Below, in pieces: positions 1 to 64,000 of a DNA stretch of 64,000 nucleotides; positions within the stretch are counted from its first letter, which is position 1, and every line of letters starts with the position of its first letter. The DNA comes from Loxodes magnus (Eukaryota > Ciliophora > Karyorelictea > Loxodida > Loxodidae). A model generated the notes under the pieces. It worked only from the letters and a program-made list of their open reading frames with translations. It did not search any database and was not told the origin of the DNA. The position numbers and the translations under genes were made by a program. The stretch is taken from contig CAMPDV010000108.1 in assembly GCA_946699065.1 (NCBI GenBank), positions 434,001-498,000 on the forward strand, given 5' to 3'.

Positions 1-1
1 G

Positions 2-445
2 TCAGTGCCGAAGGTCTAAGAATCTTATGTCTCGAGGCCAAGCCAAAGCAGAGGAAGACATAAATTCAATTATGGGTACTTAACTTCCCCAACCTCTGAT
101 GAAGATGACCTTGGTGCTCACTTTGGAACAATGAGCAAAGCAATTTAATAAAATATATAGTAATTTGAAAATAGATAATTTAAATTAAAAAAACTCTTCT
201 ATGTCAAAACATTTACTCAACAAATATAATCTAACAAGACAAGCAATTTAAGATTAACATAATTAGTAGAAAGTATCAAGTAACACTATTAGAGCATAAT
301 GTAATGTCAGTAGAATTATCAGATGAAGTTTTGTTAAACTATAGCATTAATATCATTAACTGAATCTAAATTTAATTTAAAGTACTTAAAACAAATAGAT
401 TCAAGAGATAAAAATAAAAGAGTTTAAAAACTTAATTCAATTTGA
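2..445 (+). CDS. Possible LINE ORF1, C-terminal part
   Basis: An open frame (codon phase of base 5) runs from the window edge to TGA at 443-445. Its first 50 residues are polar and acidic (a PTSDEDDLGAHFGTM stretch) in locally GC-richer DNA than what follows; the rest is Gln/Lys-rich. Position just upstream of the endonuclease region suggests ORF1 of the same retrotransposon, but no RNA-binding motif is visible and the 5' part lies outside the window. It could also be the end of an unrelated gene into which the LINE inserted. Confidence 0.3.
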
Positions 446-959
446 AAATAGATATATTTAATTTTTCTACTAAAAACTGATAAAAGGATTAATAAAACTA
501 AACAGATTTAATTGATGCTATTTGCCAGAATTAAATCTTACTTTCCAATAGTAATCTTAATATTCTAAAAAAGAAATTTGAAGAAGTAGATAAAATAATT
601 TTACAAGCAAATGGTAAGGGTAAACATAATAATGAAAAAGAGCGAAATTAAATAATATGTTACTTTAATTTAAATTTTCTATAATTTTAAAGATTTACTA
701 AATTAGAATCTTGAAGATGTACATAGTATGAAATTTGCAATATATAAGATAGATATGTTACAAATAATTAGGACTTAGAATAAGGTACTGTTGATATTGT
801 GAAATGTAAAATTGATATAGATAGAAAGTTACTTAAAAAATATACAACTTAAGTAATAGTATTTTGATGCAATATTTCATTAATATCCCAAACAAGGAAA
901 AGATTAATACACATTTAAATTAATTAATAAGGGTAAAAGAGTATCTGCATTTACGAAAA

Positions 960-3840
960 TTAACTACATTGAGGATCAAAAAATTAGAAAAGACCAATAA
1001 ATTAGATGGGATATATAAATAATAATGATTTATCTAGAAAGCGCTTGAATACCCAAGAATTATCAGAGATAATGCTCAGATATTTTACCAATAATTTAAA
1101 CCTGATTAAAAGAAGACTCTCTTCCGATATTGATAAATGGATATAGAATAAATTTTAAGCAATTTAGATAAAGGAGGTGTATATCTAAATATAGAAGATG
1201 AACTTAATAGTATAGAAATGCTTACATAAATTTAAAAATAACCAAATTGATTCTTTATAATTAAGTTGGATAATATTTTAATAACTTCTTGTTATATGCC
1301 TGATAGTGGAAAAAGCTGGGATGATAAAGATTATACATATAAATACCTTAACACATTGTTGAATTAATTTAATGATAATCTATATAATCTGATGTGAGAC
1401 TTAACGTTCTTTTAAAAGATTTTGAGACAATCCTTAAAATGCTTAAGACAATATCTTTAGATAATAAGAATTTTTACGATAAGATGATCTTGAGATAGTG
1501 AATTATTATAATATTAATACATATATACACAATGGATAGGAAGCTAAATTGTAATGATTATATATTATAAGTAACCATTTGAATATTAATTAGTTTGCAA
1601 GCTTCACTGCTCATAATAATAGTTCAATTTCTGATTTTATTCCAATCACTATCGATTTTATTTATAATTGTATAGACTATTGGGAAAAGATAACTCAGAG
1701 AAAATATAAGATTAATAAGTTAAAAGATGAAATAAATAGGTAAAAAAGATTAAGAATCTTTCCTGTAAACTTATCTAGAATTATTTTAGACAGATTAAGA
1801 AAATTCTAAATTCTAAGAAAAGAAATAATATGAAACTTGATTAAGAAATCAAAAATAAATAAATTTATTCGAAGAAGAATTTCATTTTTAGCAAACATTC
1901 TAATCTAACTCAATTATAGATCAATTATAGCAATTAAAAAATAGATAAAATATTCGATAGCATTTAAGAAATTAAAGATTATCCTCTCTCATATTTATAA
2001 GGATTTTATCTTTTAACTATACAAGAAATATAAGAAATTATAAAATAAATTCCAAATCGAAAAGCAGCTGGTCCGAATAAAAGGTAAATTTCTGAAGTAA
2101 AATGGACAATATTTGCTAATAATTATTCACTCTTTTCTGAATAATGTAATAATACTTATAAGAATTAATTTAAAATAAATACTCAGTGATTTTTCCAATA
2201 ATTAAAAGAGGAAATTAAGAAGATTGGAAAAACTGGCGACTAATGCGCTTATTAATATTATTCTTAAATTATATGATAAAGCTCTAACAAAAAGTTTATA
2301 TAATCTGATTTATTTGTAAAACTTTTTTACTCTTTTAAATGGCATTCATGTAAATATATAAATTACTTAATATTTTGGGTAATAAAATAAATAATTGATA
2401 ACTGTCAGAAATGCGCAAAAGGTAAAACTAAATTGATTGCAAAATTGATAGATTTTGTAAAATGCCTGACTCAATAGAAAGAAGACTTTGATTTGATTAA
2501 TTCAAGAAGGCCAAATTACCACTTGGACTAATAAAAAATTAGAATCATTTTATTAAAACCTAAATTCTTTATTATTATAGATTGAATAAATACTAGAACT
2601 ATATAATATAAAAGTGGAGTAATGCAAGTTCACATAGATAGCTTTAGCGTTGTTGTATTACGACATTTTAATCACATATTTGGAAAGTAAAATTAAACAA
2701 TAGAGATTCAAATGGTAGGGCTTGAGTGTTAGCTTCACGTGCAGAGGATGGGCGGATGATTTGATTTTGCTTTCAAAATCTGCAAAGTAAATGTAGATTT
2801 AATAAATGAACAAATAAATGTTTTGAATGAAATCATTTAAAATAAATGCTAAAAAAGCTGAATCTATCTAATTTCTAAAGAAACATTAGAAATAAAAAAT
2901 CTTAATTTATGATTAGAAAATTACCAACTGTTTATAAATGAAAAAGTAATATATTTAATAATTATTCATAATCGAAATAAGAATAGAATAACCATTGCAT
3001 AGAAGTCTCATTTAAGTTCTTAGCTGCAATGAAGAAAGCTGTTTTTAACTGATGAAATATAAAAATGATTCCTTGTCATTTTAAGACTCTATACAGACTT
3101 TTTGTTTTACCTTAAGTAGAATAAGAGAAAAATTAGTCCCATGAAGTATTCAAAAAGGAGTAAATGGAGTTCTGAACAGAATTGAATTAAATATGGGAAT
3201 GATTTCAAGAAAAACTTTTTAAGTAGCAATTTCAACATTTAATTATTCATGCTAGACCTGAATTGATTACCTTTTAAGCACATTATAGGTCTGAAATTTT
3301 TCCGATTCTACTATAAATGAAAAAAGAAAGTATTGATTTTCCAAGATCAATAATAGAATCTCTTTTCCTTAATATCTGGAAAAAATAATTTTAATACTTT
3401 AATTAAGTGTAATTTTAACAAATCTTCACAATATAGATCAGAAGAACTAATAGAATACCAGTTTTAAAATTTTACTAAAAATAAGAGCCAAAATAAAGCA
3501 ATATTTCTATAATGAAGTTACTAAAAATTTTATAAGAAAGAAAGAACCTAAATCATATTCTAAGAAATTCGGTTATCTTTAACAATTTCCACAATTGCTA
3601 ATACGAAGCTGAGTAAATAATAAAGACATTAAATTATTAATATATATAAACTTAGAACCTAATACTGAATTTTCGGAAGGATCTTTAAGATCGCTATTAT
3701 CCTATTGATAATCCCAATTGTGTATATGGAGAATACGAACATATCTTTAAATGTATATACTATTCTAATATAAGAAATTGACTATCGTAAAAATTTTGAA
3801 TTATTATTTAAGAAGTCTAATATAATATAAATAAAAACGG
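960..3840 (+). pseudogene. LINE ORF2: APE endonuclease-like plus reverse transcriptase, frameshifted
   Basis: Endonuclease signs are a CYMPDSGKSWDD block near 1288-1325, resembling the APE strand before the Tyr/Pro loop, and a SSISDFIPI block near 1625-1650 resembling the terminal SDH motif with His replaced. The RT part carries the AAGPN, NWR, ADD and KxNxKK motifs; the usual QGDPLSP box is degraded to a QVHIDSF reading. PNRKAAGPN is in frame 3, the NWR block in frame 2, the SGV box in frame 3 and the ADD box in frame 1. At least two frameshifts are therefore needed, although some could be small introns. The tail has C...C...H...C (CVYGEYEHIFKC), typical of LINE C-termini. The product is almost certainly non-functional. 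Confidence 0.65.
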
Positions 3841-3844
3841 ATGT

Positions 3845-4232
3845 CTGTCGCGGTAAGGAGAGCTAATAGGTAATCTGGTGCAATATATAATGCATTACGA
3901 GTAATCTCACGCTAGATGTCATCACAGAGAGGGTTGGACGGAAGAGGCAAGCTTAATTTGCGCGAGGATTCTCTCTAGCAGTATGAACGTTTGATTGACG
4001 GGTCTACTATTGACTTAATTACTATTTCTCATTTAGATCTTATTCAAAAGTCTGGAGCTTTTGGTTTAAGAATATAAAATAATTTTTAATAAGTAAATTC
4101 CCCATTTGGAGAAGCTGACGTGAATTATTGGAAGGCTAGATTTTTAACAAAAAGTATGATGACACCTTTTAATATTAATATCGAAAGAACTGAACACTAA
4201 CGAGGTGATAAGCGCTCGACAATCAAACCCAT
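3845..4232 (+). repeat. Dispersed repeat R, copy 1
   Basis: About 388 bp, clearly GC-richer than its surroundings, repeated almost without change at 9622-10009 (constant offset 5777; one difference noticed, near position 3860). The left edge is sharp: upstream sequences of the two copies are unrelated (LINE end versus another ORF). It contains a conserved core at about 3860-3990 that recurs in decayed form at about 11730-11880 and, inverted, at 33815-33965. The plus strand is free of TGA in one frame from 3841 right through the downstream gene, so it could be coding. Codon-position differences among decayed copies show no third-position bias, which does not support protein-level constraint. 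Nature unknown: a SINE-like element, a non-coding RNA gene or a mobile-element fragment. Confidence 0.7.
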
Positions 4233-4234
4233 CC

Positions 4235-4506
4235 ATCTTATTTTGACTATATTTAATAAAAATAAATCAGAAGTATCTACTCATTTAGTTGTTTATTGGC
4301 AACATAATGTTTAGATGTTTGCTTAATAATATAAATAAAGAAAAAGAGGCATTTGTAGTATTTTAGTTTCTCTATAGATTATAACATAAATTGTTTTAGA
4401 TTAGTCTGTATAATATAATTTTTATGATTTATATATAACTTTATAACATAACTAATTGTTTCTAATATAATGCTAGTTCAAATTCAAGTAAATAAATTAT
4501 TATAAA
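4235..4506 (+). promoter_or_regulatory. Conserved 5' block of variable-protein gene, copy 1
   Basis: 272 bp directly before the start codon, about 99% identical (3-4 differences by eye) to 6872-7143 and 10012-10282, which precede the other two family members. It is AT-rich. Its left edge is where homology with the middle copy begins. It likely holds promoter and 5' UTR, though an open frame continues through it into the gene. Confidence 0.6.
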
Positions 4507-5079
4507 ATGGGCTGTAAAAGTTCAAGAACTTATGAAAGTTTAACAACATATTAATGAAGTAACTTCGTCTGTGATCCTATGCTAAGTTATAAATTAGGCT
4601 TGCAATAATGTTAAAAAATAATACTTTGCCAACAAAAGTGCTAAGGCAAATTTCCTAGAGTTTTTAACTATTAGCATGCATTTCTTCTTTTCTTTTTCGA
4701 TAAATAATGTATTAGATTAGAAGTTTCATTTACTTAAGATTAGTAATAAGGATCAATAACGGCAAGTTAATTGACTTAAGTATAGCTTAATGACTTCATA
4801 CAAGAATAATTTTTAGAAAGAACGGAATATTAATTTCCATATGCTAAAAGAATTCAACTTAACATTACATTCTTAAAAATTATTTAGTTTTGCCAAGATT
4901 TCCTTAAATAAGAGAAAGAAGATAGAAAAAAATATCACTGTTTTAGGAATAATTGTTTCACATTTGTGATAAAATTACTGGTACATTTTAAAGTAGAAAA
5001 CTTAAAAAATGTGGCTGATAAATGGAATGAAGACAATAATTTCGGTTTAACATACTTAGTGGTGAACACTTTTAGTTGA
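4507..5079 (+). CDS. Small variable-family protein, possible LRAT/NlpC-like fold, copy 1
   Basis: 190 aa, ATG to TGA, no intron. It begins MGCKSS, a possible myristoylation/palmitoylation N-terminus. Two blocks are shared by all three copies: a hydrophobic stretch with His57 (HAFLLFFFD) and CFRNNCFTF with Cys150. A His followed about 90 residues later by an Asn-Cys motif recalls LRAT/NlpC-P60-type papain-fold enzymes, but this is weak inference. TGA is read as Trp at residue 17. The same family stands at 7144 and 10283; most codon differences between copies change the amino acid. All three end at TGA within a few codons of each other. Function unknown. Confidence 0.72.
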
Positions 5080-5319
5080 AGAGAAAACGAATAGAAATAT
5101 TATTAAGGATGAAAAATAAGTTTTTTTATATTAAATAAACAATCAAAAATTAAATTTTAATTCAAAATGACTAAAATAAAGAACAACAAATAAAGCATAT
5201 TTGAAGCTTTTATTTTTCTTCTCTACTTTTATAGTATAAGCTAAAGCTTATTCATTTGCAAAACGCTTCACGCTTTTAAGCTATTTATTTTTAAAGAATC
5301 AATTTTAAATTATTTTTAT

Positions 5320-6431
5320 TCATTTTTGTTATATCTCTTATCTTTTTAAAATTAATTAACTCGATATATAAATGAATTTCTTGATCAAGTTTTAATTATG
5401 AGTTTACTCTTCAAAATAACTTTATCTTTTCTTTTTTACCTAATGCTGCTCCTATTTAATGTTAGATACTCTTAAGTTACTTTTCTTCTTTATATTTTTA
5501 TTTTAGTTCATTTTAGATAGAGTAAATTAATTATTTTGGTATTTAGATGTTTCCAATTCTTATTCTATTATTTCAGCTAACTATTTTCAAATAAAGCTTT
5601 TTCTTCCTTTTATAGTGGTGTTCAGTCTGTTAAAGTTGTTTACCAATTACTAATTTCATATAATTTCTAATAATCTACATTTATTCTTATTCTCTGTCTT
5701 TGTGTTGAAATATGAACATAAAAATTCTTAATATATTAGCTTTTGGCTTTCCTTTATTTTTTAAGTCCAATTAACTTTGTCTTTAGATAAACTCTTATTA
5801 GGATGAATCAGTTCTGACTAAAACTAGCTATAATAAGTTGATTTTTTATCTTTATTTATTATAATTATAGTTAATCTTTTAAGATTATTTCTATTCATTT
5901 TAGTTTATTTTTACTTGAATGTTTCAGTAAATTTGCGCTTATAACTGCTTTCACATTTTCTTTATTAAAAGCTGCTATCAAATTTTCTTAACTAGCATTT
6001 TGCTGTTTCAAGATTTGCTGATATTTAATTTAGTTGCTCTGATATGTTTCAGTAAAAATAATTTATTATCCACAAACCCTTTCGAAGTAATAGTATTCAT
6101 TATAATAGATCTCGAAAATTTAATTTTAACTTTATGACTATATTTTTTAACATACTAATCAAATGATAAAAACTACTTCCACTTCATAACTTCGAAATTA
6201 ATAGAGTTAAGACAAATAAGATGCAATATAAACAAAATAAGCTCAATTTTCAATTAGAGAAGCTCTTAATAAAACAGTTTTCTTCAAATATTTATAATTT
6301 GTCTAGATAGTAAATCCAATAAAAGATATAAAAGGGTTTTTCTTAAATTCATCTTAAAGTGAATAAGAAAATAAAGAAGTTATATGTTGCTTTTGCTTTA
6401 CTGCAGCCTTTTGAATAAAAAATTATAGCAT
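5320..6431 (-). CDS. Hypothetical protein with one 17-nt intron
   Basis: Reading from ATG at 6431 to TGA at 5320-5322 with a 17-nt GT-AG intron at 5938-5954 removed gives exactly 365 codons (364 aa). The N-terminal 180 residues are mixed hydrophobic and aromatic; the C-terminal half is Lys/Gln/Asn-rich and probably helical. No known domain was recognised. The intron is supported by the change of coherent frame on either side and by length divisibility. An alternative start in another frame about 90 nt upstream (ATG near 6510) cannot be excluded. The gene lies head-to-tail between two copies of the variable family, on the opposite strand. Confidence 0.5.
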
Positions 6432-6871
6432 CGTAAATATAGTTGCATGCTGTGTAGTTAAAAATTAAGTATATTTTAGATTTTTTATTTATTATTTAAT
6501 CAAACATTTCTTAATTCTGCACTATTTAATAAAGAAACTATTCAATTAGTTTCCTTTTTATATGCTGATTAAGTATTTTCCTTGCTTTATTTCAATTATA
6601 AATTTTTAATTTAATATAAAACATTTTAGTAATGCTTTACTATTAAACTTTAGATATTTTACCTTTGCATTTTCTTTAAGTGCTTATTCTTATAAATTTA
6701 TTGCTTGCTTCACCTTTAAATTTCTATCATTTGATATTTTTTGTTTGAAAGAATTTAAAATTAAATTTCTGTTCACATGGAAATACTTTATTATTAATAA
6801 GGTTAATTTTAATATTTTCCTTTATGTCACAATTTCTCTTAGTGCTTTTTAAAATGTGTAAGGAATAATTT
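6432..6871. other. Intergenic, AT-rich
   Basis: About 440 bp between the minus-strand gene and the second conserved 5' block. It could contain an upstream exon of the minus-strand gene (an ATG in another frame lies near 6510); nothing else is seen. Confidence 0.4.
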
Positions 6872-7143
6872 ATCTTATTTTGACTATACTTAATAAAAAT
6901 AAATCAGAAGTATCTACTCATTTAGTTGTTTATTGGCAACATAATGTTTAGATGTTTGCTTAATAATATAAATAAAGAAAAAGAGGCATTTGTAGTATTT
7001 TAGTTTCTCTATAGATTGTAACATAAATTGTTTTAGATTAGTCTGTATAATATAATTTTTATGATTTATATATAACTTTATAACATAACTAATTGTTTCT
7101 AATATAATGCTAGTTCAAATTCAAGTAACTAAATTATTATAAA
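6872..7143 (+). promoter_or_regulatory. Conserved 5' block of variable-protein gene, copy 2
   Basis: Matches 4235-4506 with three substitutions noticed in 272 bp. Repeat R is absent here, so the block and R are separate modules. Confidence 0.6.
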
Positions 7144-7728
7144 ATGGGCTGTAAAAGTTTAAGTACTCATGAAGGCCGATTAACATACTAATAAAGTCAC
7201 TTCGACTGTGATCCATTTCTAAGCTATAATTTAGGCTTGCAGTAATGTTAAAAAATAATACTTCGCCAACAAGATTGCTAAAGCGGGATGCTTAAAAAGC
7301 TTAATGATAAGCATGCATTTCTTATTTTGTTTTTCGATGAAAAATAAATTAGAATAAGAGTATTATTTAAGTAGGGTAATAAAGAAGCGATTATTAAGGT
7401 AACTGAATTCACTTAAAAAGAGATTAGTGACTTAAAACAATAAGAATCTATAGAATAAAAGGAACAATAGTTTTCATATGATGAAACATAGTAATTTAAC
7501 ATTACATTCTTAAAAATTATTTAGTTTTGCCAAGATTTCCTTATATAAACGCAAGATGGCGGGGAAAATTATCGCTGTTTTAGAAATAATTGTTTCACAG
7601 TAATTATAAAATTACTGGAACATTTTAAAGTAGAAAACTTAAAAAAAGTGGCTGAGGAATGGAATAAGAAAAATAATTGTGGATGCACTAATTTAGAAGC
7701 TAATACTCTAAGTTAGATCTCTAACTGA
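7144..7728 (+). CDS. Small variable-family protein, copy 2
   Basis: 194 aa, ATG to TGA. It begins MGCKSL. It keeps the His block (HAFLILFFDEK), a FLKIIQFCQDFL helix and CFRNNCFT, but differs strongly from copies 1 and 3 between these, with in-frame length changes. That pattern indicates a translated protein rather than a relic. Where copies 1 and 3 use TGA (Trp) near residue 17, this copy has TAA (Gln). The last residues are unlike copies 1 and 3 before the TGA. Same tentative LRAT/NlpC-like interpretation; function unknown. Confidence 0.72.
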
Positions 7729-7924
7729 TAGAAATAATATTATATTACAAAATAACCTTTATAATTTTAAATAAATACAATAAAAAATAGATTTAATTCA
7801 AAATTTCTAATTAAAAACAATTTTAAGCCTGTTTGAATAAAGTGAGTGTTTTAGATTTAATATCTTAAATTATTTTTATTTTTCACTATAAATAAGTGTT
7901 TTAAATCTAGATTTAATATTATTA

Positions 7925-8480
7925 TATTTTAATTCTTTTTTAAGGCGTCGATCTCCCTTTCCTAATTAGTCAATCTCAAGTTAAGCATGTCTTATAGTCC
8001 GTGATCTATTCCTTCAGTTTTTTATTTTCCTTGCGGAGTTTCCTTATCTCTTTCTGGAAGTTCAACACCATCTTGAGGAGTTGTCTAAAGGATTGAATTT
8101 GAGACCTCCAGGTGTAGGGCAGATTTCGTTTACTTCCTTGTTTTCTCCTCCGGGTTTGGCGTATTTTTCGCGCGAATCTCTGCAGCTTTTTCTACTCTTC
8201 ATAGTTATGTTCCGGTTCCTACTTCCTGGGATAAAATCCCCTTCCGACATCTTGGATTTTTTAGTCATAATTATAATATTATAATAAAAAGAATTTTTTA
8301 AGGAAGATTTTAATTTGTCAGCCTTTAACTTAAAATCCTTGCCTTGATCCAATATTTTGAAGGAAACGCGTCTTAAGATTATTGGCTTGTAGGGATTTAA
8401 AATGTATGATTATGGAGTTGCACTCGTTACTATGATGGCTCTTGTTTAAAGAAACTGATAAGTAGAAAGTTCCCAAATTA
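7925..8480 (-). CDS. GC-rich coding-like stretch, minus strand, frame unresolved
   Basis: This island is much richer in G+C than its flanks and reads as protein on the minus strand. One frame gives a basic, Lys/Arg/Ser-rich protein with a MTKKSKMSEGDFIPGS block at about 8270-8220. A second gives an Arg/Gln-rich region followed by a heptad-like coil (LRKENKKLKEQI) at about 8030-7985. Either an intron joins them or one is an artefact. A basic segment plus a short coiled coil would suit a retroelement ORF1 or an RNA-binding protein. No catalytic motif is present. Plus-strand frames are also open but less convincing. Confidence 0.3.
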
Positions 8481-8829
8481 AAGAGGTTGTTCAGAGCAAG
8501 CATCACGGAGAGAGCTTAGCTTGCCTCTTACGTTAAAAATCAGGCTTTATTATTATAATATCGTTATATAATTTAATAAGGTAATAGCCAAAATGAGAAA
8601 GTATATTAAAAACATAAAATCGATTTAACTAGATTCTACTAACTTCATTGGCAATATAAAATGTTATGAATGATATTTTATCTTAAATAATCGTTAAAGT
8701 AAACGTAATTTCTAAAAAGCTTTATTTATGTTTTTAACTTAGTCTTAGTACAATAAAAATTATTCATGTTTGCATTATAATTTTTTGAATAATTTTAGTT
8801 TACTTTTTAGTAAAATATTTGCTAATATA

Positions 8830-9612
8830 AAAAAGGATTTAGTCTCTACTAGAACTCTAGAAAAACAACCTTAAACATTAGCTACGAAAAAGAAATATAA
8901 CTACTATTTTCTGGAAAATAAGACCCTAAAATCTTAAATCTTGAAATTAAACAAAAAAGAAAGACTCTGTTATAAATGCAGTGAAGATACAATAAGAAAA
9001 TAACTAACTAATAAAGGAATTTAGCAACAAATCTGAAACAAAAGAAATTAACTTTTACCTATAAAAATAGAAGAGAGATTCAAATCAATTACTACACATT
9101 AACAGTTATATATAGAAAAATAAACAATAGAGATAATGAGGATATTAAGAAGTACCAAAAACTTGACTACACCTATAAGTGGAGAAATATATTAAGATGA
9201 TGATTCTGAAAGAGGAAAGGACATCTAGTAAGGCAATATTTACAGTTTAAGTGAAGAATAAAAGAAAAAAAACTTTGAAGAAGGCTGGATCAACTGTATT
9301 GTACTCGAAAAATAAATCTATCCAAAGAAATTTTATCAAGAAATGAAACTTCATGAATCAATAACGGAAGCGAATAATCGATTAACGAGGAAAATGCAAT
9401 AAGGAGCTACACGATAAACAGAACTAAGAGAGTAAATAGAGGAAAGACCTTTATAGTAAAATGAAGATTGAGTTTAAGAAAAAGAAGAACTAGGAATCTA
9501 TGATCAACTTCAAATGAAGCAATAAAAATTTTATAAGAACAAATATATCTGAACTACAAGTGGTAAGCATAATAAAGGTAAATTCACTATAATAAATAAT
9601 AATATTATAAAA
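8830..9612 (+). CDS. ORF of unknown function directly upstream of repeat R, possibly a mobile-element gene
   Basis: A coherent polar frame of roughly 260 codons (phase of 8965) runs up to the left edge of R copy 2. It holds LCYKCSED near 8965, a single CxxC, several charged helices (LREQIEERP) and aromatic patches, and three TGA codons read as Trp. No start ATG or terminal TGA was fixed. R stops it abruptly, as R copy 1 abuts the LINE end. This may be a gag-like or ORF1-like relic; this is a guess from context, not from a domain match. Confidence 0.35.
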
Positions 9613-9621
9613 TAAAGATAC

Positions 9622-10009
9622 CTGTCGCGGTAAGGAAAGCTAATAGGTAATCTGGTGCAATATATAATGCATTACGAGTAATCTCACGCTAGATGTCATC
9701 ACAGAGAGGGTTGGACGGAAGAGGCAAGCTTAATTTGCGCGAGGATTCTCTCTAGCAGTATGAACGTTTGATTGACGGGTCTACTATTGACTTAATTACT
9801 ATTTCTCATTTAGATCTTATTCAAAAGTCTGGAGCTTTTGGTTTAAGAATATAAAATAATTTTTAATAAGTAAATTCCCCATTTGGAGAAGCTGACGTGA
9901 ATTATTGGAAGGCTAGATTTTTAACAAAAAGTATGATGACACCTTTTAATATTAATATCGAAAGAACTGAACACTAACGAGGTGATAAGCGCTCGACAAT
10001 CAAACCCAT
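9622..10009 (+). repeat. Dispersed repeat R, copy 2
   Basis: Almost identical to 3845-4232 (offset 5777) and, like it, followed without a gap by the conserved 5' block and a variable-family gene. R, 5' block and gene were therefore duplicated together or homogenised. Confidence 0.7.
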
Positions 10010-10011
10010 CC

Positions 10012-10282
10012 ATCTTATTTTGACTATATTTAATAAAAATAAATCAGAAGTATCTACTCATTTAGTTGTTTATTGGCAACATAATGTTTAGATGTTTACT
10101 TAATAATATAAATAAAGAAAAAGAGGCATTTGTATATTTTAGTTTTTCTATAGATTATAACATAAATTGTTTTAGATTAGTCTGTATAATATAATTTTTA
10201 TGATTTATATATAACTTTATAACATAACTAATTGTTTCTAATATAATGCTAGTTCAAATTCAAGTAACTAAATTATTATAAA
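10012..10282 (+). promoter_or_regulatory. Conserved 5' block of variable-protein gene, copy 3
   Basis: Matches 4235-4506 apart from about four changes, including a 1-nt deletion near 10133. That deletion breaks the frame open in copy 1 from R into the gene, which argues against the block being coding in this copy. Confidence 0.6.
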
Positions 10283-10852
10283 ATGGGCGGTAAAAGTTTA
10301 AGAACTTATGAAAGTAAGACAACATACTAATGAAATTATTTCAATTGCGATCCTATGCTAAGTTATAATTTAGGCTTGCAATAATGTTAAAAAATAATAC
10401 TTTGCCAACAAGATTGCTAAGGCAAATTTCCTAGAATTTTTAACTTTAAGCATGCATTTCTTATTTTCTTTTTCGATGAAAAATGTATTAGATTAGAAGT
10501 AACAATTTAAGGTGATAGTAAATCCATAATTCAAGCATTTGAAATTAATTTGCAATAATTTAACGATTTAAAGCAAGATAAAACGTTTTCTTAAAGAGAG
10601 TAAATGATTTCATTTGCTGAAAGAGTTTTACTCAACATTACAATTATAAAAATTATTTAGTTTTGCCAAGATTACTCTTTATATATGATAGAAAATGGTA
10701 ATGATTATCACTGTTTTAGGAATAATTGTTTCACATTTGTGATAAAATTACTCGAATATTTTAAATTAAAAAACTTATAAAAAGTTGCTGAGGAATGGAA
10801 TAAGAAAAATAATTCCGGTACAACATACTAAGTGACAAACACTTTAGGTTGA
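10283..10852 (+). CDS. Small variable-family protein, copy 3
   Basis: 189 aa, ATG to TGA, beginning MGGKSL, so the Cys3 of the other copies is lost while Gly2 stays. It keeps HAFLIFFFDEKC, an IIKIIQFCQD helix and HCFRNNCFTF. Compared with copy 1 over the first 72 codons, about 14 of 17 changed codons alter the amino acid, while the upstream 650 bp are nearly identical. It has one internal TGA (Trp) near residue 17. Tentative LRAT/NlpC-like protein; function unknown. Confidence 0.72.
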
Positions 10853-13520
10853 AGAGAAAACGAATATAAATATTATTAAGAATGAAAAATAAGTTTTTTT
10901 ATTTAAATAAACAATCAAAAAATTAATTTTTAATTCTAAATTAAAAGCAAAGTAAAGAAAAATTGAATAAGTTAGATTATTGCAATTTTTAACAATACAT
11001 TTTACTATATAATATTTATAGAACATTTTATGAAAAATAAATCAATTTATTAAGAATTTATTAAACTTAATAACTTTTTGATATAGATAATCATAATACT
11101 CAGCTAATATTTTTAATTTTGTTATTTCCTAGTTAAAAAGTATAATGTAGTACTATTATTTCTCAATTAATCACATTTTTCTAAAATCATTATAATTTCA
11201 CATATCCTAACATATTAGATTTACATAAAAAATTAAATCATATATTTTGTCCAGTTTTTCAAATTTAATGAAAGGACAAAAGAAATATGATTTACCATTT
11301 TAACTTTAATTACAATTAAATATAGTATTAATCAAAATTCTTCTTGATATATCATATTGTCTTGAATTTATAATCTTGAAAAAGTTAAATTTATAAATTT
11401 TATTTTATTAACAACGAAGATAGTTTTTTATAAAAAAGCTAAATATATTCTTAGATTGATCCATAAATTTTTGAATTAATATTTTTGAAAGAATTTTTTT
11501 TATTTTTAATAGTTGAAATTGATTTTTTACATTCGATATCTTTCTATTTTTTTACTTTAAATTCTATCGCAAAATTTTTTATAACCATGATTTAGAATTA
11601 AAGAATGTAAATTATCCTTCATTATAGTAAAATACTTGTACAATTCATTTCAATTAAGTTTTTTTGCTGCTAAAAGTCCAACAAAATAGTTTCAAAGCTG
11701 ATATATTATTTTTTTAATGGATGCTTGTTCTATTCGGTTGAGTAGATAATCTGATGCAGTGTAGACTATATTACAAGTATTTTTTTAATAAATGCCATCA
11801 CGAATAAGTAAGAGGATGCCCTTTATGTGATAAGCTTACTAATTTAAGAGTTCTCTCTATTTTGCAGGAATCAAACTTTGAAGCATTTAAGTAAAATTCT
11901 CAGAGTTATCCTGCCTTTATATAATGTTAATCTAGTCAGGAAAGGGAAAAAACCTAAAGACATGACTGAGATCAGAAATAATTTTTATTTAGAAAAATTT
12001 AGTTAAAATTTTCATTTGATATAAGTATCGGATTATCCACTAGCACCTTCTAACTCCTGCCTTCGAGCTGAATCCTAAGAAATTAGAAAAGGAAAGTAAT
12101 CAATTTTGATTTTTGTAACAATAAAAAGAAAAAAAAACAAAGAGATAGGTAAAGCTAGAATATTACTAGATTTTTATTAAAAATTAAATTTGGTTTATTT
12201 TGTTAATCTTGGTGAACAAAATAAAGGTAGATCCACGTTAATTTATTTATCTATTTATTATTTTACAAATCTTTAAATTTTCTAAATATGTCTTGCATTA
12301 CCTAGCCATTTTACATACAATATTGTAATTTATAAATTATTCAGGATTCTAATGAATAATAGTTTATTCTATTAAGTAATTCCAAATTATAAATCTTAAT
12401 AGAAAAAATATCTATATAGAAAATAAATCTATTAAAGGAATTTACCTTTTAATTAGTTTTTTCATATTACATTTTCTAACTTTAAAGATTTGTAGGCTTT
12501 TCTAATTAAATTTAAGTTTCTTTTTACAAAAATATCAAACAACATGTTTAAATTAAATTTAAAGATTATAAGAAATTTTTAATATAGGATATTAAGCAAC
12601 TGCAAAAATTAAACCTAGTAAAGTACCATTTTAAAATACTAAACTTAACTTAAAAACGATATTAACTAACTAATTTTGAATAAATTATATTAAATGTATT
12701 TTAAAAAATCTGATTAACTTTTTTTATCTTGTCTGTTTTATGATCTTCAATTTATTTATCATAGCTTTCTCATCTTAGTTATGCTCTTTAATTTTAGCAA
12801 AGTCTATATAAATTAATTTATTAAATTATTTAATTTTCTATATAAAAAGAAAAAATTAAAATATTCCCTTAATATTATTATTTAAGCCTTTTTAATCAAA
12901 AGAATAGTTTATATTAGTATTAAAATAAGTACTATTTTATCTTCTCTATCTTAACTAAATTTGCTTATGTTTATTTTCATAACTTAATGTAAAGTCTTAA
13001 CTAGTTAGATTTGATGATTGTCTAAATCTGATTACTTTTTTAATAAATTTTAGTTTAATTTTCTAGTTATTAATTTAGAATAGCCTTTAAAATTTTTAAC
13101 ATAGAATTACTTAATTATTTAAATGAGAAACTTTAAGTAGAAGTTTATGATAAGTGTATTCAATAAATAAAGATTCAGAGCATTTAGCTTTTTAATAAAA
13201 TACTTAATTTGTGGATAAAATCTTTTAAAACTGTAAGAAACAGTCAAAAAATACTTTAATAAACTTATTCTCTCTCTAATTCAAAAAAATGGAACTTCTC
13301 TGCTAGCATATCCAGTCATATTGTTTATTCATTTTATAAAGCAAAGTAACTAAAGTATTGGATATAACTATTATTAATCTCGTTAAGAACTCGAAATAAA
13401 TTTAAAGAAAGCTAAAATTAGTTAAATTCAAGCATTTAAAATTCTTACATTGTTTTATTGTATTGATATCAATACTCATTTATCATATAATTTATAAGCT
13501 ATTTTATTTTTATATTTTTG
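10853..13520. other. AT-rich spacer
   Basis: Apart from the decayed R copy at 11730-11880 and a polar open frame following it to about 12250, no motif or convincing gene is seen. Long T- and A-rich tracts dominate. Confidence 0.4.
11730..11880 (+). repeat. Dispersed repeat R, decayed core copy
   Basis: Aligns to the R core without large gaps: TAATCTGATGCA, ATTACAAGTA, ATGCCATCACGA and GTTCTCTCTA match R in the same order and spacing. Substitutions fall evenly over codon positions. The following sequence does not match R convincingly. Confidence 0.5.
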
Positions 13521-13874
13521 ATGAAATTTTGGACAGAGGAATTTGAGCAAGATTGGGTTAATGAAAAGATATAAACGTGGAAGATGCTTAATATTATTAG
13601 AAAAATTTGCTTAGAAGAATATGCTGCTATAATATCAAGTCATAAAACAGATTATAAAACTTAGTCATTCTAATAAAATTTACATCTTAAATGTATGCAG
13701 ATAAGAAAGAGATAGATAGAATGATAGTTTCTACGTAGAAGGATTTTTACTCAATTACTATTTATGATTGAATTACCGTAGCTTAAGAACTCTTAACATT
13801 TTAGTCACTAAAGATAAAAATTAAATGAGCATCTTTGTAAATTTTAGTTTCTTATTATAATGCTAATTGATTGA
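13521..13874 (+). CDS. Short hypothetical ORF
   Basis: 117 codons, ATG to TGA (13872-13874). The first 70 residues are protein-like (Trp-rich start MKFWTEEFEQDW, then Lys/Gln-rich). In the second half another frame looks better, so a small intron may be missed and the C-terminus wrong. No domain recognised. It converges on the tail-anchored protein gene at 13983. Confidence 0.3.
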
Positions 13875-13982
13875 ATTGTATATCAGTATACACATCTTAT
13901 GTAGAAATTGAATCATAAATATGAAAGAGTAAGAAAGGTGAGTTATATTTAATAAGGATATAAACAGTTTATAATTGACTAT

Positions 13983-14450
13983 TCATTTCGTATAGTATTT
14001 TAAGAGATAGTTTGCGCATACTCCAAGACCTACTATTATCAAAATGCAAAGAATTTCAATATATGGAATACCTTGTCCAGTTGGTTTTACTGGCAAGCTA
14101 TTACCTTCTTCGTTCGAGTCCTCAGAAGATGCTTTCTGAGAATCAACTCGAACTTCTGAAGCATCTCCTGCCATATTTCCAAAGGCAATAGGAGTAGCGT
14201 TACTGTTTACTTAGTCAGAGTTAAGTCAGGTTTCGCTTTCAGAGTCTTTATTTTGCGAATCTGATCCTTTTATTTTAATTCCAGAATTCACAGTTTTTTA
14301 AGGATACTTTTATTCTTCATTTTAATCATTGTTCTCATTTGAAGCTGATTCATGTACTATTAAGTTCTTTTCACTTTCCGATTTTGAGTTACTATCCGAA
14401 GATTCACTTCCTGATCTCTTTTCTTTTTTTGCCTTCACAACTTTCTGCAT
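13983..14450 (-). CDS. Small acidic tail-anchored membrane protein
   Basis: 155 aa, ATG 14450 to TGA 13983-13985, no intron. The first 125 residues are Ser/Glu/Asp/Asn-rich and likely disordered. A single hydrophobic segment near the C-terminus (ILCILIIVGLGVC) is followed by a short basic tail (LLKYYTK), the layout of tail-anchored proteins inserted into ER or mitochondrial membranes. Several TAA codons read as Gln, and one TGA near residue 77 reads as Trp, so both uses of TGA occur in this gene. No family recognised. Confidence 0.65.
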
Positions 14451-14877
14451 TTTATTTATTTTTAGAAATTAAAGCTTTAAATTAACAATTTAAATCTAAT
14501 TAAACTAATATTAATTATTCTTTAATTAAGCTGTTTATAACTCTATATCTCCGTAAAATGCTTCTATCTTATTAACTTAATTAACACCTTTAACTTAAAA
14601 GTTGATTGGATGTTATTATGCTACCAGAAGTAAGTAATATTTACTTATGTTGACTTCCTTAAGCTTTATTTTAATCTTTTACTCTTTAAAAGCGCTGAGA
14701 TTTAGTAAGTTAACTTAGTTTCTGTAGTTCCCTTTAAAAAAATCTTATTTAGTTGTATTTCATTTATTATAGAATATAAAGTTTTGAAAGTGATAAACAA
14801 GCATAGAATCTCTTAAATTTTAATATCTTCTACTTTTGCCATTTAAAGCTGTAAGCATTTCTTTATTTGCAAGCAAA

Positions 14878-15755
14878 ATGGACAGTGAGGAGGTATACAA
14901 ATTAATGAATATAATTAGCTTAATTTATGAGATTAAGAAAATAGGAAATATCATTATAAATACTGGGGCCTTATATAAAATTCTGCTTAAAAGTTGTAGA
15001 GTGTAATAGCTTTAGATAATTACACTTGTTTAAATATTGTCTATCTTTAGCCTATCTTGAGCTTTTTTAGGACCTATTCCTCATTATCATTAGTCATATT
15101 TCTAATGAAATTTGAAATTTACAGCAGAAACTAAGAGTAGTATTTATGACTTTTTCAAATAGATAGGAAAAACTTAGATTACTACTATTAAAGCTGATTT
15201 TTTACTAGATTAAAGGCAATTTATTTATTGTATCTTAAATGCATTAAAAGAAGGAAATTAACTACTTTAGAAATTAATGAAAAATGAAATAATTCTTGGC
15301 ATTAAAATTGACTTTTTTTATACTAAGAGTCTAATATTTCTTTAAAGCATTAATATCTGAAAATATCAAAACATTATAAGCATCAGATTACTCCAAAAGT
15401 TATAAATCAATTTAGAGTCTATAAGATCACTCAAGTAGTATTTAAATGCTGCTCTTTAAGTATTTAAATAAAAACTTCTCATTTATTGGGATTTTCCTGA
15501 CCTTATAGTAACCATCTTATTAACTCTTGATGTATAAAGAAATGAAAAATTGTTTTTAACAGTCTTACTTAAAGTATTAGTAAAATAAAAAACTTAGATT
15601 ATTTAGTATTTTCAGAAATAGTTTGGAATTAAGAAAAAATATAAGAGTAATATTTTAAACTGTTTTTTTTAGCTATTTTAAGAAGATAAATCTTCATAAT
15701 TTTGGATTCACTTTAATAGCTTAAATAACTAAAGTAATCTTAAGTTAATTTTTGA
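14878..15755 (+). CDS. Hypothetical protein with one 26-nt intron
   Basis: Starts ATG 14878. Removing a 26-nt GT-AG intron with a T-rich 3' end (15647-15672) gives exactly 284 codons ending at TGA 15753-15755. The protein (283 aa) is rich in Leu, Ile, Lys and Gln with several amphipathic helices and no recognised domain. Without the intron the frame runs on into the converging GTPase gene, which favours the spliced model. It is divergent from the tail-anchored protein gene, leaving a 427-bp shared upstream region. Confidence 0.45.
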
Positions 15756-15863
15756 GGATTAATAATTTTGTCAAATAGAGAGAAAATTTAATTTGATAAA
15801 GTATTTAAAGAATTGCTATTTTTAGCTATTAGATATAACTTAAGAAGTTAAATAAAGAAAAAA

Positions 15864-18498
15864 TCAAAAAACGGGGCAGATTTTGCATTCCGCACATGAA
15901 CTTCTAACCTCGAACTATTCAGTTACTATTTAACTTTGTGGTTTAGGCTAGCTTTGCTCAAGATCTGCTATTCTACTCTATAACTAACTCATCATTTTGT
16001 TATAATCATCCTAATCTTTAAGTTTCTACTCTTGTCATTGTATCATAATACTTTCTTTCTCTTTGCTTATGCTCTATAGCACTTTATCCTACTCCATTTA
16101 CATTTTTTTAACTATCTATTCTTAGATAGAGAGGACATACTTTTTGTTAAATTCAAGTCAAATAGCCATTTTTTAAGTTGCTTCTGTGTTAGCTTCAAAT
16201 TCTTGCTCTATCTTCTAAACACATGAAATTAAGCTCTCTAAGTTTACGAATTTTTCAACATCAATTAAGTATTTTAATCTAAGACTTTCTAGAAAATTAA
16301 CTGCTCATTTTTTGGTTAATTCATTATTTTCTTAAATAAATTTCTATTTTAGTTCCTTTAGAGATTTGCTCATTTATTCTTATTATGTCGTGTAACTTCC
16401 AAATGCTTTTTATTCAAGTTCAAGTAGTGCTTGCTTTCTAATTTCCTTCATTGCTGCTTTTAAATCCTCTAATTTAACTCCCTTCTCTTAATTGCTTTGA
16501 AGAAAAATTTTTACTTAATTATTGGCACTTTAGATTATAGAATTTGCAAGCTCTTCATTATGATTTTTGGAAATTTAATCTCAACTATACTGAAAGTTTG
16601 TTTGCTTATTTTTATTTATCTAATCAACGTAAAATTTTATTGAGTTTAACCAAACTTCCAGATTAATTACTTGCTAATTCATTTTTTTATCTGGGGTTTT
16701 AGCTGAAATATAATTCTTGAAGTTATCCAGTTTGTTCTTAAAAGCTGGTCGTAATTACCCATAAAAATCATTTGATTCAAATATTTAACTTAATCCTTCT
16801 TCATCTTCCAAGGGTCTTACAAAGATGAAGCATTTACGTTTAAGGAAGTACTTTTTAATTTAATTCCTCACTTTGTTTGCTTTGACTGAGTAGTTTTAAC
16901 TAAGACATTCTTCTAGATACATATCATCGTCTTATCCTTCACTAAGTTTGTAGATGAAATCTCTTAACACTCAAATTAACTAAGGAAAGTGGCCTTTTTC
17001 TATTTCTTATTCTTATTCAGACTAAATTTATATCTAGTTGTCTATAGATTGTACAAAGGCTAATTTGTTTAAACTGATTTCGTCCACTATGCCTTTGTTA
17101 TTATAGATAATGGTACTAGAAATAAGCATTGCCAATAGAAATAGATAATTGTCATGAACTGAGTCTGTTCCTTATAGCCCTTCTACATCTACCAATACTA
17201 TTAACTAGTTTTAATTTAAGACTAAATATGTTCATAATCCTCTTGTACAAGTTTAAGTTTCACTACTTGTCTTAAATACATTTGCATTAGCCATTCAATT
17301 TAAAAGAGAGGATTTTCCAGATCGATAAGTTCCCACTGCGGAAATAACTTTGAAACTCTCAATCTTTCCCTGTTCTTGTAGTATTTTTTAAGCTTGCTCA
17401 CTTAATTATTAGACTACTTACTCTTATATTTCTAGGTTTCCTTCTGAATTAACTTTAATTAGCTCTAATGCTTAGTTCATTTTACTTAACTTTAAATAAA
17501 AAGAAGATTAAAGAACAATATTTAACTAACATTTATTCCTATCATTTATTTTCAGTCTATACTCCTTCCGAAGTGTTTGACTATCTCATAAGGCTCTGTA
17601 TATTAAATCTCACCTCTAAACGGGCTGGTTTTACAGGAATATATGTTTATTTTGATTGTCTTTTTAATTACTTGATTTTCAATGCGGCCAGCTCACTTTC
17701 CTTCATTTTTTCGTTGAGAATTTCTTTAGCTTTATCTATCTAAGCTTTAAATGTGTTCAGCATCTTCTATAATTCTTGCTCTTTTTACTGTCTTAACTTT
17801 TCATTCTACTTCTAGGTTTACTTAATAGTTTCTAAGCTCTTAAGCAATTTTTTAGCTTTCTCTTTTTCTTTCTGCATTAAAAATTACTAATTTTATCTCT
17901 CCACTTGGATCAACCTCCTATTCTAAGTTCTTTAAATGTTATTACTTCTGCGTTGCTTTTTCTTCAGCTTACTAAAGAGCTTATTGGCTTTTAGCTAATT
18001 TTAATTATATAGCTTCACTCATTTATCTAAAATTACGTATCTCCTTCTATAAATTTTCCATTTTACTATGAAAAGTTTCCGTATCAAAGCCTTTTTCAAG
18101 CTTTTTCTCTCTTTTCTTTTGTTCTAGTGTCATTTGCTTATTTTCTTTTTTTAATTTCTTAATCAATTCAGTAACTTAATTCATTTCTAACTCTAGATTA
18201 GTAACTCTATCTTACTATTCTTAGGCTGCTAGTTATTAATTTAGTATTTTTTTTTCTTTTTTGTACCTTTTAATTGCCTTTTTCATTGAATCAATCTCCA
18301 TATTCATGCTTTCAACTGTTTTAGCCTTTGAATCTTGAGAAACAGATCTTCGCTGAATTTAAGCCTGCTTTTAATCAAGAAAAATTCCCAAACGCTCGTT
18401 AATCTCCTTTAACTCCTACTGTAGTTTCAAATTTTCCTTTTTAAGACTTAATAAAATGCTTACTTTTAAATATCTTGAGTAACGTTTATTTAATCCAT
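15864..18498 (-). CDS. Guanylate-binding protein-type large GTPase with long N-terminal coiled coil
   Basis: The GTPase domain reads GTYRSGKSSLLNW (G1, about 17330-17290), TCTRG (G2), VDVEGLQGT (G3) and WVLRDF (G4-like RD), the set of guanylate-binding/atlastin-family GTPases that hydrolyse GTP and remodel membranes or act in defence. Before it come roughly 350 residues of charged coiled coil, unlike animal GBPs, where the helical part follows the GTPase. A further helical region follows the domain, and the protein ends CAECKICPVF before TGA. Introns at 18447-18463 (17 nt) and 17872-17887 (16 nt) restore frame exactly; a third short intron in the 17460-17620 region is required but not placed. 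Start ATG at 18498. Confidence 0.85.
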
Positions 18499-19799
18499 TT
18501 TTTACCTCTCACACAATTGTAAGCCTTTTTAATTAAATGTCCTTCAATTATTTTTCTTTATTTTATATTAATATATTCTCACTTTAATACCTTTAAGCAA
18601 GCTCTTCCGTTAAGAATAATTCTAAAGCCTTCCTTAAATATTAGCTAATAAATTATCTGGAGCAATCCCATAGAAGAAAAGCAGCAATATATGGTTTTAT
18701 AAAAAGAAAGAGTATTGTAATTTCTGAAGTTACTTACTAAATAGCTTTTTATAAACTAATCTTCTATAATTTAGTGTTTATTTATAATAACCTTAAGAAA
18801 GATTATCATATCTTATTTAAATTCAGTTTCTAGATTATCATCTTCTATTTGAGATTTTAGTATGAAAAGTAATCTTAAAATTAGTTTATTTCTAATACTT
18901 TAATTATTTTTTAATTATCGTAGTCTTATATTTGTTTTAATAATTTTATTTAATTATCGTTCAAGCATTATATAATGGCTAAACTCTTATTATTATATTT
19001 GATACTTCATTCTTTAATCTTTTATAATTATCTATTTCATACTATAATACTTAGTTTTGCAAAATAGAGGTAAAGAAGTTACTTTAAAGCGTTTAAAAGC
19101 GTTAAATCTAATTTACTTAGAAATCCTTGATTTCTATAAAATAATTAGATTTATTGCTTAAATCCAATATCTAAATTTATTTAAGTGAAATTAATTTTAA
19201 TGGAATTATATGTTTAGCACTGAGCATATTAGTTATTAGATTTCTTTATGATTTAATTAACTGATTTTGTAGATTAATTTCTTGTATTTTTAGTCTTGTA
19301 ATGGTACTACTCTAAGTTAATCTTGATTTTCTTATTTTAATTTATTCTTAATGAGTTATATAGAAATGATAAAGTTCTATAAGATCTAATTACTATTTCT
19401 CTAAGATTACCTAATGCTTTAAAAATGCTGCTTTTTATTTATAAGTAAAAGTATTTAAAACAAAGTTTAATTATTAGAAAGTATCAAAAATATATAGAAT
19501 AAAGTACTATTTTGATTATCTAAGTTATATGTTTATAAGGATTTTAATAACTGATTATTTAGTACAAAATGAATAACAATAGAGATACTTGATAAAATCA
19601 AGGTTATGCTCTTTATTATTTTAAGTATAGCTTCCTCTTTATTTATTCTAAGACCTATACTCCTTTCTTTATTAATTTTAGTAATAATTCTAATTATAGT
19701 TTATTAATTAATAGCTTATATAAGTTTATATTAATAAGGTTTATTTTATTTATTTCTAATAAGTAAACTATATAGTTTTGTTATAAGATAAAGATTAAA
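18499..19799. other. AT-rich intergenic region
   Basis: About 1.3 kb upstream of both the GTPase gene and the phosphatase gene (divergent promoters). No gene, RNA or repeat seen. Confidence 0.45.
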
Positions 19800-20672
19800 A
19801 TGCAAAAGTAAAATATTCCTAAATGCTCAGTTGAAACAGCTAAGAGAAACCCTAATTATCCAAACACTGCTGTTAAAGGTTTAGATTCAGATTTTATAAT
19901 AGAAAGCATAATAGCTAGCTAAAGGTTCTAGACTAGATTGATTAAGAAGTATGATATTGTTAACTAATTAAAAGCTTTAAATGTAGGAGCTATTCTTAAC
20001 TTATAGCTTCCAAGAGAAAATTCTTAATGTGCTGTTATGGAAGGAGACTTTGCTTATGACCCATAAATTTTTATAGATGAAGGGTTTTAGTATTTTAACA
20101 TTGGATGGGAAGATTTAACAGCTCCTCCTATTAATTTAATAGACGACTAAATTCTTCCTATCATGCATAAAATTATATAGGAATAAGGTAAAAAAATTCT
20201 AGTTCACTGTCATGCTGGAACTGGAAGAACTGGAGTAGTTATATGCTGTTATTTAATTAAATACTGTGATAAAAAAAAGAATATAGTAGATTTCATTCGT
20301 TCAAAGCGTCCTAGGTGCCTTAACAGAGTATAGAAAGATTTTGTAGAATGATATGCTTTAAATTAGAATAAGTAAAAATCTACTAAATAAATCTTTAGAA
20401 AGAGAATGAAAGACTTACTGGATTACTTCTAAGGCAATGATTAATCAATTGAATCTGTTTTCCAAAATTAAGATGGTAATTAGATGGAATATTTTACTTT
20501 AGTTGATTTTATGTAGGCTTTATAGGATGAAAGGGAAGTAAGCTAAGAACTTTAAAAAATAAGTGAAATTTTAAAATAAATAGCAAGCAAATATCCAGAG
20601 TAAGTTGAAGTAGAAGCATTCAAACTTGAGGTGATAAAAAGTAGAAATAAGTTTATTAGAAATCAAAGTTGA
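19800..20672 (+). CDS. PTPDC1-like dual-specificity protein phosphatase
   Basis: 290 aa, ATG to TGA, no intron. The catalytic loop is VHCHAGTGRTG (nucleophile Cys137, Arg143), matching the HCxAGxGRTG signature of the PTPDC1/Cdc14-related group. Upstream are ILNLQLPRENSQC and FNIGWEDL, both typical of PTPDC1 homologues, where an Asp in the Trp-containing loop acts as general acid. The C-terminal 90 residues are Gln/Glu-rich and helical. A TGA within VEWYALNQ reads as Trp, and more than 20 TAA/TAG codons read as Gln. PTPDC1 relatives are linked to cilia in other eukaryotes; that role is inferred here. Confidence 0.88.
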
Positions 20673-21344
20673 TAGGCTATTTAAAAAATTAAGCAAACTT
20701 TTAATCATTTATTTTCATATGTCCTATTTTCCCTTAAGCTATTATTTCGATAGATATTTTATTATCTTATTTCTATTTAATATTTAATCTTTATATTTAT
20801 TCACTTATACATTAAATTGCATAAAGTGATATAAATTTAAAAATAAATAAAAGGAATGGAAAATGATATAAATTCTATAAGTGATATAATCAAAATAGAT
20901 AATAATAAAAGATATTCTAAACAAATTTAATACTTTCATTAAAAAATTAAATGTACTCTTAACATTTATAAATTATAAGCTTGGTATCATTTTTCTATGC
21001 CAAATATAACTATTTATTTAGATCATTTATATAAGACTGGTTTTTTAAGACAATTATAACTTTGATATATGAAAATCTAACGATTAAGGAAAAAAATTCT
21101 ATAAGAGTTTAAAAATGAATAGGTGATTACTACAATCATAATGAATTAATTAAATATAACTTGATAAATTTAAAAAATATACAAGAATTGCATCTTTCCT
21201 TTCATATCTACTAGTTAGCATATAATTAATTTAGTGTTTTTTCAGGTATATTTAAAAACTTAACTTGACTATTAATGAATTTGAATTAATTTCTAAAAAC
21301 ATAGCTTTTTGATAACCTTGCAATTAATAATCTAAAAGTTGCTT
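20673..21344. other. Intergenic between convergent genes
   Basis: AT-rich; no gene or repeat recognised between the phosphatase and RING genes, whose 3' ends face each other. Confidence 0.45.
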
Positions 21345-22316
21345 TCAAATAACTTCTTTATTTTTGCAAATAGGACAATAAGTCTTTCTTGAAAGCCATT
21401 CATCAATGCAAACCATATGGAAGATATGTTGACATTATAAGTTTCTACATAAATCATTTTCTTTGAAATCTGCTAAGCATACACAGCAACTTCCTAATTC
21501 TTGCGCTATTTTTTTGCTAATCTTTTGCTTCTTTATTTTGCTAATTTATTTTTCGCTTAAACCTTTTCCTCTGTCAAATTAGTCGTTATCTAGTTGAAGC
21601 AATCTCTGAAGTAATCAATTACCTCATATTCACTTTCACCTCTATGCTATGTTAAGTGAGAAGGAGCAAATATAATTCGTAAGCCTCCTGGAAATGATTC
21701 AGTCATACCAGCAGGAATTGCAAGTCTTGGAAATTCTTATAACTCGTTATTGCCAGCTTCCTATCCTCTTATTTGACTTCTTAGTTGAGCTACATTATGT
21801 AGATGCTCTAAGATTACATTAAAAATATCTTGTTATCCTCTATTAGTAGGTGGTCTTTCCTGCAATTCATGCGCCGTCAAATGATCGTCAAGCTCTAGAA
21901 GCGAAACTTATTATCCGCACTGTTCACATGTAATTTTTTCTTCAAAATCATTGCTTTCTTTCTAATAGCACTACTAGTTTTCAACACTTTTTTACTAATT
22001 ATGTGATGAAGAAAGATCAAATTTTTATTCTTCATGTGAACAAGAAGCTTAAATCAACTCTATTTTTTACTCTTCAATCTTTTTATCAAATCTTTCCTGA
22101 CTTTCTGTTAACAAATTTAAAGTATTAAAATTTACCTTTACCTTTAGATTCAATTTTCTAGCTCTTAGACTTAATTTACTTGTCAAAATTCTTCTCGTTT
22201 GATTTAATCGTCACCTACTCGCTCTTTTTCAAGCTGATATTATCCATCTTTTACGTTTTGTTCTAGTTCTGCTGAACTGGTTTGTTCTAAACTCCCTTCT
22301 AATTTGACTTTTCCAT
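21345..22316 (-). CDS. RING-H2 finger E3 ubiquitin ligase-like protein with extra zinc finger
   Basis: Two introns, 22105-22135 (31 nt) and 21606-21622 (17 nt), leave exactly 308 codons (307 aa) from ATG 22316 to TGA 21345-21347. The C-terminus is a RING-H2: CCVCLADF, LQCQHIFHMVCIDEW, then YCPIC, ending two residues after NKEV. A C2H2-type finger (CEQCGQQ...HLTAHE) lies mid-protein, and the N-terminal 100 residues are Lys/Gln-rich. A lone RING at the extreme C-terminus after a long helical region is common in E3 ligases; substrate unknown. The 17-nt intron is well supported because the RING is in frame with the N-terminal part only when it is removed. Confidence 0.85.
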
Positions 22317-22914
22317 TTACAATAAATTATTATTTAAATAGAGAATTAACTTCTATCTTTACCTCTTAAGAAAGTAATCTAAAGTATTTATTCTAAATGA
22401 AGTATTTACTTATTTTTTTCATTCTATGCTCTTCAATGATGAATTTAATTTAAATGCTAGCTTTTATATAATGCTTCTTAGGTATTTAATATCTACTTTC
22501 AAGCTTACTAAAATTAAAAATATTATTTATTCGTTTTTTCATTATTTAAGATAAACTTTTTAAGTTTTCTTTTTTTAGATATTTCACTTGCAATTGAGAA
22601 ATTTCAAAGAGATGAAAGCTATAAAATTTGATAGCCTATACAATTAAATGTTTGGTTATTTTAATGGAAGAATATATTTTTATAGTTTAAAATAATCTAT
22701 TTTTAGTCTTTAATTAAATCCTGCTATATATAAAGCCTTTATTAACTATCTTTAATTTTATATTTAATTTATATCATTTATAATATTTTTTATCTATATA
22801 TATGTTAAGCTAAACAGTTATTGTAGATTCAAAGATATACGCTAGTTAAGTAAAGCGTTATATTAGGATTGTGGCTTCTTTTAATTTACTTTATTTATAT
22901 TTGCTGCTTTCTTT
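22317..22914. other. Intergenic, AT-rich
   Basis: Region between two minus-strand genes; promoter of the RING gene presumably here. Nothing specific seen. Confidence 0.4.
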
Positions 22915-24133
22915 TCATTTATCAATACAATTAGCAATTTCTTAATTTGTAGCTTAATCGCTGATAATTAGCTTCATTAGATTCCTACTAATGTATTAAA
23001 TGAAATTAATAGAGCTAACTTCTTTATTATGTTACTAAAGCTACTAAATTAATTAAGTGTTTAAACTTATTATTTGCATAGATTCGCCTTGAATATTGTT
23101 TTTCCTGCTCTAAAAACCATGCTATCATATATAGTTAAGGGTATGCTAATTAAAAGTCTGAATTTCACAAAATTACCATGTTCCATTTGTACTGAAATTT
23201 TTTAAGTCTCCATCTTTAATAACCCATCCTTAGTTTGTATATAATATAGTACACTGAATTCTACTTAGACCTGGCTCCTATATCTAAATACTGCATTTAG
23301 AATTCCTGCCTATACTAATTTCCTTCTTAGAAGTTTAGAAGTGACTATATTGAGGAATTACAAAGTTTTATTTTAGAGATTTCCTTTCTTAAACTTAATA
23401 ATAAGCGTCTAGCTTTTATCTATTTAAGCTATAAAGACTGTGGCTCCTTGCAAGTTTGATTATAAAATTATTGGCTTCTCGATAAATAAATATGTACCTT
23501 TCCCTTAACTTAAGTCTGTAATGTAATAATTTTGCTCATCTGAATGAAGATAAATTTACCTGGTTCGAAAAATATTGCGAAGTGGTTTGGAGAGAACCCA
23601 AATTCACTAGTTGGTATTATTAGATCTGGATTTTTAATATTCAACAATTTCGATTATAAATCTAATTACGTAGTTCCAACTATAGTTACTCCATCTTTAC
23701 TCTACCTAGCACTTCCAACAAGTCCTTGTGAATTTATTTTAAATATTTTTTCTTTATTGAGTTCTTAAGTTTCGATAATATGTAACTTTATTATGGGAGA
23801 TTCTTAAAGATCTATATTCCTCTTAAAATAGCTTTCTATCACTTATGGTATTGTTTATTACTCAAAATCTCCACTCTCTTAAGATTAAGCAAACGAAATT
23901 TTCATTTTTTAAGAAAAAGTGGTAAATAACCCAGTTTCTTCTTCCTTACTTTCAGTATTTATCTAAATTTCCTGGTTATTATCTGCTAAAATCTATGAAT
24001 TCTCTTTAGAATTAATAGCTTTTGAACTAACCTTCTATTATAATTATTCAGGGTCATCAATAAAAACTTCTTAATTATCTTATAAGTGTACATGGCAGCA
24101 ATTTAATTTATTTCAGAATGAGAAAAACGACAT
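22915..24133 (-). CDS. Double FHA-domain protein, downstream tandem paralogue
   Basis: Starts MSFFSFWNKLNCC (ATG 24133; TGA as Trp at residue 7), paralogous to the start of the neighbouring gene. A first, divergent FHA-like domain reads HFAIFFEP...YYITDLSQGKGTYLFIE, with a 20-nt intron at 23540-23559 inside. A second, canonical FHA reads IGRNSKCSIQI, LSRIQCTI, W.IKDGD and STNGTW, the phosphothreonine-binding residues of FHA domains. Frame arithmetic requires one more short intron (length 2 mod 3) between the domains, not located. The stop at TGA 22915-22917 fits the frame but the last 80 residues are low-complexity, so the end is uncertain. Likely a phosphopeptide-binding signalling adaptor. 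Confidence 0.75.
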
Positions 24134-24195
24134 TATTAAAACTAAATCTTTAATACATTCTTAAGTACATTTATTGTTATATTAGCTTAAAATAT

Positions 24196-25253
24196 TCAAT
24201 AATTAAAGGAGTTACTGTTAACTTTCGTATAGAGATACCCTGAAGAGACTTTTCCCTGCTTTGAAGAACATCTTATTGTAAACTTCTATTGGCTCTGAGA
24301 TATATTGCCTGCATGATGTATTACCAAGTGCCATTAGTGCTGCGTTTACCTTTAAAGCCATCTTCAATTGCTCATTCATTATTTATAATGGTAATTGAGC
24401 ATTGATTTCTACTCAAACTATTATCTAATACTACAATATCACAGGAAGAGTGTCTACCCATTATTATCTAGTTCTTAGATTATTCAAAAGTGCTATAAGT
24501 AAATGTATTACTAAATTTTTCCTTCGAGCTACCCCTTTTAAAAATCTATCTATAAATTTCCGCCTTATAAAATATGAAAGATTATATCAGAATCTCCAAA
24601 TGAAACTAGCTAACCTGTCACGATTTTAATAGGCTAGTCTATTAAGAAAAATGTTCCATTTCCTTGATACAAGTCCACTATAAAATATTTACTAATAGCT
24701 AAAATAAATAAATATTACACGGTTCGAAGTATAATGCCACTTATATAGCTCCAAATCCATATGTGTTATTAGGAATTATCAAGTCTGCACATTGTATATT
24801 ATAAGGTTAACCAGAAAAATCTGTCTGAGTTCCAATGAAGGTAATTCCATCTAATGCAGATCTTTTACTTCCTAACATTCCTTGAGGATTAATCTAAAAA
24901 GTATTGCTTCTATCCAATTCCTTACTCTCTATTATTGTTAAAGAAATAATAGGATTTTCCTAATAGTCTATTTATCTACCTATTAAACTTTAAATATAGT
25001 TTGACACATCAACTGTTTTATCTTTAGGCTAATGCTCATTTATATCTGGTTCAATTAAATCTGCCGAAGGATTTGCCTAATTATAGGTTTTCTCTAATTT
25101 CATAGTCTTTTAGTCATCTTAAAACTTTTAAGTTTGACTTGAATTCATTTGCGATTTATATTAACTGCCTTGCAAATTATACTCTATAGATTGGTTCTTA
25201 TCATAATAGCAGCAATTTATTTTTGATTTGCAGAAGTCATAAAAGTAAGACAT
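24196..25253 (-). CDS. Double FHA-domain protein, upstream tandem paralogue
   Basis: ATG 25253 opens MSYFYDFCKSKINCC. The first FHA-like domain (GSKRSALDGITFIG, then YFIVDLYQGNGTFFLID, LVSFGDSDIIF) contains a 29-nt intron at 24692-24720. The second, canonical FHA reads MGRHSSCDIVVLD, LSRNQCSI and KGKRSTNGTW. The total length needs one more intron of length 1 mod 3 between the domains. A possible 17-nt intron at 24232-24248 leads to a TGA at 24196-24198, placing the stop before the next paralogue's ATG at 24133. Arg, Ser and Asn of the FHA binding loops are conserved, so phosphothreonine binding is likely. Partner unknown. Confidence 0.75.
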
Positions 25254-26312
25254 CTATTTAACTTAAATTTATTAAAATTAGTATTAATTCTAAATTTTAA
25301 TGGAATTACACCTTTTTTTTCTTAAATAGGCACTGATTTTAATTTTATAATTTTAATATATTATAGCCTTACTTTATATTTTAAATCACTCTATGGCTGT
25401 AAATAAAAGCAGTGCAGCCATGTCAACCTTAATTTCTTAAACCTTTCAGCAAAATTGATTTAATTATGTAGTGTCACTATAATTTTCAGAACTAATTTAA
25501 AAATAAGAGCTTTAATTATAAATTGCTATAAAAGAACTAAATTTAGGGCATTGCATATATCTATCCATCTTTAATTATTACTTAAAAAGCATTCCTTATA
25601 GTATGATAGTATTCCTTTAACTAGTTAGGCTTTTATTTCTAGAACATTAAGATTTACTTATTTTTTATTTTTTCAAATAAAAATCTGAATTTGCTTATTA
25701 TTAATGAGTTTAGACTTTAATCAGATATAAATTATATGCTATGATAGTTAAAAATAAATAAGGTGCCTAGAAACTAAATATCAAAATTGCTCATATTAAT
25801 AAGTTTAATATAACTAGTATTCTTTCAAACTAATTTCTAAACCAGAAGAATTTGTATAATTTAAATGTGTTAATATAGATATAATTATGTATCTAAATTA
25901 GTAGTAAATATATACTTATATTTTAATTATTTAAAATGCTGAAGCTTGCTATAAAACTTATTGACAATTGCTTATTCTATTTTGTTATAGTAGTATTTTA
26001 ATTTTCTTTTATCTTAAAATTTTATTTTTATAGCTTTATTTTTTAATTTTTAACTTTCTTGCAGCATTTCAATATTAATTAATTTAGATCAGAATGCTGT
26101 TAAATCACTATTTATAGTGTAAGCTTTGTAGCAATCTTTATTTATAATAAATATAATATATTAACTTTATTTAATCAAAAAGGAATTTATTTAACTATCA
26201 TTCTTTAATCTTGTTAAATTTTATAAAATAAGCTAGTAATAATTAAATAACCTAAATAATACATAAATCGTTTAATTCTTTGCATTTAGGGTTAATTCCA
26301 AGAAATAAAAAT
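25254..26312. other. AT-rich intergenic region
   Basis: No gene recognised upstream of the FHA pair. Confidence 0.4.
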
Positions 26313-26420
26313 AAGCTAAGCATTATTTACTTATATAGTAAGCTAAGCATTATTTACTTATATAGTAAGCTAAGCATTATTTACTTATATAGTAAGCTAA
26401 GCATTATTTACTTATATAGT
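26313..26420. repeat. 27-bp tandem repeat, four perfect units
   Basis: Unit begins AAGCTAAGCATTATTTACTT and is repeated four times without change, followed by a partial fifth unit. It lies just downstream of the stop of the minus-strand gene at 26529. Perfect identity indicates recent expansion. Confidence 0.9.
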
Positions 26421-26528
26421 AAGCTTAAAATTTTTCTTTATTTATTAACATTTTTTATTATTCCACAATATTTCCTTATAGATTGTATTTTCTTTTAATT
26501 TATAATGCTTTATTTAATTAAATAATAA

Positions 26529-28073
26529 TCAGATTTTATTAATCTTTTTTTGTGACTTAAGATTTTATATTATTTTTAGTTTAAATATAACTTGTTTTTC
26601 CTCTAATTTAATACCTTTAGTTTGATTCTTTATTAGGCTTTAATTAATATAAAGCTCTTAATTTTTTTCTATAAATATACCGATGTGTAGCTATTTACAT
26701 CTAATATATATTAATAACCAGTTTTATGGATATTAAGTTTTAATTATTTATTTATTCTTCTATATAAGATAAATTTTAATTCTAAGCCTTATTTGAATTA
26801 TATTTCTTTTTGACTATATTTTATCGTTGTTTTTATTTTGATTTATAGCTATTTATTTTATTTGATGCTTGAAACTTTCTTCCGAAAAGTGGTAAATATA
26901 TATTTAGCTAATAATTTGTATAATATAGCTTTTAAACAGAATTTTTAATCCCTCAACTACCTTTCTTTGAAATATAAACAGCTTTGCTTAATTTTTTACT
27001 AATTTTGATAATTATAAATTTTCAGTTATTTGACTATAAAATCTAATATGATCTGTGCATCTTAAACAAAGCTCTAAATTAATTAAATACATAAGTAAAC
27101 TTTTCTTTATAATTTCTTAAGTTATTTAATTACTTATTTTTATCATCATTTTCCAATGCTTAACAAAAAATACAGAAGCTATCTAATTTAATGCTTGCTT
27201 CTAATTAATTTCAAAAATAAACTTAAAGTTTCCTCTAGTTTAATATTAATTCTTATAACGATCTTAATCTATTTTTATTTTCATATAATCTTTTATATTT
27301 TCTAAGTATTTTTCCTTTCTTAGATAAATTATTTCTCACGTAGATATCTTAAATATTTCTATTTACAAAATTAGTCTAAAATTGTTCATGCAAGATTAGA
27401 AAGGCTAGTTAGCAATTAATAGATTAATGCTTGTACCTTCTTTAAATTTTGTAGTTCTACTATATTTTCCTAAATGTAGATTTAATTCATCAATAGTTAA
27501 TAGGCAAAGTTTCATTTCGTTTTTACTTTATCTATTTTTCCATTATTGCAATTTTAAATGATGGAGTTATCCTTTTAGCCAAAGATTATTTAAAGCAGTA
27601 AATTTTTTTACTGAAATGATAACCTTTTGCTTAAGCAAATCTTATAAATTCCCTAATTTATAAAAAATAACTAAATTACTTTTGACTTACTTTAATTGCT
27701 TCATATTGGTATTCAACCTTTACTTTTTTAATGTTTCTCTTACTTTTTATTTTCCTATCTATTGTTTAAATTAAATTTTATAAAAGTAATCTAAATTTTC
27801 TAAGCAAATTATCTTCCCAAATACTTTAAATTTCCCATAACTATATTTTTATTTTAAGGATTAAATATTATTAAACTATCTAAGGCATTTATCAGATTAT
27901 TATAATAACTAATTTAATATATTTTATACTTAAAAAGGGGAAAACAGATAGTTAACCATTAAATTAGCATTTTCAAAGTTTTAAATTAGATCTGAGGACT
28001 TTATTTCATCTAATTTGATAATTTCTAAAAATTTAGTTTCAATTTAAGTTAAATCTTCTGTAGAAAAAATCAT
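26529..28073 (-). CDS. Long hypothetical protein
   Basis: A single frame from ATG 28073 to TGA 26529-26531 gives 514 aa without intron. The start MIFSTEDLTQIETKFLEI is preceded in frame by a TGA two codons upstream. It is rich in Ile, Lys, Leu, Asn and Gln, with only a few TGA codons read as Trp, and no domain was recognised. A second frame over 27000-27700 is also protein-like (it contains EYQYEAIKVSQKQFSYFLQI), so an intron-containing alternative model is possible. The uninterrupted start-to-stop frame is preferred for simplicity. Confidence 0.4.
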
Positions 28074-29820
28074 ATTTCACTAACTTTTTCCACTTGTTCT
28101 TACTATTTCTTATTATATAACTAAATTTATTCAAACTACATTAAAACTAAGCTTTAGATAATTATTTATTCTTTACCTAGTTAAACAATAAATAAAAATT
28201 AGGAAATGCTCTATGATACTTTGCTTCTAAAAATATCATTTCTAATTCCTTTAATTTTGTAAAATTAAGTTTTGAGGTAAAATAATTTATCCTTTACATT
28301 CTTATTAGAATTTTGGCAGAAATACCAAGTTAAAATATTTTAAAAGTAGCTAGAAAAAGGTAATAAGAGTTTTATAGAATCAAGTAGTAATTTAATTAGA
28401 CGGTTAAAGAAGATTCCTCATGATTTGAATAAAATAGCCTATTTTATATAAAAACTTGATAAAAGCAATATCCATTAATATTATCTATTATAATAAACTT
28501 TCTATCCATAGGCTATTTATTTATTAACAATTATACTATAAGCTCGACTATGCTTATAGCTTAATAACTCTTTAAACTAGATAAGCTTTTTAAATGTATA
28601 TAAGCTGAGTATTTTCATCTTTTAGACAGTTTTGCTAAAACTAATGAATTATCCTTTTATATAATTAATCTTTTCTAATGATAATTCTAATTAATTCGTA
28701 ACTAATATTCATTATAGTTCTTCCAATTTACTTTATTACATTCTGAAATAATAAAAGATAGATAAGAGTTATTAAATTGTATTAAAATGGAATACAAATC
28801 TAATTCTTTTAGTTAATTTAATAATTTATTTAAATAGTGAATGCTTTAATTAATTGTCTCTTAATAAATAGACAACTCTCTTATTAAGCTAATATCTCCT
28901 ATGTTGATTCTTAATTACTTTAGAAACATTTGATATGAGGTAGACTAAAAGGATGTAATTTATAAATAGCATTATAAATTGAATTAAAGATATTACGCTA
29001 TTAGTTATAAATACCTTATAAATTATAAGAATTATCATGTTACTATCAAATTAAAATCAAGTTTAAAGTAAAACATTAACAAATCTAAAACTAAGAATTA
29101 TTTTATTCCTTTAGTGTACTTCCTGTAAATATATAAGGCTACAGGATATTCTATTATGCTTGTGAATCTTATATAGTCTCTTTAATATTAGCAATATTAA
29201 ATTTACATCTAGTTAAATAATAAGGACTTGCTTAACTTAAATTTGTAGCAAAGAAAGCTGATTATTACAGAAGTATAATGGTGAGTTTATGCTTTAAAAT
29301 AAATCTTTTATATAAGCACTTTAAGGATTTTCAAATAGTTATTTATTTAATTTTTCTAAGAGTAAAGCATAATTATTGTCTATATTAATTCAAAATCAAC
29401 AATATATAAGCATCTTTAATAAGAGCTTATTAAATAGTATAGATAATTAAAAATTGGTAAAAAAGGAAATTATTAATAACAAATGTATCACTAGACTTAG
29501 ATACTTAAATATTAAAGCAAAGATAACTATTAATTAGCCAACTCATAAAAATATAAAACAACTTAGAAATAATTTAAAGGAAACTAGCTTATCCTTTAGT
29601 TATATCTTATTTAATTTAATTTAATTTAATTAACTAGTTAATATTAAAATATATTAAGATATTCAATGATAGATATATGCTTTATTTTATGTATTGGAAT
29701 CTAAAACTCATATCTAACTTATTTTAAAGCGAATCTATTGCTATTTTAGTATTAAATTTGATATAAGTGGGTTTTAGGAGATAAGAAGGGGTATTTTATT
29801 AGCTTCTTAAATAAAAATTA
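28074..29820. other. AT-rich intergenic region
   Basis: Separates the 514-aa gene from the divergent TPR-kinase. A run of TTTAA repeats lies near 29612-29630. A protein-like minus-strand stretch at about 28120-28330 could be an upstream exon; not firm. Confidence 0.4.
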
Positions 29821-32800
29821 ATGGAAACTTATAATTCAGATGAGAGAACTTATTTTGAAAAAGGAAACAGTTTTTTTAGTTAAAATTTATACTAAGAGGC
29901 TTTAGAAAGTTATGATTAAGCTATCAGCAAAGATTCTAACTGCTGGGAAGCTCATTACAACAAAGGGAAAATATTTTGAAATATGGGAAAAATTGAAGAA
30001 GCATAATAAAGTTTTAATAAAGCAATTAAAATAAATCCTGAAAGTTCATAAGCAAAATACAATTTAGGAATAGTCTCTCTAAGATTAAAAGACAATAATA
30101 AAGCAATAGAAAGTTTTAGTCAAGCTATAAAACTAGATCCTTATGACTCTACAGCTCACTATAATTTAGGAATAGCTTTTTATAATAATAAATTATATTA
30201 AGAAGCAATAGAAAGTTATAGCAAAGCCATATAAATGAATTCTAACTATTACGAGGCTTATGTCAACAAAGGAATAACACTTATAATTTTAAATAAAAAT
30301 GAAGAGGCAATAGAATGTTTTAATTAAGCTATTATTTTGAATTCTTAAAATTCTTTGCCATACAATAAAAAGGGAATGGCACTTAGACAATTAAATAGAA
30401 ACCAAGAAGCTATATAATGCTTCAATGAAGCTATCATAATTAATAAAAATGACTTTTCAGCATATAATAATAAAGGTTTGACTCTGATTGCCTTATAAAA
30501 ATATGAAGAAGCAATCATTTGTTTCAATAAAGTTATTGAAATCAACTAGAAATGTTTAGAAGCATATAATAACAAAGGAATAGCACTGAGTAATTTAGAT
30601 AGAAATTAAGAGGCAATAAAATGCTACGAAGAAGCTATAAATCTTAATTCTAACGATTATACAGCTTTAATTAATAAGGGAATTGCTCTTAGAAAGTTAG
30701 GTAGAAATAAAGAAGCCATAGAAATTTATATAGAAATAATAAAGATTGATGATAATAATTCTTATGCTTATTACAATCTAAGCATAGTTCTTTTAAATAA
30801 TAAATCATATTAAGAAGCTATTTAGTATTGTAATAAAGCTATAATCATTGATAGTAAAAATTATAAAGCATATAATAATAAAGGAATATGCCAATATAAT
30901 TTGAGTCTAATTGATAATGCATTAGAAAGTTATAAATCAGCTATTTAAACCAATAAACAATTTCCATAAGCTTTATATAACCAAGGAATAATATTTTATA
31001 ATTAAAATAAATATGAAAAAGCATTAGAAATTTATAAATAAGTAGTATAATTAGATCCAAATAACTTTTGAGCTTATTATTACTAAGGAATAATTCTTAA
31101 GAAGTTAGAAAGAAAAGAGGAAACTACTAAATGCTTTAATTGAATATACAAAATATTTCCTTCTATAGTTAAAACTTTTCATATCAAAAATTCATCTTTT
31201 CCTTATCTAAAAAGTAGTGATGAAGCTTTAAATTTTTGTGATTTAATTAAAGAACTCGATCTTAATTAATACTATTTATTAAAAGGAGATACATTTAAAA
31301 ATTTGGATATAAATTAAGAGGCATTAGCATGTTACGAGAAATGTATTGAAATTAGTCCTTAAAATCATGAAGCTTGAAATAACAAAGGATTAGTATTTAG
31401 AGAATTAAATAAATTTAAAGAAGCTTTAGAATGCTATAATGAAGCAATAAGGCTAAATCCTAATTTTTATCAATCTTATAATAATATAGGAGCAGTATTT
31501 TATTTTTAAAAAAATTATAAGCAAGCAGAAATAAAATATAGAAAGGCAATATAACTTAACTCTAGTGATTCTGAATATTATTTTAACTTGGGAATATCTC
31601 TTTACTATTAAAATTAAAATTAAGAAGCTATATTAAACTTGAAAAAGGCTATTGATATTACTTCTAATGTATCAAAATACTTTGATGTATTAGGAAAATC
31701 TTATGAAAAATAAAAAATGTTTGAAGAAGCTATTGATTGCTATGATTAGGCTATTAAGCATAATCCTTTTGATTACACTTATCATAATAATAAAGGTGAT
31801 GCTTATTCAAAACAAAGTTAATTTTTAAATGCAATAAAAAGCTACGATTAAGCAATAATTATTTCTCCCGTGAGTTCTATAACTTGATATAAAAAAGCTA
31901 ATGCTCTCCATGAAATTGGTTAATTTATAGAAGCTATTAAATGCTTCGAAGCTGCAATTAATACTGATTCTAAAATTTCAAAATATTGATATAGAAAAGC
32001 GAAATCATTGTATCAACTGACTAAATGCTAAGAAGCGATTGATTGCTTAAATTAAGCAATCAATCTCGATCCAATTAATTCTTAATATCATTTTAAAAAA
32101 TCTGAAATATAAAATAAGCTAAAATAACAATAAAATCCAAAGCAAAGCTTAGAAATTTCTTAAATTGAGTATAATGAATAAACTGAAAGCTCTATCTAAT
32201 CTTAAAGTTTTTCTACATAATGATAAGAAAGTGAAAACAGTAGTTATAATATAGATTATAATTCTTAGGAGGATTAAACTGATTAATTATTATAAAATCT
32301 ACTAGATTGTCCTAGTTAAAATATGATTAAAATTTTATTTAATCTTTAAAGATTAAATCAAAATGGAGATAACGCATCTTTTCCTTTTCGGATTTTAAAT
32401 TATTATTAAATAATTCCTAATAAAAATTATTTAAGCTAGAATATAATAGATGAAGGTGGTAATGGAGCAGTTTATAAAATAAATATAGAAGGCTTAGATT
32501 ATGCTTTGAAGAAATTACATTAAGACAAAAATTAATAAAATATATTACGATAGTTTTATAACGAATGCATCGCTCTTTTGAGCATTAATCATTAAAGAGT
32601 AATTAAACTTGAAGGAATTGCTATTGACACTTCTCAGAAGAATAACTTATAACTATGCTATTATACTAAGTATTACCCTAAAGGTAGCTTATTTGATTTA
32701 ATTAAGACTAAAAAATTATTTGTAGAAGATAAAAATGATAAATAAGCTAGATTTGTAAAGAAGCTTATATTGCTATTTTAAATAGCTGAAGGAATAGAAG

Positions 32801-33456
32801 CCATTCATATGAAAGGTTTAGTTCATAGAGATATAAAATCTCCAAATATACTAATAGATGATGATTATACTCCTAAAATAGCTGATTTTGGCATTGCAAA
32901 TTTAGCTTATAAAGCAACTACTTAAGAATATAAAGGAACACGATAATGAATGGCTCCTGAAATATATGAAAATAAAGTAAGTAAAAAAAGTGATATTTGG
33001 TCTTTGTCTTGTGTTGCTATAGAGATTTTCAACGAAACTTAACCATTTCCAGACTTAATTGATGAATAATTAATAAAATAAAAAGTTTAAAGAGAAAGAA
33101 TATCTCCAATTCTTTCAGAAGAAATTAAACAAGATAATTCTTTAACAAAATTACTATTATAATGCTTTAATTATGATCCTAAGTAAAGACCTGATATTGC
33201 TCATTTCCTAAAAAAAATTGAAAGATTGATATGAAAATACAATCCACAAAAAGATTAATCTATGAAATCCCAATAAGATTAAAGCTCAAGTAACGAAAAA
33301 TTTATTTACTAATAAACATGGGTTGGATTTAAAGCTAACAGTTCTTCTAGTTCTTTAACTTAGTTATCGAAAAAACACAGCTTATTTGAAAGTTCGTCTC
33401 AACAATCTTCAAAGGAAGGTTTGAAAGTAGACATAAGTGAAAGTTCTAGTAAATGA
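29821..33456 (+). CDS. TPR-repeat protein kinase 1
   Basis: 1211 aa if the first tail TGA (33454-33456) is the stop. Residues about 8-800 are some twenty tetratricopeptide repeats (YNKG...L...EAI.CY..AI..NP), a protein-protein interaction solenoid. The C-terminal kinase domain shows GGNGAVYK (near 878), [18 protein letters not shown] (near 1001), DFG (near 1021) and QWMAPEIY (near 1043, Trp as TGA), so all catalytic residues are present; subfamily resembles RAF/TKL-type kinases. The tail is Ser-rich. TGA as Trp also appears in TPR positions (FWAYYY, EAWNNKG). A downstream tail similar to that of the third paralogue leaves open that this TGA is Trp. The 319 bp at 32573-32891 are nearly identical to the second kinase gene. 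Confidence 0.93.
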
Positions 33457-33814
33457 AAGAAATAATTTTCACTTCATCTTCCTTTTTTAAATACTTAATT
33501 CTCTTATTTTAAGTCTCAGAAATAATTAAAATTTTAAATCTATAAAAATTAATCTTTTAAACAGTTTTAAATAATGCTATAATAAATAAATTAAATAATT
33601 AAAGTGATGTATCGTTAATAGATTTGTCACAACCCAATTATTTATGTAAATTTAATCGTTACATTTTTTTTCGGTATAGTCATCATATGAATCACATCAG
33701 TTTCTCGTTATGGAAATTCTTCTTATTCTAAATTTATTCTAGAATCTTGTTGCAACCAGTTTTCAAAAATAAATTCCAAGAAAGAGATTAAAATTTTTTT
33801 AAATTAAGTGGCCC

Positions 33815-33965
33815 ATCAGCAAAATTTCATATTGCTAGCGAGGTCCTCGGGTAAGTTAGTCATGCATCTTCATAGCTAATCCACTATTATACTTGGTGAC
33901 ATCTAGTGCGAGCTTACTCACGTTGTAATAAAAACTGCACATGATTAGCTACAAGTTCTACCGAC
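33815..33965 (-). repeat. Dispersed repeat R, decayed inverted core copy
   Basis: The reverse complement aligns to the R core: GTAGCTAATC, TGTGCA, ATTACAACGTGAGTAAGCTC, CACTAGATGTCA, GAGGACCTCGCTAGCA, in order and without large gaps. Differences fall evenly on all codon positions. Confidence 0.5.
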
Positions 33966-34084
33966 TGTAATCCACATAAATTATATATATAATATTAATA
34001 GATTAATGTGGCTTCACTATTTTTTAGGTTAGTAACAAGTTTAACTGTTCAATACTGCTAAAAAAATTTAATCCTAAAATGGAA

Positions 34085-34315
34085 TCATTGCAGATTGCTT
34101 CTCTTGACTACCATACAGTACTCACTTATCACCTTACTTCAAGCCAGAATAAAATATTGCCACTGTCGATATGCATCGTTCCATGTTCCGAGAATAAACC
34201 AAAACAGTGAATAACATAGTCTATTACGGATACTTGATAATCCAACCTTTAATGAAGCTATTCTTTAATTTGTCTCAAAATTGATGTCTTTAATTCCTTT
34301 GGAAATTTCACTCAT
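34085..34315 (-). CDS. Short ORF upstream of the inverted R copy
   Basis: 76 aa from ATG 34315 to TGA 34085-34087, in DNA richer in G+C than its flanks. It has a polar helical start (MSEISKGIKDINFETNQ) followed by a Trp/Phe-rich segment (LCYSLFWFILGTWNDAYRQW), with one internal TGA read as Trp. Orientation and position relative to R mimic the ORF before R copy 2, so it may belong to the same mobile-element class. No family recognised; could be chance. Confidence 0.3.
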
Positions 34316-36747
34316 CAAAGCAAGCTGAAAAAGCTAAATTTTAGGAATCTCAATACTTTAAATTACTATATAACATTTCAGGTATACATTTTAATACTTT
34401 TTATTAGATTTTTCTATTGCAAATTTTAATTGATTAAGTTCAAATAAAGTTTCCTTTCCGGCTAGAAGCTAGAAAAGTATTTAAAGTGATAAAAACTTGA
34501 TTGACGTAAACTAAATAAAAGTTTAAAATTAAAGAGAGAGTATTTATCATATACTATTAATTAAGCTATATACTTTTGTTTTAATCTATTTTAAATTTCA
34601 GAATTACTTTCATTTATCTAATAAGATAGGAGGATATTTAAGACTTTTTTCATTATATGACTTTCTCTTTAAAATATTCTTTCCCTTTTACACTTTTTGT
34701 ATAATTATAATTTTAAATTGACTCATTCTTAAGGTTAATCAAATATATTATATAAAAGAGTTTGCAAAGTTATATGATTGAAATAATTACCAACTAAGGT
34801 AAGAAAATTAGCATTATAACTTAAATAGCTTCTTATTTTAAACTTAAGATCATTAAAGCTTTATTAATTATCTAAGCATTCATTTATACTTTGTGGTAAT
34901 CTTAATAGTTATTTTTATAGAATAGCCTAGTTAATTTGTATAAGTCTGTATAGAAGTAAAAAAGAGCTAAAGATTCATAAATTTAGAATAAATTTATTAT
35001 TTTAAGTACTTAGAATTATGTTTTTTATTTATAGCTACCAATTAAAAGAGGGGCTAGTTAAAAAGTTTCTTTTATATTAGTGAGTTTTTCTTTGCTTTTA
35101 CTCTAATTGTTTAAAACTTAATTTTTAATTACATTGTAAAGGTTTATATTTCTTAAGAAAATGTTAGTTAATTAAAGTATATCTACTAGTTTATCTTTGC
35201 TGTCATAACTATTGCTATACCATCAATAATTAAATTTTATTTGTAAATATTTTAGAAGTTTAGTAATAAGGATGTGGTATTAATTATGATTATATGGTTA
35301 CGAATATAATTAGGATATATATGAAGCAGCACTCCTAACTATTAAATTAGGGATATACTCTATAAGATTTGTAAATAGCCTAAATCTTTATGAGACTAGA
35401 TAAATTAATTTGAAGGTAAGATATAAAATTCCTATCTCTAAATGTTTTAAAATAACTTACTTAAATAATATCAATTTTACTATTAAGGTTAACAAGCTAA
35501 TTCATTCCATGACTCTATCTTAATAGTACCTTCTATTAAGAGAATTTTAAATATAATTTATAACTTAATAGTAGAGTGATTAAAGATAAGGAAGCTTTAA
35601 CTTTTAATAATATCTTAGAAGTAAGATTAAATTTAAGCAGTTATAATTAATAAGTTTAATGACTATTAAACTATAAAACTTTTCTGCTTTATAAATAAAT
35701 ATTAATAGCTTTAAAAAGAGATAAGCAAAAATTATTTTTCATCTACTTTTTATTAAATAATAATAGATGCTTATCTACCATTTTATATCTTTATCACATT
35801 CGTGACTATTTTACCTTATTCTATTTATAAAGAAGTAAATCTAATATTCTAATCAACTAAATCAATAAAATAGGAGAAGAAGCAAATTAAATACTAAATA
35901 AAGATAGAAGCTTAAAATTAATAGGATAGAAGCTATAAGAGGAAAGACAAATTCTATAGATAATTAAATCTATCTTATAAGTAAAATCTTAATTAACTAA
36001 ATCTGTAGCTATTCTTAATCTATTATAGTTATTTATTCAAGCTTATACATCTTATAAAGCTAGAAAATTATATAAGACAAATAGAAGCACTAAATTACAG
36101 TTACTATTACCTTTAAGTTTATCTAAATGCTTAATTTTAATAAGCATAATTAAAAAGTAGAAACGTAGTAACTTTACTATAATGGTTACTAGCTAACAAT
36201 TTAGATGAAAAGTGAATATTCTTTTGTTTAATAGTTTATTTAAAAATTATTAGAATTAGTGAGAAATAATGGAGATAAAAGTAAAGCAGGGTTGCTATGT
36301 AAATTGTATAAAGTATTGCTTTTAAATTATCAATATATAATGAATTTTAATTTTAATTCTTAAATTTAGTTGGATAATAATGAAGCCATAGAAGCAATAT
36401 AGCATTATCTAATGATAAGCATAATCTTACTTCTATATTAATCACTTTTAAAAAATGAATGTTATTAGATATAAGGAAGAAGTTAAGACAAAATAAATAT
36501 ATAAGAAGATTATATTACAACATGAGATTAGACTGGAAGCTATATCTGTTATTACACTTATTTTAAGATTTAAAGCGAAAAGTATAATTTAAGAATAAAC
36601 AATTATAATAGAAGCAATATAAAGTCATAAATTTTTCTAGTTAATAGGAATGCTTTTAAATTAAAATAAGTAAACATTTATAATTAGTTTAATTTTAAAT
36701 GTTTGTTTACAAGATTAATTTTATAAACTCGGTGTTCCTAAAGAAAA
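34316..36747. other. AT-rich intergenic region
   Basis: Between the first two TPR-kinase genes. No convincing gene or RNA was seen. Confidence 0.4.
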
Positions 36748-39700
36748 ATGTATGCTTTTCATAAAGGAGCTGAAATCTTATCGACCAAAGAAAATTCCAT
36801 CGAAGAAATAACTTAAAAAAGTTAATTTAGTGAAAACATCAATATGTTTTTGGATCATGATAGTTCTTTCAATTCTAGTTAGAGTTAACTGAGAGCTTAT
36901 TATTCAAAAATAATTGAAGAGGACTAAGAAAATTCTAATCAAAGTCAAAGTGACTTATAAAATCCTAACGATTCTATAGTTTAAAACAATAAGTGATAAG
37001 CTCTTACTGATTTAAGGATTAATGAAGAAGCAACAGATAATTAAAACGAATTTTTAAGAATTAACACTAATATATCTCAAAACATCTATTATAACGAAGA
37101 TTTGACAAAAAACTCTAATAAAAAAGAATGAAATATCATTAGTCAAAATCAGGAAATTCAATTAAAACCTTAAAATTATCTTGATTATGCAAAATAAGGA
37201 ATAGCTCTGAGCTAGTAAAATAGATGCTAAGAAGCTATAAAATGTTATGATCAAGCTTTATAAATAAATCCTAATGATTTCTTAATTTGATACAACAAAG
37301 GAATAGCATTTAACTAGTAAAATAGTTATGAAGAAGCAATAAACTGCTATGATAAAGCTATCATAATAAATTCTAGCCATTTTGAATCTTATTTCAATAA
37401 AGCTTTAGCACTCGATTGCTTGAACAGAAATGAAGAGGCGATAGAAAATTTAAAAATAGCAATTTAACAAAAATTGAATTGTTCTGAAGCTTATAATAAT
37501 ATGGGAATTTTACTTAGGAAGTTGAATAGAAATGAAGAAGCAATTAATAGTTTTGATTAAGCACTTTAAATTAATCCAAATGATCTATTAGCAATTAATA
37601 ACAAAGGAAATTTACTTGTAGTATTAAATAGGAATGAAGAAGCTTTACAAATTTATGATAAAATAATTAAAATAGATCTTAATAATAATGCTGCTTATAA
37701 TAACAAGGGTATAGCTCATTATAATTTACAGTAATATTAGGAAGCAAAAAAGAGCTTTAGTCAAGCCATTTAAATTAGCGCTTCTATTCCTGAGCCTTAT
37801 AATAATAGAGGAAATACATTTAAAAAACTTAATTTAAATATAGAAGCATTAGAAGATTATAATAAAGCTATTGATATCAATTCTTCTTTTTATCAAGTTT
37901 ACTTTAATAAAGGACTATTATTTTATAGTTTAAATAAATCTCAAGAAGCTATTGACGCATTTGATAAAGCTTTATAACTTAATCCTAAATTTCAAGAAGC
38001 TTGGATAAGCAAAGCAATATCCCTCAGAATTCTGAATAAAAACTTAGAAGCAATAGAATGCTATAATTAAGTTATAAAACTCAATCATAAAAGTTATTAT
38101 GCATACCATAGCAAAGGGACAACTCTCTATAATTTGAATAACCATTAAGAAGCAATAGAATTCTATGAATAAGCTATTTAATTGAACTCGAATTATTATT
38201 AAGCTTACAATAGCAAAGGATTAGCACTAAAATATCTGAACAAGTATGAAGAAGCTATAGGATGCTATTAAAAAGCTGTAGAAATAAATCCAAATTTTTA
38301 TCAGGCTTATAGCAATTTAGGAATAGTTCTTAAGTAGTAGTAAAAATATAACGAATCCATTAAGAATTTCGATATAGCAATCAAAGTCAACTCCAATTAC
38401 TCAGATGCTTGGAATAATAAGGGTTTAGCTCTATATGGTTAAAAAAGATTTGAAGAAGCAAAGTAATGCTACAAACATGCAATAAACATTAATCATGAAG
38501 TTTCTGAATACTTTAATAATTTAGGGCAGGCTTATAAAAAACTGATAAAGCTTAACGAAGCATTAAAATAATTTGATTTAGCGATTAATCTTAGTCCTTC
38601 TAATTTTCTCTACCATAGTAATAAAGGCAATATTCTTTCAATGCAATAAAAATATCAAGAAGCATTAAAATGCTATGATACTGCGATTTAACTTAATCCT
38701 AATTGCCAATAAAGTTTATATAGTAAAGGCATTGTTCTTTAGAGTTAAAATAGATTTAATGAAGCTCTAGAATGCTTTAATTAGTTAATAGATATCAAAC
38801 CTTAAAATTCATAATTCTACGACTAAAAAGGATTCTTTTTACTAAAACTAAATAGAATAGAAGAAGCACTTGAATGCTTTAATATGGCAGTAAATCTAAA
38901 TCCTAACAATCCTTAGTTCTGGTTTAATAGAGGTTTCGCTACTTATTTGTAAGGTGAGCTCTAGTTGTCAATTGATTATTATAATATTTCCTAAAATCTA
39001 AAATCTAAATCTTTTGAATGAGGAAACATTACTTAATAAAATCCAAAATTATATCTAAGCCACAAAGCTTTTGAAAGCTATAACTAATTCCTTTATCTTA
39101 TTCCTAATATTAAAAAAAATAAGCTAAGTTAGTATAATTCTCCTTCTTCTTAATAAGAACTTACTATTATCGACAATTTAATATCATTTATTTACCAAAA
39201 TGGAATAAATACTAATGGCCATTCAAATATCAGAGTTTGAGAATATAGGAAATTGATTCCAAAAGAAGAATTTTTATAAAAATAAAAAATTATAGGGACA
39301 GGTGGAAATGGAATAGTTTATAAATTAAATATAGAAGGCTAAGATTATGCTTTTAAGAAATTACATTAAGAAGTAGAAGGAAATTAATAATTGTTATTAG
39401 ATACGTTTTACAATGAATGCACTTCTCTTTTGAGCATTAATCATTAAAGAGTAATTAAACTTGAAGGAATTGCTATTGACACTTCTCAGAAGAATAACTT
39501 ATAACTATGCTATTATACTAAGTATTACCCTAAAGGTAGCTTATTTGATTTAATTAAGACTAAAAAATTATTTGCAGAAGATAAAAATGATAAATAAGCT
39601 AGATTTGTAAAGAAGCTTATATTGCTATTTTAAATAGCTGAAGGAATAGAAGCCATTCATATGAAAGGTTTAGTTCATAGAGATATAAAATCTCCAAATA

Positions 39701-40278
39701 TACTAATAGATGATGATTATACTCCTAAAATAGCTGATTTTGGTACTGTAAGTGAAGCTAATATAACAACTACTTTATAGGGTAGAGGATCATTCTAATG
39801 AATGGCTCCTGAAATATATGAAAATAAAGTAAGTCAAAAAAGTGATATTTGGTCTTTGTCTTGTGTTGCTATAGAGATTTTCAACGAAACTTAACCATTT
39901 CCTATCTTGAAAAACTCTTTTTAATTTTACTAGGCTATTTGCATCGATAAACATATTCCTTTGCTTTCATAAGAAATTACTTAAGAGCCTGCTTTAACGA
40001 ATTTGCTATTAAATTGCTTTAAATAAATTCCTAAGGCAAGACCTGAAATTTAAACTTTCAAAAAAGGGATTAATAGTTTGTTATAAAAAAGAAAACCATT
40101 TATTTAAGATATGCAGCAAGAAGTAAATTCAGCTAATTAAGTTTCTTAAGAAATATTTGTATATCAAGAAAATTATTAAGTGCTACAGTATGTTCCTGTC
40201 AGTCAAGAATAATCTTTATCCTTTTTTTTAAACTTAGAGGATTAAAATTGCATTTCAAGTTCAATCCCCTGCATTTGA
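36748..40278 (+). CDS. TPR-repeat protein kinase 2
   Basis: 1176 aa, ATG 36748 to TGA 40276-40278. About 140 N-terminal residues are Asn/Gln/Ser/Glu-rich. TPR repeats span about 143-740, then comes a linker and the kinase: [10 protein letters not shown] (near 850), [18 protein letters not shown] (near 976), DFGTVSE (near 996), FQWMAPEIY (near 1018). The gene is paralogous to those at 29821 and 55464. The segment 39425-39743 matches the first gene at 318 of 319 bp, and 39798-39902 nearly so, although flanking kinase sequence differs, suggesting gene conversion. It is likely an active kinase recruited by TPR contacts; targets unknown. Confidence 0.93.
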
Positions 40279-41058
40279 GAAAATGACCAAAACATATCTT
40301 ATTTAATTTTAAAATAAATGGATGAGTTTACTTTCAATTTATTTATCTTTTTATACTTATTTATTTATAAACTTTACTTTTCAAATAAATCCATAGATAA
40401 CTTAATTATCAGCCTTAAACTACATTCATATTCTTTTCATTTTCTTCATGTAAATAATTCCTCATTTAAGTAAATAGATATTTAAGTGATTTTTAAAGGA
40501 ATTCTTATTTAATTTATAAAAAGCAACTATTCTATACTATAAGCAGAGAACTAATTATAGTAATTTGATGTTATAAATAAATATTACTATTCAAAGCTCT
40601 CTTTTCTTTTGCTTCATTATTGATTTTAGTAAAGTAATATATTCATCAAAGCTGATTTCTTACAATCAAGCTTACATTTTCCTTAATCTCATTACATATA
40701 TTGAAAATTTTTTAATTCGCAATATTTAATAGCAAATTGAATTATTTAAATAGCGTACTGAAGTAGCTTTAATAATTGATTTATATAATTATTATTTTAC
40801 TTCAAGTTATTAGATAGGTAATTAAAAGATAGTCAAATATTACTGCTAACTTTTTAAGGCAATAAGCTTGTATCAGCTTAATATAATTATTTTTGATTCA
40901 TCTAAGTAAACTTGTATATGAGATCGTCTTTGTTCAAGTATTTTATTATAAATTAAGAGCAATAAGCAAGTTTATAATTAGTATATATTTATTAGATGTA
41001 TTGCTATTTTTACTCTTAAAATATTGAATTAGAATCTTAAAACTAATCAAAATATTTG
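40279..41058. other. Intergenic between convergent genes
   Basis: AT-rich; no feature recognised between TPR-kinase 2 and the malic enzyme gene. Confidence 0.45.
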
Positions 41059-42408
41059 TCACTACAAGCTATTCATTTTGTAGCGAGCTCTTAGTTCATA
41101 TTTATATTCATTCCAATCTTGTATCTACTTCTTAGCTATTCCTGATTCTACTGCTGCTTATGCTGCTGCCATTGAAACTACTTCTATTAATCTTGGATCA
41201 AAAGGAGTTGGGATTATATAATCTGTTCCATATTCTAATTATCTGCCTTCATAAGCTTATGCGACTACTTAAGGTACTGGTTCTCTGGCTAATTTCGAAA
41301 GAGCAATTGCAGCTGCCATCTTCATATTCTCATTTATTTCAGATGCTCTAACATCTAATGCTCCTCTAAATAAAAAAGGAAAGCACATAACATTATTGAC
41401 TTAGTTTGGATAATCTGATCTTCCTGTCGCTACTATAGCATCAGGACGAACCTCTTTTACTTTTTCGGGTCTTATTTCAGGTTCTGGATTAGCCATAGCA
41501 AAAATAATAGGTGAAGGATTCATTTTCTTAACCATTTCTTAAGTTACAGATCCTGCTACAGAAACACCAATAAATACATCAGCACCTTCTAATGCTTATT
41601 CTAATGTTCTTTTATCAGTTTCTATAGCAAGCTGATTTTTTCATTTATTCATTCCTTTATTTCTACCTTTATAGCAAACTCCGATACTATCACACAAAAT
41701 CAAATTTTAACCTTTAGCTCCATATGCCAATATCAAATTAGCACATGCGATTCCTGCTGCACCTGCTCCACTTATAACTATTTTTAAATCACTAAATTTA
41801 CGTTTAGTTATATCACAAGCATTGATAAGTCCAGCTAGACAAACTATAGCAGTTCCATGCTAATCATCATGAAAAACAGGAATGTTCATTTACTCTTTAA
41901 GCTTTTGCTCTATATAGAAACAGTCAGGACCTTTTATATCTTCTAAATTAATTCCTCCAAAACTAGGAGCTAAGCATTTAACACAGTTAATAAACTCATC
42001 TGGATTTTATGTATCTACACATAAATCTATGCTTTCAACACCTGCGAATTTATTAAATAAAACTGCTTTTCCTTCCATCACTGGTTTACCTGCCAATGCA
42101 CCTATGTTACCTAAACCTAGTACAGCTGTTCCATTACTTATAACAGCAACGCAATTTCCCTTTGTTGTATATTCATATGCTTTCTCTGGATCTTTAGCTA
42201 TGAGCTAACAAGGAATAGCAACTCCCGGAGAATAAGCAAGTGAAAGATCTTTTTAATTATTAAGTGGCTTAATAGCTTTTATTTTAAACTTTCCAGGAGT
42301 AGGAACCTTATGATACAAAAGTGGTTCAGGATCATAATATTTAGAAGAACTTCCATGCCTTGATGTAAGTTAAATAATAGAAGTTGGAAAAATATTTCTG
42401 AATTTCAT
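41059..42408 (-). CDS. NAD(P)-dependent malic enzyme, probably mitochondrial
   Basis: 449 aa, ATG 42408 to TGA 41059-41061, no intron. It catalyses oxidative decarboxylation of malate to pyruvate. Landmarks: [31 protein letters not shown], metal-binding region PVFHDDQHGTA, nucleotide-binding [24 protein letters not shown] and [10 protein letters not shown]. It resembles the short bacterial-type enzyme without a phosphotransacetylase domain. The first 25 residues ([19 protein letters not shown]) are basic and Ser/Thr-containing, a plausible mitochondrial presequence. TGA in MNKWKNQL reads as Trp; many TAA/TAG read as Gln. Cofactor preference (NAD or NADP) not decided. Confidence 0.95.
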
Positions 42409-43879
42409 ATTTTTAACTCTATTATCTAAATTAAAAGGCAAAGCTAATACATTCTATTAATGATCTTATTTAAATAGCTTCTCTTGCATACATAATAATA
42501 GTAATAGCTTAAAATAGCTTACCTTCTTTAATAAGCATATGTTTAAAAGATTAAAATAAGTTATTTGTAGTATTTAATATTAAGCTATATAGAGCTATTT
42601 AAATAAGCACTTTAACTAGAAATAGCTTATCTTATTGATTTATATATACAGGTATCAGATTATTGTTGCTTAGTGTTTAGCTAAATAAAGGTTCTATGCT
42701 TGCTTAAGATATACCAACATACTATGCTTCTAATAAATTATTTATAAATATTAGAAAAAGAGATATAAAACGATTAAACCTAACTAAAATAAAATAAAGT
42801 TATAGGATTATAGTTATTATATATAGTTACTATACTCCTTCATTTAATATCACTTATTACTTGAAATTACATACAAGTCTAGTTAAAATGATAGATATAC
42901 TTACTATAAACCAATCTTTTATGCTATAATATCATGTTTAAGTTTAATTAGAACGTGCCATGAAAGAAAATTAGTATGATAAAAGTAAATTTAAATACTT
43001 AGAATGAAGATTAAAGAACTATTATTTACTTTAATGATAATCATTTAACTCTAGCTATATCAATTAGCTCATAGTACTATCATATATAAATTTAGATCTT
43101 TAACTTCATCTTTAGCTTTTTAATTCTAAAATCTATCTTTAAAGTTTTATTATTTATAATAAATTTTAGGTATATTATTAATCTATGACTAAAGCTAAAT
43201 TCATTCTAGTAATTATAAAAGCCCTATAGCTAATATAAAAAAGTAATATAATATGAGCAAGTTAATAAAGAATATGTAAGATAATAGATAAATAAAGCTA
43301 AAATAAGAATATATATAACTTTGGATACTATATTCTATATTAAATGAATGATGTAATAAGAAGGGTATAATTTAAGTATATATGAATCATTTAAATTTAT
43401 TAATCAAATAAATTTACTAGAACTTAAATATAATAATTTTAGCTAGTAGAATTAAGCTAGATAAGAGAAGATATTAGTAATAGAAAAGCATGAAAATAGT
43501 ATAAAATACTAATACTAATATTCTATCTTTGTTCAAGATAAACTACATAGAATAAATAGAAATTTAGTTTGTAGTGTCTTGAATAAGCTACATATAATTT
43601 AATTATTGTAATTAAATTAGTGATAAACAGAATATTAACAAATTATTATAAATATTGTATTAATTCAATCTAAAGTACATTGAATTTTCAAAATAAGAGT
43701 GTTTCAAAATCAAACGATAAGTATAAAATGCACTGACTAATAATTAGAGATGATTAAAGAGGTAAGCTTGTATGAAGCTTTAGTTAATAGTAATTTGATA
43801 TAAAATATTGATTCTAAATTATTAATGATTTATTACTTAAATTTTTATAGTCAAAAATTAGTTAAGGCTTCTTTATAGA
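42409..43879. other. AT-rich intergenic region
   Basis: Divergent promoter region of about 1.5 kb. No gene, RNA or repeat seen. Confidence 0.45.
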
Positions 43880-45622
43880 ATGTCAAATATTTAAAATAAG
43901 AGTATTACCTCCTAACTAAAGGTAAAATATGAAGCTCTGGAGTCTAAAAAACATCTGTCTAAGATGGTTGATACGTAATAACACAATGAAATTGAAGAAC
44001 GAGAAAACGAACATGAAAAAACTGAAAATTTGAACATTTATAAGAAACCTTAAGTTATTAAAGGGCAAGTTAAAGAAAATGAAGATACTTAGCAATAAAA
44101 ATCCGATGGAGAGTTAGAAATGGAGGAACTGCTAAAAGAAGATCAAGCTGAAGATTAGATCAAAAAGAAGAGAAAAAAGGAAATAATTCGTTAAAATTAA
44201 CTGCAAACACAGAGAATTAAAATGCCTTACTTTGTTAAATATGGTTAGTATGGGGATGTAATAAAGAAGAAGTAACTTAAGTAAGAAAATTCCAGTCAAG
44301 ACAAAAATTAAAAAGAAACTAAATCTAATGGAGAGTAAAATAAGAAAGAAATAAAGATATTAGAAGACGTTGATCTTTTTTGAGAAAGTGATAACGAAAA
44401 TGATGATGATTAAGAAGAACCAAATGAAACCAGTAATAATTAAAAGGAGCAATCTAAAGAAAAATTTAAAATTCCTAAGCTTATCCCTAAATTACATGAC
44501 ATTAATACAGAAAAAAAGAAGGAAGACTAAATTTAATCGCAAAAACAATCTAAAATTAAAGATCGAATATAAGTTGATGAAAGATATGCCTCTAGTGATG
44601 AAGAAAGCGATAAATAATAAAGTCCCTAGAGTTCAAAGAGAATGAAAGTAGAATATGATAAGCCTAAAATTTGTTACTCTTTTTTGATTACAAAATGCTG
44701 TAGCAATTATAAAAAATGTAAATACTCACATGACAAAAATCTGATATATAGTTAAATGAAAAAAATGATAGACTGCAATTTTCACACAGTATTAAAAGAA
44801 ATCGAAAAAAATTATTCAAATGAAACTTTAAAATATTTGAGGCAGCATAATAACAGATATTATTCAGATTTGATAAAAAAGCAAATCAATCTATAGAAAT
44901 AAATTATGCAAAAGAAAAAACGTAATAAAAGAATACAAACGGAAAGTTATGATTATCAATGTAATTAATAAAACTGTAAAGAAGTTAGAGAAAAAAACGA
45001 AACTATCTATGAATAGGGACCAAATTAAAATAAACGATAAGATTAAAATCACTAAAATATCTCAATTCAAAAAATTAGCAAACTAAATAAATAAGCAATT
45101 GAAAAGTAAGGTAAAAATAAATAAGGAAGCTCATAGAATTTAAATAACTAAACTAAAAATCAAAGCATTGAAGAATAAAAGAAAATAAACAAAAAAATTC
45201 TGTAGGAAGTTTCTTTTAAAAATATCTGATAAAAGTTAAAAGATCTGTAAATTATCTAGCCTTGCTCCTCAGAAATCTATTAAAAAAACAATATCAATCA
45301 AAGTAGAGTCGATTTAGATTAAAAAATTAAAGACTTCATTTCTCAAAATCAAGATTTTGGAATTATGGAAGTATAAGTTAATCCATAGATAAAAATAATC
45401 ATAAAGAAAGAAACTGATAATGAGAAAAGTTATTTCTTCATAAAGTTTCATAAAATTTAAACTTTTTAATTGATTATTCATAAATTTCTCTCTATTAAAA
45501 ATTTAATCTTTTTACATCTTTTTTAGATAATTTATTATCTAATCTCTATAATATATACCCTAAGTTATTCTTCTTAACATCTATAATTATTTCATACAAT
45601 TCAAATATATTAAATTATTTGA
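43880..45622 (+). CDS. CCCH zinc-finger protein, probable RNA-binding
   Basis: From ATG 43880 the frame stays open to TGA 45620-45622 (580 aa). The first 260 residues are highly charged (Glu/Lys/Gln/Asp). A CCCH-like finger follows: CYSFLITK, then CSNYKKCKYSHD (C-x7-C-x6-C-x3-H), typical of RNA-binding CCCH proteins in mRNA processing. The remainder is Lys/Gln/Asn-rich. The last 50 residues are AT-driven hydrophobic sequence, so the true stop probably lies earlier, near 45450, after an unrecognised intron. Confidence 0.7.
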
Positions 45623-46031
45623 TAATTTATATCCTTCAAATAATTTTTTACATAATAAAATCTCATTTTATAAAGCTAAAAGCTCTATTATTAATTATTA
45701 ATCTTCAAATTTTTAATAAATTTTTATAACTAAAGACTGTTAGTTATTAAGCATCACATCTTATTACATTAAGTAAGTTATTTAGTATATCTTAATAATA
45801 AAACTTAAAAGAGAAGTTATTTATTACTATATTAGCCTATAATATTATCGTTTGAATCTCTTTTGCCTACTATTTATTCTATCTATTACTACTTGTAAAA
45901 ATAGAGTAAGAATTAATAGTATTAAGCAATAATTTCTCATCTTTCTTCTTAAGATTATCAAATTAAAGATAAAGCTGAATAAATGTATTTATTTATTCTT
46001 TAACTAATTTTGATTTATTTAACTAATAAAA

Positions 46032-46330
46032 ATGGCTAGTTTAGCGCGTATATCTGCTAATTTTGCCCGTTCTATGAATAGCTACCATTTTTAGAGTATT
46101 AATACTAGGCCTTGCCTTAATTAGAGATATATTCGAGATTAGTAAAATTTTCTATTTGTTCAGATCTTTTAATCTTAGAAACCCTTTACTTAATCAAGCT
46201 GTCACTAGTCTAGAGTATCTAGCTTGGACTGTTGTTCAAAGAAGTTAACTCTTAGCTCTTGATGAAGAAGAGATAAATGTTTTTAGCACAGAAACCGAAG
46301 ATTTAGAAGCGTAAGTTTATATTTACCAAA
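46032..46330 (+). CDS. Small protein with mitochondrial-like N-terminus, 3' end unresolved
   Basis: ATG 46032 opens MASLARISANFARSM, an amphipathic Arg/Ser/Ala start typical of mitochondrial presequences. A 22-nt GT-AG intron (46142-46163) joins this to a coherent second exon (NPLLNQAVTSLEYLAWTVVQ and an acidic ALDEEEINVF stretch). After about 46310 the frame becomes uncertain, probably another intron near GTAAGTT at 46313. No terminal TGA was placed. Family not recognised. Confidence 0.5.
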
Positions 46331-47190
46331 CTATGAAATTCTAAGTAGTATAGAACAGGTCGAACAAATCAGACTCAAGTAAATTAATAACTTTTATTTC
46401 GAATTTTTAATTTTAAATAACTCATTCTACCACTTATATTACAAATCCTTTATATCTAACCACATAAGATCATTAACTAATTACTTTAACTCTTCATTGC
46501 TTATTAAATAATTAAGCTAAGTCTATTGGAGAGATTAATATCTCTTTTAGCTAAACGTTGTCTTTAATATATGATTCAATTATTTAAAGTCATAAAATTT
46601 ACTCTAGGATGGAGGTAAAAATATATGAATAAAATATGAAGATATAAGGATGCTAATTTAGTTAAACTTTCAAACTTTTAAATTTTAACTTTATTTAATC
46701 CACTAAAAGGAAAATACATTTGTATAATACTATACTAAGCAATATTAGTACCTAATTAAATAAAGAATAGCAAAGATTAATTTTTCTAAAAGTAATTGCA
46801 TTTTAAGCTAAAATCTATCATACTCTTAATTTTTAAGCATTATTCATTTATTTAAGGCTTATATCTATTAAAGCTGCTTTTCTTACTATAAAAAAGAAGA
46901 GAATTAAATAAGATAGTTAATTTTAGCTATTTAGACTGATCGTTTCCTACTAATACAAATAGAAGTAAACAACTAAAGAAGTAATGAAGTAAATAGCTCT
47001 ATTAATTAGTTACTTATATTAAAATACCTACTTTAATAAAAATCTAAAAAGCACTAATATAAGTGGCAAAAGTTCGATCCATTATAAATGATGCTTAAAT
47101 ATAGTCAAACTTATTGCTTACTTCCTATTAAAGCTCGGAAATCTAGATAAATAAATAACAATAATTTCGTAACTTTATATATATTAAAAA
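46331..47190. other. Intergenic, possibly including the 3' exon of the gene at 46032
   Basis: AT-rich; no firm feature. Confidence 0.35.
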
Positions 47191-49947
47191 ATGGAAATAT
47201 TTAGTAAAAAGGAAGCATAAGAGCTTAAAGATAAAAGGGCAGACAAGTATTGTAGAACTTAAGTTTATAAGGAGAATACTTTTTATAAATTAAGACATTT
47301 AAAGGATTCAGAAAATAAGGATAAAGAGGATAATGATAAACTACAAGTTTCTTATTTAAATAATACTTTCAGCTCATATAAAGGAAATACGCTTAAAGAA
47401 TTCAAAACTCACTTAACAAATAAGGAAAAAAAATTTCGTAAGTAGATAGACTTTAAGATGGATAAAGATTCAAACTCAGTTCCATTTTTGCCTGGTTTAT
47501 GATTTTTGTCTCTTTTTCATTAGATAAACGAATTATAATGGATAAAACTTAAAATTCCTGATTCATATATAAATGGATATGGATTTCCTACTGGAGGAAT
47601 AGCTTTTACAAGACCTGACGGTTATCTGGATTTTAAAAGTGAACTAACAAATATAGAAAAAGAAGATTTCTTAAGCTAAATTTCTGTTTAAAAGGAAAGC
47701 TTTTGTAATTACTTAGCTCCTGCTTTGATTTTTAGAGTGGAAAACTCAGAGTTTAATAAAATTGTAATGCCTGATGATTCAGAGGGAAATGACAAAATCG
47801 TTAATGTAGAAAACTTACCTTAAGATGTAGTAGTACAAAAATTTATCATCAGCAAAGGAAAATTAGCAGGAAAAGTAAGAGTCTGCTGAAATATAGAGAA
47901 TGGATATAAATGCTGAAATGTGTTTAATAAGAATAGACTAGATGGCAAATAAAACATTAAGCCTGAAGATAGCATTTATAATTTTATTGCTAACGAAAAT
48001 GATTATAAGAACATCCATAAGCCAGGAGTCCCTCTTGTGAACAAAGCTCAATATGCTCATGAAAAACGAAAATAAGTAGAGTAAAAAAACGAATTGAAAT
48101 CAATAATATAGTAAAGATTACTAAATAAGGAGGGAATGGATAGAATTTTTGAAATCAAATCTTAAGAAACAACTGAGCCAGAAGCAGTAATTTAATAATA
48201 TGAATAACTTAAATAGATTGGCTAAAATTGAAAACCAGGTAAACAACTGGAGAACTTAAAAGTTACTTTCAAAGAAAGTTGGTCGAATTTAGATAATGAT
48301 TTCAAATAATCTTTAATAAACAAAGATAAGGTTTTAGAAAAGCAGCATTAAAAATAAATTCAGTAGTTTCATGAACTTTAGCATTAATTTTAAGTACAAG
48401 ATTAAATTATGAAGGAGAATGATAAGCATATTGCTAATATGTCTAATAAGCAAGAGATAGACTAAGAATACTAGAGTTAGTAAAAATAGCAGTAAATATT
48501 GAAATAGAAACTTACTCTTACAGCTAATAGGATGCATAAAAAGTAAATAAACTATGACGAAATTAGCATTTCTGATCTATCTATAAGTTAAGTATCAAAA
48601 TAACTGCTAAGTGGTAAAAATAAATATGAACGTTTCTAAGCGCCAAGCTAAAACATTCTAGAAATGAATGAAAAAAAGAAAAATTAGTCAGTAGAAAAAG
48701 AAATGAAGTAAAACTTCTAAAGGCAAACGAGCTCTTAGCAAAAAGCATTATTAAAGCCTACAACTCAAGCAGAGAGAAAAGATATATTTATGGCAAGATT
48801 TAAAGACAGTGAAAAATCTTTTGTAACATAAGTAAAAAATTTAGTCGCTTATTAAGAAATAATTAATCAAGTTTATTATCTTAAAGGCATTATTAATAAA
48901 GTACCAATTTTGAAGGATAATGGATATTCTTTAACTGAACTGATAGTAGATTTTATAAAAGATTAAGATGATTAATGGTATTTCTTAAAGATAAAGAGCT
49001 ATGATTACACTTAAAGTAAAAAGTACAAAAGCAAAATGGCTTATAAAAAGTCTAAATTAAAGAAATGCTAAGGAGAATTATGCAACAGAAGATTAAAAGT
49101 TTTATAAAGGAATAAAACTGTAGAATAAACAGATCAAGAGTCTTCTTGGTCTTAAGTTTCACTAGAAGATGAGAAAGAAGAAAATAAGAAAAAGAAAATG
49201 AAAAATTTAAAGTACCCTGATTTCATTAAATAAGATATTTAAATAAAAACACACTTAAAGCCAAAAAGATTAATGCTAAAAAAGCGAATTATTGAAAAAA
49301 TGGAAAAATTCAAAGTACCAGAAATAGATTATAAAGTTACAGATTATGATTCAATTTCTGTCTGTGAGAATTGCTTTTAAAGTTATCAAACTAATATAAA
49401 AAAATATATGCAGCATTAAATAAATAAACAAAAGCTCTAGAAAAAAAACAAGTCTAATTATGACGTTAGTTTACTTAAGGATAATAAGTTTATTGAAAAG
49501 CTAGCTAGCTAAATACTAGTTTCTAATTAAGACAATTAAAAAATTGAAAGCAAAAGATTCACAATGCCTACCTTAAGCTCTTTGAATAGAAATGCAATTG
49601 GCTAAAGTCCTTCTATTTGTTCTCCTGTTGGAAAAACATCTCGTCATTCAAGACCCGCTTCTGCAATAAGTACTAAAAGATTGCATATTAAAATATAAAA
49701 TGCAGATTGACTTAAGTAATAAAGCATTCCAGAAATTAATTAAGATTCTTTACTAATAAAATCCACTAAAAGAATAGTTCGTCCTAAATCTGCTTAACCT
49801 AGAAAAGCAAAAAAATTATCATTTAAGAATTTTGATAGATTTACGAACACATTTAAGTAAAAGGCTCAAGAAATTAAATAATTTTCTGAAATCATGCTAA
49901 GCAAAGTGTCTAATAAGTTAAAGAAAGCATAAACAAATGATTTGTGA
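47191..49947 (+). CDS. Large coiled-coil-rich protein of unknown function
   Basis: 918 aa, ATG 47191 to TGA 49945-49947, no intron needed. Residues about 98-290 form a compact, Trp-containing region (PFLPGLWFLSLFHQINELQW, YGFPTGGIAFTRPDGYLDF). About 300-530 is Gln/Lys/Glu-rich coiled coil. Residues 560-650 hold another folded-looking part (NQWYFLKI-type hydrophobics after a Gln-Asp linker). A CENCFQSY motif lies near 723, and the C-terminus is basic with SRHSRPASA and RPKSAQPRK stretches. TGA codons are used as Trp (LWFL, CWNI). The Arg-Pro-Ser-Ala tail type is seen in microtubule-associated and ciliary proteins, but no family was identified. Confidence 0.8.
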
Positions 49948-50286
49948 CATAAAAATTAGAAAATAAACTTATAAACTCTTTAATTTATTTTATTTAAACT
50001 TAATGATTAATTTTAAATTATATCAATATCAGTTATTTAGTAAATACTAAATATAAAGATAATCTATTTCTTATTAACATATTAAAAGCTGGTTTTTATG
50101 TAATTATTATAGGTAAATTTTTCAATGTGCGGAAGGATTTTAAACAAAAATTTAATTACTTAATTATTTTTTGTTTTATATAAATAGAAGTATAATCATA
50201 ATTTTTTATATTATTACATAAAATCTTCAAGTTATTAATGAGTTGAAGAATTTATAAAAAAATTAACATTACTATTATTTTCTCTT
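49948..50286. other. Intergenic between convergent genes
   Basis: About 340 bp, AT-rich; nothing specific seen. Confidence 0.45.
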
Positions 50287-51294
50287 TCAACTCATTAAAT
50301 CAATACAATTAGAACACGACGGTCCACTATCTGGTCCACAATAGCCATTATGGCCTTCTTCTGCTATTCCAAAATATTTTCCACAATATACCATTCCTGA
50401 TCATCCTTATCATTTACCTAACTATTATAGCTATTAAGTCTTGGGTGTTTTCAATACTCTGCAACTTGGACAATTTGCTCATATATCTGGTCCACATATT
50501 CCATTGGTCAAATCTCTAAATGGAACATTGTGGTTTTTCATTACTTTTCTTCCACAGTAATAAAATCCACTTCTTCCTATTTTAGGATTATAATCAGCAG
50601 TTCTTACTGGAGTATACACAATATTACTTCCTAATTTATCAAGTGGACTCATTTATATAGGAAAGTCAGAATTCTTTTTAAGTTTTCATACAGAATTATT
50701 ATTTCTAAGCATATCTTCATTTTCAGGATATAGCATTATACTGTAAGGATCAAATCTTGTTAAATCTACTCCATCTTTTTCTATTTCGTATTATTCATCA
50801 GCATTCTTATTAACACTTACATATTTATCTCTATCATGTCTTTATTACTCATGATTGAATCCTAAAGTATGACTTATTTCATGTATTTATGTTCCATCTT
50901 TATTAGGTCATTTGTTATGAAGAAAAACAGTAGCTCCTTTGTCATCAAAAATAGTTCCTTCAGCAAAAGCTTCTATTTCTTTAGAGTTAAGTTTTTTAAT
51001 TTCGATGGTTCATTTTTAAGGATTAGTTCTATTTCCTTTTATTATATTCCATTTGACTCCTGGTAGAGTTTCAGAGAAGACCTTTTTAAAAGCCTTATCA
51101 AGTTACTATTTTCACTTTTTATTGAGATTTTGATTGATGAAAACATTAATTTATTATTGCTATTTTCTCAATTCTCTTCTAGACTGATTTAAGTAGAAAT
51201 CTTCAGCACTTTTACTAGTAACTCCAAACAGTTTCAAATCCTCTTCGTATCCTACTTCTTTTAAGACTCTAGTAGAGCTTAAACAATTATCCAT
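50287..51294 (-). CDS. Astacin-like zinc metalloprotease with duplicated C-terminal Cys domain
   Basis: 335 aa, ATG 51294 to TGA 50287-50289. The zinc site HEISHTLGFNHEQQRHDRD (from about residue 138) matches the astacin signature HExxHxxGFxHExxRxDRD, and SIMLYP is the Met-turn. The preceding part (VKWNIIKGN, GATVFLHN) fits the astacin fold. After the protease come two copies of a Cys-rich module: YYCGRK...GICGPD...CPSC and YCGKYFG...GYCGPD...CSNC. TGA as Trp occurs five or more times. No clear signal peptide follows the chosen ATG; a hydrophobic stretch in frame just upstream (about 51300-51345, no ATG seen) could belong to a missed first exon encoding one. Likely secreted or food-vacuole protease. 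Confidence 0.92.
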
Positions 51295-53120
51295 TATGAA
51301 TATTACGCAAGACAGAATGTAATTAAACAGATAGCTAGAAGTAATTAGCTAAATACTTTAGATTAAATAGTAGAGTTAATCTAAAATAAGGGTATTTGTA
51401 TTAAGCTAACTACTTAATCTCTTTATAGTCTAAATTATTATTTATGTTTAATCATCTAGCTTTAGTTTATAAGACTATTATATCAAAGCTTTTTCAGATT
51501 AAATATGAAATTTAGTGACTTTTTTTTAAATACAAAACTAAACTAAAGAGAAATTTATGGATATATTTTAATGTAGTAAGCTAGAAATTGAGGAATAATA
51601 AAAATAAATGAAGTTAAGTTTAAATTAAGCTTTAATTGTAGAATATTATCAAAATCTTTATAATTTTTATATAATTTAGATTTAAAATACTGAGCTATGC
51701 AAACAAATAATTTAACATTAAAATCCATTTAATCATATAAACAAGTAATATCTCAGGTAGTATTAATGAGGGATTTACAGAATTAATGTTCGAATATAAA
51801 TAATTTAAGCTTTAAAATTAGATTTGACTATTTTTCAAGTAATATAAAAGTGAATAAATTGAAAAAAAGCATACTTATAGAATTAATAAGCTAAAACATT
51901 GAAAACTTATGAATCATAATAAATTTTTGAATTTAACTTATTTAAGATAAATAGATAGTATAATATTTATATGCTAATAAATAAGTTAAACCTTTATGTA
52001 ATTTAATTTAAATTATAAATTAAGCTAATAAATAGCTTATTTTTGAGTTTATTAATTAATTGTAGATATTTAGATATCAATACCCATTAGGGTAATTTAG
52101 ATAATGATAGTTCTTAAAATATAAAGTAGAATAATTAAGATATCTCTTATTTTTTCAATTTATAAACTTGATTATTTTAAATTAAATAAAAGCATATCAT
52201 TTTAAAGATAAATAAACTAATAATATCTTAAATATTTATACCTACAACATATCTAAGAGCTTAAATTTAAAATTCCTTTAAACAAACTAAACTTTATATA
52301 CAGTTATAAAAGTTTTAGATTTATCTAAGTCATATTTACCTTGCTATAACAAATTTAGTTAATTAATATATTAGATAAAATTAATTTTATATAATATAAA
52401 ACACTACCAGCTACATTTCCATATAATATTAAAAAAATTAATTTGAGCTCTTTAGTAAATTATAAATTAATAATCTTAGATAGATAAAATAATTATAGAA
52501 TTAATATAAATTCATTAGGTATAAAGTATTTATAATTAAATATATTAAGTTTATATAGTTTAAATATTAAATCCTGCTAAATTAATTCAATGCTTTATTA
52601 TATGATTTGGATTCTTAATTTAATTTAGCATTTATATTTAATCATTTTTTATTCTAGATTATTATAAGTTTTAAAAATGATCAAGATAAGAAAATATTTT
52701 CTAATTTCTTTTTTAATTCTCATATTACATTAATATATATCTCAAGTAACTAGGAAATGCTTTGCTATACTCTTAATTAAATTTTTATTATTAAATAAAG
52801 AATTTTCCATTAAAAACCTAACATATCAGTAAACTATAGTAAATAACTATATTTTATTTTAATAATATTTAAAGATGAATATTGTAATATGAGTATGAAG
52901 AGTCAATGCAAATCCAAGTTGGCAGTATAATAATATTAATGATTTATAATTAAATTCAGACTGAAGTATTAATAAAAATTTTGAATTTTAGGAATAAATT
53001 CTAAATTTGACTAAATCTAGCAAATAATTGAGAACATTAAAAATTATAATTTAATACTCTAAATGAACTTCTTAACTGAAGATAAAAATCAATTAAGTTA
53101 TAAACACCAAAGTAGTTTTT
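51295..53120. other. AT-rich intergenic region
   Basis: No feature recognised in 1.8 kb, apart from the possible upstream exon of the astacin gene next to 51295. Confidence 0.4.
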
Positions 53121-53636
53121 TCATAGTTCATTTTCATCAATTACAAATAATCGTCCTCCACGTATTATAACTAAATTTATACAATTTTACCTTTTCTAGT
53201 AAATTTAACTATTTTTCCCTTCTTCCATCATTTCTATCAAACTGCTTCCTTTTTGCTACTTTGTTTGCTTATTTTTTCAAAGGAAGCTCTAAGTCCCATC
53301 ATATCTAAGCTAATTCTAAAAAAATTACTTTTTATCTGGTTCAAAAATGACGCTACTTTCATTATAAGGAATAGAAACTTCATATTTTAAAGGTGGTAAC
53401 TTAAGATTATTTTCTTCAGAAAAGCAAGCAGATTTATTTAAGCCTTTCCTAGATTTAGAGGTGAATGTGGACATTTATACGTAATTATTACCTTTATGAA
53501 TCACTTATTTATCATTTTAAAAATTTATTTCTCCTAAAGTAACTCTGCTTGCTCCTCTACTTCCATTTTATAATCTTCTTCTGACTTATTTCGGTTTTGT
53601 TTTATCAGATAATTTTTATTTTTAAGAAAGTTCCAT
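53121..53636 (-). CDS. Small basic hypothetical protein
   Basis: 171 aa, ATG 53636 to TGA 53121-53123. The N-terminus is Lys/Gln/Arg-rich (KPKQVRRRLQNGSRGASRV), the middle has LPPLKYEVSIPYNESSVIF, and the end reads GGRLFVIDENEL. One TGA is read as Trp (SFLWKNK). A possible 20-nt intron near 53180-53200 would give a different, equally TGA-terminated end. No domain recognised. Confidence 0.55.
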
Positions 53637-55463
53637 ATTTTAACATTTAGCTATTAAGATATTTTTTTATAGTATTTCATTTAGTTTTGTTTACCCCCTT
53701 AATATTGATTTACTTTAGAAGCTTTTATATACAACAAATTGAATACTATTAATCCTTACAATTTACTTATGATTATTTGTTTTTATCTAGAACATAATAA
53801 ATACCTCTTTAGTACTAGAAGAAACCAAGTTAAATATACTTGAAAGTTAAGTGTATTAATAATTATTTTGGTATTGGTTTAATATTAAATCTAGGATTTT
53901 CCTTATTTTTTATAAGACGAATTAATATCACAAATTAAATATACGTTTATTAAGAAATATTATTTCTCTTTATATTCTTCTATAATCACTTTGCTTTTAA
54001 TTATCCTAACTATTTTTTTAGTTTCTTTATTTTACAATTGAGTAATTAGAGATTTATCATTTCGATAAGTATAAATATTAGTTAAAGATTATTGGGAATC
54101 TGCATAATTTTAATTTAAAGCTCAATATTGTTCTATTTTATTTACCTTCACCAATAAATTAGATTTTTAGTTTCTTAAACTTAAAAATTGCAAGCTTTCT
54201 ATTTTTAAAAGTAGCTTATTTATATTAAGCCTTAATAATTCTTTATTTATAGCTTTTTAACTAATAATTAAGCATTAGCTTTATTTTAAATTTCCTTAGT
54301 TATAAATCAAAAATATTGAAACTAGAATATTGCTATTAAAAGTATCCTAATAAATGTATTAGAGATTCAAATATTTAGCTAATAATTAATAATTATATAT
54401 AAATCAGTTTTATACATATTTTTAAGTTTTACTGATAGGCTCAGATACATATCGTTTAAGTGATGATTATTTTATTTAATAAAATATCTTGGAATAAAAG
54501 CTTCCATATATTGACATTTAGCTAGATTATTTAATAGGATATGTTAATAAATATGATTATTTATAAAATACTCTAAATCAGATTGTAGTTTAATTAGCTA
54601 ATAATACAATTAAATTTAAAACATTTACTCTTTAGTCTCCCTTTATTTTCAAATCTTAATTAAACTTAAAAATTTATTCCTTAAAGCTTCTAACTATAGT
54701 TCGGAGTAAACTATTATAAGCTTTTATAATTATCATCTAGATTATAAAATAAAGCATTTCTCTTATAAATTTTAGCTTAAAGTATTATTAAATGTTTAAA
54801 AGCCTATAAGCTAAATTTATCTTACTTAAGTAATATAAGATTTTCATAATAATTTTGCATATATACAGTTTTAAGAGAATATAGTGGACTATACATTTAA
54901 ACTTGATTTAGTTTAATTCAAAATAGTTAGTTTAAAAGATTTCCTATATTATAATAGTTCTTTCCTTTAATTTAGCTTTATTCTAAAATACTTTATTTAT
55001 AGCTTTCATTTAAATACAAGCTACATGATAAGTTGTGTCTTTTTATTTATAAAGAGAGTTATACAGATTATATAATACCATTTTTCGATCTTAGAGTTAA
55101 TATCTTTAGTTATTAAATATTAATTCCAACTTTACAGTCTCATAATAGCAATTTTAGAGATAAAATCATAAGAAACAGAAATTATATAACGAATAAAAGC
55201 ATTTTGGAGTAAATAAGCACGCTAATTATAAGAATTATTAATCAGAATATTATAGATTGAACTAATATGGTTTATCTTAGAAAGTAATAGCTTATATAAT
55301 AGCTTTAAACTACTAGAAGCCAAATAAACTTTAATTAATAAAGTTATGGCAATTAATATTGTAAATGATAAGAAACTTAGTGTTTGCTTAACTAGTTTAT
55401 AATATAAATAATTAAATAAGATTAAATTTAAGATTCAACTATTCATTTCACTATTAATTGAAA
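53637..55463. other. AT-rich intergenic region
   Basis: Separates divergent genes. No gene, RNA or repeat recognised. Confidence 0.4.
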
Positions 55464-58400
55464 ATGCTCAACTAAGAGACTAATTCTATTATCCAAATTA
55501 TTGAAGAAGGCTTGGATCTTTTCAAACTAAATAGATATGAAGAGGCAATAAAATAGTATAATAAAGTGATTTAACTTTAGCCTTTAAATTCTGAAATTAT
55601 ATATAATAAAGGAAATGCCCTTAAGAAATTAAATAACTACTTAGAAGCAATAGAATGCTACGATCTAACTATTAAAATCAACCCCAATAATTATAAAGCT
55701 TATAACAATAAAGGGATAGCGCTATTTAAACTAAAAAGATATAAAGAAGCAAACAGTTGCTACAAATAGGCTGTTAAGATAAATCCTAATTTATTTGAAT
55801 CATATAACAACTAAGGTAGAGTTTGTATAAGCTTAAACAAATACGAAATGGCTATTTGATTCTTCAATAAAGCAATAAAGCATGATAAGAATAATTACAT
55901 AGCTTATTGCAACAAAGGCAACGTACTCTAGAAGCTAAAATGCTACGAAAAAGCAATCAATAATTATAGTAAAGCACTTGAAATAAATCCTAACTACTTT
56001 AAAGCTTATAATAATAACGGAAACACATTATTAAAGCTTAAAAATTATGAGTAGGCAATAAGCTGTTATAATAAAGCTATTTAGATAAATCCTAATAGTT
56101 ATAAGATTTTCATTAACAAAGGAAGAGCTTTATATCATCTAAATAAACATGAAGAAGCAATACAATCTTATGATCAAGCTATTTAGATTAATCCCAAAAT
56201 ATCTAAAGCTTATGAAAATAAAGGTCTAAGTCTTTTTAATATGAAGAGACATGAAAAAGCTATAGAGTGCTATGATTAGGCAATTTAAATAAATCCCATT
56301 AATATAACAGCATAAAAAAATAAACTGGTTACACTTAATATTCTAAATTTGCATGATGACGATTTTAAAACTTATAGCTAGTCTATCTCAACCTATTAAA
56401 ATAACTCAGTTGTATATTTTAATAAAGGATTGGCTCTTCATAATATTAATAAATTCGAAGAAGCAATAAAATATTTTGATCTAGCTATTTTATTGAACTA
56501 AAAATATTCAAAAGCATATCATTGTAAAGCGGATTCTCTTAGAAACCTTAATAGAAATGAGGAAGCTATTTAATGTTATAGTTAGGCTATTAAACTAAAT
56601 CCTAATTATTGAGAAGCCTATAACCATAAAGGTCTAGCCTTCTTTTATTGAAATAGATACAAAGAGGCAATAGAAAACTATAATAAATCTATTTAAATTA
56701 ATCCAAACAATTCTAAAGCTTATTACAATAAAGGGTTGGCTCTTTACTGTCTAAAATAGAATGAAGGTGCAGTAGAAAGTTATAGCTAAGCCTTAAGACT
56801 TAAATCTTCTAATTGAAAAGCTTGATTTAATAAAGGAAATAGTCTTTTTTGCTTGAATAAATATGAAGAGGCGATAGAAAGCCATAATTAAGCTTTATAA
56901 ATAAATCCTTATAGCTTTGTTATTTTAAAAAATAAAGGAGATATTCTATTAAAACTAAATAGATTTTAAGAAGCATTAGAGTGCTACGATAATTGTATTT
57001 AATCCATTTCGTCTTACTCTCAAACTTGAATTAATAAAGGACTTGCACATCAAAAATTAGGTGGACTAACAGATGCAATCGAAAGTTTCAATAAAGGTAT
57101 TTAGCTCAATCCTTAAAATCCAGAGTATCATTATTTTTTAGGAAATTGCTAGTTAAAATTAAATAAATATAAAAAAGCTCTTGAAAGCTTTGATTTTGCA
57201 ATAAATCTTAGTCCTAATAATCTCTATTATTAAATACTTAGATGAATTACTACTTTTATGATATAAGGAAATTAGGAAGGAATTCCATCATCAAATATCT
57301 CATACTAGCAAAGTCCTTACTTACTTTAACTCAACAATAAGCAAAACCTTCTTTCAGAATTAGATTAAAAATAATTAGAAATAGATAATTATACTCTTGA
57401 AATAGTACTCAGCCCAATTTTAGCTGCTAAGATTTTTATTTAATAAAACTAGAAATGGTAACTCGGTGCTTCTGATATCATAAATGATTTGTTAAAATAT
57501 GCAAATTCGATTAGATCTAGTAAGTGTCCATATTCAAAAATAAAAGTTTAAAAATATAAAGATTTGATACCAAGTAAAAAATATCTAAAATCCTTAACTT
57601 TAATTAGTAAAGGTGGATATGGAAAGGTGTATAAAATATTAATAGAGGGAAATTGGTATGCCTTAAAAAAAATAACTGAAAGAAAAGAAAAATAGAAAAA
57701 TATAGACTCATTTTATAACGAATGTAAAGCTATTTTGAGTATTAATAATGAAAGAGTAATTCAAATTTAAGGAATAGCTATTGACTTATCTGAATCAAAT
57801 TTCTAATTATGCCATTATACTAAATTTTTCCCTAAAGGAAATTTATATAATATAATTTAGTCTTCGTCATTATTTGTGGAATGTAAGTGCAATCCTATTT
57901 TAAGATTTTTTAAGAAACTTGTTCTGTTAGGTCAAATATCAGAAGGAATTGAAGCCATTCACTAGAAAGGCTTTATCCATAGGGATATAAAATCTTAAAA
58001 CATACTAATAGATGATGACTACACTCCTAAAATAGCTGATTTTGGCTTAGTGAATGAGGATTACATAACTACTACTTTAGAAGCTAGAGGGTCAAGTTAG
58101 TGAATGGCTCCCGAGTTATTTGGAAAAAAAGTTTACTAAAAAAGCGATATTTGGTCACTGGCTTGTGTGGCTATAGAGATCTTTAATGAAACTTTGCCTT
58201 ATCCAAATTTGGTTACTGCTGAATAAATAATTAAAATTCTTTACTTAGATAGAAAATTTCCGCTATTTTCAAAAGAAATTTAAATGTTCCCTGATTTATC
58301 TTAATTATTACAAAATAGTTTTAAGTTTGATCAGCAAAAAAGACCCGATATTTAGCATTTTACAAGCACTATAAATAACCTGATTCAAAAAATTAAATCA

Positions 58401-58580
58401 TAAATAAGTGTATCAAATTAATATTTAGTTGATTAATCTTATAAGGAATTTCTAATTCAAATAGATCAATAATAAGATTCTGTGCTTAATATTGAAACTT
58501 CATCCTACAGCTAAAGCCAATCAAGCTTCCATTTATCAATAGGAAATACGGACAAAAGCATTTTAAGTGTTAGGAATTGA
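55464..58580 (+). CDS. TPR-repeat protein kinase 3
   Basis: ATG 55464; first tail TGA at 58578-58580 gives 1038 aa, a second at 58632-58634 gives 1056 aa. TPR repeats fill about residues 8-590 (YEEAIKQYNKVIQL and many like it), followed by a linker and a kinase: SKGGYGKVYK (near 716), YALKKI, HRDIKSQNILID (near 837), DFGLVNE (near 858), SQWMAPELF (near 879). It is the most divergent of the three paralogues and lacks the stretch shared at DNA level by the other two. The kinase should be catalytically competent. TGA as Trp occurs in TPR positions (NYWEAY, NWKAWF) and in WMAPE. Confidence 0.93.
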
Positions 58581-60046
58581 TTGAAAATAAAATTCTAAAA
58601 AGATCCATATTTATCTCTTATAATTATAAAATGAAGACTTTCTTATTTATATTTAAAATAAATAAAAAAATATATTAAATTCTAATTATTTATACTAAAA
58701 TTAGTATCTATATAATTACCTTAATTAATGCTTTATATTTATTAAGTTTCTTTAACTTATCATTGTATTACATTGCTTAATTTACAATATTCTCAAAATT
58801 GTCTTTTTTTATACTTTTTTTGTTATAATTTATTTAAAAAAAGCATACAAAAGATTCGAAAAAAGTAATCTGATTTATATTAAGAATTTAACTATAAAGC
58901 AATCTACTGAATTATAAAAGAGTTTACTATATCATAATAAATGATTTGCTTATAATTGAATAAATAAGAACAATCCTTTATAAATGTTTATTTTATTAAA
59001 GCAATACTCTTATTAAGTATGAGAATTGCTATGTTTATTTAAATATTTATGAATATTCTTTATTACTTTTAGATATTTCTAAGAATTATAATATATCTTA
59101 TACATATCTAAAATATTATCTATATTTCATTAGTTTGACTGAGCAAAATCAGATAATAATATAATACTCTTATTATTTAATAGCTTGCGTATAAATAGCT
59201 TGATTTTATTTATTACGTGCTTTGTATAAAGCTATATTTAGACTTTTAAAGAGTTTATGGTAATTAAATAACAATTTAATTAGATTTAGTAATGAGATAG
59301 TTAGATTTAAAAAATTAATAGATAGTAATAAAGTATTTATTTAATAGTTTAAAAGAAATTCTACTTTAACTAAATCTGGTGAGCTATATAATACAGCATC
59401 AATTTAAAGAAAATTAACCTAATTTCAAAATAGTTTCAAATGGTTTATGTAATATTTATTATGAATAAAATGATAGCTAAAAGTAAAATATCTTAAACAT
59501 AAATAATAGCAAATATTTGAAATAGACAGAACTTTTTACATTTAATAGTCTACTTCTGAATGATTAAGATATTATTAAATCATTTTGACTTTACATTTCT
59601 TATTAATTTTAAACTTCGTTTGCTTTATCTTTTTTAGTTAAAAAATCTTTGAAGTAAGTTTAAGTTGGATTATCTTTATATAATTTTATAAATAATAGAA
59701 AATTTAGAGAACTTACTATTATTTTAAAATATTATTTCCTAAATTTCTTAAAGATAGATATTGTATAAGTTAACAATTCTGTTAACGCTTTTCATTGTTT
59801 CATAGAACATATTAACAACTTAAAGGGATTAGCATTCTTAATTATTAAGCTAGAAGGTGATTTTTAAGTGAATATCCTAAATTTATGTCTATTAGATTTA
59901 GATTTAGTTATCTTAGCTATTAACTGAGGAAGTTAGTAGATTGCAATGTAGATGAATTTAAGTTTAGTTACTTGCTTAAATTAGCTAAGGGTTTATATAG
60001 TAACTATTAAAATAGATTTTATTTAAAATTCAATTGTTTAGGTAAA
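58581..60046. other. AT-rich intergenic region
   Basis: No feature recognised; a 5' exon of the following gene could end near 60040 (TTTAG precedes its ATG). Confidence 0.4.
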
Positions 60047-61210
60047 ATGTAAGATTAGCAATGTGCTGTTTGTGGATTAGATAGAATTTTATAAAAGTGT
60101 GAAGACTGTGGTGCTTAACTTTGTAGTAGAAGACATCTTAGAGATCATTAGATTGATCTTCATTCTTAAGATGTATAAATAAGAACAAAATCTCCTGTAT
60201 TATCATAGTAAAAAATGAGAACTCCTTCTAGCAAGTCTTAATACTAAGATATGATTGCTAGATTATAGTTAGAAGCAGAATCAGCAGTTCCTGAAAGAGA
60301 GTACTAATTACATTAAGAAATCTTAAGATTAAGTAAGAAAATCTTTGGAGCTTAAAGTTAAGAGTTAAAGGAAGCGTTTTATAATCATGCTAAATGCTCA
60401 TTGAAAAATAACTAATTAGAATCAGCTTAAGAAAGCTTGCAATAGATACTTCATACCTGTTTAAAGATTTCTGAAAAAATGCTAGCTCCATAAGATGCAT
60501 CTTTTGCAGTAGAAGTTTGTAATTTACTGGGTAACTGCAACATTCAATTAGGATAACCCGAAAACGCTCTTTAGAATTACGAGTAATGCGAGTAGATACT
60601 GAATTAGTTTTAAGAAGTGAAACTAAAGTGTGATCTTTCAGGATTATATATGAATAAAGGTCTAAGCCATTTTTACCTAGGAAACTTAACTACTGCAGAG
60701 TAATACTATAACAAAGCTATTTAAATAAATGATCACATTCTAGGTGACGAAAATGTCACCTAATAAAATGCAAAAGTTTATACTAACTTAGCTGTGCTTA
60801 ATGATTTCCAAGGAAAAATAGAAGCAGCCAGGACTCTTTATACGAAAGCATTCAAAATTCGCTAAAAGGTTTTAGATGCTAATCATTTAGAATTGCTAGA
60901 GCTGCAATATAATATTAATTGTATAGACCTTCAGCAAGGCAAAGAAGTGATATAGAACCTAGAAACTTTAGCAGAGAAATTCAAAATAATACTAGGTCCT
61001 GATCATCCTAAAATAGGAAGTTTATAATACAGTCTAGGAGTAGCATACTAAAATAAGCATTAATTTAAGAAAGCTCTCAACTTCTTTAATAATGTAATAA
61101 GAATATGGGAACCTTATGTAGGGAGGGAAGATTAAGCTTTCACTAACGTCTTGCAAAGAATCAACAAAATAAAGTCAAATATGAAAATGATTAACATACA
61201 GCCTCAATGA
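60047..61210 (+). CDS. Zinc-finger/TPR protein (kinesin light chain-like repeats)
   Basis: 387 aa, ATG 60047 to TGA 61208-61210, no intron. The N-terminal 40 residues hold a B-box-like zinc site: CAVCGLDRI, CEDCGAQLC, then HLRDH and a further His. Residues about 100-370 are TPR-like helices with longer loops (AEQYYNKAIQIN, EAARTLYTKAFKIR, GPDHPKIGSLQYSLGVAY), the spacing seen in kinesin light chain/TPR-10 proteins. Codon use is richer in G/C than the flanks. TAA and TAG read as Gln throughout. Probably a scaffold; partners unknown. Confidence 0.85.
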
Positions 61211-62958
61211 CAAATTTTGATTTTGCTAAAATAAAAGTTTTAATCTTATGAAAATTATCTATTAACCTCTATAAGTTTAATACAATGATAGTTAAATAAA
61301 CAGCATATGTGTCCATTATAAAATAAATATTATTTTAAATAACTTAAAAGAAACTATGATCTAATAGATCTTCACAATGAATGAAACTATTCAAGATATA
61401 GGGATATTATTATAAGCATTTATTTATATTTTGTTTGATATCTTAAAATAAAAAATTAAATTTAAATATACTTTTAAAGACTATGAATCTATTATTATAA
61501 TATTTATGTTTTATAACTTTAAATTATAAAAGCAAAGAAATAAATCCAATGTTATATAAATAATTGGATAATATCTCTTTACAAATCAAAAGCAAAAAAT
61601 ATAATTAAAAGGTTGTATAAAGCAGTTTATGTGAATATAGAGTAAAAGCATAATTATAAAAGCTAATAAACTATAAGTGTAATTGTTATAGTCGAATCTT
61701 TAATACTATATCGGCATAGACAAATATATCTTTCGAGATTTTAGTATGAAAAGATATTAAATTAAGAAATAATAGAAGCTAAATAAATCTTTTTAGTTAA
61801 AATTTCACATACTGACTGGAGACTTAATGATTTTTCTTCTTTCTCTTTGATTTAGTAAATTTAAAACAAAAGATCTTAAAATGTAAGTGGATAAAATCAG
61901 ATAATTAATTTAATCTATTATATCTTTAGAAAAATATATACTATAAATAAGTATTCTTTCTATGTTTCGTACTATTAAATGTTATCTTAGTAGTTTAATC
62001 TCTGAAGTCATAATTATTATAAATTTTATAATCTATTTATCTTATACTTTTTAGTTAGATTAGTTAAATATCAGAATCATATATCTTTCAGCTATGATCA
62101 TATTTAACTAGTTAAACTTACAAAGTTTAATCTTAAAAATAGTGATAGAATATTAAAAAAATAAATTAATTTAATAATTAAGTTTAGTTTATTATTTATA
62201 GAGACAAGGAGCTAGTAAAGATAGCAAGATAATAGATACAATTTAAATGAGCTATTGATTTAATTATTATGAATAGACGGTCTATTTTATTTTGCTTTTA
62301 TATTACTCTTTAAACTTTAATATAGCAACTAAGATTATATACTTCCTATTTCAATATCTAATTTAAAATTATTTAATTTTTGCTAAATAATTATTATTAT
62401 AAAAGCAATTAAAAACTTTAATTAATGGATAGAGATAAATAGAACTGCAAGAGAGGATTACAAGTCTAATAATCCATTAAAATAGAGTTTTTATATGATA
62501 AAGACAATAATTAAATAAGATAATATAAGATAGCAAAAATATTTAACTTCTTGATATTCTTTTATATCTTGTGGGCTAAGTAATTATATGCATACATATT
62601 TATAATGCTTTAATTAATAAAATCTTAATTTAAAACAACAACTTAACAATTTTAAATTGATGAAACCATGGTAGCAATTTAAATTTACTTATAAAGAAAG
62701 AAATTAGCTTTATTATTATATAAAAGCATCATCAATATTAACTTATTTATATGATAATAAGATATATTTAGTTTACTCATTGATTATGTTTAAAATAGCA
62801 AATAACTAAGTCTATTTAAGAATAATTATTTACAAGCATAATTAGAGTGTAGGTTAAATTTCATCATTCTGCATAGCATTTGTTTTTATTTTAATATTCG
62901 AAGTAATTACTTTGCTAATTTCATTGCTTCTCATAGTAGTATTGGTATATTTATTGTT
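61211..62958. other. AT-rich intergenic region
   Basis: No gene or RNA recognised between two convergent genes. Confidence 0.45.
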
Positions 62959-63506
62959 TCATATTCTAGTTTTTCTTTTCTTTTAACATATAAATCTTTG
63001 TGTTGGCTCTTCCGATTTTTCAGTTGCAGGATGTATACTAACAGCTTAATCCAAAATATCAACTTCGTCTCTCTAAATATGAGAGACATGTCTTGAGTCA
63101 CGATAAGATCTTGGTGTAGTAGTTCAAGAAGTCATCTACTTCTAAGTAATGCTTAAGCGCTGTTAAAATTACTGTTAGTTGAATTTTACAGGATTTGAGT
63201 TCTTTTTTTCTTTGCTAAATGATTGCATTTTAATTGTATTAGATAGCTTAGATTCTTATAAATAAGTAGATTGATCTTCTAAATTCTGTATTATCTTTTT
63301 ATGTGTCTAGTACATTGTTTCATCATCTGCTTCTTCTTTACTCAACGACATTTCTCTAGGTTCAGGCTGAACTCTGCATAAGAGCTTACGAGCTTTAATT
63401 AGAATCTTTGCAAAAGCAGCACAATATTATTCTGTTCATCACTTTCATTAGAAACATTAAATATATAGTCAAGCTTTGAAATTAAACTTTACTAATTTTA
63501 ATTCAT
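62959..63506 (-). CDS. Small charged hypothetical protein with 17-nt intron
   Basis: ATG 63506 to TGA 62959-62961; removal of a 17-nt GT-AG intron at 63406-63422 leaves exactly 177 codons (176 aa). The protein begins MNQNQQSLISKLDYIF and continues with a basic helix (LIKARKLLCRVQPEPRE), an acidic stretch (SKEEADDETM), a Gln/Ser/Thr-rich middle, and a basic end (QKKRKTRI). One TGA reads as Trp. No domain recognised; possibly a nuclear or cytoskeletal accessory protein. Confidence 0.65.
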
Positions 63507-63831
63507 TTCAAGACTAATAAACCTTATTTCTACATTATCTAACTATTCCTTTCATCCCTTTTAACTCTTTTCTTATAATCAGCTTGATTTTATCTTTTAA
63601 ATTAAAATTGCTAAAAACATTTTGAGTATATTAGATTATTAATATAGTTTAAGAAGGTTAAAGCGGAGATAAAATAAAGATATTAGCTAAAATCTAAAAT
63701 TGCAATACTTTGACTAGCATTTTTCATTAGAGACAAATTATCTTTTATCTATAGCATCTCAAATAATATCATCTTACTATCCTTTACATTAACTAGCATT
63801 CTAATATTTATTATATAATTATATTTAAATA
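63507..63831. other. Intergenic, AT-rich
   Basis: Short divergent promoter region; nothing specific seen. Confidence 0.4.
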
Positions 63832-64000
63832 ATGGTAATTGAAGACAGTTAATTATAATATGGTAAACTGGCTTCTAAACTGAAATTCTAAAATAATCAG
63901 TTTTATAGTTAAACTGGTTAGATTATACTTAATAATCCTGTAAGTGAAAGATAAATTTTGTATTACAAGTAAGTTTTTTATTATTTATAGAAAAAAGTAG
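63832..64000 (+). CDS. Hypothetical protein, N-terminal part only
   Basis: ATG 63832 opens MVIEDSQLQYGKLASKLKF, Gln/Asn-rich. A 22-nt GT-AG intron with T-rich interior (63969-63990) is followed by a Lys/Gln exon that runs off the window. No family recognised. Confidence 0.5.

Follow-up and report, generated by a model that had tools for sequence, protein, structure and literature searches.

Three neighbouring copies of a small gene, with ATG codons at 4507, 7144 and 10283 of the 64-kb window (the whole stretch of DNA analysed here), share almost invariant upstream DNA, whereas their coding regions differ heavily. The likely explanation is ectopic gene conversion acting patchily on a small tandem gene family of a ciliate in which TAA and TAG are read as glutamine and internal TGA as tryptophan. 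The parts of the three copies, together with a kinase stretch used for comparison, are listed in Table 1.

Table 1. Features of the three gene copies and of the kinase comparison case (positions in the window)
Feature	Position	Strand	Remarks
Upstream segment, copy 1	3836-4233	+	36% GC; coding-like frame from ATG 3841; counterpart in copy 3 only
5' block, copy 1	4234-4506	+	18% GC; near-invariant versus copies 2 and 3
Coding sequence, copy 1	4507-5079	+	190 codons + TGA; TGA at codon 17, decoded as Trp
Variable core, copy 1	4726-4860	+	codons 74-118; from block table and segmentation
3' flank, copy 1	5080-5150	+	near-identical to copy 3 only
5' block, copy 2	6871-7143	+	homology starts at about this point; upstream segment absent
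Coding sequence, copy 2	7144-7728	+	194 codons + TGA; no internal TGA
Upstream segment, copy 3	9613-10010	+	counterpart of 3836-4233
5' block, copy 3	10011-10282	+	near-invariant; carries a 1-nt deletion
Coding sequence, copy 3	10283-10852	+	189 codons + TGA; TGA at codon 17 (Trp); lacks one in-frame codon; N-terminus MGGKS
Kinase stretch	32561-32860	+	outside the gene family; near-identical to about 39413-39712 of a second kinase gene, the rest largely strongly diverged

Near-identical upstream DNA and diverged coding regions

A preliminary description of this DNA had noted almost invariant upstream blocks beside heavily different coding regions, and the contrast is real. Within the 5' block, 4 of 273 sites differed between copies 1 and 2, 3 of 272 (plus one gap) between copies 1 and 3, and 5 of 272 (plus one gap) between copies 2 and 3, as against 135 of 573, 125 of 570 and 149 of 570 sites, respectively, in the coding region (22-26%). 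For all pairs, segmentation placed the break in divergence at -16 to +20 relative to the ATG, with a sharp edge. For copies 1 and 3, a stretch with 2 differences in 630 nt (3861-4491) was followed by segments with 26/244, 52/96, 48/240 and 2/75 differences, and the segment with 52/96 (4739-4834) lay within the variable core of copy 1. The edge was as clear in the other pairs: 4 differences in 289 nt up to 4522 gave way to 27.7% divergence beyond between copies 1 and 2, and 6 in 292 nt up to 4526 gave way to 27.4% between copies 2 and 3. Inside the coding region, the clustering of differences exceeded that in 2000 of 2000 shuffles for each pair, and copies 1 and 2 shared a 48-nt stretch without any difference in surroundings that were 27% diverged. 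In the roughly 70 nt after the stop codon, copy 1 differed from copy 3 at 2 of 67 sites and from copy 2 at 23 of 67.

The upstream segment shared by copies 1 and 3 contained 6 differences in 398 nt, all six of them in the first 25 nt (3836-3860), and its coding-like part contained none over 369 nt from 3865. The frame from ATG 3841 had no in-frame TGA, whereas the remaining plus-strand frames had 4 and 6. None of its about 83 silent sites was changed, the probability of which was 2.5e-7 or 8.7e-10 under two silent-rate estimates taken from their coding regions. The least variable parts of this coding pair (2 of 38 silent sites) correspond to a rate of 5%, the lowest plausible one, at which the probability was 0.014 and the evidence only moderately strong. 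Searches with the segment gave no Pfam family at E 0.1, a best E of 0.2 among PDB sequences, and 5 peptide-pattern matches but no relatives in viral contigs.

Silent sites were decisive for the interpretation. NG86 dS was 0.34, 0.27 and 0.58 for the three copy pairs, compared with 1.1-1.8% divergence in the 5' block, that is, silent divergence was more than 10 times higher in the coding region. When analysis was confined to amino-acid-identical codons of copies 1 and 3, 11 changes were counted at 65 silent sites, versus 3 at 272 block sites (Fisher p = 1.5e-6). Silent and replacement changes also clustered in the same places (permutation p = 0.0078 for copies 1 and 2, 0 of 5000 for copies 1 and 3, and 0.0052 for copies 2 and 3), as expected for blocks of different ages. 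On the basis of these two observations, the 5' and coding halves of the genes have different histories.

Gene conversion as the likely process

Under patchy conversion, the copies would be older duplicates whose coding sequences diverged under weak constraint, while the upstream region, which is probably promoter and 5' UTR, was repeatedly overwritten by short ectopic conversion tracts. In the case of copies 1 and 3, conversion would also have reached a further ~370 nt upstream as well as the 3' flank, and small patches inside the coding region would have been hit too. The outcome would be chimaeric genes with a young shared 5' half and an older diverged coding half. Such chimaeras are recognised by a 5' similarity far above the silent-site similarity of the coding region and by sharp tract edges, and both were found here (first edges at 4491, 4522 and 4526). 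The 5' homogenisation that had been proposed at first is supported. With three copies from one assembly, taken to be correct here, and without an outgroup, an overwritten 5' part and a replaced coding part both fit these data. From the pattern of divergence we infer that conversion acted, rather than constraint or a replaced coding part, as well as the direction in which it ran and what the 5' block does. Conversion alone does not predict an edge close to the ATG in every pair; it has to be supplemented by selection acting against converted coding sequence or by a loss of homology at this point.

Gene families are known to evolve in a similar way. The mammalian BEX/WEX/GASP group comprises more than 20 linked, fast-evolving genes with homogenised 5' UTR and upstream sequences and older coding sequences, which was attributed to gene conversion (PMC1274310). 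Both cases combine linked genes, recently homogenised upstream DNA and older diverged coding regions. However, the mammalian case includes 5' UTR exons, several species with trees, and no discernible protein similarity between GASP4 and BEX2/BEX3, whereas ours consists of three copies that can be aligned, all from a single ciliate window and without an outgroup. Homogenised blocks are likewise seen in interlocus conversion between paralogues, for example in Caenorhabditis (PMC3966223), but the position of the edge, close to the ATG in each of the three pairs, sets the present case apart. Our literature search found no paper naming Loxodes together with gene conversion. Block-wise homogenisation would split upstream and coding histories in a ciliate in which TGA is tryptophan and apparently also a stop.

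Nature of the 5' block

The GC content of the 5' block was 17-18%, compared with 25-28% in the coding regions. By the standard of the preliminary description, its reading would fail if the 5' blocks were coding exons of the same protein. Copies 1 and 2 do have an ATG frame that stays open, free of TGA, across the block, but the 1-nt deletion in copy 3 and the low GC content disfavour a coding exon, although they do not close the matter. Because of these two features the block is probably non-coding; its codon score was also below that of the coding regions, a score that separates coding from non-coding DNA weakly, since some intergenic stretches equal genes.

The best of the competing explanations, which we nevertheless regard as unlikely, is strong purifying selection on the 5' block as a dense regulatory region or non-coding RNA, with coding regions changing at an ordinary rate since old duplications. 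The block is near-identical along its whole length in three copies, and the 273 nt taken alone are compatible with strong constraint. However, an RNA gene was rejected, as predicted structure was not beyond that of shuffles (z = 0.82 and 1.31) and Rfam gave no matches. In addition, constraint on the block leaves unexplained the 369 unchanged nucleotides of the upstream coding-like segment in copies 1 and 3, the patchy silent-site identity of the coding regions and the near-identical kinase tract (see below).

Replacement changes and selection

Coding DNA that is less conserved than its upstream DNA is easily misread as a sign of positive selection, and it is the silent-site test that decides. 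It had been reported that about 14 of 17 changed codons were non-synonymous within codons 1-72 of copies 1 and 3, and that such dominance of replacements was the reverse of normal. The 14 replacements were recovered, but among 16 changed codons, and over the whole coding sequence of this pair the count was 75 of 86. As the selection-free expectation for the replacement fraction has a mean of 84% (95% range 76-91%), the observed dominance is simply what neutrality predicts. Whole-gene ML omega was 0.68 for copies 1 and 2 (p 0.18), 0.78 for copies 1 and 3 (p 0.42) and 0.38 for copies 2 and 3 (2dlnL 13.0). Hence the proposed dN/dS check, applied to the three copies of the window, gave whole-gene values below 1 in all pairs, significantly so only for copies 2 and 3.

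It therefore seems quite improbable that the whole unit was duplicated recently and that its protein then diversified fast under selection, in recognition or conflict. A recent duplication would account for flanks of copies 1 and 3 that are 97-99.7% identical on both sides, and omega exceeded 1 in places: ML omega was 1.46 for codons 74-118 of copies 1 and 2 (p 0.55), and NG86 point estimates were 8.6 (copies 1 and 3) and 2.2 (copies 2 and 3) for codons 132-142 and, in copies 1 and 3, 3.9 for codons 179-190 (stretches of 11-12 codons) and 1.49 for the pooled variable codons. Because of these few short stretches, selection at single sites is possible, three sequences giving low power at this scale. 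However, codons 74-118 had ML omega values of 0.45 (copies 1 and 3) and 0.21 (copies 2 and 3), silent sites were raised about as much as replacement sites, and a silent divergence more than ten times that of the flanks is not produced by selection on amino acids alone. As the main cause, positive selection, which the preliminary description had listed among its explanations, was rejected on the silent sites, the whole-gene omega and the neutral replacement fraction.

A similar mosaic in unrelated kinase genes

An unrelated pair of kinase genes in the same window is an independent example of a similar mosaic. In a 100-codon tract of these paralogues, which lie about 6.9 kb apart, 97 codons were identical, none carried silent changes and 3 carried replacements, as against 22 identical, 7 silent and 42 replacement in the last 71 codons. 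NG86 omega over the whole kinase domain was 1.2 for this pair and 0.29 and 0.37 for the pairs with the third kinase; the value of 1.2 was not used as a clean control because the mosaic distorts it. Raw counts in the kinase activation segment showed an excess of replacements of 13 to 1.

These genes bear on a further explanation, in which a dedicated system, like those of mating-type families or of antigenic variation, joins a fixed 5' module to a core that donors or targeted hypermutation rewrite. A variable core between better-conserved blocks and a frame kept in three copies would suit such a system, and either direction of conversion fits the data. However, no further copies or donors were present within the 64-kb window, and all six kinds of base change occurred, without the sign of a single mutator. 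As the kinases show a similar mosaic, a general process is enough and a dedicated system is not needed. The cassette system suggested at first thus found no positive evidence, and we give this explanation little credence. The same slight weight attaches to its specific form, in which codons 74-118 would be rewritten from donors elsewhere in the genome to yield membrane-anchored recognition or enzyme variants, with the kinase mosaic as a second user. If the 5' module were actively kept while cores swap, diversification could be put to the test at this locus.

Genetic code and in-frame TGA codons

The TGA at codon 17 of copies 1 and 3 would be a stop in the usual ciliate code; if both copies are whole genes, it must therefore be read as tryptophan. 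TGA was also found at the tryptophan of WMAPE in all three kinases of the window, one of which was aligned to solved kinases, and at an aromatic site of a malic enzyme gene. A search with the third kinase domain listed no match at E <= 1e-20, so its WMAPE tryptophan rests on alignment to the other two. In addition, 17 in-frame TAA/TAG codons were listed for each of copies 1 and 2. The window thus shows TAA/TAG as glutamine and internal TGA as tryptophan, a code in keeping with that of karyorelicts, Loxodes among them, or of Condylostoma, a heterotrich (PMC11441545, PMC4967479). We infer that TGA is also the stop in this ciliate. At 7714-7716, where copies 1 and 3 end, copy 2 carries a TAG; this codon could be a stop under the Condylostoma-type code and glutamine under the karyorelict code.

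The least credible explanation is that only copy 2 functions, whereas copies 1 and 3 end at codon 17 and drift neutrally as pseudogenes. It could draw on this TGA and on a pair omega not different from 1, but TGA is sense here, as the kinases and malic enzyme indicate, the pair shows no frameshift across 570 nt despite 22% divergence, and it has kept His57, Asn149 and Cys150.

Predicted proteins

The statement that a His and an Asn-Cys site are kept proved correct, as His57 and Asn149-Cys150 were invariant in all three copies, whereas the N-terminal MGCKS, also said to be kept, was altered in copy 3 (Table 1). Together with the predicted strand-then-helix order, these residues hint that the protein may be a membrane-anchored permuted papain (LRAT/NlpC/PPPDE) enzyme, which is a guess. 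For Pfam, codons 18-190 of copy 1 gave DUF4796_C at 18.4 bits (cut-off 28) and Peptidase_C97 at 12.8 (cut-off 29.2); with whole proteins, DUF4796_C, itself only a putative member of the permuted papain fold, was matched in two of three (best E 0.002, short of the curated cut-off) and Peptidase_C97 was absent from the matches listed. Weak matches to SUI1 (0.012), PCNA_N (0.042), TseH (0.025), GCR1_C and DUF6982 (both >0.2) were taken as chance. In PDB sequences, the three-copy alignment gave no match at E 10, and copy 1 only matches at E 0.36 and 1.9. Scans of viral and genome contigs gave 96 and 241 peptide-pattern matches, of which none was confirmed as a relative; with few patterns and, presumably, the standard code, such scans, that of the upstream segment included, have little power to reveal relatives in ciliates.

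Two AlphaFold2 models had pLDDT values of 41.7 and 39.4. With the former, Foldseek gave no usable fold match (best E 0.26), and VIA-align named no papain-like enzyme among the 50 titles listed, which excludes nothing at this model quality. Structure prediction, suggested earlier as a test of an LRAT/NlpC fold, was thus of low confidence; both models place strands first and a helix around Cys150. In circularly permuted NlpC/P60 enzymes (LRAT-like, PPPDE; PMC3142127), a His precedes the Cys, which lies in a helix near the C-terminus. The two poor models suggest a comparable arrangement here, but the present proteins have no profile match above cut-off and models with a pLDDT below 42.

Genetic code and gene content

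The window was AT-rich (19-30% GC per 2 kb), with a 40% GC island at 7950-8270, between copies 2 and 3 of the gene family examined here. Under the bacterial code, only one open reading frame of at least 80 amino acids was present in the first 14 kb; when TAA and TAG were taken as sense codons, many long frames appeared in the window (see Table). The Trp of the WMAPE motif was TGA in all three protein-kinase genes (32947, 39799 and 58101), one of which was aligned to solved plant CTR1. In the malic enzyme gene, which matched the mitochondrial NAD-dependent enzymes among its hits far less well (E about 1e-15) than the NADP-dependent chains given in the Table, an in-frame TGA likewise fell opposite an aromatic residue. 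Because of the TGA codons at the kinase Trp and at this aromatic site, the window is, judged by its codons, ciliate nuclear DNA in which TAA and TAG are read as Gln and internal TGA as Trp. Two reports (PMC11441545, PMC4967479) describe this code in karyorelicts such as Loxodes, and in Condylostoma. An additional in-frame TGA was observed at 33232 in the first kinase.

Features of the window
Feature	Position	Strand	Remarks
Coding-like fragment upstream of copy 1	3841-4233		GC-richer, 131 codons
Copy 1 coding region	4507-5079		190 residues
Copy 2 coding region	7144-7728		194 residues
Coding-like fragment upstream of copy 3	9618-10010		GC-richer, 131 codons
Copy 3 coding region	10283-10852		189 residues
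TPR-repeat protein gene	29980-31884		recognised by eye
Kinase domain K1	32437-33255		
TPR-repeat protein gene	37291-39018		15 TPR_1 stretches
Kinase domain K2	39283-40107		
Malic enzyme gene	41062-42654	-	best match to solved chains of NADP-dependent malic enzyme, E 5e-172
TPR-repeat protein gene	55860-56609		recognised by eye
Kinase domain K3	57591-58409		

Three genes with near-invariant 5' blocks

Our analysis was based on three copies of a small-protein gene from one assembly; tblastn revealed no fourth copy in the window (next best E 0.12), and no relatives were found in viral or prokaryote collections. The proteins shared 56-60% identity. Codon 17 was TGA in copies 1 and 3 and TAA in copy 2; apart from this codon the frame was intact in all three, copy 3 having one in-frame codon less. 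Copy 2 carried a TAG (7714-7716) exactly where copies 1 and 3 had their stop TGA, and whether it acts as a stop depends on which of two codes, karyorelict or Condylostoma, applies.

The reported contrast between near-invariant 5' blocks and strongly differing coding regions was confirmed: the three pairs differed at 4/273, 3/272 and 5/272 sites directly before the ATG, whereas the coding regions differed at 135/573, 125/570 and 149/570. With gaps omitted and a minimum piece length of 20 nt, a BIC-selected segmentation placed the first edge at 4491 (copies 1-3), 4522 (1-2) and 4526 (2-3), which corresponds to positions from -16 to +20 counted from the ATG. Copies 1 and 3 showed 2 differences in the 630 nt before this edge and 2 in 75 nt at the 3' end; between these conserved ends, divergence of the coding part was successively 11%, 54% and 20%. 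Copy 2 lacked the segment upstream of 4234, and its 3' flank differed from the other copies at 22-23 of 66-67 sites.

His57 and Asn149-Cys150 were invariant across the three copies, as described previously. The N-terminal MGCKS, presumably a putative lipid-modification site, was not kept throughout, since copy 3 reads MGGKS and has no Cys. A Pfam search with codons 18-190 of copy 1 gave DUF4796_C (E 0.0018) and Peptidase_C97 (E 0.11), both below cut-off; with whole proteins, DUF4796_C was found in two of three members, again below cut-off. Two poor models (pLDDT 41.7 and 39.4) agreed in predicting a strand at residue 57 and a helix at residue 150, and Foldseek and VIA-align searches with the first returned nothing usable.

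Selection on the protein

The preliminary description regarded the dominance of replacement changes as the reverse of normal. Replacements indeed dominated (14 of 16 changed codons within codons 1-72 of copies 1 and 3; for the full gene, 84/98 in pair 1-2, 75/86 in pair 1-3 and 80/99 in pair 2-3), but a neutral simulation started from copy 1 yielded 84% replacement codons (95% range 76-91%), so that this is not abnormal. Its proposal of diversifying selection was not borne out by dN/dS in the three copies: NG86 estimates were 0.81, 0.97 and 0.47, and codon-model omega was 0.68, 0.78 and 0.38, of which only the last differed from 1, lying below it. Estimates above 1 occurred in codons 132-142, codons 179-190 (copies 1-3) and codons 74-118 (copies 1-2); the likelihood test, which covered only the last of these stretches, gave 1.46 (p 0.55), and 0.45 and 0.21 in the other two pairs. 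Judged from three sequences, selection on the protein is not indicated.

Probable separate histories of upstream and coding DNA

Silent divergence in the coding region exceeded the divergence of the 5' block more than tenfold. Silent changes were co-located with replacement changes (permutation p 0.0078, 0 of 5000 and 0.0052). Amino-acid selection alone does not produce this pattern, whereas it does follow from a mosaic in which some blocks are old and others were copied recently. It should be noted that this test is supportive rather than decisive alone, because chance residue matches in hypervariable stretches inflate counts of this kind. As an example of such a mosaic, copies 1 and 2 shared 48 identical nt (4859-4906) inside 27% diverged DNA.

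Mere constraint on the upstream DNA meets its strongest point of opposition in the coding-like segment 3865-4233, where 0 of 369 sites differed between copies 1 and 3. Its coding-like frame had no in-frame TGA, whereas the two remaining frames contained 4 and 6. At the silent rate of the copy 1-3 coding region, 14-18 silent differences would be expected (P 2.5e-7 or less), and at the 5% rate seen where their coding regions vary least, 4 (P 0.014). The fragment matched no Pfam family (E 0.1) and nothing in the PDB below E 0.2, and a search of the viral collection found no relative.

Our preferred mechanism is ectopic gene conversion among linked paralogues, which would have overwritten mainly upstream DNA. 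The common edge near the ATG suggests either selection against conversion of the coding part or homology too low there. Copying may have gone either way, since the same picture would result if the complete unit had been duplicated recently and unseen donors had then replaced its coding core. The pattern in our three copies matches that of the mammalian BEX/WEX/GASP genes, which have been described as chimaeric, with a 5' UTR and a coding region of independent history (PMC1274310).

A similar mosaic in kinase genes

Two kinase genes outside the family, K1 and K2, showed a similar mosaic. Within 32561-32860, 97 of 100 codons were identical with no silent changes, although large parts of the remaining sequence had strongly diverged; the third kinase, K3, had no such tract with either of them (45 identical, 18 silent and 36 replacement codons in one comparison over this stretch, 44, 17 and 38 in the other). 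At 32861-32980, which we take to be the activation segment, K1 and K2 had 26 identical, 1 silent and 13 replacement codons, flanked by two near-identical blocks, and in the last 71 codons compared, 22 were identical, 7 silent and 42 replacement. Therefore, copying in blocks from one paralogue to another is not peculiar to the small-protein family.
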